This document shows positions 1-64,000 of a stretch of DNA of 64,000 nucleotides, in pieces. Position 1 is the first letter of the stretch, and each line of letters begins with the position of its first letter. Below the pieces are notes generated by a model. It ran no database searches. It was given only the letters and a program-made list of their open reading frames with translations, and had not been told where the DNA came from. The translations under genes were made by a program, and so were the position numbers. The stretch is from an uncultured Campylobacterales bacterium (lineage in GTDB: Bacteria; Campylobacterota; Campylobacteria; Campylobacterales; Arcobacteraceae). Where the stretch lies: contig CANLWY010000006.1 of NCBI GenBank assembly GCA_947494995.1, positions 62,001-126,000 on the forward strand, read 5' to 3'.

Positions 1-1
1 A

Positions 2-1351
2 AATCTGGGTTTAGATTGTAGGTATTTAAACTTTGCTCCTCAATGTCAAGGTTGGATGCAAGTTACTCAAAATGGTGGATATGGTTCTTTTGTTATTTTT
101 TGGAGTAATGTTTGGAAGTTAACAACTGCTGCTACAATTCCATATTTTACAGGACAATACTCTAATACAAAAAGAGGTTTTGGGTTTGTAACTATTGGTG
201 CTAATGTTGACGAATTTCATGCAGCAGCCAATCAGACTAAAGAGAATGTTGATAATCTTTTAAAAGTACAAACTAAAAATATGAAAAAAGTAATAGATGA
301 AAATGGAGTTCAAGTTGAATCTTTTATTAAAAAACTTATAAATGAATTAACTTTTGTTACTTTGATTATGATTATTTTAGTAATGGTGATAGCTTTGATG
401 TTATCTAACTATATAAGTAAAAAAATCGAAAAGCTTTTAATAGGTACAAATAAATTTTCAAATAATGAGCTTGACTATAGAATAGAGGTTTCTTCAAATG
501 ATGAAATAGGAAAACTTGAAAAATCTTTTAATTCAATGGCTGGAAAAATCTCTAAATTGATAAAAGAAGAAAAAGAGTTAAATGAAACCTTAGAGCAAAA
601 AGTTCAAGATGGTATAAATAAACAAAGAGAACAAGAACAGATATTAATACAGCAAGCAAAGTTAGCTTCTATGGGAGAAATGATAGGAAATATCGCTCAT
701 CAATGGAGACAACCTTTAAATGCCTTAAGTTTACTTATTCAAAATATACAACTTTCATATGAATTAGATGAGCTTAACGATGAGTTTGTTCAAAGGTCAG
801 TAAAGAAAGCGAATTCTTTAACCGATAATATGTCAAAAACTATTGATGATTTTAGAAACTTTTATAGACCAAATAAAGTAAAAGAATTATTCGATATAAA
901 TAACTCAATTAAAGATTCAGTAAGATTGCTTGAGTCCGCACTTAAGCATCATGAAATAGAAGTAATAATAAAATTAAGTGATAAAGAGCTTGATGTAATG
1001 GGTTATCCAAGTGAATTTTCACAAGCATTAGTTAATATTTTAAATAATGCAAAAGATGCTTTTCTTTCAATAGAAAGTGAAAAAGAGTATAAAATAGTAG
1101 TAAATAGCTACTTAAAGGATGACTTTGCAATCATTGAAATAATTGATAATGCTACTGGCATAGATGAAGATATTATAGAACATATTTTTGAACCTTATTT
1201 CTCTACAAAAGGAGAGACACAAGGTACAGGTATTGGATTGTATATGACAAAAACTATTTTAGAAAAAAATATGAATGGTATTTTAAGTGTTCAAAATTAT
1301 GAAGATGGGGTTATCTTTACAATAAAGATTCCCATGAGTGAAAACAGTTAA
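2..1351 (+). CDS. Sensor histidine kinase, 5' end cut by the window
   Basis: Membrane sensor kinase that should phosphorylate a partner response regulator. The frame is open to the left edge, so the gene begins outside the window; the first ATG (position 56) is internal. Counting from that ATG, residues 1-60 look like the end of a periplasmic Cache-type sensor domain, residues about 98-120 are a membrane segment, then HAMP (about 121-170) and a short coiled coil. The H-box GNIAHQWRQPL carries the phospho-accepting His215; the ATP-binding domain follows with N-box NILNNAKDAF, a slightly unusual G1 box DNATGI and G2 box GTGIGLYM. It is followed after 10 bases by a response regulator gene, its probable partner. 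The ligand is unknown. Confidence 0.9.
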   Translation, partial: NLGLDCRYLNFAPQCQGWMQVTQNGGYGSFVIFWSNVWKLTTAATIPYFTGQYSNTKRGFGFVTIGANVDEFHAAANQTKENVDNLLKVQTKNMKKVIDENGVQVESFIKKLINELTFVTLIMIILVMVIALMLSNYISKKIEKLLIGTNKFSNNELDYRIEVSSNDEIGKLEKSFNSMAGKISKLIKEEKELNETLEQKVQDGINKQREQEQILIQQAKLASMGEMIGNIAHQWRQPLNALSLLIQNIQLSYELDELNDEFVQRSVKKANSLTDNMSKTIDDFRNFYRPNKVKELFDINNSIKDSVRLLESALKHHEIEVIIKLSDKELDVMGYPSEFSQALVNILNNAKDAFLSIESEKEYKIVVNSYLKDDFAIIEIIDNATGIDEDIIEHIFEPYFSTKGETQGTGIGLYMTKTILEKNMNGILSVQNYEDGVIFTIKIPMSENS

Positions 1352-1361
1352 GAGGTAAATT

Positions 1362-2642
1362 ATGAAGATAAATAAAGAATTATTAAAGAGTATAACAGTT
1401 TTATATGTAGAAGATGAAGATTTTATAAAGGAAGAGGTTTTATTCTTTTGTAAAAGATTTATTCCAAACTTTTTTACTGCAAAAAATGGAGTTGAAGGAA
1501 TAAAACTTTTTAATGAAATAGAAGCAGATGTTATTATTACTGATATTCAAATGCCTGAAATGAATGGTATTGAGATGATAAAAAATATTAATGGTGATGT
1601 TCCTATCATTATCACTACGGCATATTCTGATATAGAGTTTTTCCTACAAGCAATAGAGTTAAATGTAAATAAATTTATAATCAAACCAATTGATTTACGG
1701 GAGTTACTTTTTGAAATTCAAGAGTGTGTTTCAAATTATAGATTAAAAGACAGGCTTTATGAAAAAGAGAATTTACTTAAAATAATAGATGAAAATGTAC
1801 TTCTTTCTATTACAAATAAAGAGGGAGTTATAATAGAAGTAAGTCACTCTTTTTGTGATTTTGTAGGTTATACTAGAGAAGAGTTAGTTGGATCAACCCA
1901 CAGAATTTTAAGACATGAAGATACTCCTGAGAGTTTTTATGAAAATTTATGGAATGAGATAAAAAAAGGTAAAGTCTTTAAAACTGAGATAAGAAATAGA
2001 AAAAAAAGTGGTGAAGTTTATTGGGCTAACTTAACAATAACACCAGTTTTTAATGAAGATGGGGAAATAGATAATTATACAGCAATAAGACAAGATATTA
2101 CAAATAAGAAAAATTTAGAAAAATTAGCTATAAAAGATGAATTAACAAATCTTTATAATAGAAGATATTTTAATACTACAATTGAAAAACAATTAAGAAG
2201 AGCAAAAAGAGAAGAGACCTATTTAAGTCTAGCTATTATTGATATTGATTTTTTCAAAAATTATAATGATACTTATGGACATCCAAATGGAGATAAAGCA
2301 CTTTTAAAGGTTGCTACTGTTTTAAAGAATAGAGCTTCAAGAGCAAGTGATTATGCATTTAGAATGGGTGGAGAAGAGTTTTGTCTTCTTTTTACAGGTT
2401 CAAATCAAAAAGAATCTTTAGAATATATAAATAGTGTAGTAAAAGATATTGAATCTTTAGAAATTGAACATAAAAGCAGTGATTGTAGTGACTATTTAAC
2501 AATATCGGCAGGATTAGTAGTATTGTCATATGATAATCTAATTGATGCAAAAGATTTCTACAAATATGCAGATGATGCACTCTATGAATCAAAAAAAATG
2601 GGTAAAAATCAAACCATTCTTTCACAAAAAAGTAAAAATTAA
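1362..2642 (+). CDS. Response regulator with PAS and GGDEF domains (diguanylate cyclase)
   Basis: Cytoplasmic output protein expected to make cyclic di-GMP when phosphorylated. Receiver domain at residues about 11-125 with acidic pocket E17-D18 and phospho-acceptor D61 (TDIQMP). PAS domain about 140-250. GGDEF domain about 255-420 with the active-site variant GGEEF at 336-340 and an intact inhibitory site, R327-x-x-D330, five residues before it, so product feedback is expected. No EAL or HD-GYP domain follows. It lies 10 bases after the histidine kinase gene and is almost certainly co-transcribed with it, giving a kinase-to-c-di-GMP pathway. The signal sensed and the process controlled cannot be read from the sequence. 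Confidence 0.93.
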   Translation: MKINKELLKSITVLYVEDEDFIKEEVLFFCKRFIPNFFTAKNGVEGIKLFNEIEADVIITDIQMPEMNGIEMIKNINGDVPIIITTAYSDIEFFLQAIELNVNKFIIKPIDLRELLFEIQECVSNYRLKDRLYEKENLLKIIDENVLLSITNKEGVIIEVSHSFCDFVGYTREELVGSTHRILRHEDTPESFYENLWNEIKKGKVFKTEIRNRKKSGEVYWANLTITPVFNEDGEIDNYTAIRQDITNKKNLEKLAIKDELTNLYNRRYFNTTIEKQLRRAKREETYLSLAIIDIDFFKNYNDTYGHPNGDKALLKVATVLKNRASRASDYAFRMGGEEFCLLFTGSNQKESLEYINSVVKDIESLEIEHKSSDCSDYLTISAGLVVLSYDNLIDAKDFYKYADDALYESKKMGKNQTILSQKSKN

Positions 2643-2680
2643 AAATATTACTTTTTTGTTATAAAGTTTTTACTGACAAT

Positions 2681-2689
2681 TGATATAAT
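2681..2689 (+). promoter_or_regulatory. Extended -10 promoter before the tolC-like gene
   Basis: TGATATAAT is a perfect extended -10 element (TGnTATAAT), 19 bases before the ATG at 2709. No good -35 is visible, which is normal for Campylobacterota promoters. It separates the tolC-led operon from the response regulator gene upstream. Confidence 0.55.
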
Positions 2690-2708
2690 TTTAATAAAAA
2701 GGATTTTT

Positions 2709-4199
2709 ATGAAGAAAATCATACTTTCTTTCATGTTTTTAACTCTTTCACTTTTTTCAAAAGAGATTAATTTAAATTTAGAAAAAGCTATAAATATGGC
2801 TTTAGATAATAATGGTATGAATAGAATTTCACAATTAAATTTACAGATTGCACAAGCTCAATATCAACAAGCATTAAGTGCAAACTATCCAAGTTTAGAT
2901 GCAATATTTTATGCAAATAGAGATAATAAAGATACGATTTTTCAACAAAGAGGGAACTTTACTTTACCTGCTGAGTTTAGTAAAACATTGGCTTTAGCAG
3001 ATACTTTAAAAATACCTGCAACTCAACCGGGAAATAATCCATTTTCAGGAATGACAGCAAGAGAAGAGGCTCAATTTGGGATTTCTTCAGCTCCTTTAAG
3101 TGCATTCCCAAAAGGAACAATAAGTGCTGATTTAGACAGTGTTGCAAAAGGAAGAGATGTTGTAAGAGGAGAATTACAGTTAAACTATCCAATATATACA
3201 GGTGGGAAAATTTCTGCTCTTATTGAACAAGCAAGATTAAATAAAGATATAAAAAAACAGGCAATTATAAGAGATAGAGCGCAAGTTATTTACGACGTTA
3301 AAAAATATTTCTATGGATATATTCTTACAAATGAGTTATACTCTTTAGTAAATAGTATTTATAAGAATTTTGAGTTTAGTAGGGACTTAACAAAAGACTT
3401 TTTAGAAAATGGGACTGATTTAAAAATCAATAGAACAGATTATTTAAATATTAAACTTCTAACTTCTCTTACTCAATCAACCCTTTCATCAATTGAATTA
3501 AATAAAGAGATGTTAAAGGGTGCTATTGCAAATGCAATAGGTCTTAAATATAATGATACACTTAAGATAAGTTATGACAAACAGAAAATTTTAAAACAAA
3601 ACAGAAGTTTACAAGAACTTGTAAAAAAAGCCTCTTCTTTAAATCCAGATATAAATAGTATTAATTTAGCTTTAAAAGTAAAAGATGAGCAAATAAAAGA
3701 AGTAAATTCAGAATATATGCCTATGGTAAACCTTTTTGGAAATGTAAGTCGTACTTATAACTCGTATGAATATGGATATTTAAATGAAGATGATGAAAAT
3801 AGATGGAATATTGGAGTTGCTATTAAACTGTCATTATTTAATGGTCTTAAAACGAAAAATGAGGTTTTAGAAAAAAGATTAGATAAAAGAATAGTGGATG
3901 AACAAAAGGTACTTTTAGAAGAGGGTATAGCTTTACAGCTTAAAAATGAGTTTTTAAAAAGCTCTATAGGCTATAAGCAAATAGAGACTTTAAAAGAAGC
4001 TGTTGAAACAGCACGTGAAAATAGTAAAATGAATTTTAAAGGCTATCAATATGAAATGGTTGAAGCAGCAGATTTAGTACAGTCTCAACTTATGGAAGTA
4101 TATGTAGAGTCTAGTTATTTAAAGAGTATACATGACTATTTAGTGTCTCTTGCAACTATAGATAAATTAGTTGGTGAAAAGGTAAATGAAGATTTTTAA
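2709..4199 (+). CDS. TolC family outer membrane channel protein
   Basis: Outer membrane exit duct for type I secretion or drug efflux. The protein has 496 residues, normal for TolC, with an N-terminal signal peptide (MKKIILSFMFLTLSLFSKE) and two similar halves rich in long helices, as in the family. Between the helices are short, polar, beta-strand-like stretches (for example YPIYTGGKIS and AIKLSLFNGLKTKNEV), which match the two beta-barrel insertions of TolC proteins. No gene for a membrane fusion protein or inner membrane pump is next to it, which is odd; instead its end overlaps by 14 bases the first of two periplasmic binding protein genes. The partner pump is therefore unknown. Confidence 0.88.
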   Translation: MKKIILSFMFLTLSLFSKEINLNLEKAINMALDNNGMNRISQLNLQIAQAQYQQALSANYPSLDAIFYANRDNKDTIFQQRGNFTLPAEFSKTLALADTLKIPATQPGNNPFSGMTAREEAQFGISSAPLSAFPKGTISADLDSVAKGRDVVRGELQLNYPIYTGGKISALIEQARLNKDIKKQAIIRDRAQVIYDVKKYFYGYILTNELYSLVNSIYKNFEFSRDLTKDFLENGTDLKINRTDYLNIKLLTSLTQSTLSSIELNKEMLKGAIANAIGLKYNDTLKISYDKQKILKQNRSLQELVKKASSLNPDINSINLALKVKDEQIKEVNSEYMPMVNLFGNVSRTYNSYEYGYLNEDDENRWNIGVAIKLSLFNGLKTKNEVLEKRLDKRIVDEQKVLLEEGIALQLKNEFLKSSIGYKQIETLKEAVETARENSKMNFKGYQYEMVEAADLVQSQLMEVYVESSYLKSIHDYLVSLATIDKLVGEKVNEDF

Positions 4200-5067
4200 A
4201 ACTCTATTTTTTATGTTTTTAGTAGTTTCTACTTTGAGTGGAAACTTACTAGAAAACTATACCTTAGCAGTTGGTCTTTATAAACTAGATACTAAAACAC
4301 AAAATAGAGCAAAGAGGTTAACTCTTAATACAGCTAAAGAGTTATCAAAAGTTCTTAATGCGAATTTTAATGTTGTATTTATAAAAGATGAAAAAAGTCT
4401 TTTAAAGGATTTTAAGGGATTTAATAAATATAATATGATGATTATTTATCCTAGCTTTTATTTACAAAATAGAGATGTAATTAAAGATAGTTCTGTAAAT
4501 CCATTTCTTTTTTATAATAAAAGTGAACAAAAAACACAATACTACTTAATAGCAAATAAGAAATCAAAAATAGAAGATATTTCGAGTTTAGAGCAGAAAA
4601 GTTTTTCTGCTTTATCAATTGATGATAGTTATGTAATATGGTTAGATTATCTAACTAGAATGAATTTTAATACTTCCTATAAAAATATAATTGGCAAAAT
4701 AAAAACAGTACATAAAAATGAGAGATTACTTTTAGATGTATATTTTGAAAAAGTTGATTTCACTGTTGTATCAAAGGTAATCTACGATGATATATCTTTG
4801 TTAAATCCTTCAATTAAAAATAAATTAAAAATTGTAAAAAAATCAGATCCTATTTTCTTTTTTGGAATAGGTGTTTTTCATAAAAAGACACCCAAAAAAC
4901 TTATATCAAAGTTACAAAAAATAATTGATAATGGGGTTTTTAATGAGAAATTTGGTGATATATTTAGATTATTAAATATGTATGATATCCAAAAAGCAAG
5001 TTTTCAAGAATTGAAACCTTTGCATGAGTTTTATGAAGAGTATATTAATTTAAGATTGAAAGAATAG
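4186..5067 (+). CDS. PhnD-like periplasmic substrate-binding protein (copy 1)
   Basis: 293 residues with a signal peptide at about 1-19. It resembles the phosphate/phosphite/phosphonate (PhnD-type) binding proteins, with the typical switch from an N-terminal lobe to a second lobe and back. The motif HKKTPKKL near residue 230 is shared with the next gene. The gene overlaps tolC by 14 bases and the next copy starts one base after its stop codon. No ABC permease or ATPase is nearby, so I infer that it senses a ligand for the histidine kinase two genes downstream and does not feed a transporter. The ligand is not known. Confidence 0.7.
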   Translation: MKIFKTLFFMFLVVSTLSGNLLENYTLAVGLYKLDTKTQNRAKRLTLNTAKELSKVLNANFNVVFIKDEKSLLKDFKGFNKYNMMIIYPSFYLQNRDVIKDSSVNPFLFYNKSEQKTQYYLIANKKSKIEDISSLEQKSFSALSIDDSYVIWLDYLTRMNFNTSYKNIIGKIKTVHKNERLLLDVYFEKVDFTVVSKVIYDDISLLNPSIKNKLKIVKKSDPIFFFGIGVFHKKTPKKLISKLQKIIDNGVFNEKFGDIFRLLNMYDIQKASFQELKPLHEFYEEYINLRLKE

Positions 5068-5068
5068 C

Positions 5069-5953
5069 ATGTTAAAAAAACTTTTACTTATGGCATTTAT
5101 TATTACTTTTGTATATTCAGATAGTAAGATAGATACAGAGTATAAGTTTGGAGTATTTATTGGTAAATTAGATCAAGTACATCAAAATAAGATAAAAAGT
5201 GTTGCTTTAAGACTTGAAAAAGAGATAGAAAATATACTTAATAACAATTATAATATTTCAGTTTCTTTTGTAGAGGATGGGAATGAAATATTAGATGATT
5301 TTATAAGTTTTAAAAAATATAATATAATTTTTATTCCTTCTCCTTTGTATCTAAGTGAGAAAAAAAAGATGAATAGTGTTTCAAAGGATATGTATTCATT
5401 TACTTATAATAATAGATTTCAAAAATATATTTTACTTACTAATAAAGATTCAAATATTAACTCTTTAAAAGATATAAAAAACAAAAGATTTGGAAACTTT
5501 GCGGAGGCTGAGTATTTTTCAAAATGGTTAGACTATCTTGCTTTAAAAGAAGTTGGCATTTCTTCAAAAAAACTAATATCTTCAGAAAAAGCATTTTCAA
5601 AAGACAAAACCTTGATATTAGATATGTATTTTAACAAAATAGATTTTGGGGTTATAAAAAAGAGTACATATGAAGATATGCTTATTTTAAATCCTGCTTT
5701 AAAAGATAAGCTTGTAATATTACGAGAATCAGAAGCTATGTTTCCTTATGGTATGGCCTTTTTTCATAAAAAAACACCAAAAAAGCTAGTAAATGTTTTT
5801 AATAAATTTGTAGCTGTTGGTATTTTAAAAAGCCAATTTAAGCATCTTTTTTCTTTATTGGAACAAACATCTTTTTCAAAAATATCAAAAGAACAACTCA
5901 AGCCTTTAGAGAATTTTGATATTGAGTATAAAAGAATGAAGAGTAAATTATGA
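5069..5953 (+). CDS. PhnD-like periplasmic substrate-binding protein (copy 2)
   Basis: 294 residues, signal peptide at about 1-18, and a clear tandem paralogue of the preceding gene: both have a KFGVFIGKLD / TLAVGLYKLD-type start, a W-L-D-Y-L segment in mid-protein, an NPALKDKL / NPSIKNKL segment and HKKTPKKL near residue 235. The copies are well diverged, so the duplication is old. The gene overlaps the downstream kinase by four bases (ATGA). A tightly coupled binding protein and kinase suggests a periplasmic sensing pair, as in other systems where a PhnD-type protein presents its ligand to a membrane kinase; that role is inferred. Confidence 0.7.
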   Translation: MLKKLLLMAFIITFVYSDSKIDTEYKFGVFIGKLDQVHQNKIKSVALRLEKEIENILNNNYNISVSFVEDGNEILDDFISFKKYNIIFIPSPLYLSEKKKMNSVSKDMYSFTYNNRFQKYILLTNKDSNINSLKDIKNKRFGNFAEAEYFSKWLDYLALKEVGISSKKLISSEKAFSKDKTLILDMYFNKIDFGVIKKSTYEDMLILNPALKDKLVILRESEAMFPYGMAFFHKKTPKKLVNVFNKFVAVGILKSQFKHLFSLLEQTSFSKISKEQLKPLENFDIEYKRMKSKL

Positions 5954-7563
5954 AAATATCTAAGAATAGAATTTTTATAAAAATTTTTAAAACAATGTTT
6001 CTTGCAATAATGTTTTTTACAACAGTATTTACTATATATTCTATATCAAATCAAAAAGCAGAAATTTTAAAGTCATTAAATTTAGAAGCAAAAAGTATTG
6101 CAAAAATGTTAATTCATATTTCATCTGATGCTATAGTTTTAGATGACGGTTCTTATTTAGTAGAGTTTAATTATGAATTTTTATCAGAACATGAGTTGTT
6201 AAAATCAGTGATAATTTCAAAAAGTGATAAAAAATATTACCAAATTAAAAAAGATGGTTGGACTTTTGAAGATAAGATAGAAGAAGTTTTTATTAAACAA
6301 GAAAAAAATAAAGCAAGTTCAAGAATAATGTATTCTCCAGTTTTAGAGGAAGAAGTTTTTCATTATGTGTATCCAATAGAGTTTTCTGGAACAAAATGGG
6401 GATATCTTCATTTAAGTCTCTCTTTAGATAAATATCATGAAAAAATAAATAACATGTATTTAGACTTTTTATCTTTTTTTATAGTTTTAATCGTAGTAAC
6501 TATTTTTATGTCTTATATTATTGCGAGAAACTTTTCAAAACCAATTATAAATTTGAATAAAATTGCAAATAGAATTTCACAAGGGAATTTAGAACATAGA
6601 AGTGATTATAGAAGTAATGACGAAATTGGAGAGTTGTCAAGTTCTTTTAATAAAATGATTAGTAAGATTCAACATTCACAAAAAGAGTTAGAAGAGTCCC
6701 ATGAAGAACTTGAAAATAGAGTTAAAGATAGAACTTTAGCTTTATATGAAGCAAATAAAGAATTAGAAGAAAAGTCTAATGAGTTAAAAGAGTTAAATAA
6801 AAAACTTGATCTAAAAGTTAAAGAAGAGTTAAATAAAAGATCAAAACAAGAGACTCTTTTAATTCAACAATCAAGATTAGCAGCAATGGGAGAAATGATA
6901 GGAAATATTGCACATCAATGGAGACAACCTTTATCTATAATAACAACTGCAGCTTCTGGAATGAAGTTAGAAAAGGAAGTTGGTGTATCAATAGAGAAAT
7001 TAGAGATAGAAAGGTTAAGTAGTATTATAAATACTGCGAACTATCTTTCTAGTACAATTGATGATTTTAGTAATTTTTTTAAACCTAATAAAAATAAAGT
7101 TGACTTTTTGATAAGTGATAAAGTAGAACAGTCTTTAGAGTTAGTTTATGCAAGTTTGAATTTTCATCATATTCAAGTAAGAAAAGAGATGTCTGCTAAA
7201 AATAGAGTTTATGGTTTTCCCAATGAGTGTTCACAAGCTATTATGAATATCTTATCAAATGCAAAAGATGTACTTGTTCAAAGAAGCATAGAAAATCCTG
7301 AGATTTTAATAAGAACTTATGATAAAGATAATTGTGGTGTTTTAGAGATTGAGGATAATGCAGGTGGAATTAATTTGAATATAAAAGATAAGATTTTTGA
7401 TCCATATTTTACAACAAAACATCAATCTCAAGGAACAGGAATAGGTCTTTATATGTCAAAGATGATTATTGAACAAAATATGGATGGAACATTAGAGGTA
7501 TACAATAGTAAAAAAGGGGCTGTTTTTAAAATATCAATACCTACAATTAAACATAATGTGTAA
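5950..7563 (+). CDS. Sensor histidine kinase with HAMP and long coiled coil
   Basis: 537 residues. Two membrane segments (about 12-32 and 170-191) flank a periplasmic domain of about 135 residues. HAMP follows at about 192-245, then a charged coiled coil (about 240-305), the H-box GNIAHQWRQPL with His322, N-box NILSNAKDVL, G1 DNAGGI and G2 GTGIGLYM. All catalytic motifs are intact. The closing part is very like that of the kinase at the start of the window, so the two are paralogues. It overlaps the second PhnD-like gene by four bases. No response regulator follows it directly; the closest one in the window is the PAS-GGDEF protein upstream. Confidence 0.9.
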   Translation: MKISKNRIFIKIFKTMFLAIMFFTTVFTIYSISNQKAEILKSLNLEAKSIAKMLIHISSDAIVLDDGSYLVEFNYEFLSEHELLKSVIISKSDKKYYQIKKDGWTFEDKIEEVFIKQEKNKASSRIMYSPVLEEEVFHYVYPIEFSGTKWGYLHLSLSLDKYHEKINNMYLDFLSFFIVLIVVTIFMSYIIARNFSKPIINLNKIANRISQGNLEHRSDYRSNDEIGELSSSFNKMISKIQHSQKELEESHEELENRVKDRTLALYEANKELEEKSNELKELNKKLDLKVKEELNKRSKQETLLIQQSRLAAMGEMIGNIAHQWRQPLSIITTAASGMKLEKEVGVSIEKLEIERLSSIINTANYLSSTIDDFSNFFKPNKNKVDFLISDKVEQSLELVYASLNFHHIQVRKEMSAKNRVYGFPNECSQAIMNILSNAKDVLVQRSIENPEILIRTYDKDNCGVLEIEDNAGGINLNIKDKIFDPYFTTKHQSQGTGIGLYMSKMIIEQNMDGTLEVYNSKKGAVFKISIPTIKHNV

Positions 7564-7630
7564 AATAAAAAAATAATTTAAAACATATATTAACTGTATC
7601 TATAGAAATATAAAATTTAGTACTTTTAGA

Positions 7631-7636
7631 TATAAT
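7631..7636 (+). promoter_or_regulatory. -10 hexamer just before a start codon (possible leaderless mRNA)
   Basis: A perfect TATAAT ends only five bases before the ATG at 7642. A normal start site, six or seven bases after the hexamer, would fall on the ATG itself. No Shine-Dalgarno sequence precedes this ATG. The transcript may therefore be leaderless. Confidence 0.5.
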
Positions 7637-7641
7637 ACCCT

Positions 7642-9072
7642 ATGAAAAAAATATTAGTAATTTTAGATGGTGTTGTTGCAAAAAAGTTAATGCAGAGAAT
7701 TGTTGAAACTAATACAAGAGACAATAACTATGATGTAGTTTATATGAATGATGCAGTATTACCTGAACAAAGAGCATCCAATTTTACATTTTATAAATTT
7801 GACCCAACTTCTGAATCAAAACTAGGCATGGTTTTAGATAAAGATATTCATACTCAAGTTTTAGTTGCATTAAACTCAAAAGATGAGATGCTAAATGTAA
7901 TTAAAAATATTCAAGCACGAAAGAAAAACCTTCCTATCTCTATTCTTGATTATTGGGGAATTGACTTAGAAGATCCTTATGTAAATATTTATAAAGGGAT
8001 TGAGGTTTTAGCAAATGGTATGGTTGAAAGATTACCGAATATTCCTGTAATGGCACAAAATATTGGTTTAAAACAGGGTGAGATAATGGAGGTTAAGATT
8101 CCATTTGGTAGTTCATATGCTTATAGATATATAGGCTCTATTGAGCAAAAAGATTGGAAAATTTTTGGACTTTATAGGAATGAACAGTTAGTAAATATTA
8201 AGCCTTCACTTATTTTAAAGCCAAATGATGTGATTTTAATAATAGGGAAACCAACAGTTCTAATGCAGATTTATAATGCAATAGGAAAATCCCAAGGTCA
8301 ATTTCCTATGCCTTTTGGTCATAATATCTATCTTTATCTTGATATGTATGTACAGAAAAAGAAGAGAATAGAAGATGTAGTAGAAGAGGTTAAATATTTA
8401 AATAAAAGACTTAAAAATACGAAGCTTATAGTTAGGATTACAAGGCCAACGACAGTAGGGATTCTAAATTTTATAAAAGAGAGCTTTTCACAAAATGATA
8501 GTGTTGAAATAAAAATGGATTATCATGATTTAGGAATGGCAAAACTTTTAAAAAATGATACTAGGTCTTTTGATATTGGGATGGTGATTTTAACTCATGA
8601 AATGTTTCAGGATAAAAAAGATAGCAAAACTGTTTTGGATTTGAAACTACCAATTTTTAAGCTTGGTGAAAATTTAGATGCAAGTATTAAAAGAACAGTA
8701 GTTTTAATCAATGATATAAATTCATATGAACAAATCTCTCCTGTCGTATTTGATATTGCAAGCCAATTAAAAACAAAAACAAGAATCTTTGATATGGACC
8801 CAATTGGGGAATTAGAAGATAAAACAAATCTTCTTGATCATTTTGAGAATTTGTCAAAAATTTTTAATGAAAAAATTGAGATTATCAAAGATGATAAGAA
8901 TCCAATTAGAGAGCTAAAACAACAAACTACAAGTACTTTACAAATATTACCTTTAAAAGAAGGAATGTTTAATCAAAGGCTTTCATGGAAGTTTTTATAT
9001 ACAAACCCAGATTTCATAGCTTTTGATATGAAAAAATTTAACCAATTATTAATACCAATTATTGAAGAATAA
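7642..9072 (+). CDS. COG3400-type protein with TrkA-like nucleotide-binding and RCK_C domains
   Basis: 476 residues, cytoplasmic. The N-terminus (ILVILDGVVAKKLM) looks like a TrkA/RCK_N-type Rossmann fold, and residues about 130-205 (EIMEVKIPFGSSYAYR to NDVILIIGKP) look like an RCK_C domain such as those gating potassium channels and transporters. A long C-terminal part (about 215-476) has repeated alpha/beta character and no recognised motif. Proteins of this layout are conserved in Campylobacterota with no settled function. There is no potassium channel gene beside it. The following gene starts eight bases later and may be co-transcribed. Confidence 0.7.
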   Translation: MKKILVILDGVVAKKLMQRIVETNTRDNNYDVVYMNDAVLPEQRASNFTFYKFDPTSESKLGMVLDKDIHTQVLVALNSKDEMLNVIKNIQARKKNLPISILDYWGIDLEDPYVNIYKGIEVLANGMVERLPNIPVMAQNIGLKQGEIMEVKIPFGSSYAYRYIGSIEQKDWKIFGLYRNEQLVNIKPSLILKPNDVILIIGKPTVLMQIYNAIGKSQGQFPMPFGHNIYLYLDMYVQKKKRIEDVVEEVKYLNKRLKNTKLIVRITRPTTVGILNFIKESFSQNDSVEIKMDYHDLGMAKLLKNDTRSFDIGMVILTHEMFQDKKDSKTVLDLKLPIFKLGENLDASIKRTVVLINDINSYEQISPVVFDIASQLKTKTRIFDMDPIGELEDKTNLLDHFENLSKIFNEKIEIIKDDKNPIRELKQQTTSTLQILPLKEGMFNQRLSWKFLYTNPDFIAFDMKKFNQLLIPIIEE

Positions 9073-9080
9073 GGAAAAGA

Positions 9081-10211
9081 ATGAATTTTGAAAAATATCC
9101 ATTTGAAAAATTAAATGAATTATTAGCAGATGTTACACCAAACAGTGATTATGAACTATCTGCACTTACTATTGGTGAACCAAAATTTGAGACACCAAAC
9201 TTTATACAAGAGGCTTTAAAAGAGAATACAAGCCTGCTTCAGAAATATCCTGCAAGTGCTGGTTTACCTGAACTTAAAGAGGCAATGATAAGTTTTGTAA
9301 ATACAAGATTTAATGTTCAACTTGAAATGTCTCAGATTATTCCAACTTTTGGAACAAGAGAGGCACTATTTAACTTTCCTCAGTTCGCTCTTTTTGATAA
9401 AAAAGATCCAACAATTGCTTTTACAAACCCTTTTTATCAAATTTATGAAGGAGCAGCAACAGCTTCAAGAGCTGAGGTGATTCATATAGATTTAACTAAA
9501 GATAATAACTTTAAAGCAGAGCTTACAGATGAACAGCTTGAAAAGTGTGACTTAGTAATTTTAAACTATCCAAATAATCCAACATCAGCAGAAATGACAA
9601 AAGAAGAGTTAGGAGAGTGGGTTAAAAAGGCTTTAGAGTATAATTTTATATTGCTAAATGATGAGTGTTATTCAGAAATTTATTTTGATGAAAAAGATAA
9701 ACCTGCTTCACTTTTGGAAGCTTCAATAGCTGTAGGAAATAATGAATTTAAAAATGTTTTAGTAATGAATTCAGTTTCAAAAAGATCTTCAGCTCCTGGA
9801 CTTAGATCTGGTTTTATTGCTGGAGATGAAAAGATTTTAAAAGAGTATATGAAGTATAGAACTTATGTAGGATGTGCTTCACCTGTTCCCTTACAAAAAG
9901 CTGCTGCTGCAGCATGGAATGATGAGTCTCATGTGGAAGAGTTTAGAAAAATTTATAGAAAGAATTTTGAAATTGCACAAGAGATTTTAGGATTTACTCC
10001 TCCTAAAGCAACTTTTTATATTTGGCTTGAGGTTGAGGATGAATTAGAGTTTACAAGAAAACTATTTGAAGAAAAACATATCAAAGTACTTCCAGGATCT
10101 TTTTTAGGAAGAGATGGAATAGGAAAAGGGTATGTAAGAATTGCTCTAGTTGAAAATGAAATAAAAACAAAAGAAGTATTAACAAGATTAAAGGATTTTA
10201 TTGATGGATAA
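9081..10211 (+). CDS. dapC: PLP-dependent aminotransferase, probable succinyldiaminopimelate transaminase
   Basis: 376 residues, a fold-type I class I/II aminotransferase. Visible features are the NYPNNPTSAEM segment, the NDECYSEIYFD cofactor-binding segment and the lysine-bearing SVSKRSSAPGLRSGF motif, where the lysine forms the Schiff base with PLP. In Campylobacterota this protein is commonly annotated as the DapC step of lysine/meso-diaminopimelate synthesis, and Helicobacter pylori has an equivalent gene (HP0624) next to murC (HP0623). Here it is also two genes from murC, which fits a role in supplying peptidoglycan precursor. The exact substrate is inferred; a general aspartate-type aminotransferase is the alternative. 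Confidence 0.8.
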   Translation: MNFEKYPFEKLNELLADVTPNSDYELSALTIGEPKFETPNFIQEALKENTSLLQKYPASAGLPELKEAMISFVNTRFNVQLEMSQIIPTFGTREALFNFPQFALFDKKDPTIAFTNPFYQIYEGAATASRAEVIHIDLTKDNNFKAELTDEQLEKCDLVILNYPNNPTSAEMTKEELGEWVKKALEYNFILLNDECYSEIYFDEKDKPASLLEASIAVGNNEFKNVLVMNSVSKRSSAPGLRSGFIAGDEKILKEYMKYRTYVGCASPVPLQKAAAAAWNDESHVEEFRKIYRKNFEIAQEILGFTPPKATFYIWLEVEDELEFTRKLFEEKHIKVLPGSFLGRDGIGKGYVRIALVENEIKTKEVLTRLKDFIDG

Positions 10212-10785
10212 AGAACAACTTCACGAAGCAAGAACAAATCCTGATTTTTTAAAATATTTAGAACAGACAAGAATTGATGCAATTGCAACTAAAAATATTT
10301 CTGCTTTATATGAGGTTTTAGACTCTTTTTTAGTATTGGATTTACAAGAAGATAAAGTAAATGAAGTTTATCAACACATTTTACAGATTTCATCTGAAAA
10401 TATTGAAAAAATATTAGAAAAGGGTAGAAATCTTTCTATAGATGGAGATGATTTATTTTATATAAGAGCTTTTTATGAACATGGTATTGAAAAGTGGAGT
10501 TATAATGATTTTGAAGGCTCAAAACAACTTATTTTTGTATTATCTAATATAATTGATGATGAGCTTTTAACAGATGCTTTAAAGGCTCATATAATAGCTC
10601 TATCAAATAAAAGTAGCTTAGATAACTTCTATGGAATGGAAGTTAATCTAAGTGAAGATAATGATGATGAGAAATATGGATATTTTATTACAAGTTTTAA
10701 CTACGATTTAAAAGAGCATTTAAATCATAATAAAGATACTTTACAAAAAGAGTATGATAATTTAAAACATTTATTGGAAGATTAA
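10201..10785 (+). CDS. Conserved protein of unknown function between dapC and murC
   Basis: 194 residues, acidic, no signal peptide and no membrane segment. It appears all-helical, with several leucine-rich amphipathic stretches, and ends in a run of charged residues. I do not recognise a domain. Its gene overlaps the aminotransferase by 11 bases and abuts murC (its last base is the first base of murC), so the three are translationally coupled. A gene of unknown function also sits next to murC in Helicobacter pylori (HP0622). Position suggests a cell-wall or general housekeeping role, no more. Confidence 0.75.
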   Translation: MMDKEQLHEARTNPDFLKYLEQTRIDAIATKNISALYEVLDSFLVLDLQEDKVNEVYQHILQISSENIEKILEKGRNLSIDGDDLFYIRAFYEHGIEKWSYNDFEGSKQLIFVLSNIIDDELLTDALKAHIIALSNKSSLDNFYGMEVNLSEDNDDEKYGYFITSFNYDLKEHLNHNKDTLQKEYDNLKHLLED

Positions 10786-12089
10786 TGAAAGTACATTTTA
10801 TAGGAATAGGTGGGATAGGTCTTTCTGCCTTAGCAAGATTTTTAAACAATGACGGTCATAAAGTTTGTGGTTCTGATATGAAAAGTTCTCCTATTACTAG
10901 AGAACTTGAAAATGAAGGGATAAAAGTATCTTGTCCTCAAGAAGCTAAAAATATCACAGAAGATCTAGATTTAGTTATTTATTCTGCTGCAGTAACAGAT
11001 GAAAATCCAGAGTTAATAGAAGCAAGATTAAAACAAATTAGAACACTTTCAAGAAAAGAAGCTTTACCAATTATTCTTGGAGATAAGAAGAATTTCTGTG
11101 TAGCAGGAGCTCATGGAAAGTCAACTACAACAGCAATTTTAGCTTCAATATTACAAAGTTCAGCATTAATTGGAGCTATATCAAAAGATTTTGGCTCTAA
11201 CTTTAGATATGTAAATGATTTAGTTGCTTTTGAAGCAGATGAATCTGATGCTTCTTTTCTTTTATCTAACCCATATTGTTCAATAGTGACAAATGCAGAA
11301 CCAGAGCATATGGAGTATTATCATTATGATTTAGATAAGTTTTATGGGGCTTATGAAAAATTTATTCAGCTAGCAAAAAAAAGAGTTTTAAATGGTGAAG
11401 ATGAGCATATTAAAAAACTAAAAATTCAAGAAGCTGATTTTTTATATCCAAGTGTTGATATTAAGAACTTGTCTTACCTTTTAAAAGATGGAGAGCCTTT
11501 TACTAAATTTAATTTAAAAGATTTAGGCTCTTTTGAAGTTTGGGGATTTGGTTATCATATAGCTATAGATGCATCTTTAGCTATTTTAGCTGCTTTAGAT
11601 GTACTTGAGGTTGATGAAATAAGAACAAATCTTGAAAACTATAAAGGCATCAAAAAAAGATTTGATGTAGTTCAAAAGAATGAAAAAATTGCAGTAATTG
11701 ATGATTATGCTCATCATCCAACAGAGATAGAAGCAACAATGAAATCAGTTGAATTATACGACAATTTAACGAATATGAATAGAAGAGTTGTAATCTGGCA
11801 ACCACATAAGTACTCAAGAACACATGATAATCTTGAAGGCTTTAAAAAATGCTTTAGAAGATGTGATGAACTTGTTATTCTTCCCATTTGGACAATTCCT
11901 GGAGAACAAGTATTAGACATAGATTTTGAAAAAGAGTTTGCTCAATATAACCCTATTTTTGCAGATAGTTTAAAAACATCAGATGGAAAAATAGAGTTAA
12001 TAAAAGATGGACAAATTTTTCATTCTTTTGAAGATGGAATAATCTTAGGTGTTGGGGCAGGAGATATTACCTATCAACTTAGGCATTAA
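10785..12089 (+). CDS. murC: UDP-N-acetylmuramate--L-alanine ligase
   Basis: Adds L-alanine to UDP-MurNAc in cytoplasmic peptidoglycan synthesis. 434 residues, as usual for MurC. N-terminal Rossmann motif GIGGIGLSALARFL; ATP-binding loop AGAHGKSTTT (alanine and serine replace the common T-H-G-K-T, a variant familiar from epsilonproteobacterial MurC); Mur ligase signatures EADESDASFL, NAEPEHMEYY and DDYAHHPTEIEA. Complete at both ends. It is the last gene of a coupled aminotransferase-unknown-murC unit. Confidence 0.97.
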   Translation: MKVHFIGIGGIGLSALARFLNNDGHKVCGSDMKSSPITRELENEGIKVSCPQEAKNITEDLDLVIYSAAVTDENPELIEARLKQIRTLSRKEALPIILGDKKNFCVAGAHGKSTTTAILASILQSSALIGAISKDFGSNFRYVNDLVAFEADESDASFLLSNPYCSIVTNAEPEHMEYYHYDLDKFYGAYEKFIQLAKKRVLNGEDEHIKKLKIQEADFLYPSVDIKNLSYLLKDGEPFTKFNLKDLGSFEVWGFGYHIAIDASLAILAALDVLEVDEIRTNLENYKGIKKRFDVVQKNEKIAVIDDYAHHPTEIEATMKSVELYDNLTNMNRRVVIWQPHKYSRTHDNLEGFKKCFRRCDELVILPIWTIPGEQVLDIDFEKEFAQYNPIFADSLKTSDGKIELIKDGQIFHSFEDGIILGVGAGDITYQLRH

Positions 12090-12116
12090 CAAATCATAAA
12101 CATTTTTATTATAAAG

Positions 12117-12122
12117 TATAAT
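12117..12122 (+). promoter_or_regulatory. -10 hexamer of the nhaA promoter
   Basis: TATAAT in an AT-rich stretch 23 bases before the nhaA ATG, with a strong purine-rich ribosome site (AAGAGGGGAG) in between. This puts nhaA under its own promoter, separate from murC. Confidence 0.5.
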
Positions 12123-12145
12123 TGTAGTCCTTAAGAGGGGAGAGT

Positions 12146-13333
12146 ATGAAAGTATTAGTTAGAAAGTTTTTAAAAAAAGAGTCAACATCTGGCATAATTT
12201 TAATGGTTGTTACTGCTTTAGCTTTATTATTGAGTAATACCTTTCTTTCTGAATTTTATAATAATATTTTACATACAAAAATTGAGTTAAAAATTGGGGA
12301 TTTTTTAGAAATATCTAAGCCTATGATATTGTGGGTAAATGATGGGTTGATGGCAATTTTCTTTTTATTGATAGGTTTAGAGATAAAAAGAGAGTTGATT
12401 ATGGGGCATTTGTCCTCTTTTTCTAAAATAGCTTTACCCGCTATTGCTGCAATAGGTGGAATGGTTGTTCCTGCATTAATATTTGTTTTTTTTAATTATG
12501 GTAATGATTTTGCAATGAGAGGTTGGGCGATTCCAACAGCAACTGATATTGCTTTTGCTTTAGGTATTGTATCTTTACTTGGAAAAAGAGTACCAAATTC
12601 CTTAAAAATATTTTTAATGGCACTAGCAATATTTGATGATTTAGGTGCTATTGTGATTATTGCACTATTTTATACCTCTCAGTTATCTTTTACCGCAATT
12701 GCAGGAGCTTTATTTTGTATTATTGCTCTTTACTTATTAAATAAGTGGGAAGTTACTCTTCTTGGAACTTATGCTATTGTAGGTTCTATTCTTTGGATAT
12801 TTGTACTAAAGTCAGGTATTCATGCAACTCTTGCTGGTATTATTATTGCTTTTTTTATACCATTGAATGCAATTAATGAGAAGCATAAAAGAGTCTCTCC
12901 TGTTAGAACTTTACAGCACAATATTCATTTTTGGGTGGCCTTTTATATTCTACCGATCTTTGCTTTTGTAAATGCTGGTATTGATTTAAGAGATATGTCT
13001 TTAGAAAAAATAATGAATCCCGTATCTCTTGGAATAATTTTAGGTCTATTTTTAGGGAAACAAATAGGTGTATTTCTTTTTGCTTATTTAGCTGTTAAAT
13101 TTAAATTTGCAAAGCTTCCTAGATGTACTACATGGGGACAAGTTTATGGAATATCTATCTTAACAGGAGTAGGTTTTACAATGAGTTTGTTTATAAACTC
13201 CCTAGCTTATCAAGATTCTGATATGTTTTTTTACACTGATAAATTAGGGATATTAATAGGTTCTTTTATTTCTGGAATTTTTGGATATTTGATTCTTAGA
13301 TTTATTAAAACTAAGAGAAGATGTTCTGTTTAA
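12146..13333 (+). CDS. nhaA: Na+/H+ antiporter NhaA
   Basis: Inner membrane antiporter that expels sodium in exchange for protons. 395 residues, close to the family norm, with about 12 membrane segments. The diagnostic stretch PTATDIAFALG and the following ALAIFDDLGAIVII contain the paired aspartates that bind the ion in NhaA; the early LLIGLEIKRELIMG motif is also present. It has its own promoter. Its stop codon shares TTAA with the converging dprA gene. A sodium antiporter together with a sodium channel elsewhere in the window fits a marine or brackish lifestyle. Confidence 0.97.
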   Translation: MKVLVRKFLKKESTSGIILMVVTALALLLSNTFLSEFYNNILHTKIELKIGDFLEISKPMILWVNDGLMAIFFLLIGLEIKRELIMGHLSSFSKIALPAIAAIGGMVVPALIFVFFNYGNDFAMRGWAIPTATDIAFALGIVSLLGKRVPNSLKIFLMALAIFDDLGAIVIIALFYTSQLSFTAIAGALFCIIALYLLNKWEVTLLGTYAIVGSILWIFVLKSGIHATLAGIIIAFFIPLNAINEKHKRVSPVRTLQHNIHFWVAFYILPIFAFVNAGIDLRDMSLEKIMNPVSLGIILGLFLGKQIGVFLFAYLAVKFKFAKLPRCTTWGQVYGISILTGVGFTMSLFINSLAYQDSDMFFYTDKLGILIGSFISGIFGYLILRFIKTKRRCSV

Positions 13334-14097
13334 ATAGGTCTTATTGATCCATTACTTATTTGAATTTTCCCTTCAAGTTCAAGTTCCAAAATTTTATCTC
13401 CATATTTTTTTAAAGCTTCATCGTAAGTAGGGAATGTATTTAAATAAGAACTTAACTCATCACAAGCTTTTTTGATTTTTCCAAAATTGTTAAAAAAATT
13501 TTCCAAGTTATATATTGGTTCTATTAAACCTTTAGCTACGAGTGCTTGAGTACCTTTACTTTCATTAAGTCTATGGGGAATGGTATATACCTTTTTCCCC
13601 ATTTTAAGAGCATAATCTATTGATCTTAAGCTTCCACTTTTTTCATCTGCTTGTGTAACAATTAAAACTTCGCCTAAGCTAACTACTATCTCATTTCTAT
13701 GAACAAAAGTGTAGTTTCTTGCTTTTTCTTTCTCTTTATAGGCACTTAGAATTAAACCTTTTTCTTCAATTTCTTTTATTAGTTTTGTATTTACTGCTGG
13801 ATATCTAATATCTAAACCATTTGCAATTACTGCAATAGTATTTGAACTACCTGCTGCTTTATGTGCAATTGCATCAACACCCATAGCAACACCACTTACT
13901 ATTGTTATATCTCTTTTTGATAACTCATTTGAAATTTTATGTGTTAGCTGAACTGTATATTGAGAAGGTTTCCTTGTTCCTACAATTGATACTTTTCTAT
14001 TTTGAAGTAAATTTGTATTACCTTTATAAAAAAGTTCTTTTGGATAGTTTTTCATAGAGTCAAGCTCTTTTATATGGAAGTTAATTGTATTTGGCAT
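13330..14097 (-). CDS. dprA: DNA-processing protein DprA (short form)
   Basis: Loads RecA on incoming single-stranded DNA during transformation. 255 residues: essentially the Rossmann-like DprA core alone, as in Campylobacter, without the N-terminal SAM domain of larger homologues. The core motifs are visible: VGTRKPSQYT, IVSGVAMGVDAIAHKAA, AVIANGLDIRYP and the later EKSGSLRSIDYALKMGK. A short C-terminal tail with a winged-helix look follows (YDEALKKYGDKILELELEG). In Campylobacter jejuni the neighbours are a polysaccharide deacetylase gene and ilvC; here a 1.2-kb foreign-looking segment intervenes. It overlaps nhaA by four bases, tail to tail. Confidence 0.93.
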   Translation of the reverse strand: MPNTINFHIKELDSMKNYPKELFYKGNTNLLQNRKVSIVGTRKPSQYTVQLTHKISNELSKRDITIVSGVAMGVDAIAHKAAGSSNTIAVIANGLDIRYPAVNTKLIKEIEEKGLILSAYKEKEKARNYTFVHRNEIVVSLGEVLIVTQADEKSGSLRSIDYALKMGKKVYTIPHRLNESKGTQALVAKGLIEPIYNLENFFNNFGKIKKACDELSSYLNTFPTYDEALKKYGDKILELELEGKIQISNGSIRPI

Positions 14098-14135
14098 GAT
14101 ATTTTGATATTTCCTTTTTTATTAATTATTAAAAA

Positions 14136-14147
14136 GGTGCCTGTCCC
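14136..14147. repeat. 12-bp repeat GGTGCCTGTCCC, copy 1
   Basis: Identical to the copy at 15345-15356, in the same orientation, 1,209 bp apart. Both are GC-rich islands in very AT-rich DNA and both are followed by a similar ATTTCT...ATTTATTTA tract. From memory, GGTGCCTGTCCC-type sequences are common in bacterial REP-like elements associated with single-strand tyrosine transposases; no such transposase is visible here. Confidence 0.75.
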
Positions 14148-14161
14148 CTTTATTTCTTTAT

Positions 14162-14233
14162 TTATTTATCAAGAGTTTCAGAAAAAAGAGTAAAAGGTAA
14201 AAAAAGAAGAAAAAAGACTTTAAAACTTTTCAT
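14162..14233 (-). pseudogene. 5' stub of a secreted-protein gene (23 codons)
   Basis: A good ribosome site (AAAGG, nine bases upstream) and an ATG start MKSFKVFFLLFLPFTLFSET, a textbook signal peptide, followed only by L-D-K and a stop. The stop lies 14 bases before the repeat at 14136-14147. I read it as the head of a secreted or outer membrane protein gene whose body was lost at the repeat. A functional mini-peptide is possible but less likely. It follows the gene for the 159-residue secreted protein with the ribosome site next to that gene's stop codon, so the two once formed an operon. Confidence 0.65.
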
Positions 14234-14245
14234 ATTATATTACCT

Positions 14246-14725
14246 TTATAGATAAACAAACCATTTGACTTTATTTCCTATTTTTTTTGCTCTGGCTTTA
14301 AATAGTCTTGGTTTACTTCTAGTTTGTTGCTGGTATCTATAGTATGTATATGGAATATTTAAAGTATCTTTACTTCCATATTCAAAGCTTGGTTTTAATT
14401 GTTTTATATCAACAATAAGAGGGTAGCCTTTTCTCTTTCCTGTGCTTTTACGACTACCTACATATGATTCATGAGTCGATAATTTGTGTCTGGCTGAGGC
14501 ATAATACTTTTTATTGGCTGCATAAACATGAGGAGCAAGTTTTTTAATATGTGCGGGGTTATAGTCTCCGTGTTTCTTTCTATACTTCATGGCTTTGTCT
14601 GCTAGATTAACATAAAACTTGAAAAGCTTAACAGGATCGTCAAAACCACCTCCACCAGTATTTGCAAAAGTAGTTGTACTACAAAGTAACAACATAGTTA
14701 AAATTAGTTTTTTTAGTTTGTTCAT
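14246..14725 (-). CDS. Small secreted basic protein of unknown function
   Basis: 159 residues with a signal peptide (MNKLKKLILTMLLLCSTTTFA, cleaved near residue 21). The mature part starts NTGGGGFDDP and is very basic and rich in Lys, Arg and Tyr, with no cysteine. I recognise no family. It is the only apparently complete gene between the two GGTGCCTGTCCC repeats, preceded on the same strand by a headless LysM-type gene and followed by a stub with a signal peptide. A surface or cell-wall-linked role is plausible from the signal peptide and charge, but is a guess. Confidence 0.7.
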   Translation of the reverse strand: MNKLKKLILTMLLLCSTTTFANTGGGGFDDPVKLFKFYVNLADKAMKYRKKHGDYNPAHIKKLAPHVYAANKKYYASARHKLSTHESYVGSRKSTGKRKGYPLIVDIKQLKPSFEYGSKDTLNIPYTYYRYQQQTRSKPRLFKARAKKIGNKVKWFVYL

Positions 14726-14835
14726 TTTTTTCCTTTTTTTTTAAGAGTGTTTTTTATATAAATATATTATAATACTATTTATTATCTGAACATATAATTA
14801 AATAAATTATATGTTTGCTGGTTTGAAGTATTGAT

Positions 14836-15344
14836 TTAGTTCATCATTTGTATAGACGAATTGCTATTTTGATTTGTATTTATATTTATTTGTATATAGT
14901 CATTTTTCTTGTACTCAGTATTGTTATTAGTATTATCTTGAGTTATAGTGTTATCTTCAATGATGTTATCTCTATTATTTGAAAATATTTTATCAATATA
15001 AGTATTTGATGTAAAATCTTTGAAATCTAAATTTTCTAGAGTTTTGATTTTTTCATCAAAACTTTCTTTTTGTTTTATGTTTTCTATTTCATTTTGAAGT
15101 TTTTCTATATCTTCTTTTTGCTCTGTTTCTTGCATAAATCGTTTTGCAAAATCTTTAAAAGAATCAATTTTTTCATCAAGTACTTTTTCTTGATTTGTAG
15201 TTTGTATAATTTGAAAATCATTTGGTATTTTTACTTCATATCCTATAGGTAGACTCTTTGCTTCTTCTAATGTAAGCTTATTATATTCTAAAAGCTGTGC
15301 TGAAGAATATGGAGTGTCTTGGGCTATGTGAGAGATTAAGCAAG
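14836..15344 (-). pseudogene. 3' fragment of a gene with a LysM-like domain
   Basis: The frame is open from just inside the repeat at 15345-15356 down to 14836 but has no ATG, GTG or TTG until residue M at 15135. The part upstream of that ATG reads as real protein: ISHIAQDTPYSSAQLLEYNK, then TLEEAKSLPIGYEVKIPND, which fits the second part of a LysM peptidoglycan-binding domain. A charged coiled coil (DEKIDSFKDFAKRF, KLQNEIENIKQKE) and a low-complexity Asn/Asp/Thr/Ile tail follow. The N-terminus was evidently removed at the repeat. The shorter ORF from 15135 (99 residues) could be read as a gene, but it has no clear ribosome site and I take it as part of the fragment. Confidence 0.7.
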
Positions 15345-15356
15345 GGTGCCTGTCCC
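15345..15356. repeat. 12-bp repeat GGTGCCTGTCCC, copy 2
   Basis: Second copy of the repeat at 14136-14147, 16 bases downstream of the stop codon of the deacetylase gene. It marks the exact place where the LysM-like reading frame loses its upstream part. Confidence 0.75.
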
Positions 15357-15371
15357 TATTTCTCCTATGTC

Positions 15372-16496
15372 CTATTTATTTAGTGTAGGTATTTGGTTTA
15401 GATAAATCATCTCTAATCCATCAAGTAGATGTTTTGACTCTTTTAATACTTTCATTGTAATTGAGTGTGGATGACAGATTGCTATTGCATATCCATTTTT
15501 CTTTGCTATTTTTATTGCTTTTTTTAGTTGGTTTTGAATATATCCATAATCTTGTTCATTGTCTAAAAATACGTTTCTTACAATATATGGCATTTGATAT
15601 TTTTTAGCCATCTCTTTTGCTACAGTTTTTGCTGTTGTTCTACTATCCATAAAAATAAAATCATATTTTATTAAAGCTCTAAATAGTCTATCCATTCCTT
15701 CTTCATCAGCTGTAAATTTACTTCCTGTATGGTTATTTGTATATTTTGCATTAGGATACCATTTTCTAATTTGAGCAACTCGTTTTTCGATTTTTTCGTA
15801 TGAATCACCTATATGTAAGGTATTTGTTTCTTCTCCTCTAAAGCTTGAAGCTTGCATAGGAAAGTGAATCATATAAAATGGTAAATTTTTTGCAATTCTT
15901 GCAGAGTGAGGGTGTCCTTTTGTTGGTGGTAGTAATGAAGCTGTGACAGTATATCCAATATCCTCAATTCTATTTAGTTGTCGTTGTGTTGTAACATCAT
16001 CAACAATAATTGCAAGTTTTGGTCTGTTTGAAAGGGTAGGTTTGGGTGTATCTTTTACTTCTACTACTTTTTTTATATTTGTTGTTTTACTTTTTTCTGT
16101 AGTAGTTTGCTTTTTTACTATTTCTTGTTCTGTTATCTCTTTTCTGTGTTCTTCTATCTCTTGATCAATATACTCTTCATATAAATGTTTTGTATACTCT
16201 TCAAATTCATCTTTTTTTATCTCTATTTTGTCAAAATACTTATCTAATTCTTCTTCAGCTTTTTTTTCTACATTGGTTAATTCTTTTTTTATAGTAGTTT
16301 CTACTTTTTCAACTTTTTTTATTACTGTCTTATTTGCGCTATTTAATTTTTTTGTATCGGCATTATAAATTAAAAATCCAATTACAAGTATAAGTGCAAT
16401 TATTATTACCAATAGGGTATTTAGTAATCTATAGTTTGTTTTTTGTTTTGAATGTTTTCGTTTTTGTTTTTTTTTAGTATGTTTTCGTTTTGTCAT
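15372..16496 (-). CDS. Divergent polysaccharide deacetylase family protein
   Basis: 374 residues. A very basic N-terminus (about 1-24) precedes one membrane segment (LLVIIIALILVIGFLIY, about 28-45); then a long Lys/Glu-rich linker with coiled-coil character (50-155) and a C-terminal domain from PKLAIIVDDV onward. That domain has the deacetylase-like DD near its start, an H-F-P-M motif, the N-H-T-G-S segment and C-H-P-H near the end, as in the YibQ-like divergent deacetylases. Periplasmic, anchored in the inner membrane; the natural substrate of this family is not established. In Campylobacter jejuni its equivalent lies between ilvC and dprA, as here apart from the inserted segment. Confidence 0.87.
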   Translation of the reverse strand: MTKRKHTKKKQKRKHSKQKTNYRLLNTLLVIIIALILVIGFLIYNADTKKLNSANKTVIKKVEKVETTIKKELTNVEKKAEEELDKYFDKIEIKKDEFEEYTKHLYEEYIDQEIEEHRKEITEQEIVKKQTTTEKSKTTNIKKVVEVKDTPKPTLSNRPKLAIIVDDVTTQRQLNRIEDIGYTVTASLLPPTKGHPHSARIAKNLPFYMIHFPMQASSFRGEETNTLHIGDSYEKIEKRVAQIRKWYPNAKYTNNHTGSKFTADEEGMDRLFRALIKYDFIFMDSRTTAKTVAKEMAKKYQMPYIVRNVFLDNEQDYGYIQNQLKKAIKIAKKNGYAIAICHPHSITMKVLKESKHLLDGLEMIYLNQIPTLNK

Positions 16497-16509
16497 ATAA
16501 GAAAGAGAG

Positions 16510-16547
16510 TTTAAAGCAAGGAGATATTTGCTTCTCCTTACTTTAAA
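16510..16547 (-). terminator. Stem-loop after ilvC
   Basis: TTTAAAGCAAGGAG and CTCCTTACTTTAAA pair over 14 bases with one G-T wobble on the minus strand, loop 10 bases, just after the ilvC stop codon. A pyrimidine-rich tract follows on the minus strand, without a clean T-run. Likely ends ilvC transcripts or limits read-through into the deacetylase gene. Confidence 0.6.
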
Positions 16548-16553
16548 GCATTA

Positions 16554-17588
<1,035 letters not shown>

Positions 17589-17668
17589 CTAGTAAATTTT
17601 TGTTGGATTATATCGAAATAAAACTAATTTTTAGATAATATGTATGAAAATTAAAGAAGGACTACATC

Positions 17669-19519
17669 TTGCTTAAAGAGTTATTTACTAAACTACAAGA
17701 CAAAAATTTAGAGTTTACAAAAGAAGAAAAAGAAAAATTAAAAGAGTTTATAGAAGATGGAATAATACTATTCAAAGATGAAAATTATGAATTAAACTCT
17801 AAGTATAAAGTAGGAACTGTAGAGGTAAATAAAAATAGAGCAGTATTAAGAGATTTAAATAATGAACATAAAGATGTAAGTTTAGACTTTGAGCACCTAA
17901 ATGGTGCTTATGATGGTGATTTAGTCCTTGCAAAAAGAGTTTTCAATCCAAGAAGTAAAATAAAAGCAAAAGTTTTAAGAGTTTTTGATGGTAAAAAGAG
18001 TGATATCTTAGTTTATGTTAAAGGTGAAAACTATTTTACTGTAAAAGAGAATATTCAATTACAAACAAAAACTATTATAAAAGCAAAGGAGGGTGATGTT
18101 TTACTTGTAGATAGTAAAAATTTAGAGGTTTCTAAAAATCTAGGGAATATTGATGATGCAAAAATTGATGAGAAAATTTCTACAATACTTTACAAAGAAG
18201 ATTATAGATATAAAAGATTAGAAGTTGACGCAAAAATGGATGACACTAGACAAAGAATTGATTTAACAGACCTTCCTTTTTGTACAATTGACCCAAACTC
18301 TGCAAAAGACCATGATGATGCTATATATTTTGATTGGCTAAATGCTATACTTTATGTTGCTATTGCTGATGTATCATATTTTGTAAAAGAGGGTAGTGTC
18401 TTAGATAAAGAGGCTTTTAAAAAATCAACCTCTGCTTATCTACCTGGAAAAGTTTTACCTATGCTTCCAAATGAGCTTAGTGAAGATATGTGTTCATTAA
18501 AAGAGGGAGTTGATAGATACTCTTATGTATTTAAAATTCATTTAAATTTAGAAAAACTAGAGGTTGAAAAATCTGAACTTTTTGAAGCAATAATAAACTC
18601 TCATAGAAAGTTTTCATATGGAAGAATAGATAGAGTTTTAGATGAAAAACTTGATACTTTTACAAAACAAGACAAAGAGATATTTGATTATTTAACTCCT
18701 TTATATGAGGTTACAAAATCATTTAGAAAGAAAAGATTAGAAAAAGGGTATGACTTTAGATCAAGTGAGTATAGACTAAGACTTGATAATAATAGCCAAT
18801 TACAAAGTATTGAAGTTGAAACTTCATCTCCTTCTCATCAATTAGTAGAAGAGTGTATGCTTTTTGCAAATATTGAAGCTAGTAAAAAGGTAAACTCAGT
18901 TGGAATTTTTAGGATTCATGAAGAACCACCTTTTAAAGCAATTTCAAAATTAATTGATGATGTAAATGCTTTAGGAATTAAAGCAAAATTGCAAAATGAT
19001 GTTCACGATACAATTACACATATTCAAGAGAAGGCAAAGCATTCATCATTAAGAGAAGAGATAGATGAATTAATAATTCATGCTCAGACACAAGCGAAAT
19101 ATTCATCAAGAAATTTAGGACACTTTGGATTAGGTTTTAAATCCTATTCGCACTTTACATCACCTATTAGAAGATATTCAGATTTAGTACTTCATAGGAT
19201 GTTAAAGAGTAAGCAAACTCCAGAAAATATTGATGAAATTTGTGAACATATCTCAATTCAAGAGAGAAAAATAGATCAAATGGTTTGGGATTATGAAGAT
19301 AGAAAATATACTAGATGGGCAGCAAAAAATATTGGTCTTGAGGTTAAAGCTAAAGTAACTGATAATGAAAAAGGTACTTGTGTAACTTATGGACAAATTG
19401 CAGGTGCAAAGATATACTTAGATAATTACAAAGGTCAGGCTTTGTTCTCTAAAATAAGAGTAGTGATAAAATCAGCTGATATTATCTCTAAAAAAGTAAT
19501 AGGGAGCGTGAAATACTAA
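17669..19519 (+). CDS. rnr: Ribonuclease R (RNB family exoribonuclease)
   Basis: Processive 3'-5' exoribonuclease for structured RNA. 616 residues, a little shorter than typical. I use the TTG at 17669 because AGAAGG lies eight bases before it and no in-frame ATG is better placed. N-terminal cold-shock-like part (about 50-130), then the RNB catalytic domain with the aspartate cluster IDPNSAKDHDDAI and the substrate-binding RIHEEPP and FTSPIRRYSDLVLHR segments, then a C-terminal S1-type domain (about 550-616). It adjoins holA a few genes away, as in Campylobacter. The methyltransferase gene overlaps its stop codon by one base (TAATG). Confidence 0.93.
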   Translation: MLKELFTKLQDKNLEFTKEEKEKLKEFIEDGIILFKDENYELNSKYKVGTVEVNKNRAVLRDLNNEHKDVSLDFEHLNGAYDGDLVLAKRVFNPRSKIKAKVLRVFDGKKSDILVYVKGENYFTVKENIQLQTKTIIKAKEGDVLLVDSKNLEVSKNLGNIDDAKIDEKISTILYKEDYRYKRLEVDAKMDDTRQRIDLTDLPFCTIDPNSAKDHDDAIYFDWLNAILYVAIADVSYFVKEGSVLDKEAFKKSTSAYLPGKVLPMLPNELSEDMCSLKEGVDRYSYVFKIHLNLEKLEVEKSELFEAIINSHRKFSYGRIDRVLDEKLDTFTKQDKEIFDYLTPLYEVTKSFRKKRLEKGYDFRSSEYRLRLDNNSQLQSIEVETSSPSHQLVEECMLFANIEASKKVNSVGIFRIHEEPPFKAISKLIDDVNALGIKAKLQNDVHDTITHIQEKAKHSSLREEIDELIIHAQTQAKYSSRNLGHFGLGFKSYSHFTSPIRRYSDLVLHRMLKSKQTPENIDEICEHISIQERKIDQMVWDYEDRKYTRWAAKNIGLEVKAKVTDNEKGTCVTYGQIAGAKIYLDNYKGQALFSKIRVVIKSADIISKKVIGSVKY

Positions 19520-20121
19520 TGGATTTAGAAAAACATTGGGATACAATTTTCTCAACTTCAAATGATGATGTTTTAGGATGGTTTGAAAAAGATTTTTCTC
19601 AAACAAAAAAGTTTTTAGAAAAAGTTGAAAACCTAGAAGAAGCAACAGTTTTTGTATCTGGTGCAGGTGTTTCAAGAGTGACTGATGAATTAGCCAAAAG
19701 AGCTGGAAAGACTATTTTAAATGATATTAGTAAAGAGGCTTTAAATAGTTTAAGAAATAGAATTTCAAATGATAAGGTAGAGTATTTTTTACATGATATA
19801 TCTAAACCTTTTGAAAAAAGTTGTAATCTTTGGATGGATAGGGCGGTTTTACATTTTTTGACAGATGAAAAAGATATTCAAGAGTATTTTAAAAGTTTAA
19901 AAAAATCATTATTGAAAAATGGATATGTTTTATTTGCCCAATATACCCAAGGGACTGCTACAAAGTGTGCAACATTACCTTTACATCAATACTCAATTGA
20001 AGAGTTTAAAGAAAGACTTGGAAATGATTTTGAGTTAGTTTGTAGTGAGGATTATAATTATACTATGCCAAATGGGAATAATCGTCTTTATATTTATGCA
20101 CTGTTTAAGAAGAACTCTTAA
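19519..20121 (+). CDS. Class I SAM-dependent methyltransferase
   Basis: 200 residues, cytoplasmic. It begins with EKHWDTIFSTSNDDVLGWFE, a start typical of small SAM methyltransferases that act on small molecules. The SAM loop is VFVSGAGVSRVTDELA (a serine-glycine-alanine variant of the usual D/E-x-G-x-G), with ILNDISKEALNSL as the acidic strand and WMDRAVLHFL as motif III. Substrate unknown. Its start overlaps the RNase R stop, so it is translationally coupled to it, and its end shares TTAA with the converging DsrE-like gene. Confidence 0.8.
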   Translation: MDLEKHWDTIFSTSNDDVLGWFEKDFSQTKKFLEKVENLEEATVFVSGAGVSRVTDELAKRAGKTILNDISKEALNSLRNRISNDKVEYFLHDISKPFEKSCNLWMDRAVLHFLTDEKDIQEYFKSLKKSLLKNGYVLFAQYTQGTATKCATLPLHQYSIEEFKERLGNDFELVCSEDYNYTMPNGNNRLYIYALFKKNS

Positions 20122-20456
20122 ACAGTTATAATCGTTTCACCTGATTTTATCCAGTCACTTAAAAATTCTCCTGTATAAAATACATCAATATTACAAGAGT
20201 TTAAACCTTCAGTGATCTCCATATTATCTGCACATTTTAAACAAGCTACAACTTTAACTCCATCTTTTATCATGAGTTTCACTTTTTCTTGTATATCTTT
20301 ATCTTGGGCTATTAGTTTTTGGCTAGCTCCCCAAACTAAAACAGTAACCTCGTCCATCCAACCATTTAGCTTTGCATTATGTGCATAAAGTAAAACCATG
20401 TTTTCTGCACTATCTTTATTATCTGTTGTCCATAAAATTTTTGCTTCTTTTTGCAT
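20118..20456 (-). CDS. DsrE family protein
   Basis: 112 residues, no signal peptide. A small alpha/beta fold of the DsrE/TusD-like kind: ILWTTDNKDSAENMVLLYAH, then VTVLVWGAS, and a conserved cysteine pair in VVACLKCADN. Proteins of this family handle sulfane sulfur in some bacteria, but many members have no known function. It stands alone on the minus strand between two plus-strand operons. Confidence 0.8.
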   Translation of the reverse strand: MQKEAKILWTTDNKDSAENMVLLYAHNAKLNGWMDEVTVLVWGASQKLIAQDKDIQEKVKLMIKDGVKVVACLKCADNMEITEGLNSCNIDVFYTGEFLSDWIKSGETIITV

Positions 20457-20574
20457 AACTTTCCTTTTTTGAACTGATTATAACAAGGAAACTTTTATCT
20501 TTTTTTATAAAATAAAAATAGTTTAAAAAGCATATCTTTGATACTATTTTAAATTTAAAATAATAAGGTTTATA

Positions 20575-21792
20575 ATGAGAATTTTACATGCACTTGCCCA
20601 AAGACCAGGAAGAACTGGAAGTGGGGTTTTTTTACAACAGTTATTTAAAATTGGACTTGAAAAGGGTTTTGAACAAGCTGTTCTTGCTGGTGTTCCTATT
20701 AATGAACAAGAGCCTGACATTGATAATCTTGATTTAAACAATTTTTATCCAGTATTATTTGAAACATATGAGTTAAATTTTCCTGTTGTTGGTATGAGTG
20801 ATGTAATGCCTTATAAAAGTACTAAGTATAGTGAAATAGATAAAGAGATGTATGACGCTTATGAAAAAGCTTTTAAAAAAGTTATCAAAGAAGCAGTAGA
20901 AAAGTTTAAACCTGATATTGTGATTTGCAATCATATATGGCTTTTATCAACATTTATCAAAGATTTATATCCTAATCTAAAGGTCTTAACACTTTGTCAT
21001 GGAACAGATTTAAGACAATTAGAGTTAGCAAAAAATTTAGCTTCTATTGTAAAACAAAAGGCTATAAGATGTGAATATTTCTTCGCTTTAAACTCAGTTC
21101 AAGCTCAAAAGATAAAAAAAGAGTTTAATGTAGATGATAAACAAGTAGTTGTAAGTGGAAGTGGATATAACCCTGATATGTTTTTCCCAATTAAAAGAGA
21201 AAAAAATGAAAAAGTAAAAGTTGTATATGTTGGTAAAATGTCAAATGCTAAAGGTGTACCACAATTGTTAAATGCTTTTAATGCTTCAAAAAATCATAAA
21301 AATATGCAGTTAAGTCTAATAGGAAGTGGAAGTGGAGCTGAAAGTGAAAAGATTCTTGAAAGTATAAATGATAGAAAATCTGAAATAAACTATCTAGGAA
21401 GAGTTGAACAAGATGAGCTTGAAAAGTTTTTACGAACTTGTGATATTTTTATTTTACCTTCATTTTATGAAGGCTTACCCCTTGTAGTAATTGAAGCTTT
21501 AGCTTCTGGTGCAAAAGTTATATGTACAGATTTACCAGGCTTAGATGATTTTCTAGGGGAAGAGTTTAAAAAACTTGATGCAATAAGATATGTAAAAATG
21601 CCAAGGCTTAAAAATATAGATACTCCATATGAAGAAGATATAGAAGCTTTTGAAGAAGAACTTACTAAAAAGATAGATGAAGTAAGTCTTGAAGTTTTAT
21701 CAAACAATGAATATAAGATAGATGAAGTAATGAAACTTTTAGAAGATAAGAGTTGGAATGGTTTATTTAATAGATTAGAAAAGTACTTTTAA
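20575..21792 (+). CDS. GT4-type glycosyltransferase
   Basis: 405 residues, cytoplasmic or peripheral membrane. The N-terminal half shows the PGRTGSGVFLQQL loop of GT-B enzymes; the C-terminal half has VVYVGKMSNAKGVPQLLNAF and the retaining-enzyme E-x7-E motif in YEGLPLVVIEALASG. Donor and acceptor cannot be told from sequence. No other surface polysaccharide genes are nearby; holA follows after 24 bases. A promoter-like AT-rich region precedes it. Confidence 0.88.
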   Translation: MRILHALAQRPGRTGSGVFLQQLFKIGLEKGFEQAVLAGVPINEQEPDIDNLDLNNFYPVLFETYELNFPVVGMSDVMPYKSTKYSEIDKEMYDAYEKAFKKVIKEAVEKFKPDIVICNHIWLLSTFIKDLYPNLKVLTLCHGTDLRQLELAKNLASIVKQKAIRCEYFFALNSVQAQKIKKEFNVDDKQVVVSGSGYNPDMFFPIKREKNEKVKVVYVGKMSNAKGVPQLLNAFNASKNHKNMQLSLIGSGSGAESEKILESINDRKSEINYLGRVEQDELEKFLRTCDIFILPSFYEGLPLVVIEALASGAKVICTDLPGLDDFLGEEFKKLDAIRYVKMPRLKNIDTPYEEDIEAFEEELTKKIDEVSLEVLSNNEYKIDEVMKLLEDKSWNGLFNRLEKYF

Positions 21793-21816
21793 AAACAATT
21801 AGGTTAATATTTCATC

Positions 21817-22797
21817 ATGTATAAAAACGAATTCGATAACTTATTAAATCAAAACAAAACTTTCTCTGCTTATATGTTCTATGGTCAATCAAATTTTTTA
21901 ATTGAACACTATACAGATATTGTGGCTTCAAGACTAGGAAGTCCAGACGAGATAGAGAAGTTATATTTTGATGATTTTAATTTTAAATATGCGAAAGATA
22001 AACTTCTTCAGTCTTCTTTATTTGCATCTAATAATATTCTTGTAATTAAACTTGATAAAAAATTAAATAAAAAAGAGTGTGTAGAGTTAATCGAAGCTTG
22101 TAATATAAACCTAGATTCAAAGGTAATCTTTGCTTGTATGGGTGATACTGACTTTAAAACAATGGGTGGATACTTTACTCAGAAGCTAAATGCTGTAAGT
22201 GTAAGAATGTTTTCTCCTTTTCCCAATGAAGCTGTAAGAATTATAGAAACTCAAGCTAAAGAGCTTGGTATTAATTATGAAATGTCAGCTTTAAACAATC
22301 TATATTTTATGCATAGACAAGATTTATCTTTATGTGTAAATGATTTAAAAAAACTTGCAATTCTAGATGAAAGAATTACTCCTGATACAGTTTACAAACA
22401 CTGTTTTGGAATAGGAGCAGTAAATTTTGAGGACTTTTTACACAACTTAATGTCTGGACAAGATATAAGTGATGATTTATCACTGATTTTAGAAGAGGGT
22501 ATGAATGAAATATATCTTTTAAATCAAATTACATCTTTTGTACAACAGTTATTTATGATAAGTTCTTACGCAAGAATTCATGGAAGTGCAAATGCTAAAG
22601 AAATTTTAGGATTTATTCCTCCTAAAAATGTTTGGGAAAAGAAGTCTCGACTCGCAATAAATATCAAACCAGATAGCTTTTTAGAGATAATGAATTTCCT
22701 TTTAAAAATAGAACTAGAACTAAAATCTTCAAAAATTTCAAATCAAAATCTATATCTTCAGGCAAGTCTAAGAAAAATATCAGTTTTAATTAGATAA
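21817..22797 (+). CDS. holA: DNA polymerase III subunit delta
   Basis: Clamp-loader subunit that opens the sliding clamp. 326 residues, usual size for HolA. N-terminal Rossmann-like domain (FYGQSNFLIEHYTDIVASRL), a strongly conserved ILVIKLDKK strand, and C-terminal helical domain with VNDLKKLAIL and LINQITS-like segments. As in Campylobacter, it lies near the RNase R gene and directly before the rpsF-ssb-rpsR operon. Confidence 0.93.
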   Translation: MYKNEFDNLLNQNKTFSAYMFYGQSNFLIEHYTDIVASRLGSPDEIEKLYFDDFNFKYAKDKLLQSSLFASNNILVIKLDKKLNKKECVELIEACNINLDSKVIFACMGDTDFKTMGGYFTQKLNAVSVRMFSPFPNEAVRIIETQAKELGINYEMSALNNLYFMHRQDLSLCVNDLKKLAILDERITPDTVYKHCFGIGAVNFEDFLHNLMSGQDISDDLSLILEEGMNEIYLLNQITSFVQQLFMISSYARIHGSANAKEILGFIPPKNVWEKKSRLAINIKPDSFLEIMNFLLKIELELKSSKISNQNLYLQASLRKISVLIR

Positions 22798-22866
22798 AAT
22801 CTCAGACTTTACAAAAAACCTTGCTGATATTTGTAAAGATACCGGCACAAACTATAAGGAGATTAG

Positions 22867-23220
22867 ATGTCAAAATTAAAACATTATGAAACAATGTTTA
22901 TTATCAAGCCTACACTAACTGAAGAAGAGACTGTAGCACAAATTGATTTAGTTAAATCAACTATTGAGAAAAATGGTGGAGAAATCGTAGCTTGCGATGA
23001 TATGGGTTCTAAACAATTAGCTTATGAAATTGAAAAGAACAAAAGAGGTTACTATTTCGTAGCATACTTCAAAGGTCAACCTTCAGGACTTGCTGAAATT
23101 GAAAGACAATACAGAATCAACGAAAATATTTTAAGATTCATTTTCATTAAATATGAAAACAAAAAAGAAATCGCAGCGTGGACAAAACTAAGCGATGAGG
23201 CAGCTAAAAAAGCTAACTAA
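22867..23220 (+). CDS. rpsF: 30S ribosomal protein S6
   Basis: 117 residues, begins [17 protein letters not shown] as S6 proteins do, with the conserved [16 protein letters not shown] segment. Ribosome site AAGGAG. First gene of the rpsF-ssb-rpsR operon. Ends in a Lys/Ala-rich tail. Confidence 0.97.
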
Positions 23221-23243
23221 TCAAAATTTTATAGGAACATCTT

Positions 23244-23795
23244 ATGTATAACAAAGTAGTATTAGTAGGAAACTTAACGAGAGATATTGAACTAAGATAT
23301 ATGCCAAGTGGTTCTGCATTAGCAAAATCTGCAATTGCAACTAGCCATAAGTATAAATCACAAACTGGTGAACAAAAAGAAGAAGTTTGTTTTTTAGATT
23401 TTAATATTTTTGGAAGATCTGCTGAGGTTGCTAATCAATACCTAAGAAAAGGTTCTAAAGTTTTATTAGAGGGAAGATTAGTATTTGAACAGTGGACAGC
23501 ACAAGATGGTTCTAACAGAAGTAAACATGCTCTTAGAGTAGATAGTATGAAAATGTTAGATTCAAAAGCAGATTCACAAAATATGGGTGGTGGTGCTCCA
23601 ATGGATAACCAGCAATCATATAGTGGTGGAAACCAAGGTGGATATAATCCTCAGTCTAATCAATACAATCAACAACAAGCTCCTCAAAACAATATGGGTC
23701 AAAATAACTATGGTGGTATGAATAATCAAGCACAACAAATGCCTGAGCAAAAAATACCTGAAATTGATATTGATAATGATGAAATACCTTTCTAG
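23244..23795 (+). CDS. ssb: Single-stranded DNA-binding protein
   Basis: 183 residues. OB-fold at 1-110 beginning [20 protein letters not shown] with the conserved [14 protein letters not shown] stretch; flexible linker of Gln, Asn and Gly (about 115-170); and the acidic C-terminal tip DNDEIPF that recruits partner proteins. Sits between rpsF and rpsR, the standard place in many bacteria. Confidence 0.98.
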
Positions 23796-23812
23796 AAAAC
23801 AAGGATAAGAAA

Positions 23813-24073
23813 ATGGCTGAAAGAAGAAAATACGGAAAAAAATATTGTAAATATACAGAGATGAAAATTGATTTCATCGATTATAAAAATGTAGATTTAT
23901 TAAAACTGTCTATGAGTGAAAGAGGTAAGATTATGCCTAGAAGACTTACTGGTAACTCTAAAAACTCTCAAGAAATGGTTGAGAAAGCAATCAAGAGAGC
24001 TAGACACATGGCATTAGTTCCATATATTGTAAATACTCAAGATGTAACTGACGCAGCATACGCAAAACACTAG
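23813..24073 (+). CDS. rpsR: 30S ribosomal protein S18
   Basis: 86 residues starting [18 protein letters not shown], with the diagnostic [16 protein letters not shown] segment that binds 16S rRNA near S6. Last gene of the operon; a strong terminator follows 21 bases after the stop codon. Confidence 0.98.
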
Positions 24074-24094
24074 TAAATATTAAATAGTTTACTT

Positions 24095-24128
24095 AAAAAG
24101 GGAGAGGCTTTTGTCTCTCCCTTTTTTT
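24095..24128 (+). terminator. Rho-independent terminator of the rpsF-ssb-rpsR operon
   Basis: AAAAAGGGAGAG and CTCTCCCTTTTT form a perfect 12-bp stem with an 8-base loop, running straight into a T-tract. It can work in both directions. Confidence 0.93.
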
Positions 24129-24144
24129 ATATTTAGGATTATTA

Positions 24145-24211
24145 TGATAACCATTCCTATTATTAAGATGAACTTAAGAATACTTTGATTACAATTTCAA
24201 TAACTATTATC
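24145..24211 (+). promoter_or_regulatory. Possible Fur boxes before the iron transporter operon
   Basis: Two imperfect matches to the classical GATAATNATTATC-type Fur box: GATAACCATTCCT (24146-24158) and AATAACTATTATC (24199-24211). The second matches about 10 of 13 positions. Iron repression of this operon would be expected; in such AT-rich DNA chance matches are frequent, so the call is tentative. Confidence 0.35.
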
Positions 24212-24238
24212 AAAACATGAATTAATCAAAGGATAAAT

Positions 24239-25246
24239 ATGATAAAAAAATTAGCTTTAAGTGCACTTGTATTAGCAAGTTCAGTATATGCAGCAAACGA
24301 AGTAAATGTTTACTCAACAAGACATTATGATACTGATAAAAAACTATTCAAAATGTTTGAAGAAAAAACTGGAGTTAAAGTAAAAGTTGTAAAGGCTAAA
24401 GCAAAAGCTTTAATCAAAAGAATTGAGAGTGAAGGTTCAAAATCTCCTGCAGATGTATTAATCACAGTAGATGCTTCTGGATTATACAAAGCAAAAGAAA
24501 AAGGACTTTTTCAATCAGTTGAATCTGATGTATTAAACAAAAATATTCCTGCACAATTAAGAGATAAAGATAACCAATGGTTTTCATTAACAAAAAGATC
24601 AAGAGTTACAGTATATAGATTAGGAACAGGAATTGAAAAAGAGTTATCAACTTATGAAGATTTAGCAGACCCAAAATTTAAAGGTCAAATTATGGTAAGA
24701 TCTTCAAATAATGCATATAACCAATCTCTAATGGCTGCAATGATTGCACACCATGGTGAAGAAAAAGCATTAGAGTGGGCTAAGGGTGTAGTTGCAAATA
24801 TGGCTAAAGCTCCTAAAGGAAATGATAGATATCAAGTAAAAGCTGTTGCTAATGGAATTGGAAAAGTTGCTATTGCAAATACTTATTATATTGGTAAAAT
24901 GGTAGGAAATAAAGATGTTTCTCAAGCTGAAGCTGTTAAAAAAGTGAAAATTTTCTTCCCTAAATTTGAAAATGGTGGAACTCACGTGAATGTATCTGGT
25001 GCAGGTGTTATTAAAACTGCTCCAAACAAAGATAATGCAGTTAAGTTTATTGAGTTCTTAGCATCTAAAGATGCACAAGGTTTATTTGCCGCAGGTAACT
25101 TTGAATATCCAGTTTTATCTGGAATTGAGCCATCAGATTTAGTTAAATCTTGGGGAACTTTCAAAGATGATACAATATCAATTAATACTTTAGGTGAAAA
25201 TAATGCAAAAGCTGTTAAAATCTTCGACCAAGCAGGTTGGAAGTAA
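24239..25246 (+). CDS. fbpA: Ferric iron ABC transporter, periplasmic binding protein
   Basis: 335 residues with a signal peptide cleaved after VYA (residue 18). The mature protein starts NEVNVYSTRHYDTDKKLF, the usual start of FbpA/FutA proteins, and has the paired tyrosines (Y216-Y217 in ANTYYIGK) that bind ferric iron. The C-terminal sequence GVIKTAPNKDNAVKFIEFL is also typical. It delivers Fe3+ to the permease and ATPase encoded next. Codon use is slightly better than in neighbours, in line with strong expression. Confidence 0.93.
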   Translation: MIKKLALSALVLASSVYAANEVNVYSTRHYDTDKKLFKMFEEKTGVKVKVVKAKAKALIKRIESEGSKSPADVLITVDASGLYKAKEKGLFQSVESDVLNKNIPAQLRDKDNQWFSLTKRSRVTVYRLGTGIEKELSTYEDLADPKFKGQIMVRSSNNAYNQSLMAAMIAHHGEEKALEWAKGVVANMAKAPKGNDRYQVKAVANGIGKVAIANTYYIGKMVGNKDVSQAEAVKKVKIFFPKFENGGTHVNVSGAGVIKTAPNKDNAVKFIEFLASKDAQGLFAAGNFEYPVLSGIEPSDLVKSWGTFKDDTISINTLGENNAKAVKIFDQAGWK

Positions 25247-25271
25247 TAAACAGAAAGGCTTTTATTTTACA

Positions 25272-26852
25272 TTGAATTATTTTAATAAACTTACAATAAG
25301 TAGTGTTTTTTTAACACTACTTATTTCTATTCCCGCAATTATTCTTTTTTCGAATATATTTTCAAGTAGTGAAAACTGGCAACATTTAGTAGATACTGTA
25401 CTATTTGAATATATATTTAATTCTCTTTATATAATGATTGGAGTTGCTTTTTTAACTTCTGTAATTGGATTTACTACAGCTTATATAACTTCACTTTTTA
25501 CCTTTACTGGTTCAAGGTTTTTTCATTATGCTTTAATTTTGCCTTTTGCTATTCCAACATATATTGTTGCATATGCTTATGGTGGAATGTTTGATATTAC
25601 AGGAACAGTTACAACTTATATTTTAAATCTTATGGGAAAAACTCTAGATGAAGTCTACTTTATGGATATTATGTCTATAGAGGGTGCTATTATTGTAATG
25701 TCACTTGTACTTTACCCTTATGTATATCTTATTTCAAAAACATATTTAAAAGCAGAATCAAGCTCTATTATTGATGCTTCAAGAACAATGGGATTATCTA
25801 ACTTTAAAATCTTTTATAAAGTAATTATTCCCATATCAAGACCAGCAATTGTTGCAGGAGCAATACTTGCTGTAATGGAAGCTGTTGCTGATTATGGTGT
25901 AATGGATTATTATGGAGTTTCTACTTTTGTAACAGGTATATTTAGAACTTGGATAGGAATGGGAAGTGTAGAAGATGCTTCTAAACTAGCCTCTATGCTT
26001 ATGCTTTTCATTTTCTTGCTTATTTTTATTGAAAGATATCAAAGAAGAAATAAGAGATATAAAAGTTCAGGAAAGGATTTTAAACCAATTACAAAACAGA
26101 AACTTACTGGTAGTAAAAATCTTTTTGCATTTATGATTTGTTTTATTCCTTTTTTCCTAGGATTTTTATTGCCATTTTCTCAAATGTCTTATTGGTTTTA
26201 TCTTTCATATGAAGATGTAATTGATGAAGACTTCATGACACTTTTATATCAAACTTTAACTCTTGGAGTTACGAGTGCTTTACTTATTACAGTTTTAGCT
26301 TTTATTTTTGTATATAATGTAAGACTTCATAAAAATAGACTTGCTGAAGGTTTAACTCAAACATCTAAGCTTGGATACTCAATTCCAGGTGCTGTTGTTG
26401 CAGTTGGTATTTTAAGCTTTTTTTCTGTGGTTGATAAAAGCTTTGATATATTGATAAGTGGAACAGTTATTGCAGTAGTTTTTGGATATGTTGTAAGATT
26501 TATTGCAATTTCAATAAATAATTATGAATCAGGATTTAGTAAGATACCTCAAACTTATGATGATGCTTGTAAAACTATGCAAATAGGAAGTTTTAAAACA
26601 TTTACAAAAGTAACTTTCCCTTTGATTAAAGGGTCTATGATGGCAAGCTTTATTGTGATTTTTATTGAAGTTATAAAAGAGCTTCCTCTTACAATGGTTT
26701 TAAGGCCATTTGATTTTGATACTCTAGCAGTTAGATCACATGAATTAGTAGGTCAAGCACAGGTTTTTGAATCAGCAGTACCTGCAATGTTTATTGTTGG
26801 GTTTGGAATAGTTTCAGTACTTATACTAGCTAGAAAAATGGTGAAGGATTAG
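25272..26852 (+). CDS. fbpB: Ferric iron ABC transporter, permease
   Basis: Inner membrane channel of the iron importer; a fused permease of two similar halves with about 12 membrane segments and two ATPase-contact loops (EAESSSIIDASRTMGLS near residue 170-195 and YDDACKTMQIGSFKTF in the second half). I prefer the TTG at 25272 (526 residues): the frame can be extended to a GTG at 25194 or ATG at 25203, but these lie inside fbpA and the extra 26 residues look like random sequence. The sequence AGAAAGG lies 13 bases before the TTG, slightly far. The start is the uncertain part, not the identity. Confidence 0.87.
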   Translation: MNYFNKLTISSVFLTLLISIPAIILFSNIFSSSENWQHLVDTVLFEYIFNSLYIMIGVAFLTSVIGFTTAYITSLFTFTGSRFFHYALILPFAIPTYIVAYAYGGMFDITGTVTTYILNLMGKTLDEVYFMDIMSIEGAIIVMSLVLYPYVYLISKTYLKAESSSIIDASRTMGLSNFKIFYKVIIPISRPAIVAGAILAVMEAVADYGVMDYYGVSTFVTGIFRTWIGMGSVEDASKLASMLMLFIFLLIFIERYQRRNKRYKSSGKDFKPITKQKLTGSKNLFAFMICFIPFFLGFLLPFSQMSYWFYLSYEDVIDEDFMTLLYQTLTLGVTSALLITVLAFIFVYNVRLHKNRLAEGLTQTSKLGYSIPGAVVAVGILSFFSVVDKSFDILISGTVIAVVFGYVVRFIAISINNYESGFSKIPQTYDDACKTMQIGSFKTFTKVTFPLIKGSMMASFIVIFIEVIKELPLTMVLRPFDFDTLAVRSHELVGQAQVFESAVPAMFIVGFGIVSVLILARKMVKD

Positions 26853-26853
26853 G

Positions 26854-27858
26854 ATGTTAGGTATTAGTGTAAAAGATTTTGGAATATCTTTTGGAAATAT
26901 GAAGATTTTAGATAATGTCTCTTTTGATGTAAAACAAGGGGAAATTGTAACTATACTAGGACCAAGTGGTTGTGGGAAAAGTACAATATTAAGAGCAATT
27001 GCATCTTTACAAGATGAATATAAGGGTGAAATATTTGTAAATGAACACTGCTTAATTCAAGATGGACAAAAAAAATGCCACAAGGATATAGGATATATCT
27101 TTCAAGACTATGCTCTTTTCCCTCATTTAAATGTAAAAGAGAATATAGAGTTTGCTCTTTATAGATTGAATGTAAATGAAAGACAAAGAAAAGTAGATGC
27201 TCTTTTAAAACAGTTTGATTTAGTAGAACATAGAAATAAACAAATTCATGAATTAAGTGGTGGACAACAGCAAAGAGTTTCTATTGCTAGAGTACTTGCT
27301 TATGAACCAAAGGTTTTATTGCTTGACGAACCTTTTGCAAACTTAGATACAATCCTTAGAAACAGAACAAAAGTTTGGTTAAAAAAATTAATAAAAGATT
27401 TAGGTCTTAGTGCAATTCTAGTAACTCATGATCAAAAAGAAGCTTTATCTATGTCTGATAGAATTGCAATTATTAATAATAGAAAGATCGAACAGTTTGG
27501 AACCCCTAGAGAGCTTTTTGAAGAGCCAAAATCACTCTATATTGCAAATTTCTTAAATAAAATAAATGAACTACCTGATAATTTACTTGAAGATTTAGGT
27601 AGAGAGGTATCAAATGAAAATGTAGGAATTATTTCTATAGATAAAATAGAAGTTGTAAATGATAGTTCAAAAATAAAAGCTACAATTTTAGATATATCTT
27701 TTTGTGGAGATTATTATGAACTACATGTCTCTTTAGATGCTTATGACAATAAAGAGTTACTTGTAAAATCTTATTGTTTAAAATGTCTAGATAGCGATGA
27801 GTATTGTTATTTAGATATTAATTTAGAAGATATAAAATCAGTTAGAAAATCTATCTGA
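26854..27858 (+). CDS. fbpC: Ferric iron ABC transporter, ATP-binding protein
   Basis: 334 residues. Walker [11 protein letters not shown]-loop [10 protein letters not shown], signature [11 protein letters not shown], Walker [13 protein letters not shown] and switch histidine in [11 protein letters not shown]-terminal regulatory extension (about 245-334) resembles the domain used by FbpC for iron feedback. It starts one base after the permease gene stops. Its 3' end overlaps by 21 bases the converging sodium channel gene. Confidence 0.93.
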
Positions 27859-28641
27859 TTTTATAATAATCTCTTTTAACTCTTTTATTTCATTTTGTAA
27901 AGACTTTATCTCTGTTTTTAACTCATCTTCTGAGCTTTGAACTTCTTGAATCATTTCTATTTCTTCTTCTTTTAAAAGTGCCATTGCATCAACAATAATT
28001 GCAACTACAAGGTTAATCATTACAAATGTAGCTATAAATATAAAGGGTAAGAAAAAAGTCCAAGCAAGTGGATGTTGTTCCATTATAGGCCGTACAATAC
28101 CCATAGACCAAGATTCTAAAGTCATAATCTGAAATAGAGTATAAAAAGACTCTCCTAAGGTTCCAAACCATTGAGGAAAACTCTCTGCATAAAGATTTGT
28201 AGCCATAATTGCAAATACATAGAAAATAAGTGACATTAGTCCTATAATAGACAACATACCTGGAATTACAGAAATAAGTGCTGCAACTATCTTTCTCATT
28301 TGAGGAACTACCGTAATAAGTCTAAATAGTCTTAGAACCCTTAATATTCTTAGAACTGCAAAGCCACCTGAAGTTGGCATTAGTGATATAGCTACAATAA
28401 AGAAATCAAATAATGACCAAGGGTCTTTAAAAAATGATAGTCTATATGTCATGATTCTAAGGATAATTTCTATAGTAAAGATAGTAATTACGAATTTATC
28501 AAAGATATGTATAAATGTGCCAAATGAAGCCATAAAGGGTTTTGAAGTTTCAAGTCCCATGGTTATACCATTTATGATAATAAGGGTTATGATGAAGTTT
28601 TGAAATAGTTTTGATTCTACTAGTTGTTTTATTTTTTGCAT
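27838..28641 (-). CDS. Voltage-gated sodium channel, NavAb-like
   Basis: 267 residues, six membrane segments, four copies forming one channel. It matches NavAb of Arcobacter butzleri along its whole length as I remember that sequence: [23 protein letters not shown], the S4 voltage sensor with arginines 98, 101, 104 and 107, PQMRKIV, the filter TLESW (174-178) and the S6 stretch [12 protein letters not shown]. The C-terminal tail (225-267) is a coiled coil, as in other bacterial Nav channels. The TLESW filter makes it sodium-selective. It follows the iron operon tail to tail. Bacterial Nav channels are linked to motility, chemotaxis and pH response in other species. Confidence 0.95.
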
Positions 28642-28691
28642 TTTTCTTTTCCCATAAAGTTTTTTATTAGAAGAAGGTTGTTTTTATATGA

Positions 28692-28715
28692 GTTCCAAAG
28701 CAAGAGCTTTGGAAC
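28692..28715 (-). terminator. Perfect stem-loop after cysS
   Basis: GTTCCAAAGC and GCTTTGGAAC form a perfect 10-bp stem with a four-base loop, 12 bases after the cysS stop codon. On the minus strand no clean T-run follows, so it may be an RNA 3'-end protector and not a true terminator. Confidence 0.55.
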
Positions 28716-28727
28716 AAAAAGTGATTG

Positions 28728-30131
28728 TTATAGTTTTTCCCAAACAACACCATTTGGTGTATCCATAATAGAAACCCCAAGTTTAGAAATCTCATCTCTT
28801 ATTTTATCAGCAGATTCAAAATCTTTATTTTTTTTAGCTTCAGTTCTAGCTTCTATTAAACTTTCTATTTTTGAAATATCATCTTCAGATATTCCAAATT
28901 GAAAATATTTATAAGCGTCAGATGAACCAACACCTATTACTTCATCGATAAATTCTAAAGTAGCTACAAGCTCTTTTTTGAAAGCTTTGTTTTTAGGCTC
29001 TTTATCTAAAGTCTCATTCGCTTTATTTATATATTCATCTATAATTGAAATAGCTTTTGCAGAGTTTAAATCATCATTTAAAGCTTCTAGTAAATCAGTT
29101 TTAAAATCTTTATTTACAGCAGATTTTCCACCACCATAAACTCTTTTTTTCACTCTATATAGTTTGTCTAATCTTTTTTTAGATGCGATTAGGTCTTCTT
29201 CATTGAAATTGAAGTTTGCTCTGTATTGAGCTGTTAATAAATAGAATCTTACAACTTCACCTGAGTATGATTTTAAAATATCTTTTAGGAAAAACGAGTT
29301 TCCTAAAGATTTACTCATCTTTTCTCCATCGATTGTTACAAAACCGTTGTGCATCCAGTATTTTGCTAAATCGGCTTTTGTTGAACATCTTGTTTGTGCT
29401 GCTTCATTTTCATGATGTGGGAATAGAAGGTCAGCTCCTCCACCATGGATATCAATTTGAAAAGGCTCATCTTTATAGGCTAGATGTTTGTTTATCATTG
29501 CAGAACATTCAATATGCCAACCAGGACGTCCTTTCCCAAAAGGTGATTCATATGCAACATCATCAGCTTTTTCAAATTTCCATAGAGCAAAATCTGAAGG
29601 ATTTCTCTTTTCTTGATTTGATTCAACTCTTGCTATTGAGTTTTCATCACTAGCACGTTTTGAAAGGCTTCCATAGTTTTCATCTTTTGATACATCAAAA
29701 TATACACCATCACTTATAGCGTATGCAATATCTTTTGACATTAAATCTTCAATCATATCAATCATGATTTGAACATTCTCTGTTGCTTTTGGTTCGAGTG
29801 AATTTGGAAGAATATTTAGTATATCCATATCATTTTTGTACGCATTGATATACTCACTTGTTACATCTTCTAAACTTCTTCCTGTCTCATTCATCTTTTT
29901 GATAATTTTATCATCAATATCAGTAAAGTTTTTTGTCATAGTAACATTGTAGTTATTTGCTTTTAGAACTCTATGTAGTAGGTCAAAAGCGATTGCAGAA
30001 CGTGCGTGTCCTAAGTGTGAATCATCATACACTGTAGGACCACAAACGTAGATTTTTACATCATTGTTTTTTATAGCTTCGAACTTTACTTTCTCTTTTT
30101 TAACTGAGTCGTAAATCGTGATATTTGTCAT
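28728..30131 (-). CDS. cysS: Cysteinyl-tRNA synthetase
   Basis: Charges tRNA-Cys. 467 residues, typical length. Class I motifs: CGPTVYDDSHLGHARS (H-L-G-H form of HIGH, with the zinc-binding cysteine just before it), the zinc site GWHIECSAM, and KMSKS in DGEKMSKSLGNSF. The DALR-type anticodon region follows. Its start overlaps the nusA stop by one base, so nusA and cysS are one transcription unit. Confidence 0.98.
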   Translation of the reverse strand: MTNITIYDSVKKEKVKFEAIKNNDVKIYVCGPTVYDDSHLGHARSAIAFDLLHRVLKANNYNVTMTKNFTDIDDKIIKKMNETGRSLEDVTSEYINAYKNDMDILNILPNSLEPKATENVQIMIDMIEDLMSKDIAYAISDGVYFDVSKDENYGSLSKRASDENSIARVESNQEKRNPSDFALWKFEKADDVAYESPFGKGRPGWHIECSAMINKHLAYKDEPFQIDIHGGGADLLFPHHENEAAQTRCSTKADLAKYWMHNGFVTIDGEKMSKSLGNSFFLKDILKSYSGEVVRFYLLTAQYRANFNFNEEDLIASKKRLDKLYRVKKRVYGGGKSAVNKDFKTDLLEALNDDLNSAKAISIIDEYINKANETLDKEPKNKAFKKELVATLEFIDEVIGVGSSDAYKYFQFGISEDDISKIESLIEARTEAKKNKDFESADKIRDEISKLGVSIMDTPNGVVWEKL

Positions 30132-31300
30132 TATTTAAATAGTGCCTCTAAACTTGCTGTATCAGTTGTTTTTTCTTCTGCTTTTGGATCACCTGTATTT
30201 CCAACTAATCCTCCACCAACTTCTTTTAACTCAATATCATATTTTGTAAGCATTGATGCAAGTCTAATATTTAAACCTGCTTTTCCAATAGCTTTAGATT
30301 TTTGGTCAGATGGAATTGTAACAACTGCTTTTCCTTTATCATTTCCTTCTGCATATTTTTCAATTTTTACACTTGAGATAATTGCAGGAGATAAAGCACG
30401 TGCTATAAACATTTCTGGAACATTTGAGTATTCAACACAGTCAATGTTTTCACCACTTAATTGTTTTGACACTGCTCCAATTCTAACACCTTTTACACCT
30501 ACTATTGAACCAATTGGGTCAATATTTGCATCTGTAGTAGAAAGTGCAATTTTAGCTCTAGAACCAGGAATTCTAGCACTTGCTTCAATAGCAATTACTT
30601 CATCTTTTAATTCAGGAACTTCTGATGCTAAAAGTGATTCTAAGAATTTTGGAGATGTTCTAGAAATTTCAACAATAAGGCCATTTTGCTTATCAATATT
30701 TACACCTCTAACAACTGCTTTAACTGTATCTCCTACTTTAAAGCTTTCACCTTTGATTCTAGATTTTCTTGGAAGCATACCTTTAACTTCACCTATTTCT
30801 ACAAAAGTATTCTCTTGTCTATCAACTCTTGTAACACTTCCAGCAATTGTTTTTCCAACTTTATTTTTATATTTACTAAGAAGTGACTCTTCTAAAAATC
30901 TTTGAATTCTATATTCAAAATTGTTATGTAAAATAGTAGCGGCATTTCTTCCCATATTTTCAAATTCTAAATCATAATTAACAAAGTCCCCGATCTCTAA
31001 ATCTTCATCAATTTCTTTTGCTTCGTCAAAAGAGATAAAATTCTCTTTGCTGATGATGTTATCATACTCATCAACACCATCTTCTAATAATCTTTCGTCA
31101 CCATTTTCTACAACTTCGATTTTTTGAAATAGTTCTAATTTTTTATTTGTTCTATCAATTTCTGCATCGTATCTTAGTGTTGCATCAACCATTTTTTCGG
31201 CTGTTTTAACTAATGCTTCTTTTAGAGCATTTTCAACATCTTCTATTTTAAGACCTTTTTCATAGGCAATAGAATCTAAAATATCTATAATTTTATCCAT
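30131..31300 (-). CDS. nusA: Transcription termination/antitermination protein NusA
   Basis: Binds RNA polymerase and modulates pausing and termination. 389 residues from the ATG at 31300, which I choose over the ATG at 31324 because AGAAGG lies eight bases before it and the protein then starts MDKIIDILDSIAYEKGL as usual for NusA. N-terminal polymerase-binding domain (1-125), S1 domain (about 135-200: GKTIAGSVTRVDRQENTF), then two KH domains with ARIPGSRAKIALST, DPIGSIVGVKGVRI and KAIGKAGLNIRLAS. No C-terminal acidic repeats, as usual outside Gammaproteobacteria. Confidence 0.96.
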   Translation of the reverse strand: MDKIIDILDSIAYEKGLKIEDVENALKEALVKTAEKMVDATLRYDAEIDRTNKKLELFQKIEVVENGDERLLEDGVDEYDNIISKENFISFDEAKEIDEDLEIGDFVNYDLEFENMGRNAATILHNNFEYRIQRFLEESLLSKYKNKVGKTIAGSVTRVDRQENTFVEIGEVKGMLPRKSRIKGESFKVGDTVKAVVRGVNIDKQNGLIVEISRTSPKFLESLLASEVPELKDEVIAIEASARIPGSRAKIALSTTDANIDPIGSIVGVKGVRIGAVSKQLSGENIDCVEYSNVPEMFIARALSPAIISSVKIEKYAEGNDKGKAVVTIPSDQKSKAIGKAGLNIRLASMLTKYDIELKEVGGGLVGNTGDPKAEEKTTDTASLEALFK

Positions 31301-31451
31301 TAAATAACCTTCTTTTTTTGACATTGAAATGTAATGTTTTGATTTTCAATGTAGAGTAGGTCATTATTATACCATAAAGAGCTTTTATAGAAATTAAAGC
31401 AACTTTAAGATAAACTATCTAGCTAATTTAAAAACATAAAGGTTTAATGAT

Positions 31452-31694
31452 ATGGAATTATTACTTGCAAGAAATGAACTAACTGAAAAACCAAAGAAAG
31501 TTCAACTTGACAAAATCAAAGAAGAGTTACAAAAAGATGGAGAAAAAATATTTTATTTTGATAGAGATAACTCACATAAAGATATGATGTCTTTAGTTGA
31601 TGCCTTAGAAGATGAGGACTATAATGTATACTTCAGAGAAGTAAAATACGGTCTAGCAGACGATGAATATATGTATGAGGTTCATGCTCTGTAA
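31452..31694 (+). CDS. HP0268-family small protein (putative nuclease)
   Basis: 80 residues, cytoplasmic. It aligns from end to end with Helicobacter pylori HP0268 as I recall it: MELLLARN start, FYFDRDNSHKDM in mid-protein, YMYEVHAL end. HP0268 was reported to have nicking endonuclease and RNase activity. The order HP0268-miaB-acyltransferase is the same in H. pylori (HP0268-HP0270), which strengthens the assignment. Role in the cell not settled. Confidence 0.85.
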   Translation: MELLLARNELTEKPKKVQLDKIKEELQKDGEKIFYFDRDNSHKDMMSLVDALEDEDYNVYFREVKYGLADDEYMYEVHAL

Positions 31695-31714
31695 AAAGCA
31701 TAAAAAAGAACTAT

Positions 31715-33031
31715 ATGAGTAAACAAGAAGAAAAAAAACTATTTATTGAAACACTTGGTTGTCAAATGAATGATACAGACAGCCAACATATTATTGCTGA
31801 ACTAAAAGAGCATAAAAACTATTCAGTTACTAGTGATATGGAAGATGCAGATCTTATTATTATCAATACCTGTTCAGTAAGAGAAAAACCAGTTCAAAAA
31901 CTGTTTTCAGAAATTGGGCAGTTTAATAAAAAGAAAAAAAACAGTGCTAAGATTGGAGTTTGTGGTTGTACAGCTTCTCATCTTGGTGAAGATATTATGA
32001 AAAGAGCGCCCTATGTTGATTTTGTATTAGGTGCTAGAAATATTTCAAAAATCAAAGATGTTGTTGATACAAAAGGTGCAGTTGAAATTGATATAGATTA
32101 TGATGATTCAACTTATCAGTTTGCAGCATCTGGAATGAATATGTACAAATCTTCTGTAAATATTTCAATAGGATGTGATAAAGAGTGTACTTATTGTATC
32201 GTTCCAGCAACAAGAGGAGATGAAATCTCTATTCCTCCTGAAATGATTGTACAACAAGTACAAAAAGAAGCAGATAGAGGAATTAGAGAGATTACACTTT
32301 TAGGACAGAATGTAAACTCTTATGGAAGAAGATTCTCTGATAAAAGAGAAAAATACTCTTTTACACAATTACTTAGAGACGTATCAGAAGTAGAAGGAAT
32401 TGAAAGAATTAGATTTACTTCTCCACATCCACTTCATATGGATGACGAGTTTATTGAAGAGTTTGCAAAGAATCCAAAAATCTCAAAATGTATTCATATG
32501 CCACTACAAAGTGGTTCAACATCAGTTCTTAGAGCTATGAAAAGAGGATACTCAAAAGAAGGTTTCTTAAAAAGAGCAAAAAAAATCAGAGATATGGTTC
32601 CAAATGTTAGAATCACAACTGATATTATTGTAGCTTTTCCTGGTGAAACACAAGAGAATTTTGAAGATACAATTGATGTAATCAATCAAGTTAAATTTGA
32701 TCAAATATTTAACTTCAAATATTCACCAAGACCAAATACTGCAGCTTTAGAGTTAGCTGATCAAGAGATTCCTGATGAAATTGGAAGTGCAAGACTTACA
32801 GAAGTAATAGAACTTCATAAAAAACATCAAAGTGAATTAATGAATGCATATATTGGAAAAACAGTAAATGTATTTTTTGATTCTTTAAAAGCTAATGGAG
32901 AAGTTGCTGGATTTACAGATAATTATTGCCAAGTTTTTGTAAAAGGAAGTGATGATCTTCTTGGAAAGTTTGTTGATGTTAAAGTAACTGATGCAACAAG
33001 AACAGCTTTAAAAGGTGAAGTGGTTAGCTAA
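31715..33031 (+). CDS. miaB: tRNA-2-methylthio-N6-dimethylallyladenosine synthase
   Basis: Radical SAM methylthiotransferase acting on A37 of tRNAs. 438 residues. N-terminal domain with three cluster cysteines (ETLGCQMND, NTCSVRE, GVCGCTASH), radical SAM motif C-x3-C-x2-C in GCDKECTYCIVPATRG, LLGQNVNSYG, and a C-terminal TRAM domain. Complete; the next gene begins one base after its stop codon. Confidence 0.97.
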   Translation: MSKQEEKKLFIETLGCQMNDTDSQHIIAELKEHKNYSVTSDMEDADLIIINTCSVREKPVQKLFSEIGQFNKKKKNSAKIGVCGCTASHLGEDIMKRAPYVDFVLGARNISKIKDVVDTKGAVEIDIDYDDSTYQFAASGMNMYKSSVNISIGCDKECTYCIVPATRGDEISIPPEMIVQQVQKEADRGIREITLLGQNVNSYGRRFSDKREKYSFTQLLRDVSEVEGIERIRFTSPHPLHMDDEFIEEFAKNPKISKCIHMPLQSGSTSVLRAMKRGYSKEGFLKRAKKIRDMVPNVRITTDIIVAFPGETQENFEDTIDVINQVKFDQIFNFKYSPRPNTAALELADQEIPDEIGSARLTEVIELHKKHQSELMNAYIGKTVNVFFDSLKANGEVAGFTDNYCQVFVKGSDDLLGKFVDVKVTDATRTALKGEVVS

Positions 33032-33655
33032 ATGAAAACTATAAGAAACTATTTTCTTACTAAAATAGCACCTTTTTTCTTACAGTTAGTAGTTAGATTT
33101 ATCTATCTAACTTCTAAAAAAAACTTTCACTATGCTAGTGTTGATGATAATGAAACTGTTATCATTGCAATGTGGCATGGTGACCTTTTAATGCAACCTT
33201 TAAACTATAGAAAATTTAGACCCAAGGGTACTGTTAAAGTTATTGTTAGTGAACATAAAGATGGCTTAATTATTAAAAAAGTTTGTGAATTTCTTGGTGT
33301 AGGAGGAATCCCTGGTTCTTCATCAAAAGGAGCAATAAAGGCTTTAAAGAATGCTCTAAAAGAGATAAAAAATGGTGTTGACGTTGCAATAACGCCTGAT
33401 GGTCCTAGAGGACCTAGGTTTTCAGTAGCAGATGGAATTGTAGCAATTTCTAAAAAAACTAAGACAAGAATTGTTATACTAAATAGTATTCCAAAAAATT
33501 ATTGGCAAGTAAATTCTTGGGATAAATTTGTTATTCCAAAACCTTTTGGTACAATAGATTTTTATGCTTCACAGCCACTTGATATTTCAGAACTTGAAGT
33601 GGATGAAGCCAAAGAATTAATAAAAGAAAAAATGCTTATAAATGCAATAAAGTAA
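33032..33655 (+). CDS. DUF374-type lysophospholipid acyltransferase family protein
   Basis: 207 residues with an N-terminal hydrophobic helix. Acyltransferase-like motifs are AMWHGDLLMQP (the H-x4-D-like block), GVGGIPGSSSKGAIKAL and ITPDGPRGPRFSVADG. Family members are thought to transfer acyl chains to lipid A or phospholipid precursors; function of this group is not firmly known. It directly follows miaB, as HP0270 follows HP0269 in H. pylori. Confidence 0.82.
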   Translation: MKTIRNYFLTKIAPFFLQLVVRFIYLTSKKNFHYASVDDNETVIIAMWHGDLLMQPLNYRKFRPKGTVKVIVSEHKDGLIIKKVCEFLGVGGIPGSSSKGAIKALKNALKEIKNGVDVAITPDGPRGPRFSVADGIVAISKKTKTRIVILNSIPKNYWQVNSWDKFVIPKPFGTIDFYASQPLDISELEVDEAKELIKEKMLINAIK

Positions 33656-33668
33656 GGTTTTATAAAAG

Positions 33669-35231
33669 ATGTTTGCAAAAGAGTCTTTATATATAAATGC
33701 TATAAAATATAATGCACAGCTAAAAATCAACTATAAGAAATTGGAAAACAATGATATAGTTGAAACAAATAGTTCAACATTTATTGCAAAAGATGATATC
33801 TTAGGAAGAGATATAGCTACTAAATTAGTTGCAAAGTCTTCTGAACTTGATAACTCTTATATTTCATCTTTATTAATTCAAGACGATACTAAATTTATAA
33901 GAAAAAGCCAAACTAAATTAAAAGATTATGCAGTAACTTCTTTAAACAATGAATATAATATCGCTGTTTCAAGGAATACTCTTTTTGAAACAAAGAACTA
34001 CTTTGAAAAATGTGGAGTTGATTATATTTTTTCTGCTTATCATGTATTAAATTTACATATAGAACAAAATCCTTGTAATAACAATCTTTTAATTTTACTT
34101 TTTAATAACCAAGCATTTTGTGTAATATTAAACTCAAAAGGTGAAATTGTATTTAATAAAAAAGTTGACTTAACTGCTTTTGAAGAGGTACAAGATAGTG
34201 AGTTTTATGAAAATGAGGTTTTAGGACAAAAGCTTTATGATGAAGTTTATGCTTTAGAAATACATGAGCTTATAAAAAATACTATAGAAGAGTTTTATTC
34301 AATTACAAAAAATATTTTTATAGAGAAGGTTTCCCTTTTATATAATTTAAAACTTATTTCAGATGAACAAATAGAACAAATGAGTGAAGAGTTTATGATT
34401 GATGTAACTTATCATCCAATTTCAGTTGATGAAGAGTTATTTGAGTTATCAAAAGATTCACATACCCATAAGAGCTTTATTAAGCCTAGAAAGAAATCAA
34501 ATAGTAGTTTAAAAACTTTCTTTTTGTCATTTTTTATGATAGCTACAATTTTAGCTGTAGGGTATTTATTTTTACCAATAAATGAAATTTTTAATAAGCA
34601 AGTATCAAATCCAACTCCTGTAAAAAAAGTTGAAAAATCAATTGATCTTCCAAATCATATAGAAATAAACTCAAATTTAGAGATGAGAGTTTTAAAATCT
34701 TTAGAAATGATACCTTATGATGTAGTTTTAAAAGAGTTGGTTTTAGAAAAAAATCTATTTAAAATGGATATTAACCTTATAAATAAAGATACATATATTA
34801 AAGTTCTACAACCTGAACTTCTAAAGTCATATAATATAACGGATATTCAATTTAAAGAGACAAAAACACCAGTTCTTGAAGCACTTGTAAGAGCTGAGGG
34901 AGTTAAAGATAAAAAGAAAGTTATCTTCAAAGATTATAAAGATTCATATATTGAAAATGAGTTTATGCCTATTATTAGAGTAACAGAACAAATAAAAATT
35001 CTTTTTCCTGAAAATGCAATAGTAACTTTTAAATCAAACTTCAAATCAGATGTAGTAACTTTCAACTATTTAGTAAATGTAATTATTCAAAGACCTTTAG
35101 AGTTTTTTGATATAGTAAATAGATTGAACAATGAGTTATATTCTGTGAATATTACATATCCAATTAGTTTTATAAAGATAGAAGCTGGAATTGAAGTGGA
35201 GTTTACCCTTCAGTTTCATCAGCCAAAATAA
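33669..35231 (+). CDS. Single-pass membrane protein with GspL/PilM-N-like layout, function unknown
   Basis: 520 residues. About 280 cytoplasmic residues, one membrane helix (about 283-303, FFLSFFMIATILAVGYLF), then about 215 residues outside the membrane. That is the layout of type II secretion GspL or of fused PilM-PilN proteins, but I see no clear actin-type nucleotide motif. A conserved gene sits at the same place after the acyltransferase gene in other Campylobacterota. I place it in the conserved miaB neighbourhood and give no function. Confidence 0.65.
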   Translation: MFAKESLYINAIKYNAQLKINYKKLENNDIVETNSSTFIAKDDILGRDIATKLVAKSSELDNSYISSLLIQDDTKFIRKSQTKLKDYAVTSLNNEYNIAVSRNTLFETKNYFEKCGVDYIFSAYHVLNLHIEQNPCNNNLLILLFNNQAFCVILNSKGEIVFNKKVDLTAFEEVQDSEFYENEVLGQKLYDEVYALEIHELIKNTIEEFYSITKNIFIEKVSLLYNLKLISDEQIEQMSEEFMIDVTYHPISVDEELFELSKDSHTHKSFIKPRKKSNSSLKTFFLSFFMIATILAVGYLFLPINEIFNKQVSNPTPVKKVEKSIDLPNHIEINSNLEMRVLKSLEMIPYDVVLKELVLEKNLFKMDINLINKDTYIKVLQPELLKSYNITDIQFKETKTPVLEALVRAEGVKDKKKVIFKDYKDSYIENEFMPIIRVTEQIKILFPENAIVTFKSNFKSDVVTFNYLVNVIIQRPLEFFDIVNRLNNELYSVNITYPISFIKIEAGIEVEFTLQFHQPK

Positions 35232-35238
35232 AAAAGTA

Positions 35239-35267
35239 AAATTAAGACTTTTACCAAGTCTTAATTT
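35239..35267. terminator. Bidirectional stem-loop between converging genes
   Basis: AAATTAAGACTT and AAGTCTTAATTT form a perfect 12-bp stem with a five-base loop, after the 520-residue protein gene and overlapping the last codons of mqnE. It is placed to stop transcription from both sides. Confidence 0.6.
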
Positions 35268-36312
35268 CATTATAAATAGAATCTCTCTCCACAGGAGTAA
35301 ACCCAGAGTTTTTGATAAGGTCTACAAAGTTTTGTAAAGGCATACCATGTTTACTTGCAGCTCCTGCTGCACTTTGGATTGATTCTCTTTCAATTGTTCC
35401 ATCTAAATCATTTGCTCCAAACTCTTGCGCTAATAGGGCTAATTTTACTGTTGAAGTAACCCAATAAGCTTTTATGTGAGGGATGTTATCAAGTAAAATT
35501 CTTGCTATTGCCATAGTTTTTAAAATCTCTTGACCTGTAAGGAAATCTTTTACTTTTAGGAAGTTATTCTCTTTTTGATAAACTAGAGGAATGAAGGCAT
35601 TAAATCCTCCTGTTTCATCTTGTAAGTCTCTTAGTCTTAGCATATGGTCTATTCTATGCTCTCTTGTTTCTACATGTCCAAAAAGCATAGTCGCATTGCT
35701 TTGGTGTCCAGACTTATGCCAAAGTTTATGAATATCAAGCCATTGTTGTGAAGTTACTTTTCCTCCACAGATTTTTTTTCTCACCTTTTCATCAAAAATT
35801 TCAGCTCCACCACCTGGCATAGAATCAACTCCACTTTCAACCATTTTTTCAATAATTTGTTCGTATGTTAAGTTATACTCTTGGGCTAAAAAATGAATTT
35901 CCGCAGCTGTTAAAGCTTTTACATGAATATGAGGAAATTTTTCTTTGATTTTTCTAAATACATCTAAATACCACTCTAATCCAGTATCAGGGTTATGAGC
36001 AGAAACGATATGTACTTCTTTGATATCATTTTTTGAAGAGTTTTCAACAATATTTAAAATCTCTTCATGACTCATTGTATAAGGGTTAGGGTTTTTTCTA
36101 CTTGCACTATATGCACAAAATTGACAAACATCTTTACAAATATTTGTAGGATTTATATGTCTGTTAATATTAAAATATGTTTTATCCCCATGTTTTTCTC
36201 TTCTAATTTCATTTGCAATATTTGCTAATTCAAATAGGTCTAAATCATAAAGCTTTATAGCCTCTTCATACGAAAGTCGTTCTTTGTTTTGTAGTTTTTC
36301 TAAAATACTCAT
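35251..36312 (-). CDS. mqnE: Aminofutalosine synthase
   Basis: Radical SAM enzyme of the futalosine route to menaquinone, the quinone used by this phylum. 353 residues. The cluster motif C-x3-C-x2-C is in NICKDVCQFCAYSA; EVHIVSAHNPD, the glycine-rich PGGGAEIFDEKVRKKIC and NATMLFGHVET are diagnostic of MqnE. Complete. It heads no obvious operon; the small membrane protein and carbonic anhydrase genes lie upstream on the same strand. Confidence 0.95.
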   Translation of the reverse strand: MSILEKLQNKERLSYEEAIKLYDLDLFELANIANEIRREKHGDKTYFNINRHINPTNICKDVCQFCAYSASRKNPNPYTMSHEEILNIVENSSKNDIKEVHIVSAHNPDTGLEWYLDVFRKIKEKFPHIHVKALTAAEIHFLAQEYNLTYEQIIEKMVESGVDSMPGGGAEIFDEKVRKKICGGKVTSQQWLDIHKLWHKSGHQSNATMLFGHVETREHRIDHMLRLRDLQDETGGFNAFIPLVYQKENNFLKVKDFLTGQEILKTMAIARILLDNIPHIKAYWVTSTVKLALLAQEFGANDLDGTIERESIQSAAGAASKHGMPLQNFVDLIKNSGFTPVERDSIYNEIKTW

Positions 36313-36333
36313 ATATTCTCTTACTTAATTTAT

Positions 36334-36657
36334 TTATTTACAATCTATATCTTTACTGTATCCACCTCTGTTTCCTCTATGAACAAACCCAATACACTCT
36401 TTATTTAGAGTATTGTCATGAAAGGTAACTTTGTATACAGTACTTTTTATTTTTGTTTCTTTATCTTCAACACTAAGTTTATTGATAACTCTTACATCTG
36501 AAATATTTTTATATCCAAGGCTTGATAGAACCTCTTCCATTTTCATACTTTTTGTCAAAGTAATAAAAAGAAAACCTATTACTATCAAAACAGTTATAAC
36601 TGTAATTATGATAATGCTCTTTTTAGGAATTTTTCTTACTTCAATCTCTTCACTCAT
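36334..36657 (-). CDS. Small single-pass membrane protein, unknown function
   Basis: 107 residues: a basic cytoplasmic N-terminus, one membrane helix (about 14-33, IIIITVITVLIVIGFLFITL), and a periplasmic part of about 70 residues with one cysteine pair (C98 and C106). No family recognised. It overlaps the carbonic anhydrase gene by four bases, so both are co-expressed. Confidence 0.7.
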   Translation of the reverse strand: MSEEIEVRKIPKKSIIIITVITVLIVIGFLFITLTKSMKMEEVLSSLGYKNISDVRVINKLSVEDKETKIKSTVYKVTFHDNTLNKECIGFVHRGNRGGYSKDIDCK

Positions 36658-37304
36658 ATTTTGAACTCACTTAAAGGCTTGAAGCTATCACTCTCTTTTT
36701 CATAGTATTCAATTTCACCATTTGCAATATTATAATACCAACCATGAATTTGAAGCTCTCCTTTTTCATGTAGTTTTGCAACATCAGGATATGTTAAAAG
36801 ATTATCAAGTTGATGTCTTATAGAGTTTCTCTCTGTTGCTCTATACATCTCTTCTTCTGTATTAAACTTTTTGTTTCTTAGAGTTCTCTCTTTTGCTTTC
36901 ATTCCAAGTTTTAGCCATGTTTTTACATGAACAAGTGAATCTGTATCTGGAATTGAGTCATATTCATGAAGTGATTTACATGCACCACAATGCATATGTC
37001 CACATACAATAATATGTTTTACTTTTAAGACTGCAACTGCATATTCAATAGCTGCTGCACTTCCATGGAAATCTTCATCATATTTAAATGGAGGTACAAA
37101 GTTACCTACATTTCTAAGAATAAACATATCTCCTGGCTTAGTTCTTAACATTAAATCAGGTGTAACTCTACTATCTGAACATCCAATAAATAAAACTTCT
37201 GGTCTTTGACCATGCTCTACTAAATCTTGAAGTTCTTGTTTCATTCCTGGAAACATATTTTCTACAAACTCAGCGTTTCCTTTGATTAAATTCTCTAATG
37301 GCAT
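36654..37304 (-). CDS. Beta-class carbonic anhydrase
   Basis: Interconverts CO2 and bicarbonate. 216 residues, cytoplasmic. Zinc ligands C42 (CSDSRV, with the catalytic D44-R46 pair), H103 and C106 (CGHMHCGAC); LRNVGNFVPP is the conserved central segment. All catalytic residues are present. Bicarbonate supply supports carboxylation reactions in this CO2-loving phylum. Confidence 0.96.
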   Translation of the reverse strand: MPLENLIKGNAEFVENMFPGMKQELQDLVEHGQRPEVLFIGCSDSRVTPDLMLRTKPGDMFILRNVGNFVPPFKYDEDFHGSAAAIEYAVAVLKVKHIIVCGHMHCGACKSLHEYDSIPDTDSLVHVKTWLKLGMKAKERTLRNKKFNTEEEMYRATERNSIRHQLDNLLTYPDVAKLHEKGELQIHGWYYNIANGEIEYYEKESDSFKPLSEFKI

Positions 37305-37305
37305 T

Positions 37306-37545
37306 TTATTTTCCTATACTTTTTATGATTTTTTGATCTTTTACTGTAATTGCTGTAATTTTTTTAATGTTATCTTTCTCTTCATCATCTTGATATTTAT
37401 ACTCTATTAAATAGTCTACATTATGACAAGATACTAAGGTTGTATATCTTGAAAGTTTTATACTTTCACAGTTTTTCATATTTATATAGTTTTCATTTGC
37501 AAATGAACTTACTACTAATAAAGCAAGCACTAAAAATTTTTTCAT
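37306..37545 (-). CDS. Small secreted protein of unknown function
   Basis: 79 residues with a signal peptide (MKKFLVLALLVVSSFA). The mature part has a cysteine pair (in NMKNCESI and LVSCHNVDY), likely a disulfide, and an acidic/lysine-rich C-terminus. It lies one base from the carbonic anhydrase gene and overlaps the bioF-like gene by four bases, so it is part of one minus-strand operon. No function can be given. Confidence 0.7.
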   Translation of the reverse strand: MKKFLVLALLVVSSFANENYINMKNCESIKLSRYTTLVSCHNVDYLIEYKYQDDEEKDNIKKITAITVKDQKIIKSIGK

Positions 37546-38681
37546 CTTAATTCCTTTAAAATTTTACATACTTCTTCAAGCTCTTCTGAGCTTACATCAA
37601 TTTTTGCAATAAGTCTTATTATTGCACTTTTTACAGTTGGTTGTCTTATTGCTCCAACTAAAAAGCCTTTTTGCTTTAACTCTTCTTGAATTTCTAAAAC
37701 TTTTTTATTGTCTGCAATCTCTATAGGAATGATTAAACTATTTGAAGTTATACCTAAAATATCATTTATAATTTGTAAATTAGTATCTATTTTTGACTTT
37801 ATTAAATCTCTGTTTTCTAAGATATATTTTAGTGATTCATGACCTAATGCTATATCAAAAAGTGATGGGGCTGTTGTATAGATAATAGCTTTCGCGCGGT
37901 TTAATAAAAACTCTATGATTTCAGAATTTGCAAGAATATATGCGCCATAACTTCCATAGGCTTTTCCTAAAGTACCCATTTTTATATGGTTTGCTTTAGG
38001 GCTAATATCATAAAAATCAAAGATTCCTAAAAGTGTATCTCCTAAAACTCCTGAAGAGTGAGCTTCATCAACTATTAAAATTGCTTCTTCTTCATCTGCT
38101 ATATCAAAAATCTCACGTGGGGCAACGTCTCCTTCCATAGAGTAAACTCCCTCTATGGCAATTAGTTTTCGTCCCTTGTTTGTAGAAGCTTTGATTTTTT
38201 CTTTTAAATCTTCATGGTCATTGTGTTTGAAAATAACTGTTTGTTTATCATCTAAAAGTTTTGTTGCTAACATACCACTAGCATGATACTCTTCATCTAC
38301 AAAAAGAATATCACCTTTTCTAACTAAGGCTTCAATCATAGATATGTTTGCTAAGAATCCACTTCCTACAACTACAGCATCTTCAAAACCATTTGCTTTT
38401 TTTAGAGCATCTTCAAATTCTTTGTGAATAGGACTATAACCATTTACAAGCATAGAGGCTTTTGGAGAAGTGTATTGCTCTTGGTGTACTCTTTTATAGG
38501 CATTTTCAAAAAGTTCTTTGTTTGAAGCTAAACCTAAATAGTCATTTGAAGCAAGGTCAATTAGGTCTTTATCAAATATTTTTCTAGTTCGTAGTCTATT
38601 AGACTTTTTTATACTATTTAGTTCTTTTGAATACAATAGGTTCTCTTTTTTATATATGTAAAATTTTGATATTTTATTCAA
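37542..38681 (-). CDS. bioF: 8-amino-7-oxononanoate synthase-like PLP enzyme
   Basis: 379 residues, alpha-oxoamine synthase family. Features: LASNDYLGLASN, the glycine-rich VVGSGFLANISM, cofactor aspartate and histidine in VDEAHSSGVLGD, and Schiff-base lysine in GTLGKAYGSYGAY. BioF condenses pimeloyl-ACP with alanine in biotin synthesis. Other family members (Kbl, serine palmitoyltransferase) are alternatives, but size and the GTLGKA motif favour BioF. No other bio gene is adjacent. Confidence 0.85.
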   Translation of the reverse strand: MNKISKFYIYKKENLLYSKELNSIKKSNRLRTRKIFDKDLIDLASNDYLGLASNKELFENAYKRVHQEQYTSPKASMLVNGYSPIHKEFEDALKKANGFEDAVVVGSGFLANISMIEALVRKGDILFVDEEYHASGMLATKLLDDKQTVIFKHNDHEDLKEKIKASTNKGRKLIAIEGVYSMEGDVAPREIFDIADEEEAILIVDEAHSSGVLGDTLLGIFDFYDISPKANHIKMGTLGKAYGSYGAYILANSEIIEFLLNRAKAIIYTTAPSLFDIALGHESLKYILENRDLIKSKIDTNLQIINDILGITSNSLIIPIEIADNKKVLEIQEELKQKGFLVGAIRQPTVKSAIIRLIAKIDVSSEELEEVCKILKELR

Positions 38682-38731
38682 AAACCTATTAATCTATGTT
38701 TAGAGTGTTTTTTGAGAAAATTAAATGAATA

Positions 38732-40021
38732 TTATAAATCAGGAGTCTGAATTTCTTTTTTTATTAAGTATTTATACAATCGACACTTTTCTTTATCTTC
38801 TTTTTTCTCTACTCCTCCTTTACAGCTATCTAGTGCTTTTTTGTTTGCAATTTTTTGCGATATATTTCCTGAACTATAACCTATCCCTTCATAAACACCA
38901 TTTTTTTTAAAACCAGCAATTGCTTTATAGTTTGACTCAGTTCTGTACGCCTGTAATAAATCTTTAAAGGTAGTCTCCTTATAAATAGTTTCTTTATCTT
39001 CAATTTCTTCATAAGTTTTAATTACTTTTACAATCTTATTATCTTCAATCACATAACTGCAATCAAATTTTTGAGTATAAAATCTTTGTTTTTCATTTTT
39101 GTCTGTAAAGTTTAAATCAAAGTATGCTTTTAAATCTAGAATATCTTCTTTATTTGACTCTTTTGAATATTCATTTAATTCAAATAAAGTATTAATAGCT
39201 TTTTTTCTAGCATCAAATAAGTATTTGTCTTTTATGCAATTTATCTCATCATTGTGAATTTTATAAAATAGAATATAGGAGTTTAGATAGTAGTCAATTA
39301 TACTATTTCTTCTATGTAAACTATACCATCCAAGCTTTTCTTTATCAAAACTATTTTTATATATAGTTGGAAATATTTTTGAATACTTCTCTAAAAACCT
39401 TTGTTTATATCTATGAATATAAACAAATACTTTATAAAAATTGTAATCACTTCTTACAATTTTAGAAATAAACTTGCTTGTTATTACATGTCCTCCATCA
39501 GAATAAGGAGAGTCCTGGAGATAAATCTGTACAGCATGAATATAACTTTTAAAAATGTTATTAACTAAATAAGAGTTTTTATCTGAAATTTCATATTTGT
39601 CTAAAATTCTTAAGTTGTCAAATATTCTTTGTAAATAGTTTTTTGTATATTTAAGTCCATTATTTTGAAAAAGTTTTCCATATTTTCCTTTATATGATTG
39701 GTTATATGGTCTAATTTCAAAAAGAAAAAACCATAAGGCTCTTTCTGCCTCATTTTTTGGAAGCTTTGATAAACCTCTTTTATAATAGTAATCCATAGGT
39801 TTTTTAAGTGGTGATAGTATAGAGTTTTCAAAATCTAGACCTGTCATTTTAATTACAATTGAGTAATACCAATTAAAAAACATAGCTTTATGAAAATCTT
39901 TTCTAGCTTCTTTCAAGTGTTCAGGAGCTTTTAAAACATACTCTTGATACTCTTTTATACCAAAAAACCATGTATTAAATATTATAAATGTGGCAAATAA
40001 AATTAATACTATTTTTTTCAA
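38732..40021 (-). CDS. Membrane-anchored protein of unknown function, DUF4189-like C-terminus
   Basis: 429 residues. An uncleaved signal or anchor (about 3-25) is followed by about 300 mostly helical residues rich in Tyr, Lys and Asn, likely periplasmic. The C-terminal 60 residues (YKAIAGFKKNGVYEGIGYSS, then ANKKALDSC and a second cysteine) resemble the small DUF4189 domain of repeated A-x-x-x-A-L-x-x-C form. Function unknown. A promoter-like TTGACA lies about 55 bases upstream on the minus strand (plus positions 40074-40079). Base composition is even more AT-rich than neighbours, a possible sign of transfer. Confidence 0.65.
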   Translation of the reverse strand: MKKIVLILFATFIIFNTWFFGIKEYQEYVLKAPEHLKEARKDFHKAMFFNWYYSIVIKMTGLDFENSILSPLKKPMDYYYKRGLSKLPKNEAERALWFFLFEIRPYNQSYKGKYGKLFQNNGLKYTKNYLQRIFDNLRILDKYEISDKNSYLVNNIFKSYIHAVQIYLQDSPYSDGGHVITSKFISKIVRSDYNFYKVFVYIHRYKQRFLEKYSKIFPTIYKNSFDKEKLGWYSLHRRNSIIDYYLNSYILFYKIHNDEINCIKDKYLFDARKKAINTLFELNEYSKESNKEDILDLKAYFDLNFTDKNEKQRFYTQKFDCSYVIEDNKIVKVIKTYEEIEDKETIYKETTFKDLLQAYRTESNYKAIAGFKKNGVYEGIGYSSGNISQKIANKKALDSCKGGVEKKEDKEKCRLYKYLIKKEIQTPDL

Positions 40022-40210
40022 TTTATTGATTTAAATACCTTTATATAAATATGTAAAAATATTATCATAAAGATGTCAAGTTTTTTGTCACAAGAAATAT
40101 AAAAAATGCAAATTTTATGAAAGTAGGCTAAAAATGGCTATAAAGAGTCTATATAAGGCACAAAAGTAGTGCAATATATTTTAAATTGCTTAAAAATTGT
40201 AAAATTCTTT
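40022..40210. other. Intergenic region without coding potential
   Basis: First part of a 349-bp gap between divergently placed genes. The left side carries the minus-strand promoter of the 429-residue protein (TTGACA at 40074-40079 read on the minus strand). The remainder is AT-rich and shows nothing I can name. The right part of the gap is listed as a candidate small RNA. Confidence 0.5.
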
Positions 40211-40221
40211 TATAATGCTAC

Positions 40222-40316
40222 TGTTTTGCTACAGTGCTTCATTATAATTTTACTACCTACTAATTAAACGTCCTTCATAGTAGATAAGAGGAGCAGATTT
40301 CTTGCTCCTTTTTTTA
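40222..40316 (+). ncRNA. Candidate small RNA or leader, with promoter and terminator
   Basis: A perfect -10 hexamer TATAAT (40211-40216) lies before a 95-base non-coding stretch that ends in a strong intrinsic terminator (40289-40315). In between, CTACTA (40256-40261) can pair with TAGTAG (40278-40283) to close a second hairpin. There is no ORF. It could be an independent small RNA or an attenuated leader of the ClC gene 55 bases further on. I recognise no known RNA family. Confidence 0.45.
40289..40315 (+). terminator. Intrinsic terminator before the ClC gene
   Basis: AGGAGCA and TGCTCCT (7-bp stem, 7-base loop) followed by a run of seven T. No protein gene on the plus strand precedes it, so it must end either a small RNA or attenuated ClC transcripts. 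Confidence 0.8.
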
Positions 40317-40370
40317 TGCAAAAAAAATATATCTTAAATTTCAGAGAAAAGCAATTTTTAGGTCACTTTT

Positions 40371-41831
40371 ATGACGAAAAATTATTACTTTTATGTTAAG
40401 CTTCAACTATACAAACCTTTATTAAGTGAATGCCAAATGGGTAAAAATAGAAAAGTAACAAAGCATATTACAGAACAGACAGTTATGTTTGCATCAATCA
40501 CAAAATGGATTTTAATTTCATCTGTAATTGGAGCCTTAATAGGTGTAATAGTTGCTTTCTTTTTAAAAACATTAGAGTACTTTGAAAATCAACGTTCAAT
40601 TCTTCCTTTTGAGTATTATTACACTCTTCCTTTTGCTTTAGTTTTAACAGTAATTATTGTAAAAAAGTTTGCTCCATCCGCTGAAGGGCATGGAACAGAA
40701 AAGGTTATTGAGGCTGTTCATAAAAGATCAGGTAAAATGAATCTCTCTGTAGTTCCTGTTAAACTTATTGCTACAGTTATAACTATATTTTCAGGTGGTT
40801 CAGTTGGTAAAGAAGGACCTGGAGCCCAAATAGGTGCAGCTTCTGCTTCATATGTTGCAACATTGTTTAAATTTTCTGCTAGAGATAGAAAAAAAATGGT
40901 TATTTGTGGTATTAGTGCAGGATTTGCTTCTGTATTTGGGACGCCACTAGCAGGAGCAATATTTGGGGTGGAGATATTAATTGTTGGTGCTTTGATGTAT
41001 GATATTCTATTACCATCAATTGTTGCAGGATTTTCAGCATTTTTTGTTGCAAAAATGTTTGGAATCTCATATACTTATTTTGATCTTGCTTATTATGTAA
41101 CTTTTGATTTTGATTATGTGCTTATTGCAAAAGTTTTATTAGCTGGAATATTTTTTGGTCTTGTTGCAGACTTTATTATTACAACTTTAAGATATATTCA
41201 TAATTTAGCAAAATCAATAAAGCTACACTATACACTAAAAGCCTTTTTAGGAGGTCTTATTATTGTTGGGTTAACTTTGATTTTTGGTGATGAGTATTTA
41301 GGTTTAGGATTTGAAACTATAAAAGAGTCTATATCCTCAAGTCATATTGATCATGAAGGTGTTCCTTGGTATGCCTTTATTTTAAAAACAATTTTCACAT
41401 CTTTAACCCTTGGTTTTGGAGGTAGTGGAGGTGTTATTACTCCAATTTTCTATGTGGGAGCAACTAGTGGAAATTTCTTTGGTGGTTTAGTTGATGGGTA
41501 TATCCCTTTATTTGCTGCTTTAGGTTTTGTATCTGTTTTAGCTGGGGCAACTAGTGCGCCAATTGCAGCTATTATTATGGCTGTTGAACTTTTTGGAGTT
41601 AATGTAGCTCATTATGCAGCTTTATCTGTTATTGTAGCATTTTTAATGACAGGACACAGAAGTGTATTCCCTTCGCAACTACTATCAATGAAAAAAAGTG
41701 AAGCTTTAGATATAAAGTTAGGTGAAGAGATAGTTAATACAAAAGTTACATATACTACTAAGTTTTTTAGGAATATTAGAAGAATTTTTAGAATTATAAT
41801 TATATATTACAAGAGAGCTTTTAGAAAGTAA
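40371..41831 (+). CDS. ClC family chloride channel or H+/Cl- exchanger
   Basis: 486 residues with about 10-12 membrane helices. Family motifs: EGHGTEKVIEAVHKRSGK (in place of G-S-G-I-P), GGSVGKEGPGAQIG with the gating glutamate E148, and GFGGSGGVITPIFYVGA. This is the large bacterial ClC group without C-terminal CBS domains. The presence of the gating glutamate fits an exchanger, but the group is poorly tested. I keep the ATG at 40371 because TAGG lies eight bases before it; an internal ATG at 40437 would remove 22 residues. Its 3' end overlaps the YraN-type gene by 11 bases. Confidence 0.9.
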   Translation: MTKNYYFYVKLQLYKPLLSECQMGKNRKVTKHITEQTVMFASITKWILISSVIGALIGVIVAFFLKTLEYFENQRSILPFEYYYTLPFALVLTVIIVKKFAPSAEGHGTEKVIEAVHKRSGKMNLSVVPVKLIATVITIFSGGSVGKEGPGAQIGAASASYVATLFKFSARDRKKMVICGISAGFASVFGTPLAGAIFGVEILIVGALMYDILLPSIVAGFSAFFVAKMFGISYTYFDLAYYVTFDFDYVLIAKVLLAGIFFGLVADFIITTLRYIHNLAKSIKLHYTLKAFLGGLIIVGLTLIFGDEYLGLGFETIKESISSSHIDHEGVPWYAFILKTIFTSLTLGFGGSGGVITPIFYVGATSGNFFGGLVDGYIPLFAALGFVSVLAGATSAPIAAIIMAVELFGVNVAHYAALSVIVAFLMTGHRSVFPSQLLSMKKSEALDIKLGEEIVNTKVTYTTKFFRNIRRIFRIIIIYYKRAFRK

Positions 41832-42153
41832 TATTCTCCAAAAAATCTATTTCATCTTCAACAACTACAATTAGGTCAATACAATAATTAATATTTAGTT
41901 TTTTATTTTGTAAGTAGTAATCAACACTTCTTTTTAGTTTAGATAGTTTTGAAGGACTTAAGTTGTTTACAGCTATTTCATACTCATTTGCTGATTTTAC
42001 TTCTATAAAGTGGAGGGTTTTATTTTTTGAAGCGATTATATCAATCTCTCCTAGTTTTTTTGCATAGAAGTTTTGTTCAATAATTTTAAACTCTTGCGAA
42101 ATAAGATATTCGCAAGCTTTTTTCTCTGCTATATCCCCTTTGGACTTACTCAA
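41821..42153 (-). CDS. YraN/UPF0102 family nuclease-like protein
   Basis: 110 residues. Restriction-endonuclease-like core: KKACEYLISQEFKIIEQNFYAKKLGEIDII-type region with G-E-I-D and the HFIEVKSANEYE motif, which together make the E-D-E-K metal site. Function not established; family members are widespread. It lies one base downstream of thiS. Confidence 0.88.
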   Translation of the reverse strand: MSKSKGDIAEKKACEYLISQEFKIIEQNFYAKKLGEIDIIASKNKTLHFIEVKSANEYEIAVNNLSPSKLSKLKRSVDYYLQNKKLNINYCIDLIVVVEDEIDFLENITF

Positions 42154-42354
42154 TCAACCACCACCTACAAATTGAAGAAGTTCTAATTTGTCATTCTCTT
42201 TTACTATAAAATTGTTCCATTCATCTTTTTTTACAATTTCCATATTAACAGCTGCTGCCATTACTTTATCCTCAACTTGTAATTGAGTAATTATAGTTTG
42301 TAGTGTTGAGTTCTCATTAAATTCTTTATTTTCACCATTTACGATTAATTTCAT
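42154..42354 (-). CDS. thiS: Sulfur carrier protein ThiS
   Basis: 66 residues, ubiquitin-like fold, ending in the required Gly-Gly (QFVGGG) that is adenylated and thiocarboxylated to supply sulfur to the thiazole of thiamine. Starts MKLIVNGENKEFNENSTL as usual. No other thi gene is next to it. Confidence 0.9.
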   Translation of the reverse strand: MKLIVNGENKEFNENSTLQTIITQLQVEDKVMAAAVNMEIVKKDEWNNFIVKENDKLELLQFVGGG

Positions 42355-42467
42355 ATTATGTATAACCTTATATTAGTTTTGCAGATTTTAGCTAAAAAAA
42401 AATTATAGATTGTTGTGTTGATAAAATTAGTTTTTTAAGTGGGAAATCTTAGAAATTTCCCCACGCT

Positions 42468-44408
42468 TTATTTAATTTTTTCTTTTCCTACAAAATTTGA
42501 TTTATTTGCTTCTTCAACAATGCTTATTGCCATTTTAGAAGTTTCATTTGCAATTTGGCTTGTGTTACTTGCAACATTTGCATTTTCTTGTGTTGCTTTA
42601 TCTAGTTGTGCAACTGCATCATTAATTTGCGCAATTCCTGTTGTTTGTTCTTTTGATGCTATTGTAACATTAGTAATAATTTCATTTGTTTGTTGAACTT
42701 TTTTATAAATCCCCTCATAACCTTCAATCATTTTAGATGAAATCTCTTTTCCTTTATTTGCTTTAGATGTAGCATTTTCTACAATATCTTTAATCTCTTT
42801 AGCAGCTTCCGCTGATCTACTAGCTAGATTTCTTACTTCACCTGCAACTACTGCAAAACCTTTTCCTGCTTCACCTGCTGTTGCAGCTTCAACTGCTGCA
42901 TTTAGAGATAAAATATTTGTTTGGAAAGCAATTTGATCAATTACAGTGATTGCTTCTGCAATATTCTTTGTTTGCTCATTAATATCCTCCATAGCAGTAG
43001 TAGTTTCTGTTGCTAGTTCTTGACCAGTTTGGATTGACTTAGATAATTCATCAGTATAATTTGCCATATCTGTGATATTTCCAGAAGTACTTTTAATAGT
43101 ACTTGTAATCTCTTCTAAGGCTGCTGCTGTTTCTTCTAGAGAAGCAGCTTGTTCATTTGAGCTTACACTTAATTGCTCTACATTTTCTCTTAGGTTACTT
43201 GCATTTTCATTCATTGTTGAACCATTTGTTAGATTATCAAGTAACATTTTATTGATGATTTCAGCAAGTTCATTTAATGTTTTTGCAACTTCACCTTTAG
43301 GAGTATCTATTTTTTTTCTAAAATCTCTATTTTTAAAGTTATTAAGAACATCATTTACTTCATTTATATCGTTATGAACATTTGACTGCATAATTTCGAT
43401 CATCTCATTAAATATAATTTGTAACTCTTTAAGAGCTTCATTTTGAGTAGATTTTTCAACTTTTTTATCTAAAAATCCTGCTTTAACTTCTTCTACAACC
43501 CTTTTCACGTCATTAATTAACGCTGCATCTTGTTCTATAAGAGATCTAGTTTTTTCAATATTAAGATTTACTTCTTTTGACATTGTTCCAATTTCATCTG
43601 TTGCACTATCATCAAGAAGTTTTACCTTACTTTGCTCTTTATTTAGGTATTTAAAGAAAGATAATAAACCATTTTGAAATCTTTCAAGAGGATCAAAAAT
43701 AGTCTTTTTTGAAATTATTAGCATTATAAATGCAAGTACAAGCATGATTACTACAATTATAACTATGTTTTTAATCATAGTACTATAAATCTCTTCTCCT
43801 GTTGCTTCTTTCATTTTTATAACTTCAGTACCAATATTATCTACATAATCTCCTGTTCCTATAATCCAATCCCAAGGTTGAAATTTAACTACATAAGAGA
43901 ATTTAGGTTGAGGTTCTTCAAATCCTGGTTTTGCCCATACATATCTAACTAATCCACCATCTTTATTATTAGATGTAGCTTTTACCATATCATTAAATAG
44001 ATATGTTCCTTCAGGATCTTTTACTGCTGATAAGTTTTTACCATTTAAACTTGGTTTAATAGGGTGCATAATCATTTTTGGTTCAGAACTATTTATCCAA
44101 AAATACCCATCTTTTCCATATCTAATACCTTCAATCGCATTAAGAGCATCTTTTTTATATTGTTCTATGTTCTCTGGGTCTTTTTTTGATTTCTGGTAGA
44201 AAGAGTTTACGGTTTTAATTGCAATTTGAACATAGTTTTTTAATTCTGCTTCTTTAGATTCGTAAGCTTTTTTTTCAAATTTTTCTGTGATACTATTTGA
44301 TGTTGAGTATAGTGCCATGTTTGACTCTATTAAGATAATTACAGAAACAATAACAATAGAACTAATAACTATAGATAGTAGCTTTGCTTTAATAGATAAA
44401 TTTTTCAT
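42468..44408 (-). CDS. Methyl-accepting chemotaxis protein with Cache sensor
   Basis: 646 residues. First membrane helix at about 8-30; periplasmic single-Cache domain (about 45-195, with YGKDGYFWINSSEPKMIMHP and QPWDWIIGTGDYVD); second membrane helix about 213-233; then two HAMP-like regions and the signalling domain with the strongly conserved hairpin tip QIAFQTNILSLNAAVEAA, reading T-A-G-E-A-G-K-G-F-A-V-V-A after it. Reports ligand to CheW/CheA. Cache domains of this class often bind small organic acids; the ligand here is unknown. Monocistronic. Confidence 0.95.
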   Translation of the reverse strand: MKNLSIKAKLLSIVISSIVIVSVIILIESNMALYSTSNSITEKFEKKAYESKEAELKNYVQIAIKTVNSFYQKSKKDPENIEQYKKDALNAIEGIRYGKDGYFWINSSEPKMIMHPIKPSLNGKNLSAVKDPEGTYLFNDMVKATSNNKDGGLVRYVWAKPGFEEPQPKFSYVVKFQPWDWIIGTGDYVDNIGTEVIKMKEATGEEIYSTMIKNIVIIVVIMLVLAFIMLIISKKTIFDPLERFQNGLLSFFKYLNKEQSKVKLLDDSATDEIGTMSKEVNLNIEKTRSLIEQDAALINDVKRVVEEVKAGFLDKKVEKSTQNEALKELQIIFNEMIEIMQSNVHNDINEVNDVLNNFKNRDFRKKIDTPKGEVAKTLNELAEIINKMLLDNLTNGSTMNENASNLRENVEQLSVSSNEQAASLEETAAALEEITSTIKSTSGNITDMANYTDELSKSIQTGQELATETTTAMEDINEQTKNIAEAITVIDQIAFQTNILSLNAAVEAATAGEAGKGFAVVAGEVRNLASRSAEAAKEIKDIVENATSKANKGKEISSKMIEGYEGIYKKVQQTNEIITNVTIASKEQTTGIAQINDAVAQLDKATQENANVASNTSQIANETSKMAISIVEEANKSNFVGKEKIK

Positions 44409-44590
44409 ATCTAATCCTTTGGTGTAATAAAATAAAAATTATTCATTTTCTAAATAGACTATAACAAAGGTTTTTAAAAATTATTTATATATAAATAAGG
44501 TTGCTAGAATAATTAAGTTATTTTTAATAAATTTAAAAATTAAGAAAGTTATTAATTAAACTATTGTATTTTTATTGCCAAAGGATATAA

Positions 44591-46015
44591 ATGAAAATTA
44601 GTTTAGTAAATAGTGGGAAAAAATCTATAAAAAATGATATTGAAATTTGTGTGTTAAAAGATTTAAAGTCTGTAAAAAAAGATATAAAAAAGGTATTAAT
44701 AGCTATTGGTTTTGAAGCAAAAGAGGGACATACTTCTTTTTTTAAAGATAAGTTATATGTTGGCGCTTCTATATTAAAAGGTGAAGATTTAAAAATAGCC
44801 TTTTGTAATGCAATAAAAGCTTTAGAAAAAACAAAATATAAGAAGATACTAATTTCTCTTCAAAATGGGAAAAAAGAGTTATCTTTAGAAGAGATAGTTG
44901 AAGGTTTAGTTTTAGGCTCTTACAGTTTTACAAACTATAAATCAAAACAGCAAGTGAAAAAAGAATTAGAAGTTTTTATAGATGCAAAAGAGTCAAAATA
45001 TAGTTTAAAAGAGTTAAAGGAAAAACTACAAAAAAGTTTAGATATTTGTAATAGTGTAAATCTAGTAAGAGATATAGTAAATACAACACCTGAAGATTTT
45101 TATCCTGAGGTTATGGCCAATAAGGCTAAAGAGATTGCCTATGAAAACTATTTAGAGTGTAAAGTTTATGGGGAAGATTATTTAGAAAAGAATGGAATGA
45201 ATGCAATGCTTTCAGTAGGCCGTGCTTCAAGACATGAGAGTCAATTGATTCATCTAACATATAAACCAAAGAATCCAAAAGGAAAAATAGTATTTGTTGG
45301 AAAAGGTTTAACTTATGATGCTGGAGGACTTAGTTTAAAACCAGCTACTGGAATGGTCTCTATGAAATGTGACAAAAGTGGAGGAAGTGCAGTATTAGGG
45401 ATAATGAATGTAATCTCTAAACTTGGATACGAGTATGAAGTTCATGGAATCATAGGTGCTGTAGAAAATATGATAGGTGGTGATGCATATAAACCTGATG
45501 ATGTGTTAAGAGCAAAAAATGGTGTTACCATTGAGGTTAGAAATACAGATGCTGAAGGAAGATTAGTACTTGCAGATTGTTTATGCTATGCACAAGATGA
45601 GATTAAAGATATAGATTATATTTTTGATATAGCAACTTTAACAGGTGCTTGCATTATTGGCTTAGGAGAGTATACAACAGGAGTTATGGGACATAGCCAA
45701 AAAATGAAGAAAAAACTTTTAAAAGCTTCAAATGATAGTGGTGAACTTATTGGAGTTCTTCCTTATAATAGATATTTACCAGCTATGATAAAAAGTCAAA
45801 TTGCTGATATTACAAACTCAACAGCTTCAAAAGCTGGAAGTGCAATTACAGCAAGTCTATTTTTAGATAATTTTATAAAAAAAGAGAATAAGAAAAAATG
45901 GCTTCATTTAGATATAGCGGGAGCTGCATATAGAGAAAAGGTCTGGGGTTATAATTCATATGGAGGAACGGGTGCTAGTGTACGTCTTCTTTTAAAGTAT
46001 ATTGAAAATCTTTAA
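44591..46015 (+). CDS. pepA: Leucyl aminopeptidase (M17)
   Basis: Two-metal cytosolic aminopeptidase. 474 residues. Metal and catalytic motifs: VGKGLTYDAGGLSLKPATGM, MKCDKSGGSAVLG (catalytic lysines and aspartate) and the M17 signature NTDAEGRLVLAD. N-terminal domain (1-160) is the usual macro-like domain. Complete. Its stop shares TTAA with the converging apbE gene. Confidence 0.96.
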   Translation: MKISLVNSGKKSIKNDIEICVLKDLKSVKKDIKKVLIAIGFEAKEGHTSFFKDKLYVGASILKGEDLKIAFCNAIKALEKTKYKKILISLQNGKKELSLEEIVEGLVLGSYSFTNYKSKQQVKKELEVFIDAKESKYSLKELKEKLQKSLDICNSVNLVRDIVNTTPEDFYPEVMANKAKEIAYENYLECKVYGEDYLEKNGMNAMLSVGRASRHESQLIHLTYKPKNPKGKIVFVGKGLTYDAGGLSLKPATGMVSMKCDKSGGSAVLGIMNVISKLGYEYEVHGIIGAVENMIGGDAYKPDDVLRAKNGVTIEVRNTDAEGRLVLADCLCYAQDEIKDIDYIFDIATLTGACIIGLGEYTTGVMGHSQKMKKKLLKASNDSGELIGVLPYNRYLPAMIKSQIADITNSTASKAGSAITASLFLDNFIKKENKKKWLHLDIAGAAYREKVWGYNSYGGTGASVRLLLKYIENL

Positions 46016-46929
46016 GAAGTGTACACTTTTATATTAGAGAAGTTTCCTAAAAAAGCTTCTCTTTTATTTTTAGGCATTACTGCAAGGGTTGTGGATATTG
46101 CATCTGCAAGTGTTGCAGTAGGGGCTACTACACTTATAGATTCATTTGTATTGGCATTTAAAATCGTTTTTGGATTAAAAAGATGATGGTATTTTTCATT
46201 GAACTTTGTACCAAAATACGCTGAGGTAGAGACAGCTAAATTTTTTAGAGTAATTATATCTTTTGTATTGTTTATTGATAATCTCCAATCTCTATTTTGT
46301 GAAGGTTTACCAAGACTTCTAAACTCTCCAAAGTTTACTAAAACATTTAGTAATCCTTCTTGTTTGAAAAATTGTGTAATTTTATCAGTAATAAAACCTT
46401 GTGCTAAGGCATTTAAAGTTATTTTTACACCTTTTTTCTTGAAAGATATCTTTTCATTTGAAACCTCTATATTTTTCCAAGAGATTAATTTTTTTCTTTT
46501 TTCAAGTTCTTTTTTTAAAAGTTTTTCATTATTAGAATATTTTGAATATGCTATCCATAAATTTTGAACAGTTATATCAAAATATCCATCACTCAATTTT
46601 GATACTCTTTGTGCAAAGTTTAGTACTTCTACAAACTCTTTTTTTGGCTTATCTAAATATCCATTTTGATTTAGTTTTACAATATCAGAGTGGCTTTTAA
46701 AAAGTGAAAAAATATTTTCTAATCTTTCAACTTCTTTTAACGCTTTTTGAATAGTCTGTTTTGCATATCTTTCATCTTCAGTATAGATTGTAATAGAGGA
46801 GTTTGCTCCTAATGATTTTCCTCTCCACGTAACTTTTTTTTGCCTTGCGAATAAATCCATTGGTAGAAATAAAAAAGTTGCAGCAATAGATGAAAGACCT
46901 ATGAAACTTCGTCTAGTGATTCTTTCCAT
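46012..46929 (-). CDS. apbE: FAD:protein FMN transferase ApbE
   Basis: Attaches FMN covalently to a threonine of periplasmic flavoproteins. 305 residues from the ATG at 46929, chosen because AAGGAATAAA precedes it; the longer frame (to 46968) has no ribosome site and runs into nosR. The N-terminus MERITRRSFIGLSSIAATF has a twin-arginine-like export signal. ApbE motifs include LGANSSITIYTEDERYAKQ, GYFDITV and NFGEFRSLG, though the usual G-D motif is changed to G-E. The 31-base overlap with the NosR-like gene strongly suggests that protein is its client. Confidence 0.88.
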   Translation of the reverse strand: MERITRRSFIGLSSIAATFLFLPMDLFARQKKVTWRGKSLGANSSITIYTEDERYAKQTIQKALKEVERLENIFSLFKSHSDIVKLNQNGYLDKPKKEFVEVLNFAQRVSKLSDGYFDITVQNLWIAYSKYSNNEKLLKKELEKRKKLISWKNIEVSNEKISFKKKGVKITLNALAQGFITDKITQFFKQEGLLNVLVNFGEFRSLGKPSQNRDWRLSINNTKDIITLKNLAVSTSAYFGTKFNEKYHHLFNPKTILNANTNESISVVAPTATLADAISTTLAVMPKNKREAFLGNFSNIKVYTS

Positions 46930-48956
46930 TTTATTCCTTTTTTCTTTTGTAGTTTTAAAATTGAACACTTATTATTATCATGATGAATATCAACACAAAC
47001 AAGACATTGGAAACATTCACTGTAGTTTATTTGTCCGTTACTTCTATATATTGCATTGTAGTCACAACTTTTATTACATGTTTGGCAAGGATTTCCACAC
47101 TCTTTTCTTCTTGGAAGCCAATCTAAAATTCTAAGTTTTCCTAGTAATGATAGAAAGGCTCCAAGTGGACAAAAATATTTACAAAAGGCTTTAAATATAA
47201 ACATTGATAAAATTATCCAAGATAGAGCATAGATTACATAGCCCCAAGATCTATCAAACTGTAAAGTGATTGATGTTTTAAATGGTTCTACTTCTACTAA
47301 AATATCTCCAAGTGCAGGTGAAACGATAGTAACAAAAACTAAGATTGCAAGTATGAAGTATTTAATATATACTAATTTTTTATTTAGTTTATCACTTATT
47401 TTTATTTGTTTAATTTTAAAGAATTTTCCTACTTGATAACTAAGTTCTTGCAATACTCCATATGGACACAACCAACCACAAAATGTTCCTCTTCCCCAAA
47501 TAACAAGAGAAATTAGAACAAAGAACCAAATAACAAGAGAAAATGGATCAAAAAGTAAGAATGATAAGGATTGCCAATTAACAAGTGATTTTACAAAACC
47601 TAGAACTGTAACCATACTAAGTTGTCCTTGACCATACCAACCTATGAAAAATAGTGTAAATATAAGAATAAAAAATCTTTTCTTTTCTAACTTCTTTAAT
47701 AAATATTGATACTTATAAAGGAAAATAAAAAGTATAGTCAAAAATGTAGTAACTATAAAAAGATTTGTTGCTTGATTTTTCCAAGTCATTAACCACATTG
47801 GAATATTTTCTTTTTCTTCAGGCACTAAAAAATATTTTTTATCAGGAGTTATAGGAACTTTAATATCTCTTATTTCAAATGTTGGATATAAAGGATTTCC
47901 ATCATCTCTTACTACTTTTAAATTCATATCCCACGATGAAGATGGATCAAAGCCAAATTTTGTATCAATTTGAAAAATCATAGTTTGTTCAAACTCTGGG
48001 ATTTCATTTTTAAAAGTGATATCTAAATCTGCGTCTTTCATAGCTATAGGGAAATCATCTTGCACAATTTCAAGTAGTGATGGGGAAGAGTTTCTTACAA
48101 AATCTTCTGAAACTAGATTATGTCTTCCATTTGAGAAGATTATTATTGCTTCTTCTGTATCTGTAAGTTGATGGTCAATATCTTTAATTGTCTGTTCTGA
48201 TAAAATATTTTTTGCAATAGTTGGAACACTTAAATCTGCTACATATACATCTGTGTAGATTTCATTTGGTTCTTCAAGAGCAATTTCATCACTTCCTTCA
48301 AATAAACTTCCTAAAAAAAGTTTTTCTACTTCAGAGTTTTTAATTTTGAGGTTTTTAATTAAACCTTTTTCAAGAAGTTCTTTAAATGAATATTTTTCAT
48401 AAATCTCTTTATTTGGATAACCTACAGCTTTTGGAGCAATACCTGCTAGTTTTTCTTTTGCAACCTTTATTGCAGAAGCTATAATCGAGTCATTTGCAAT
48501 GATAACAGAAGCTGTCGCTTTTGTAACACCATCTATTTGAACTCCAGCTCCTATTGCACTTGCATCACCCACTTTTATATTACTGGCTAAAGATTTACCT
48601 CTATATTGACTCAAGAACTCTATAAAAGGTACAACTCCAAGACCTTCTAAAAAAACTGGTTCACTCTGTTCTAAAATTGCAAGATCCGTAAAGTTTCCTT
48701 CTAAATCAATAGTAACTAGAAGATTCATTTCTCCATTAGAAAATCCAAAAGCAGGAGAAAAGTCGTTTGTTTCAAATATATATCCTACAAGATCTCCTCC
48801 ACTATTTAACATATGCCAAATAGGAATAGCTTCATCTTTAGTTCCTAATTCCATAGGAGGCATTACGAAGGCTTGAACTTGTTCTCTTGTTAAAGATGAA
48901 TTAGAAGTTGTTAGTAGAAGAAAGAGTAGAAGAATAGTTCTTTTGATTAAATTCAT
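46899..48956 (-). CDS. NosR/NirI-like flavin and iron-sulfur membrane protein
   Basis: 685 residues. Signal peptide (1-20); periplasmic FMN-binding domain (about 50-165) with the probable flavin attachment site T148 in DGVTKATAS; a second periplasmic region (about 200-400); about five membrane helices; C-x3-C-P motifs in CGWLCPYG and CKYFCPLG; and at the C-terminus clusters CGNPCQTCNKSC and CFQCLVC for 4Fe-4S centres. NosR moves electrons across the membrane for N2O reductase, but no nos gene is here. It is the third gene of an operon with a PedF-like cytochrome and a XoxJ-like protein, so I infer a role in electron transfer around the PQQ dehydrogenase. Confidence 0.85.
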   Translation of the reverse strand: MNLIKRTILLLFLLLTTSNSSLTREQVQAFVMPPMELGTKDEAIPIWHMLNSGGDLVGYIFETNDFSPAFGFSNGEMNLLVTIDLEGNFTDLAILEQSEPVFLEGLGVVPFIEFLSQYRGKSLASNIKVGDASAIGAGVQIDGVTKATASVIIANDSIIASAIKVAKEKLAGIAPKAVGYPNKEIYEKYSFKELLEKGLIKNLKIKNSEVEKLFLGSLFEGSDEIALEEPNEIYTDVYVADLSVPTIAKNILSEQTIKDIDHQLTDTEEAIIIFSNGRHNLVSEDFVRNSSPSLLEIVQDDFPIAMKDADLDITFKNEIPEFEQTMIFQIDTKFGFDPSSSWDMNLKVVRDDGNPLYPTFEIRDIKVPITPDKKYFLVPEEKENIPMWLMTWKNQATNLFIVTTFLTILFIFLYKYQYLLKKLEKKRFFILIFTLFFIGWYGQGQLSMVTVLGFVKSLVNWQSLSFLLFDPFSLVIWFFVLISLVIWGRGTFCGWLCPYGVLQELSYQVGKFFKIKQIKISDKLNKKLVYIKYFILAILVFVTIVSPALGDILVEVEPFKTSITLQFDRSWGYVIYALSWIILSMFIFKAFCKYFCPLGAFLSLLGKLRILDWLPRRKECGNPCQTCNKSCDYNAIYRSNGQINYSECFQCLVCVDIHHDNNKCSILKLQKKKGIKWKESLDEVS

Positions 48957-48985
48957 TTTTAATACCTATCTTCTACTATTATATT

Positions 48986-49864
48986 TTACTCTTGATATAC
49001 TAAGGGTTGCTCATATGAAACTTTATATTTTGAGAAGATTTTTTCAATAGTTCCATCTCTAAAAAGTTCACTCATAAAACCATCTATTTCATATGATAAT
49101 GCTCTAAAGTCAGTTCTAACAGCAACACCTAAATCCCATTGGGTTTTAGCGTAGTCAATACCATTTGTCATGTAGTATTTATCTTTATTATTGTTAAAAT
49201 CTAAATAGAATTCAAGTTGAGTTTTAAGTCCTGCAACAGCATCGATTTTACCATCTTTTAAATCTTGAGCAGCGTCTTTTATATTTCTATAGTGTTTTAC
49301 ATTTTGACGTAAACTTCCTGCAAAAGAAGAGGTAAGATGTGCATCTGGAAGAGTGTCTATTTCAACTCCAACTGTATGAGCTTTTAGATTTGCTAAATTT
49401 CTGATTTCTGGAAGATACTCTTTATTTGTTGCTATAACCCATCTTTCAGCATGGTATGGAGACTTCATAACAACAAGTTCATTTGTAAGTTCTCCTGTTG
49501 ATACATCTCTTTCTCTAATGTATTCATAATCAAAAGGAACTCTAAACATAACATCTGCTTTTGTTTTATGAACTAAATTACCTTTCCAGATAATATTTCT
49601 TAAATCATCATCAAGATTCTCATCAGAGCCTGTCCAGTACCAAAGAGGTTTTACTCCCATTTTTTTTGCAATTTCTTTTGCAATATCAATATCAATACCT
49701 TTTTCTACACCATTTTCTATATATGAATAGGGAGGAAAATTTTCATAAATAGCAACAATGATATTCCCTTCATCTTTTATTTCTTCAAGTGACCTTGCAT
49801 TTAATGAAAGAAGAAGTAAGGAACATAAAAATGTTCCTTTTAATATATTGAATATAATCTTCAT
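48986..49864 (-). CDS. Quinoprotein-associated periplasmic protein (XoxJ/MoxJ-like binding protein)
   Basis: 292 residues with a signal peptide cleaved near residue 23 (LLLSLNARS). Fold of an amino-acid-type ABC binding protein: NIIVAIYENFPPYSYIENGV, EKGIDIDIAKEIAKKMGVKP, GLKTQLEFYLDF. Members of this group (MoxJ, XoxJ) do not work with ABC transporters; they assist PQQ dehydrogenases in the periplasm. The gene lies between the cytochrome c (four bases) and the NosR-like protein, which supports this reading over that of an amino acid transporter part. Confidence 0.78.
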   Translation of the reverse strand: MKIIFNILKGTFLCSLLLLSLNARSLEEIKDEGNIIVAIYENFPPYSYIENGVEKGIDIDIAKEIAKKMGVKPLWYWTGSDENLDDDLRNIIWKGNLVHKTKADVMFRVPFDYEYIRERDVSTGELTNELVVMKSPYHAERWVIATNKEYLPEIRNLANLKAHTVGVEIDTLPDAHLTSSFAGSLRQNVKHYRNIKDAAQDLKDGKIDAVAGLKTQLEFYLDFNNNKDKYYMTNGIDYAKTQWDLGVAVRTDFRALSYEIDGFMSELFRDGTIEKIFSKYKVSYEQPLVYQE

Positions 49865-49868
49865 AGTA

Positions 49869-50279
49869 TTAATCTGCTGGTATAGTCTCTATCCAAGTTC
49901 TAATAGCCCAAATTGCTTCAGGAGATAATACATCTTTAAAGGGAGGCATATAAACATTTCCATTTCTTACAACACCCTCTTGAACTTTTCCTAAGAAATA
50001 TTCATCAGTATCATCATCTCCAGCTTCTAAATATCTTAAATCTGGAGCAATTCCACCTGAAACTGCACCTAGTCCATGGCATCTTGCACAGTTAGAGTTA
50101 TATCCTGATTTTCCAATTTCAATTGCAGTTTTATTTCCTCTATATGGATTTACTAGTGCCTCTGGATCAACTTTTTCTAAACCTTTCGTATCCATAGCTT
50201 GTGGAGTTACATCACCATGAGCTAATCCTAATGTTGTACACGTAACTAATGCCAATGCAATAGAACTAAATTTTGTCAT
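49869..50279 (-). CDS. pedF: Cytochrome c-550, PedF-like
   Basis: 136 residues, signal peptide about 1-21, one haem c site C64-A-R-C67-H68 and probable axial methionine M111 (VYMPPF). The mature sequence NPYRGNKTAIEIGKSGYNSN and the RCHGLGAVSGGIAPDLRYLE block match PedF, the electron acceptor of PQQ alcohol dehydrogenases in Pseudomonas. First gene of the operon that continues with the XoxJ-like, NosR-like and ApbE genes. It has one of the seven island promoters. Confidence 0.88.
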   Translation of the reverse strand: MTKFSSIALALVTCTTLGLAHGDVTPQAMDTKGLEKVDPEALVNPYRGNKTAIEIGKSGYNSNCARCHGLGAVSGGIAPDLRYLEAGDDDTDEYFLGKVQEGVVRNGNVYMPPFKDVLSPEAIWAIRTWIETIPAD

Positions 50280-50310
50280 TTTATTTCCTTTTTAATGTTT
50301 TGATTATGGA

Positions 50311-50342
50311 AGTATAATATTAGTTTATAGCGTGAATATAGC
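50311..50342 (-). promoter_or_regulatory. Island promoter 1 (pedF operon)
   Basis: Read on the minus strand: GCTATA-TTCAC-GCTATA (50342 to 50326), nine bases, then -10 TATACT (50316 to 50311). The second half-site ends 46 bases before the pedF start. It is the left arm of a perfect 19-bp inverted repeat whose right arm is promoter 2. Confidence 0.75.
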
Positions 50343-50364
50343 CCCATGAAATGGGAAGTTTACT

Positions 50365-50396
50365 GCTATATTCACGCTATAAAATATAAATATAAT
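50365..50396 (+). promoter_or_regulatory. Island promoter 2 (SsuABC-like operon)
   Basis: GCTATA-TTCAC-GCTATA (50365-50381), nine bases, then -10 TATAAT (50391-50396). The ATG of the binding protein is 45 bases after the half-site. Right arm of the perfect inverted repeat shared with promoter 1. Confidence 0.75.
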
Positions 50397-50426
50397 TGTT
50401 TTGATTTTTGACAAAAAGGATTTTAG

Positions 50427-51383
50427 ATGAGAGTTTTTCTATTAGTAATAATGGCTATTTTTATTGCAAATGCAAGTGGAAAACTACGAGTTGGAGTATT
50501 ATCTTTTGGAACAGTAAATTGGGAGCTTCAAACGATAAAAAACAATAAGCTTGATAGTAAAAATGGTTTTAATTTAGAAATAGTTAAACTAGCATCTAAA
50601 AACGCAGTTTCAACTGCACTGTTAGCAAAAAGCGTTGATGTAATTGTTACAGATTTTATATGGGTGAATAGACAAAGAAATAAGGGTTTTGATTTTGTTT
50701 ATTATCCTTATTCAAAAGTAGTTGGTTCAATGTACGCAAGACCAGAATTAAATATAAACTCTTTAGAAAAACTTGATGGTAAGAATCTTGGGGTTTCAGG
50801 TGGAAGTGTTGACAAAACTTGGCTTTTGATGAGAGCATATTCAAAATATAAATATAAAAAAGATTTAAAAGATATAGTAAATCCAACATATGCTGCTCCT
50901 CCTATTTTAAATAAAAAACTTTTAGATAAATCTTTGGATGCTACTATAAACTTTTGGCACTTTACTGCAAAACTTAATGCTAAAGGAATGAAAAAAGTTA
51001 TTGGGCTTGATGATATATTACCAAAATTGGGAATAAAAAATGATATATCTTTTATAGGATGGACTTTTAGTGAAAGTTTTGTATCTCAAGATAAGAAGAT
51101 AATAGATGGATTTTTAAAAGCTTCATCTGAGGCAAAACAGCTATTAAGTTCAAATGATAAAGAGTGGGATAAATTAAGAACTTTAATGAAAGCAAAAAAA
51201 GACTCTATTTTTGCTGTTTTGAAAGATGGTTATAAAAAAGGAATAGTACAAAAATTTGATGAAAACAATATAAAGGATACTAAAAAACTATATGAACTTT
51301 TAGTAAAAGAGGGTGGACAGAAGCTTGTTGGAGATGCAATTAAACTTGATGAAACAATTTTTTATGATTTTAACCCAAAATAA
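50427..51383 (+). CDS. ABC transporter periplasmic binding protein (NitT/TauT/SsuA class)
   Basis: 318 residues with a signal peptide (about 1-17). The mature part opens GKLRVGVLSFGTVNWELQTI and has the ligand-pocket strand SVDVIVTDFIWVNRQRNKG and the GKNLGVSGGSVDKTWLLM hinge of SsuA/TauA-like proteins. It is the first gene of a three-gene importer inside the PQQ island and driven by an island promoter, divergent to pedF. The cargo is unknown; candidates are a lanthanide chelate, an alcohol-derived acid or a cofactor precursor. Sulfonate uptake is the textbook role of the class but does not fit this setting well. Confidence 0.82.
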   Translation: MRVFLLVIMAIFIANASGKLRVGVLSFGTVNWELQTIKNNKLDSKNGFNLEIVKLASKNAVSTALLAKSVDVIVTDFIWVNRQRNKGFDFVYYPYSKVVGSMYARPELNINSLEKLDGKNLGVSGGSVDKTWLLMRAYSKYKYKKDLKDIVNPTYAAPPILNKKLLDKSLDATINFWHFTAKLNAKGMKKVIGLDDILPKLGIKNDISFIGWTFSESFVSQDKKIIDGFLKASSEAKQLLSSNDKEWDKLRTLMKAKKDSIFAVLKDGYKKGIVQKFDENNIKDTKKLYELLVKEGGQKLVGDAIKLDETIFYDFNPK

Positions 51384-51414
51384 AATAATCAAAGTAAAAG
51401 CTTAAGAAGAAAAA

Positions 51415-52158
51415 ATGGTAAGAAGTGAATATAGTTTTAGAATTTTATCAATAGCTACTTTTATAATAGTTTGGCAAGCTGCTTCAATAATGTTGAATTC
51501 TTCAGTTTTCCCAACGCCAGTAGATGTTATAAAGTCTTTATATATTCATAGTTCAAGTGGGGAGCTTTTTCATCACCTATTAATTACTTTACAAAGGGTT
51601 TTTATAGCGTTTATAATTGCTATGAGTATTGGAGTATTTTTTGGTATTTTAATGGGAAAATATAAAAAAGTTGACTCTTTTTTTGACCCTTTACTTGTGT
51701 TTGGGTTAAATCTACCTGCTTTAGTAACAATAATTCTTTGTTATATTTGGTTTGGACTTAGTGATATAGCTGCAATTTTAGCGGTAATAATAAATAAAGT
51801 ACCAAATGTTATAGTAGTTATAAGAGAAGGGGCTAGAGCAATAGACAAAAGTTTTATGCAAATAGCATGGGTTTATAAATTAAGTTTTAAAGATACTTTT
51901 TTTAAAGTGTATCTTCCTCAAATGTATCCATATATGTTAGCAAGTGCAAGAAATGGTTTAGCACTAATTTGGAAAATTGTGCTAGTAGTTGAACTTTTAG
52001 GAAGAAGTGATGGAATAGGATTTCAATTAGCAATGTTCTTTCAATTCTTTGATATTACTTCTATTCTAGCCTATGCAATTGCCTTTATGATAGTTGTACT
52101 TTTTATAGAAGGTTTTATTTTAAGGCCAATCGAACTAAAAACATCTTCATGGAGATAA
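51415..52158 (+). CDS. ABC transporter permease (SsuC class)
   Basis: 247 residues with six membrane helices. The ATPase-contact (EAA) loop is IDKSFMQIAWVYKLSFKD with the FKVYLPQMYPYMLASARNGL segment after it, the SsuC/TauC pattern. Forms the channel for the binding protein upstream; the ATPase gene starts one base after the stop codon. Confidence 0.88.
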   Translation: MVRSEYSFRILSIATFIIVWQAASIMLNSSVFPTPVDVIKSLYIHSSSGELFHHLLITLQRVFIAFIIAMSIGVFFGILMGKYKKVDSFFDPLLVFGLNLPALVTIILCYIWFGLSDIAAILAVIINKVPNVIVVIREGARAIDKSFMQIAWVYKLSFKDTFFKVYLPQMYPYMLASARNGLALIWKIVLVVELLGRSDGIGFQLAMFFQFFDITSILAYAIAFMIVVLFIEGFILRPIELKTSSWR

Positions 52159-52159
52159 A

Positions 52160-52870
52160 ATGTTAAATATTAATATTGAAGAAAAATCTTATTTAGATGA
52201 ATTAATTTTAAAAGATATAAATATAGAGTTTAAAAAGAATGAAATTATATCTATAATTGGTCCATCTGGATGTGGAAAAACTACTCTTTTAAATTTAATT
52301 TCTTCATTAGATAAATCATTTTATGGAAAAATAGAGTTTAATAAGAAAAAAGAGATAAATAATTTGGGGTTTATGTTTCAAGATTCAAGGCTACTTCCTT
52401 GGCTTAGTGTAAAAGAGAATATTTTACTAGTTCAAAAAAATAAGGATGAAGCAAAAATTGAACAGATGTTACATAAGGTTGGTTTGGATGGATATATGAA
52501 TTCAAGGATAAAAGAGCTTTCAGGTGGAATGAAAAGAAGGGTTTCCTTAATAAGAGCCTTTATAAATAATCCTGAGGTTCTGTTATTGGATGAACCCTTT
52601 ATTTCTTTAGATGCTCCAACAGCAAAAAATTTAAGACTTTTATTTATGGAGTTTTATAATCAAAATCCTACTAATACAGTTTTTATAACACATGATTTAC
52701 AAGAGGCTTTAGCTGTTTCTCATAGAATTATTTTCTTAAGTTTTAAGCCAACAAAAGTAGTTTATGAGTATGAGAATAAGAATAAGAGTTTTGATGAAGA
52801 TATTTTAAATGAAAAAAAAGAAGAGATATTAAGAAGATATCCAGATATTTTATCTGGATATCTTTCTTAA
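52160..52870 (+). CDS. ABC transporter ATP-binding protein (SsuB class)
   Basis: 236 residues. Walker A GPSGCGKTT, Q-loop GFMFQDSRLLPW, signature LSGGMKRRVSL, Walker [13 protein letters not shown], switch FITHDLQEA. Powers the importer of the two preceding genes. The last dozen codons form a strong stem-loop that may end the transcript inside the coding region. Confidence 0.92.
   Translation: MLNINIEEKSYLDELILKDINIEFKKNEIISIIGPSGCGKTTLLNLISSLDKSFYGKIEFNKKKEINNLGFMFQDSRLLPWLSVKENILLVQKNKDEAKIEQMLHKVGLDGYMNSRIKELSGGMKRRVSLIRAFINNPEVLLLDEPFISLDAPTAKNLRLLFMEFYNQNPTNTVFITHDLQEALAVSHRIIFLSFKPTKVVYEYENKNKSFDEDILNEKKEEILRRYPDILSGYLS
52834..52864. terminator. Stem-loop within the end of the ATPase gene
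   Basis: AAGATATCCAGATA and TATCTGGATATCTT pair perfectly over 14 bases with a three-base loop, inside the last codons of the SsuB-like gene. Eight bases separate this gene from the converging pedA1-like gene, so there is no other room for a terminator. Confidence 0.6.
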
Positions 52871-52878
52871 GTTATATC

Positions 52879-54024
52879 TTATTGACACTTCACTTCAAAA
52901 GAGGCAATTCCTAATGTATCTAAATCAGTTGTTTGATGTAAGAAACCTTCTTGTGGAGAGTTTGAAACTAAAGCTCTAGGGTGAACTAAAGATACAGGCA
53001 TTCTAAGTTGTCCATTAAAATCTCTAAATGTTAACTTTCTTCCTTTATATGCTGCTATATTAAAATCTTTTGAATAAATATTCTTTAGGTTTGTTTGGAA
53101 GTCTGTAGTATTTGTAGATTTAATACTAGTAACAATAGCTCTAACAGCAACCCAAGAAGCATAATCTTTTGAGTTCATCCATCTTTTTGCTTTCTTTTCA
53201 AATCTTTTTTGCATTTGTGCTGCACCCCAAGCTTCAATTACTTTATGCCAAGTAACAGGAGTAAGTCCAGACGTTCCAGCAACAGGTCTTGGTGTCCATG
53301 TATTAAAATATACATACTCTCCAAAATCATTAAAATAATCAGCAACTAAAACTACGTCATGATCTTTAGCTTGAGTAAAAGAAGGCATTTCACTTTGTGC
53401 TTTTCTTCTTATGTCTGTATCAAAATTCCATGTTTTTTCATCTACAATTTTACCACCAAATCTTTTTGCTGCTCTTTTTATGGCTTCTTCAATTTTTTTA
53501 TCTTCAGGTCTTTCTCCTTTTAATAAAAGCCACTCTTTCCAGTTTCTTTTTATTAAGAATTGAACTAGTCCATCATAAAGCATTGCATCACTTGAAATAG
53601 TATGTAAAAGATTTGGTTTACATAATGTTTGTCTAAATTTTGAACTTGTATTTGTGCTATTAATTAAAATTGCATCTTTTGCAAGAGGATTAGTTGAAAT
53701 TCTCTCTAAAAGTTCATCTCCTACATTTAAAATTATAAAAGTGCCACCACTTTTTATAAACTCTTCAAAACTATTTATGAGTTCTTCTTTATCTTTTGAT
53801 TTTTCTTTTTGTAAAATATATTTTTGATTTAAAAATCTTGCAGTTTTATTACTATCTTTTATAGCAATTTCTGCACCTTTTATTCCACTATCTTTAGGCT
53901 CTTCAATCACATTTGACAAAGCTGGCGGTTTTTTTATTTTTTCCTCTAAATACAAGATATTTATTTCTAAAGCATTGATATATCCATATGTAAAAAGTAG
54001 TATAAAAAGTATTCTTTTTGTCAT
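52879..54024 (-). CDS. pedA1: PQQ-associated ABC transporter binding protein (PedA1-like)
   Basis: 381 residues, signal peptide about 1-18. Resembles the branched-chain-amino-acid-type binding proteins that accompany PQQ-dependent catabolism (TIGR03863 as I recall it): LEINILYLEEKIKKPPAL near the start and DVVLVADYFNDFGEYVYFNT in the middle. In Pseudomonas putida the PedA1A2BC transporter helps lanthanide uptake. Here A1 is split from A2BC: it lies on the opposite strand, divergent from the small periplasmic protein gene, each with an island promoter. Confidence 0.78.
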   Translation of the reverse strand: MTKRILFILLFTYGYINALEINILYLEEKIKKPPALSNVIEEPKDSGIKGAEIAIKDSNKTARFLNQKYILQKEKSKDKEELINSFEEFIKSGGTFIILNVGDELLERISTNPLAKDAILINSTNTSSKFRQTLCKPNLLHTISSDAMLYDGLVQFLIKRNWKEWLLLKGERPEDKKIEEAIKRAAKRFGGKIVDEKTWNFDTDIRRKAQSEMPSFTQAKDHDVVLVADYFNDFGEYVYFNTWTPRPVAGTSGLTPVTWHKVIEAWGAAQMQKRFEKKAKRWMNSKDYASWVAVRAIVTSIKSTNTTDFQTNLKNIYSKDFNIAAYKGRKLTFRDFNGQLRMPVSLVHPRALVSNSPQEGFLHQTTDLDTLGIASFEVKCQ

Positions 54025-54046
54025 CTTTTCTCCTTTTGTTTTATCT

Positions 54047-54078
54047 ATTATAGAGAAGTTTTATAGCTTCAATTTAGC
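54047..54078 (-). promoter_or_regulatory. Island promoter 3 (pedA1-like gene)
   Basis: Read on the minus strand: GCTAAA-TTGAA-GCTATA (54078 to 54062), nine bases, then -10 TATAAT (54052 to 54047). The half-site ends 37 bases before the start codon. Confidence 0.75.
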
Positions 54079-54101
54079 AAAATGATTATAAATATCAATA
54101 T

Positions 54102-54133
54102 GCTAAACTCATGCTATAAAGCTTTATTAAAAT
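54102..54133 (+). promoter_or_regulatory. Island promoter 4 (small periplasmic protein gene)
   Basis: GCTAAA-CTCAT-GCTATA (54102-54118), nine bases, then -10 TAAAAT (54128-54133). The ATG follows 43 bases after the half-site. Back to back with promoter 3. Confidence 0.7.
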
Positions 54134-54161
54134 TTCAAAACATTTAAAAAAAGGAAACAAA

Positions 54162-54581
54162 ATGAAAAAAATTTTATTACTTGTAGTGGGGCTATTAATT
54201 GCTGGTGAATTTGCATTTGCAAAGAACATTAAAGGATTATTACATTCTAGAACAACATTAGCACCTATTACTATTGGTGCAGGAAAAGCTTTAGCTGATA
54301 AACCTTATAAGTTAGAAGCTGGTAAATACTACAAGTTAGTTTTAAAAAGTGATGGTTCAAGAGAGGTACCTATTGTTGGAGCATCTTTTTTTAGAAATAT
54401 CTGGGTAAATCAAGTATCAATTAATGATATTGAAGTAAGACCATTAGGAATTGATAGTTTTGAATTTGATGATGAAGGTGAAATTGAACTTACTTTTATT
54501 CCTATTAAACCTGGTACGTATACTTTAGGTCTTCCATCAGCAAAAACTGATAGAGAAAGAGCTATTTTTATTGTTGAATAA
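54162..54581 (+). CDS. Small periplasmic protein with cupredoxin-like fold pattern
   Basis: 139 residues, signal peptide cleaved near residue 20 (EFAFA). The mature protein of about 118 residues looks all-beta (YKLEAGKYYKLVLKSDGS, EIELTFIPIKPGTYTLGLPS), like a cupredoxin, but has no cysteine and only one histidine, so it cannot hold a normal copper site. It has its own island promoter and lies between the PedA1-like and PedA2-like genes, so I infer a periplasmic accessory of the transporter or dehydrogenase. Function unknown. Confidence 0.6.
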   Translation: MKKILLLVVGLLIAGEFAFAKNIKGLLHSRTTLAPITIGAGKALADKPYKLEAGKYYKLVLKSDGSREVPIVGASFFRNIWVNQVSINDIEVRPLGIDSFEFDDEGEIELTFIPIKPGTYTLGLPSAKTDRERAIFIVE

Positions 54582-54588
54582 ATATTAT

Positions 54589-54615
54589 GGTATAAAGCAA
54601 TCTTTGCTTTATACC
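54589..54615 (+). terminator. Stem-loop after the small periplasmic protein gene
   Basis: GGTATAAAGCAA and TTGCTTTATACC form a perfect 12-bp stem with a three-base loop, seven bases after the stop codon and just before island promoter 5. No T-run follows; it may protect the 3' end of the mRNA and not terminate fully. Confidence 0.6.
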
Positions 54616-54621
54616 TAATTT

Positions 54622-54653
54622 GCTAAATTCACGCTATAAAGTTTATTTACAAT
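54622..54653 (+). promoter_or_regulatory. Island promoter 5 (pedA2BC-like operon)
   Basis: GCTAAA-TTCAC-GCTATA (54622-54638), nine bases, then -10 TACAAT (54648-54653). The ATG follows 47 bases after the half-site. Confidence 0.72.
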
Positions 54654-54685
54654 TTCATAAATCGAATTTATAAAGGGCATGAGCG

Positions 54686-55645
54686 ATGAAAAAATTAATA
54701 TTAACATCTATGTTAGCAGCAAGTATTTTAAGTGCAGATACGATATTTGTATCAAATGAAAAAGATGACACTATTACTGTAATTGATTCAAATACTAATA
54801 AAGTTATAAAAACTTACGAAGTAGGTCAAAGACCTAGAGGAATTACTCTTACTAATGATAATTCAAAACTATATATTTGCGCAAGTGATGATGATACTGT
54901 TCAGGCAATGGATGTAAAAACTGGAAAAATTTTATATAACCTTCCTTCTGGTGAAGATCCAGAGCAATTTGCCTTACATCCAAATGGAAAAGAGCTTTAC
55001 ATATCAAATGAGGATGATGGAATTGTAACAGTAGTTGATACTGAAAATAAATCAGTTATATCGCAAATTGAGGTTGGTATTGAGCCTGAAGGGATGGCTG
55101 TAAGTCCAGATGGTAAATATGCTATTAACTCTTCTGAAACATCAAACTTTTTGCACTGGATTGATACAAAAACTAAAGAGATTGTTCATAATACATTAGT
55201 TGATCAAAGACCAAGACATATTGAGTTTACAAAAAGTGGAGATAAAGTATGGGCAAGTTCTGAAATTGGTGGAACGGTTGTTGTTTTAGATGTTAAAACA
55301 AAAGAGAAGTTAAAAACTATTGGATTTAAAATTCCTGGTATATTTAAAGATAATATTCAGCCAGTAGGAATTAAATTAACATCTGATGGAAAATATGCCT
55401 TTGTTGCTTTAGGTCCTGCTAATCATGTAGCTGTAATTGATGCAAAGAGTTATGAGGTTATTAAATATCTATTAGTAGGAAAAAGAGTTTGGCAATTAGA
55501 TTTTGCAAATAATGAGAAAAAACTATACACTACAAATGGTGTAAGTTCAGATGTTTCTGTTATTAATGTTGAAAAATTAAAAGTTGAAAAAACTATTAAA
55601 GTAGGAAGATACCCTTGGGGATTAGCAGTAATTCCTTCAAAATAG
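54686..55645 (+). CDS. pedA2: PQQ-associated YVTN beta-propeller protein (PedA2-like)
   Basis: 319 residues, signal peptide cleaved after LSA (about residue 17). Seven YVTN-type repeats of about 42 residues, for example DTITVIDSNTNKVIKTYEVG and DGIVTVVDTENKSVISQIEV, forming a periplasmic beta-propeller. It matches the beta-propeller protein of PQQ-dependent catabolism clusters (TIGR03866). The ABC ATPase and permease genes follow 15 bases later. Many acidic loops could hold metal, but I see no defined lanthanide site. Confidence 0.85.
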   Translation: MKKLILTSMLAASILSADTIFVSNEKDDTITVIDSNTNKVIKTYEVGQRPRGITLTNDNSKLYICASDDDTVQAMDVKTGKILYNLPSGEDPEQFALHPNGKELYISNEDDGIVTVVDTENKSVISQIEVGIEPEGMAVSPDGKYAINSSETSNFLHWIDTKTKEIVHNTLVDQRPRHIEFTKSGDKVWASSEIGGTVVVLDVKTKEKLKTIGFKIPGIFKDNIQPVGIKLTSDGKYAFVALGPANHVAVIDAKSYEVIKYLLVGKRVWQLDFANNEKKLYTTNGVSSDVSVINVEKLKVEKTIKVGRYPWGLAVIPSK

Positions 55646-55660
55646 GAGTTAATAAATAAT

Positions 55661-56386
55661 ATGAGTGCTCTTAAAGTAGAGAAACTTTCATTTAAGTATG
55701 AAAAAAAACTAGTTTTAAAAGATGTCTCTTTTGAGATAAAACACAACTCTTTTTTTGTACTTTTAGGCTTAAATGGGGCAGGTAAATCAACAATATTTGC
55801 CCTTCTTACAAGACTATTGGATCTTCAAGAAGGTTCAATAGTAATAAATGGACATGACATTAAAAATTATCAAAAAGCTTTAAATTATATTGGAATTGTG
55901 TTTCAAGAACCAACTTTAGATTTAGACCTTACAGTAAAACAAAACTTAAATTATTACGGTTCTTTAAAGGGGCTTTCTTTTAAACAAACTCTTGACTCAA
56001 TTAAAGATGAGATTGTAAAAATTGGACTGGAAGATAAACTAAATACAGTTACAAGAGAGCTAAATGGTGGACATAGAAGAAGAGTAGAAATACTAAGATC
56101 TCTTATTGGTAGTCCAAAACTGTTATTATTAGATGAAGCTACTGTTGGATTGGATGTTGAAAGTAGATTTGACATTTTAGAATATATCAGAAATCTTGTT
56201 AAAGAGAAGGGTATTTCTGTACTTTGGATTACACATTTATTTGATGAGGTTGAAAGTGATGATGAAATTGCAATTATTAAAAAAGGCCAAATCACTGATA
56301 CTTCAACAGTAAAAGAGATTATTAAAAAGTATGAACAAGAAAATTTAAATGATACTTTTAAATATATAAATAAAGAGCAAATATGA
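55661..56386 (+). CDS. pedB: PQQ-associated ABC transporter ATP-binding protein (PedB-like)
   Basis: 241 residues. Walker A GLNGAGKST, Q-loop IGIVFQEPTLDLDLT, variant signature LNGGHRRRVEI, Walker B LLLLDEATVGLD, switch WITHLFDEVE. The ABC-2 type ATPase of the PQQ-linked transporter (TIGR03864). It overlaps the permease gene by four bases. Confidence 0.88.
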   Translation: MSALKVEKLSFKYEKKLVLKDVSFEIKHNSFFVLLGLNGAGKSTIFALLTRLLDLQEGSIVINGHDIKNYQKALNYIGIVFQEPTLDLDLTVKQNLNYYGSLKGLSFKQTLDSIKDEIVKIGLEDKLNTVTRELNGGHRRRVEILRSLIGSPKLLLLDEATVGLDVESRFDILEYIRNLVKEKGISVLWITHLFDEVESDDEIAIIKKGQITDTSTVKEIIKKYEQENLNDTFKYINKEQI

Positions 56387-57174
56387 GAGAGCATTTAAAT
56401 TGTGCAAAAGGAATTATTTATAAAGAGCTTTTGCGATTTATAAAACAGAAAAGTAGATTTTTTTCTGCTTTAGTAAGGCCTCTTTTATGGCTTTTGATTT
56501 TTTCAGTTGGATTTAAAACCGCTCTTGGACTTGCTATTATTCCTCCATATGAAACATATATAACTTATGAGACCTATATTGTTCCAGGACTTATTGGAAT
56601 GATAATGCTTTTTAATGGAATGCAAAGTTCTCTTACAATGATATTTGATAGGGAAATGGGAAGTATGAAAATCCTTCTTAGTTCTTCTTTTAATAGAAGT
56701 TTTTTACTTTTTTGTAAAATGTTTGCAACAGCCATTGTTTCTACAATTCAGAGTATTACATTTTTAATAATTGCTTATTTTTATGGAGTTGAAATGACTC
56801 CTTTAGGATATATTTTAGCAGTACCTGCAATACTATTTTGTTCAATTATATTAAATGCTATTGCACTGTTTATATCATCAGTTATTAAACAGCTTGAAAA
56901 TTTTGCTACAGTTATGAATTTTGTAATATTTCCTATGTTTTTTCTATCATCTGCTCTTTATCCACTTTGGAAAATAAAAGATTCGTCTATTTTCCTTTTT
57001 ACAGTATCTTCTTATAACCCTTTTACTTTCATTGTAGAGTTTATTAGATTTACTTTATATATTAAATTTGATGTTCAAAATTTTTATCTATTGATTTCTT
57101 GTTTTGTAATTGCACTTCTTCTAGCTTTTATAGGCTATAGTTCTAAAAATATTTTCAAAAAAAAGTCTAGATAG
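56383..57174 (+). CDS. pedC: PQQ-associated ABC-2 type permease (PedC-like)
   Basis: 263 residues with about six membrane helices. ABC-2 family features: PLLWLLIFSVGFKTALG, the TYIVPGLIGMIMLFNGMQSS segment and SALYPLWKIKDSS. Matches the alcohol-cluster permease PedC (TIGR03861). ABC-2 permeases usually export, so its part in lanthanide uptake, reported for Pseudomonas putida, is mechanistically puzzling. Confidence 0.85.
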   Translation: MREHLNCAKGIIYKELLRFIKQKSRFFSALVRPLLWLLIFSVGFKTALGLAIIPPYETYITYETYIVPGLIGMIMLFNGMQSSLTMIFDREMGSMKILLSSSFNRSFLLFCKMFATAIVSTIQSITFLIIAYFYGVEMTPLGYILAVPAILFCSIILNAIALFISSVIKQLENFATVMNFVIFPMFFLSSALYPLWKIKDSSIFLFTVSSYNPFTFIVEFIRFTLYIKFDVQNFYLLISCFVIALLLAFIGYSSKNIFKKKSR

Positions 57175-57183
57175 CCCCTAAAA

Positions 57184-57206
57184 TAGGTATTTTTATAATG
57201 CCTATA
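57184..57206 (+). terminator. Weak stem-loop between pedC and the dehydrogenase gene
   Basis: ATAGGTATT and AATGCCTAT pair over nine bases with one wobble and a TTTAT loop. It overlaps the first half-site of island promoter 6, so folding and regulation may be connected; read-through from pedC is likely partial. Confidence 0.35.
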
Positions 57207-57232
57207 TTCAGGCTATAATCATCATGTATACT
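57201..57232 (+). promoter_or_regulatory. Island promoter 6 (alcohol dehydrogenase-pqq operon)
   Basis: CCTATA-TTCAG-GCTATA (57201-57217; first half has one mismatch), nine bases, then -10 TATACT (57227-57232). The leader to the ATG is longer than at the other six sites (82 bases after the half-site), leaving room for RNA-level control. Confidence 0.7.
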
Positions 57233-57299
57233 TCGCATCAAGCAAACGCTTCAATGAGAGTAAGAGGTGATTGTAGCAAAATTAAAAAGGGGATAGACA

Positions 57300-59039
57300 A
57301 TGTTAAAAAAACATTTACTAACTGGTTTTCTAGCTTTATGTTTTACAGCTGTAACAAGTTCTGCAGTTGGATTTGAACCTGTAAAGTATAAAGATATTGT
57401 AGATGATGCAAAAACTGTTGATGATGTTGTTTCTTATGGATTAGGTCAAAAGGGTCAGAGATATTCTCCACTTGATCAAATTAATAAGAAAACAATTAAA
57501 GATTTAGTTCCTGTTTGGAATTTTTCTTTTGGTGGAGAAAAACAAAGAGGACAAGAAGCACAACCTTTAGTTAAAGATGGAGTAATGTATGTAACAGCAT
57601 CTTATTCTAGAATCTATGCTATTGATACAAAGACAGGTGATGAGTTATGGCAGTATGAAGCAAGGCTTCCTAGTGCTATCTTACCTTGTTGTGATGTTAT
57701 TAACAGAGGAGCAGCATTATATGATGATTTAGTTTTCTTTGGAACACTAGATGCAAAAATCGTTGCACTTGACAGAAAAACTGGTAAAGTTAGATGGAAA
57801 AAGAAAATTGCAAACTATAAAGATGGGTACTCATATACAGCTGCTCCGCTTATAGTAAATGATTTACTTATTACTGGAAATTCTGGTGGTGAGTTTGGTA
57901 TTGTTGGACGTATTGATGCAAGAAACCCAAAAACTGGTGAGTTAGTATGGACTAGACCAATGGTTGAAGGACATATGGGTTACTTAAATGGTAAAGAGAA
58001 TGGTATTACTGGAAAAACTAATGCTACTTGGCCAGGTGATTTATGGAAACAAGGTGGAGCTGCTCCATGGAATGGTGTTACATATGATCCTGATACAAAC
58101 TTAATTTTTGTTCCAACAGGAAACCCTGCACCATGGAATTCACATGAAAGACCAGGAGATAACTTATATTCTGCATCTAGAGTAGCTTTAGACCCTGATA
58201 CTGGAAAAATTGTTTGGCATTTCCAAACAACTCCAAATGACGGTTGGGATTATGATGGTATGGCAGAGTTTGTACTATTTGAATATAATGAAAATGGTAA
58301 GACTGTAAAAGCAGGAGCGACTGCTGATAAAAATGGTTTCTTCTATGTATTAAATAGAGAAAATGGTAAATATATTAGATCTACTCCTTTTGTTGATAAA
58401 ATTACATGGGCTAAGGGAATGGATAAAAATGGTAGACCAATTGTAAACGAAGAGAATAGACCAGGAAATCCAAAGGGTGCTAAACAAGGTACTACTGTAT
58501 TCTCTGTACCTTCATTCTTAGGTGGTAAAAACTGGAATCCAATGGCATTCTCTCAAAAAACAGGATTATTTTATGTTCCTGCAAATGAATGGGGAATGGA
58601 TATTTGGAATAAACCTGTTTCTTATAAAAAAGGTGCTGCATATTTAGGTGCTGGATTTACTATTAAACCAGTATATGAAGATCACATTGGTGCATTAAAA
58701 GCTATTGATCCTGTAACTGGTAAAATCAAATGGATTTATAAGAACAAAGCTCCTTTATGGGGAGGTGTTTTAACAACTGCTGGTGGTTTAGTAATTACAG
58801 GAAATCCTGAAGGTAAATTAATGGCACTTGATGATGAAACTGGTGAAGTTCTATGGAGCTTCCAAACAGGAACTGGAATTGTTGGGTCTCCAATTACATG
58901 GGAAGAAGATGGTGACCAATATATTGCTGTAGTATCTGGTTGGGGTGGAGCTGTTCCTTTATGGGGTGGTGAAGTAGCAAAAACTGTTAAGTACCTAAAC
59001 CAAGGTGGTTCAGTACACGTATTTAAGCTACATAAATAG
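57300..59039 (+). CDS. PQQ-dependent alcohol dehydrogenase, lanthanide type (PedH/ExaF-like)
   Basis: Periplasmic quinoprotein that oxidises alcohols and passes electrons to cytochrome c. 579 residues, signal peptide cleaved near residue 23. Eight-bladed propeller with W-motifs (for example [18 protein letters not shown]). Vicinal disulfide C130-C131, metal ligands E198 (GGEFG) and N275 (TGNPAPWN), catalytic base D317. The decisive part is W316-D317-Y318-D319: enzymes that use lanthanides carry an extra Asp two residues after the catalytic Asp, where calcium enzymes have Ala, Ser or Thr. So I predict lanthanide dependence. Substrate range (ethanol, longer or aromatic alcohols, methanol) is not certain. 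pqqA starts 31 bases later. Confidence 0.93.
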
Positions 59040-59070
59040 TATTATAAAATCTAAGAAAGGAGGCAAAACT

Positions 59071-59145
59071 ATGGAATGGAGTAAACCAACATTTGTTGAT
59101 AACAGATTCGGATTTGAAGTTACAATGTATATTTGTCACGTTTAG
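59071..59145 (+). CDS. pqqA: PQQ precursor peptide PqqA (24 residues)
   Basis: MEWSKPTFVDNRFGFEVTMY followed by ICHV. Precursor of the cofactor: Glu16 and Tyr20 in E-V-T-M-Y are joined by PqqE and become PQQ. Very strong ribosome site AAAGGAGG (59056-59063). Too short for default gene callers. It lies between the dehydrogenase and pqqB, the usual place at the head of the pqq genes. Confidence 0.97.
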   Translation: MEWSKPTFVDNRFGFEVTMYICHV

Positions 59146-59154
59146 GTTTTAGTT

Positions 59155-59186
59155 CAAAAGTGGGGACTCTCTCATCCTCACTTTTG
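59155..59186 (+). promoter_or_regulatory. Stem-loop between pqqA and pqqB
   Basis: CAAAAGTGGGGA and TCCTCACTTTTG pair over 12 bases with one G-T wobble and an eight-base loop, nine bases after pqqA, with no T-run after it. Such hairpins after pqqA lower expression of pqqB-E relative to pqqA or stabilise the pqqA message; known in methylotrophs. Confidence 0.7.
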
Positions 59187-59249
59187 CAACTTTGGTTTTG
59201 TTAGTGACAAGAATTAAACAAAATCAAAATTATAAAAAAAGGGAGAATT

Positions 59250-60167
59250 ATGAAGATAGAAGTTTTAGGATCAGCTGCTGGAGGAGGACTACCTCAGTTT
59301 AATTGTAATTGTGACAATTGTAGAGGTTACAGAGAAGGTAAAAAGACTATAAAAAGAAGGACACAATCTTCAATTACAGTTAGTGAAGATGGTGAAAATT
59401 GGGTATTATTTAATACCTCTCCTGATATTTTAGAGCAGATTCATAATTCTCCTTTTTTACATCCTACTAAAAAAAGAGAGACAAAAATAAAAGCAATTAT
59501 TTTCAATGATGCTCAAATTGACCATACTACAGGTCTTTTGATGTTAAGAGAAGGTTGCCCTCATGAAGTTTATTGTACAAAAGAAGTAAATGAAGAGTTA
59601 AATACGTCTTTCCCCTTATTTAAAATGCTACAACATTGGGATGGAGGAGGAACTAATTGGCACGAGATAGTTCCAAATAGTACTACAAAATTTGAAATAC
59701 CAGTTATGCCATCATATGAGTTTTATGCACACGCCTTAATATCTAATGCACCACCTTATTCAGCTTATAGAGATATGCCTCGAAGTGGAGATAATATTGG
59801 AGTTACGGTGGTGAATAAAAATACAGGTAAGAGACTTTTTTATCTTCCAGGCCTTGGAGTCTTGGAAGATCATATTTTAGAAGAGATGAAAAAAGCAGAT
59901 GTTCTTTTATTAGAAGGAACATTATGGACGGACGATGAGATGATAAAAGGAAACTTTTCTAAAAAGTTAGGAACGGAAATGGGACATCTTCCTTTAAATG
60001 GTGAAGATGGACTTATCAAAGTTCTAGATGGTTTAGAAAAACCACGAAAAATATTGATTCATATAAATAATACAAATCCTATTTTAGATGAAAGTAGTGA
60101 TGAGTATAAGGAGCTTATTTCACATGGAATAGAAGTTTCTTACGATGGTATGAGCATTGAAATTTAG
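59250..60167 (+). CDS. pqqB: PQQ biosynthesis protein PqqB
   Basis: 305 residues, metallo-beta-lactamase fold hydroxylase that oxidises the tyrosine moiety of the cross-linked precursor. Starts [20 protein letters not shown] with the zinc-binding C-N-C-x2-C motif of Pqq[12 protein letters not shown] (metal site) and [14 protein letters not shown] near the end. Ribosome site AAGGGAG. Complete; pqqC follows within 25 bases. Confidence 0.96.
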
Positions 60168-60190
60168 TATTGGAATATAGGAGAATAGAT

Positions 60191-60949
60191 ATGACAAAAA
60201 AAATGGATAGTTTATTAAGTAAAGAAGAGTTTGAAAATAAGCTTAGAAGTATGGGAGAAATGTATCATATTCATCACCCTTTTCATGTAAGAATGTACCA
60301 AGGAGATTGTACAAAAGAGGAGATTCAAGGTTGGGTTGCAAATAGGTTTTATTATCAAACTGCAATTCCAATTAAAGATGCTGCAATTATGTCAAATAAT
60401 CCTCCTTTAGAAGATAGAAGAAAGTGGATTGATAGAATTATTGACCATGACAGTGTTGGTGGAGGAATTGAAGCTTGGTTAGAACTTGGTGAGGCAGTTG
60501 GTTTAAATAAAGAAGACTTAATCTCTCATAAATATGTTTTACCATCAGTTAAGTTTGCAGTTGATGCTTATGTAAATTTTGCAAGACGAGCTCCTTGGAA
60601 AGAAGCAGCAATGTCATCTTTAACAGAGATGTTTGCACCACAAATTCATCAGCAAAGACTTGATACTTGGCCAAAAAATTATCCTTGGATAGAACAAAAT
60701 GGTTTAAGGTATTTTCAAAAAAGATTAAGTGAAGCAAGACGTGATGTACAACATGGTTTAGCAGTAACACTTGAAGAGTTTAATACCATAGAGCTTCAAA
60801 ATAGAGCTTGTGAAATTTTACAATTTAAACTAGATATTTTATGGACAATTTGTGATGCTTTGTATTTAGCATACGAATTAAAAAGACCACCATATTTTAA
60901 TATAGAAGGATATGAAGATGCACAAAGAAAAATTACTTGTAATAAATAA
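60191..60949 (+). CDS. pqqC: Pyrroloquinoline-quinone synthase PqqC
   Basis: Cofactor-free oxidase for the last step of PQQ synthesis. 252 residues, all-helical. I start at the ATG at 60191, since AGGAG lies seven bases before it; the frame also has a TTG at 60170. PqqC residues: [62 protein letters not shown] and the RDVQHGL segment. Complete. Confidence 0.96.
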
Positions 60950-61187
60950 TCATTTTCAACTTCAATGGGAAGAGAAACAAAACTCTTTTGTTCTTCTTTA
61001 TCCTGAGGGAATGGTTCAATTAAATCAAAGTGCAGGAGAGATATTAAATCTTTGTGATGGCACAAAGAAATTTGATGAGATTGTAAAAATACTTGAAGAG
61101 AAGTTCAATATGGATGATTTATCTAATGATATTGAAGAGTTTTTAGTAGATGCAATGAATAGAGAATGGGTAAAATATTATGAGTAA
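60918..61187 (+). CDS. pqqD: PqqA-binding chaperone PqqD
   Basis: 89 residues. Presents PqqA to PqqE. Family segments: [20 protein letters not shown] and a C-terminal helical part [10 protein letters not shown]. It overlaps pqqC by 32 bases; I choose the ATG at 60918 because AAGG is then eight bases away, whereas the ATG at 60912 has only two bases of spacing. Confidence 0.93.
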
Positions 61188-62286
61188 AAATGATATAAAA
61201 CCACCTTTATGGCTACTTTTAGAGCTTACACATAAGTGTCCTTTAGAGTGTGCATATTGTTATAACCAGCTTGATTTTGCAAATACAAAAGATGCTATGA
61301 GTAAAGAGGATTGGTTTAGAGTTTTAGAAGAGTCCAGAGAAATGGGTGCAGTTCAATTAGGAATTTCTGGAGGAGAGCCACTACTTAATAAAGATATTGT
61401 TGAAATTGTACAAAAAGCTAGTGATTTAAAGTTTTATACAAACTTGATTACTTCTGGAGTAGGTGGAACACCTGGAGTATTAAAGAAGTTAAAAGAAGCA
61501 GGTCTTAAGACAGTTCAATTAGGTATTCAATCTCATGATGAAAACACTATGACGCTGATTACAAATAATAGAACAGCTTTTAAAGATAAAATAGCATTTG
61601 CGAAAGAGGTAAAAGAGTTAGGAATGCAGCTTATTGTAAATACCTGTATAACAAGGCAGAATATTCATCAAATAGCTGAGATAATTGAGTTTTGTGATAG
61701 CATAGGTGCAAACTATTTAGAAATAGCAAATATTCAATATTATGGTTGGGCTTTAGAGAATGTAAATGCACTTCTTCCTACCGAAGAGCAGTTAGATGAG
61801 GCGATGGAAGTTACAAATCATTATAGAGAAAAAAGAAAAGATATGAAGGTGTTTTTTGTAGTGCCTGATTATTATGCAACAAGACCAAAGGCTTGTATGA
61901 ATGGTTGGGGAAGTACTTTTCTAACAATAAATCCTGATGGTGTAGCACTTCCATGTAATACTGCAAATACTTTGCCACTAGAGTTCCCAAATGTAAAAGA
62001 ATACTCTATTGAGTATATTTGGGAAGAGTCAGAATCTTTTAACTATTTTAGAGGTGATAAATGGATGAATCCTACTTGTAGGTCATGTCCTGAAAAAGAG
62101 AAAGATTTTGGTGGATGTAGATGTCAAGCTTTTGCTTTAACTAATGATATGCATGAAGCAGATCCTGTTTGTGATAAATCTTCTTATCATGGAGTAGTTA
62201 AAAAAATAATTGAAAATGCAGTACAAAGTGATTGCACACCTATTTATAGAAATAAACAAAACTCATTAGCTTTTATAAATGCTTAA
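61180..62286 (+). CDS. pqqE: PqqA peptide cyclase PqqE (radical SAM)
   Basis: Forms the Glu-Tyr carbon-carbon bond in PqqA. 368 residues. Radical SAM motif C20-x3-C24-x2-C27 (HKCPLECAYCYNQ), GISGGEPLL, and a SPASM domain with auxiliary cluster cysteines (KACMNGWGSTFLTINPDG, ALPCNTA, and CRSCPEKEKDFGGCRCQAF). Overlaps pqqD by eight bases. Last gene of the pqq operon; a strong palindrome follows. Confidence 0.97.
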   Translation: MSKNDIKPPLWLLLELTHKCPLECAYCYNQLDFANTKDAMSKEDWFRVLEESREMGAVQLGISGGEPLLNKDIVEIVQKASDLKFYTNLITSGVGGTPGVLKKLKEAGLKTVQLGIQSHDENTMTLITNNRTAFKDKIAFAKEVKELGMQLIVNTCITRQNIHQIAEIIEFCDSIGANYLEIANIQYYGWALENVNALLPTEEQLDEAMEVTNHYREKRKDMKVFFVVPDYYATRPKACMNGWGSTFLTINPDGVALPCNTANTLPLEFPNVKEYSIEYIWEESESFNYFRGDKWMNPTCRSCPEKEKDFGGCRCQAFALTNDMHEADPVCDKSSYHGVVKKIIENAVQSDCTPIYRNKQNSLAFINA

Positions 62287-62290
62287 TATT

Positions 62291-62325
62291 TTTGTTTGCT
62301 ATAAATCAAGTTTATAGCAAACAAA
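62291..62325 (+). terminator. Palindrome after pqqE
   Basis: TTTGTTTGCTATAAA and TTTATAGCAAACAAA pair perfectly over 15 bases with a five-base loop. Probably ends or protects the pqq transcript. Each arm contains a GCTATA half-site of the island activator, so it might also bind that protein upstream of promoter 7. Confidence 0.65.
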
Positions 62326-62349
62326 TCCCTTAAAATCGAATATCTCAAG

Positions 62350-62381
62350 GCTATAGCAAGGCTATAAAACTTCTATATAAT
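62350..62381 (+). promoter_or_regulatory. Island promoter 7 (NADH dehydrogenase-like gene)
   Basis: GCTATA-GCAAG-GCTATA (62350-62366), nine bases, then -10 TATAAT (62376-62381). The ATG follows 49 bases after the half-site. Extends the regulon to the flavoprotein and VOC genes. Confidence 0.73.
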
Positions 62382-62415
62382 TCTAAAAATTAAACTATTT
62401 GAAGGACAAATCAAC

Positions 62416-63615
62416 ATGGATAAAGTAGTAATTATTGGTGGTGGATATGCAGGAATCTATGCTTTAAGAGAACTTGTAAAAAATAAAAATATAAAAATCA
62501 CCTTGATTGATCAAAATACCTTTCATAATTTACAGCCTGAAGTTTATGATTTAATAGCAAACAAATCAAATATAGCAGATGTAACTATTGATTTAACAAC
62601 TCTTTGCATGGGATTTAATCATAGCTATTTAGAGTATAAAAATCTTAAGGTTAGAAAAATTGACCAAAAATCAAAGAGAATTTATACTGATGAACAAGAG
62701 ATTGTAGAATTTGATTATTTGATACTTGCAGCAGGAACTAGAACCTTTTTCCCACCGATAATTCCTGGACTTAATAATGCCCATGATATAAAGAAACTTC
62801 CTTGGGCAATGTATTTTAAACAGAGTTTTGAAAATCAACTCTTTAAAAAAATACAACTTGAAGTAAAACAGTGTGATGATACTCATATTGTAGTTGTAGG
62901 AGCAGGACTTTCAGGTGTTGAAATAGCTGCTGAAATGGCATATAATTCTAAAATGTTTTTCAAAAGAGGAAATTTTTCTTGTGATAATTTAAAAATATCT
63001 CTTATTAGTAGTTCTGATACTATTCTTCCAGGACTTCCATCTGAACTGATTAGAATTTCTCATAATAGATTAAAATCATTAGGAATCAATGTAATTACAA
63101 ATACAAAGCTTCAAAAATGTGAAGATGGTTTTGCTTATCTTTCAAATGGAACAAAAATAAATCATTCTTTTTTAATTTTTACAGGTGGAGTTGAAGCTTC
63201 AAAAATTACTCAAGAGCTTGATATAGAAAAAACGTCACGTGGTCAAATTGTAGTAAATGAGTTTATGCAAACAGACAAGTATCCAAATATATTTGCAGTT
63301 GGAGATGTTTCAGAGATAAAAAATAGTAAAGGTGAAATAATGCCTCCTAATGTAACAATGGCAAGACTAAGTGGAGCGAATGCAGGGAAAAATATTTTGA
63401 ATATTATAAAAAAAAGAAAGCTAGAAAAATGTACTCCAAAACTTGATGGAATCTTGATAGCACTTGGAGGGAAATATGCTGCAGGAAGTATTTATAATCT
63501 CTTTTTTGTCAAAGGAAGGTTAGCTTATGAAATTAAAAAATATGTTTTTGATTCTTATAGAAAACCTTTATTAAAATTAATTAAACAAGGTTATAAAAGA
63601 TTAAAAAAAGGATAA
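62416..63615 (+). CDS. Type-2 NADH dehydrogenase-like FAD oxidoreductase
   Basis: 399 residues. FAD-binding start VVIIGGGYAGIYALREL, second nucleotide site VVVGAGLSGVEIAAEMA and the FAD motif NIFAVGDVSE place it in the NDH-2/sulfide:quinone reductase group; no redox cysteine pair of sulfide:quinone reductases is evident. A basic, amphipathic C-terminus (YRKPLLKLIKQGYKRLKKG) may hold it on the membrane. It could reoxidise NADH made from the aldehyde and acid products of alcohol oxidation; that link is inferred from the shared promoter type. Confidence 0.82.
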   Translation: MDKVVIIGGGYAGIYALRELVKNKNIKITLIDQNTFHNLQPEVYDLIANKSNIADVTIDLTTLCMGFNHSYLEYKNLKVRKIDQKSKRIYTDEQEIVEFDYLILAAGTRTFFPPIIPGLNNAHDIKKLPWAMYFKQSFENQLFKKIQLEVKQCDDTHIVVVGAGLSGVEIAAEMAYNSKMFFKRGNFSCDNLKISLISSSDTILPGLPSELIRISHNRLKSLGINVITNTKLQKCEDGFAYLSNGTKINHSFLIFTGGVEASKITQELDIEKTSRGQIVVNEFMQTDKYPNIFAVGDVSEIKNSKGEIMPPNVTMARLSGANAGKNILNIIKKRKLEKCTPKLDGILIALGGKYAAGSIYNLFFVKGRLAYEIKKYVFDSYRKPLLKLIKQGYKRLKKG

Positions 63616-63658
63616 AACAATAAAATAATTACTCACAAATTATATAAGGGAAAATAAA

Positions 63659-64000
63659 ATGAGATATGCACATACAAATATAGCTGCAAAGGATTGGGAA
63701 AAAGTTGCAGATTTTTATATTAATGTATTTAAATGTACACCAAAATTACCAGAAAGAAATTTAAAAGGAGACTGGCTTGATAAAGCAACTGGTCTTAAAA
63801 ATGCAAGACAGTTTGGAATGCATCTTAATCTTCCTGGTTTTGAAGGAACAATTGCTCCTACTTTAGAAATATTTAGTTATGATGACTTAGTTGATAGAAA
63901 TCCAATGATGGCAAATCATAAAGGTTTTACACATATTGCATTTGAAGTTGATAATGTTGATGAAACTTTGGAACAAGTATTAAAAAATGGCGGTTCAACT
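63659..64000 (+). CDS. VOC superfamily protein, 3' end cut by the window
   Basis: 114 codons to the window edge. Starts MRYAHTNIAAKDWEKVADFY with ribosome site AAGGG. The beta-alpha-beta-beta-beta pattern and the HKGFTHIAFEVDNVDETLEQ segment are those of glyoxalase/bleomycin-resistance (VOC) proteins, metal enzymes or binding proteins with varied roles. Detoxification of an aldehyde product would suit the setting but is not shown. It follows the flavoprotein gene after 43 bases and may share its promoter. Confidence 0.75.
   Translation, partial: MRYAHTNIAAKDWEKVADFYINVFKCTPKLPERNLKGDWLDKATGLKNARQFGMHLNLPGFEGTIAPTLEIFSYDDLVDRNPMMANHKGFTHIAFEVDNVDETLEQVLKNGGST

Follow-up and report, generated by a model that had tools for sequence, protein, structure and literature searches.

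The locus raises the question of which regulator, answering to which signal, reads a repeated promoter element lying upstream of the transcription units of a PQQ-dependent alcohol oxidation island. The window analysed is a stretch of 64,000 nucleotides from an uncultured Arcobacteraceae bacterium. The first-pass annotation had described seven promoters in which a direct repeat, GCTAWA-N5-GCTATA, takes the place of the -35 element at a fixed distance from the -10 hexamer. All seven were present on the strands and at the coordinates described (Table 1). Six fitted GCTAWA-N5-GCTATA-N9-TAnnnT exactly (hereafter the strict pattern), the site at 57201 had the single mismatch already noticed in its first half-site (CCTATA), and the -10 hexamers read as listed, exactly 9 nt 3' of the second half-site in 7/7. 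A TAnnnT hexamer at distance 9 was seen at 7/7 sites, and at every other distance between 0 and 19 at none or one of the seven, the background frequency being 0.033 per position. The strict pattern had no match in 100 dinucleotide shuffles.

Table 1. Repeat-bearing promoters and genes of the island (positions in the window).
Feature	Position	Strand	Sequence or model	Remarks
pedF operon promoter	50311..50342	-	box GCTATATTCACGCTATA + N9 + TATACT	exact match; pedF box in relatives
SsuA-like ABC operon promoter	50365..50396	+	box GCTATATTCACGCTATA + N9 + TATAAT	exact match; boxed in relatives
pedA1 (PQQ_ABC_bind) promoter	54047..54078	-	box GCTAAATTGAAGCTATA + N9 + TATAAT	exact match; boxed in relatives
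Small periplasmic protein gene promoter	54102..54133	+	box GCTAAACTCATGCTATA + N9 + TAAAAT	exact match; boxed in relatives
pedA2BC-type operon promoter	54622..54653	+	box GCTAAATTCACGCTATA + N9 + TACAAT	exact match; boxed in relatives
PQQ alcohol dehydrogenase and pqq genes promoter	57201..57232	+	box CCTATATTCAGGCTATA + N9 + TATACT	one mismatch
NDH-2-like/VOC unit promoter	62350..62381	+	box GCTATAGCAAGGCTATA + N9 + TATAAT	exact match
NosR-like membrane Fe-S protein	46899..48956	-	NF046105, 509 bits	below cut-off 1000; downstream in pedF operon
Periplasmic solute-binding protein	48986..49864	-	PF00497	pedF operon
Cytochrome c-550 PedF	49869..50279	-	TIGR04494, 182.3 bits	above cut-off 122
SsuA-like (NMT1) solute-binding protein	50427..51383	+	PF09084	
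PedA1, PQQ-ADH-system ABC binding protein	52879..54024	-	TIGR03863, 441.9 bits	above cut-off
Small periplasmic protein	54162..54581	+		no family match in profile searches
PQQ-catabolism-associated beta-propeller protein	54686..55645	+	TIGR03866, 502.6 bits	above cut-off
PQQ-ADH-system ABC ATPase	55661..56386	+	TIGR03864, 289.5 bits	slightly below cut-off 302
PedC-type ABC permease	56383..57174	+	TIGR03861, 343.9 bits	above cut-off
PQQ-dependent methanol/ethanol-family dehydrogenase	57300..59039	+	TIGR03075, 787.2 bits	above cut-off
pqqA-like 24-aa peptide gene	59071..59145	+	translation MEWSKPTFVDNRFGFEVTMYICHV	pqqA identity by eye
PqqB	59250..60167	+	TIGR02108	above cut-off
PqqC	60170..60949	+	TIGR02111	above cut-off
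PqqE	61180..62286	+	TIGR02109	above cut-off
NDH-2-like pyridine-nucleotide-disulphide oxidoreductase	62416..63615	+	PF07992, 150 bits	no NCBIfam cut-off reached

The scan of the whole genome (G000; 3,167,823 bases, 3.17 Mb) gave seven matches to the strict pattern, six in the window and one at G000:C6:128826, 2.8 kb beyond the window end; the backward control gave none. Without the -10 requirement the box had eight exact matches, all located at C6:112326-128842. This 8/8 confinement to one 17-kb stretch rules out a common promoter element and agrees with the earlier expectation of a regulon limited to the island and a few related genes. When one mismatch was allowed, 41 matches were found in the whole genome, against 14 for the backward control. 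The -10 inspection of the 33 one-mismatch matches covered 24 of them: among the 22 with loci given, only the 57201 site had TAnnnT at N9, while the match at C9:22016 had an N9 hexamer (TACTAT) and that at C6:219796 had none. Two further one-mismatch matches, C6:124361 and C6:128815, overlapped island sites.

The largest site lies outside the window and consists of four tandem 11-bp repeats. It is located between an ExaC-like aldehyde dehydrogenase gene (ALDH-DUF779; best model NF050026, 841.4 bits, cut-off 900) and a divergent gene pair, found 148 bp past the window end, that encodes an OmpR-type regulator (220 aa) and a soluble FIST-domain histidine kinase (630 aa). Response_reg (PF00072, 86.9 bits) and Trans_reg_C (PF00486, 37.3 bits), both above cut-off, are the only domains listed in the regulator, whose receiver site residue is Asp51. 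The recognition helix, TIRAEVNRVKK, was conserved across the ortholog rows in a comparison of 30 rows (including L016, an ORF picked in error) and one Cache-domain paralog. The kinase combines FIST N, FIST C, HisKA and HATPase in one protein, and His429, the expected phospho-acceptor, was invariant in 23 aligned sequences. Compared by sequence with solved structures, the FIST part had no match better than E = 0.22. The predicted kinase structure had a mean pLDDT of 75, and among the best 50 of 940 matches in a structure search histidine-kinase cores led, with none informative on the FIST part.

The association between kinase and motif was examined in a family set of 104 genomes, the kinase being called present at E below 1e-140. 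An ortholog was found in 62/104. Kinase and strict motif occurred together in 55 genomes, the kinase alone in 7, the motif alone in 1 and neither in 41; the motif was thus present in 55/62 kinase-bearing versus 1/42 kinase-less genomes, the latter representing about 84.5 Mb of DNA. Fisher values for the whole family take no account of phylogeny; in the comparison that allows for it, made within one genus, the motif was found in 13/14 kinase-bearing and 0/17 kinase-less genomes. Six of the seven kinase-bearing, motif-negative genomes had a degenerate array with the N9 spacing at ALDH, and the seventh (G076) was represented by a contig fragment only. Two genomes, G003 and G013, possess ALDH-DUF779 and lack the kinase pair, and no box was seen at their ALDH. 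In two others (G041 and G042) the pair and ALDH are on different contigs and the exact box is kept at ALDH, which rules out that the box is a mere part of the kinase-ALDH intergenic region. The spacing of 9 to the -10 was observed in 39/49 kinase-anchored ALDH promoters, and four half-sites, under a loose half-site rule, in 51/63 kinase-anchored N9 promoters. Across the loci examined, the tandem arrays reached 4-5 copies with an 11-bp period. These results lend support to the prediction of an OmpR/PhoB-type regulator, as the gene for one follows immediately past the window end, and box and kinase ortholog occur together across the family.

Comparison of upstream regions in related Arcobacteraceae, which the annotation had suggested, showed that the boxes of the island units recur. 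The PQQ alcohol dehydrogenase (PQQ-ADH) was preceded by a box with N9 in 29/30 loci, the remaining locus being ended by a contig end (a single locus was taken from each genome, covering 30 of 34 matches; the others are a fragment in G022 and second copies in G083, G090 and G092). Sixteen of these boxes were exact, 11 had one mismatch and 2 had two. All 11 one-mismatch loci, distributed over four genera, showed the CCTATA form with the same spacing, so that the 57201 site is not a decayed copy. NosR-like and NDH-2-like genes unlinked to the island in relatives also carry their own boxes. The ethanolamine lyase gene eutB had an exact box in 4/15 genomes; among the 11/15 without one, 2 were degenerate. 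For two of the 15 loci the start of eutB could not be placed: a box is present in G090, and no exact box was seen in the fetched DNA of G060. The tally in relatives comprised 208 boxes, in loci chosen for kinase or motif and hence not an unbiased census; 34 had no match to window genes, of which 24 later matched added reference genes and 10 remained without a gene.

The gene pair was also found in a second family, f20, in 20/28 genomes. We infer that f20 is a Sulfurospirillum-like family since 5/20 genomes have dehalogenase matches. In 16/20 the pair stands divergently to a gene for a molybdopterin aldehyde oxidoreductase and has the box, 15 by pattern and the 16th with GCTATG; of the pairs without this enzyme, 0/4 had a box. 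The count uses a loosened pattern and a single kinase locus from each genome, the second copies of G188 and G331 lying outside it. The sequence upstream of the kinase in G188 (L359) was just 386 nt, and a recheck of 4.9 kb upstream in G290 revealed neither aldehyde oxidoreductase nor box. The enzyme was assigned by model at L347 and by tblastn to L347 at at least 83% identity for the other 15. The f20 count rests on the loosened pattern because, of the 11 f20 genomes with a strict hit, five had it at the aldehyde oxidoreductase, three on a hydrogenase-4-like operon and three elsewhere, one of these last being a kinase-less genome. Among the 268 genomes of the order outside the first family, 15 had a strict hit (the 11 of f20 and one each in f2, f6, f10 and f16), against 2 for the backward control.

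Taken together, the repeats are very probably the binding sites of the adjoining two-component system of FIST kinase and OmpR-type regulator, a prediction drawn from sequence comparison. The core of the regulon would thus be aldehyde oxidation, to which PQQ alcohol oxidation, the NDH-2-like enzyme and sometimes ethanolamine lyase were added, because pair and box are also found at an unrelated molybdenum aldehyde oxidoreductase in another family, and because a PQQ-ADH match is absent from 31/62 kinase-bearing genomes. The latter count rules out a lanthanide/PQQ-only regulon. We propose a model in which the kinase would sense a cytoplasmic aldehyde, or a product of it, arising from alcohols (PQQ-ADH), ethanolamine (EutB) or other sources, and would phosphorylate the regulator. 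Regulator dimers would occupy a pair of GCTAWA half-sites spaced by 11 bp, in the position of the -35, and recruit RNA polymerase to the -10 nine bases downstream. With its four half-sites the aldehyde dehydrogenase may respond most strongly or earliest, whereas the island units would be served by two. The output would be an alcohol-to-acid electron chain made of PQQ-ADH, PedF, PQQ synthesis, aldehyde dehydrogenase and the NADH-oxidising NDH-2-like enzyme. Several observations weigh against this model or weaken it. The absence of an exact box at eutB in most genomes, the boxes without a gene and the strict f20 hits away from the aldehyde oxidoreductase count against it; the half-site by itself does not point to the FIST-linked regulator, since the distantly related PceP (about 25% identical) recognises CTATA repeats with an equal period; and promoters of Campylobacterota often lack a -35 anyway, which makes its absence a weaker argument for activation. 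It is also possible, although we propose it tentatively, that in this kinase family the FIST domain detects aldehydes inside the cell, primarily acetaldehyde, and that the pair became linked to two aldehyde oxidisers unrelated to each other (the NAD-dependent ExaC-like ALDH and the molybdenum aldehyde oxidoreductase) before recruiting routes that produce aldehydes, namely PQQ alcohol dehydrogenase and ethanolamine lyase, via the spreading 11-bp repeat.

The main alternative is that the boxes belong to a paralogous Cache-domain kinase/OmpR pair encoded next to SSS/ActP symporters (G000:C1), the FIST pair being a neighbour or having another role. The Cache-pair regulator of the same genome is 52% identical, has a similar recognition helix (TIRAEISRLKK) and could bind similar sites; in the kinase-less G013 a GCTATT-N5-GCTATT-N9-TATAAT site precedes the symporter, and in two further families Cache-group regulators, 58% and 51% identical to the FIST-linked one, are encoded next to porin genes that carry an exact box. 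However, G003 and G013 possess the Cache paralog, yet their ALDH has no box, whereas the ALDH box stays with the FIST pair even across contigs, and we consider this explanation very unlikely. Hardly any weight can be given to a different, unlinked regulator, either another Trans_reg_C protein or a member of another family: the genome has 49 PF00486 matches and the helix comparison covered the rows and paralog given above, but the within-genus co-occurrence and the presence of the array beside the gene pair, conserved between genera and again in f20, argue against it.

The same regulator and sites might instead serve repression released by the signal. The box lies where a -35 would be, and BumR of Campylobacter works both ways (PMC11796366; the passages on BumSR give no binding consensus). 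Against repression, the consensus shows no TTGACA-like element under the box, the prevalence of four half-sites (loose rule) is a layout more typical of activation, and for PceP activation from this position has been argued (PMC7755780); a repressor appears improbable. The nature of the signal is a separate matter. It could be lanthanides/PQQ or nitric oxide in place of an aldehyde, as in Pseudomonas PedS2-PedR2 answers rare earths and a gene for the NO sensor NosP lies within the ped cluster (PMC12997753). Half of the kinase-bearing genomes nevertheless lack a PQQ-ADH match, and the partner found most constantly is an enzyme that oxidises aldehydes, in two kinds unrelated to each other. NosP itself belongs to the FIST proteins, which fits the weak match of kinase residues 24-355 to the NosP model (NF041558, 44.4 bits), but a FIST part at 44 bits is far from the cut-off of 450, and a lanthanide/PQQ or nitric oxide signal is rather doubtful. 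The switch most likely belongs to the sensor-regulator pair just outside the window, which would turn on aldehyde-oxidising genes in many related bacteria.

A regulator, a predicted binding site and a promoter grammar are thereby proposed for alcohol and aldehyde oxidation in this bacterial group, for which no earlier regulator or site was seen among the papers listed in the literature searches. To our knowledge, the ligand of FIST sensor domains is mostly unknown, except for NO/heme in NosP. With a soluble FIST kinase repeatedly paired to enzymes that oxidise aldehydes, the idea of an aldehyde ligand can be put to a direct test.

The first-pass annotation had likened the period and the position in place of the -35 to those of pho boxes. 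In Enterobacteria, the pho box bound by PhoB is an 11-bp direct repeat replacing the -35 and recognised by a winged helix of the OmpR/PhoB type; the period is the same here, but the half-site is GCTAWA and not CTGTCAT, and the regulator is not PhoB (TIGR02154 equivalog, 82.3 bits, cut-off 296.2). The kinase resembles NosP sensors in having FIST N and FIST C domains. The Pseudomonas ped/exa regulators (PedS1/NosP, AgmR, PedS2-PedR2) govern a gene set of the same kind for PQQ alcohol oxidation; there NosP is a protein of its own, its gene lying next to that of the kinase PedS1, and AgmR is a LuxR-type regulator (PMC12997753), whereas in the present system one protein holds both FIST and kinase domains and the regulator is of the OmpR type. 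The regulator differs from the AgmR/PedR2 LuxR type in that no GerE/LuxR-type DNA-binding domain is listed for it. The EmaSR ethanol system of Acinetobacter, likened here by function, is also two-component and controls ethanol and acetate metabolism (PMC9603970).

The closest precedent is PceP of Sulfurospirillum. PceP/PceS (TCS2) was shown by EMSA to bind at several promoters of one island; the signal is tetrachloroethene, PceS is a membrane-bound sensor, and the authors read the element as CTATW-N17-CTATW (PMC7755780). As with PceP, an OmpR-family regulator is combined here with CTATW half-sites at an 11-bp period over the -35 (PMC7755780); the kinase, however, is soluble, unlike PceS, and most sites have just one pair of neighbouring half-sites at a distance of 11 bp. 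In three f20 genomes the dehalogenase regions contain a CTATW element of three repeats, and the OmpR-type regulators found there are 24-27% identical to the FIST-linked one. No regulator was found beside the repeat element in the dehalogenase region of G231. The regulator beside the element in G261 and G281 is taken as PceP; with about 25% identity and a different recognition helix, it rules out that the FIST-linked regulator is a PceP ortholog. The comparison suggests that the PceP site CTATW-N17-CTATW may be re-read as tandem 11-bp repeats.

The first-pass annotation had described seven direct repeats of the form GCTAWA-N5-GCTATA (the box) in the window, and all seven were found as described. 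The full pattern GCTAWA-N5-GCTATA-N9-TAnnnT (the strict motif) was exact at six of them and one base off at the seventh, position 57201, before the PQQ alcohol dehydrogenase and pqq genes. The fixed step of nine nucleotides to the -10 hexamer also held: TAnnnT was present there in 7/7 sites and in at most one of the seven at any other distance from 0 to 19. As expected from the same annotation, the strict motif was confined to this region, with seven matches in the genome, all within C6:112311-128857 (C6 being the contig that contains the window), and none in the backward control. The exact box without the -10 requirement occurred eight times in the whole genome, always within C6:112326-128842. 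Allowing one mismatch gave 41 matches versus 14 in the backward control; these copies look like background, because among the 22 for which loci were available only 57201 had the N9 hexamer. On another contig, the sequence CCTATATTCTTGCTATA-N9-TACTAT at C9:22016 (L272:2017), ahead of a FeS_assembly_P (PF01883) gene, may be a real site and possibly an extra target in the source genome. The repeat box itself is real, specific and conserved.

The prediction of an OmpR/PhoB-type regulator from the box layout is supported by a gene pair lying past the window end (C6:126000), outside the sequence then read (see the table below). The kinase of this pair is probably cytoplasmic, since none of its segments resembles a membrane helix (the highest 19-residue Kyte-Doolittle mean is 1.07). 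An aldehyde dehydrogenase gene (the top-scoring model is ExaC acetaldehyde dehydrogenase, at 841 bits for a cut-off of 900) and a DUF779 gene run divergently from the pair, and their promoter carries four 11-bp repeats, GCTATATTCAC GCTATATTCTT GCTAAATTCAG GCTATATTCTT, with TAAGAT nine bases 3' of the final GCTATA. A TACAAT hexamer stands 6 nt ahead of the kinase ATG (L008:6699-6730), and a similar element was seen in many of the kinase orthologs listed; the kinase mRNA may be leaderless.

Coordinates of the regulatory gene pairs and of the pqqA-like gene (window numbering for the latter)
Feature	Coordinates	Strand	Position	Evidence
OmpR-type regulator, 220 aa	C6:126148-126810	-		domain matches
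FIST kinase, 630 aa	C6:126807-128699		overlaps regulator gene by 4 nt	FIST N, FIST C, HisKA, HATPase
pqqA-like gene, 24 aa	59071-59145		between PQQ dehydrogenase and pqqB	
Cache-kinase/OmpR paralog pair	L389:7683-9909 (G000:C1)		beside SSS and ActP-like symporter genes	

The 104 genomes of the family were scanned for the strict motif and for the kinase (orthologs defined by E below 1e-140), and 62 possessed the kinase. Both were present in 55 genomes, the kinase only in seven, the motif only in one and neither in 41 (Fisher p 1.8e-20); the most variable genus gave 13, 1, 0 and 17, respectively (p 6.8e-8). The 42 kinase-less genomes, approximately 84.5 Mb together, contained one strict match, the single site of the sole motif-only genome (G102), which is probably due to chance. 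At the dehydrogenase, six of the seven kinase-only genomes have a degenerate array that keeps N9; the other, G076, offered only a contig fragment. The PQQ dehydrogenase was present in 31/104 genomes (30 over the cut-off), every one kinase-bearing. A box with N9 preceded it at 29 of the 30 loci examined, in the CCTATA form of the window at 11 of these, and the 30th locus ended at a contig edge.

Among 49 kinase-anchored dehydrogenase promoters collected without a -10 requirement, TAnnnT was found at distance 9 in 39 and at the runner-up distance in seven. Four half-sites were counted in 51 of the 63 N9 promoters of kinase-anchored loci, under a loose rule allowing steps of 10–12 bp. The consensus of 196 non-redundant strict sites was GCTAWA-YTNAN-GCTATA-AA, the spacer having T at its second position in 86% and A at its fourth in 81%.

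In the regulator, the 63 ortholog rows, in which some genomes appear twice, keep the recognition helix TIRAEVNRVKK. Every one of them has Glu192, which is missing from all 30 paralog rows compared (row L016 is a wrong ORF). The closest paralog, outside those 30 rows, is the basis of the main rival explanation, namely that the boxes belong to the Cache-kinase-linked regulator: it is 52% identical, with the similar helix TIRAEISRLKK and the same Glu, but two genomes with this paralog and the dehydrogenase lack the box, which counts against the rival. A GCTATT repeat with N9 TATAAT lies ahead of the symporter in G013, and in two other families related regulators adjoin porin genes with an exact box, one porin being OprD by Pfam. 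The similar helix and the boxed porins point to a repeat used by a small regulator group, whose FIST-linked member would go with aldehyde oxidation. In another family, an exact box was seen at L357:4120 (G104) ahead of an acetate--CoA ligase gene, beside an ActP-like symporter gene (identified by eye).

Assignment to the FIST-linked regulator is also consistent with natural controls. A DUF779 gene is present in 63 genomes; 61 of these belong to the 62 with the kinase, and the other two are G003 and G013. In G003 and G013 the dehydrogenase (85% identical) occurs without the kinase pair, and it has no box. In G041 and G042 the gene pair and the dehydrogenase are on separate contigs, and the exact box is still at the dehydrogenase. 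Unlinked NDH-2-like, NosR-like and eutB genes carry the box in several genomes, in single-contig ones hundreds of kilobases from the pair (G010/G011, G091 and G001/G030, respectively). EutB is found in 15/104 genomes, every one kinase-bearing; its box was exact in four and degenerate in two, and none was found in the nine others examined.

Further occurrences were noted. An exact box at a FIST-domain chemoreceptor (MCP) gene (L269:2325, G092) hints that chemotaxis may be coupled to the same signal. Second kinase/regulator copies (kinase approximately 50–53% identical), present in some genomes, lack the dehydrogenase and the array (L160-L165), and that of G066 adjoins an indolepyruvate/phenylpyruvate decarboxylase, an aldehyde-producing enzyme. 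In G090 (L261:3290-3360), several GCTATA repeats with 11-bp spacing and without N9 TAnnnT accompany a small CXXCH gene, cytochrome-c-like as judged by eye.

In a sample of the order (298 genomes, 268 outside the family), 15 outside-family genomes had a strict match, and 11 of them belong to a second, presumably Sulfurospirillum-like family, f20. The kinase ortholog was present in 20/28 f20 genomes. At 16 of these 20 loci, the divergent gene encodes a molybdopterin-dependent aldehyde oxidoreductase unrelated to the aldehyde dehydrogenase family (one protein was run against model NF045668: 1593.9 bits, cut-off 1100). The loosened pattern GCTANA-N5-GCTANA-N9-TAnnnT was found at 15 of the 16, the last having GCTATG as second half, and at none of the four kinase loci without the oxidoreductase. 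By genome, the f20 strict matches lay at the oxidoreductase in five, at a hydrogenase-4-like operon in three and elsewhere in three (one kinase-less). The exact box stands ahead of this operon (L344-L346), on the 3' side of a gene that resembles CO dehydrogenase (operon and gene named by eye); the first gene of the operon is HydN/AegA-like, with a score below the cut-off.

Compared between f20 and the family, the loci share a constant set of sensor, regulator, box and, mostly, an aldehyde-oxidising enzyme. Mainly because of this association, we propose the hypothesis that the signal is an aldehyde. EutB and the PQQ alcohol dehydrogenase would be the aldehyde producers, and the NADH oxidase would act downstream. 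We infer this regulatory mechanism from comparative evidence.

We found no literature on FIST domains with aldehyde or alcohol dehydrogenases, and among the papers listed on Arcobacter with PQQ or acetaldehyde none appeared to concern this system. In Pseudomonas, AgmR (LuxR type) and PedS2-PedR2 are among the regulators that control the ped cluster, which NosP and PedS1 adjoin (PMC12997753). In Sulfurospirillum, the OmpR-family regulator PceP binds CTATA repeats with six-base spacing over the -35 region (PMC7755780). The regulator taken for PceP is only approximately 25% related to the FIST-linked one, but PceP is an experimental precedent within the phylum for the layout of the box.
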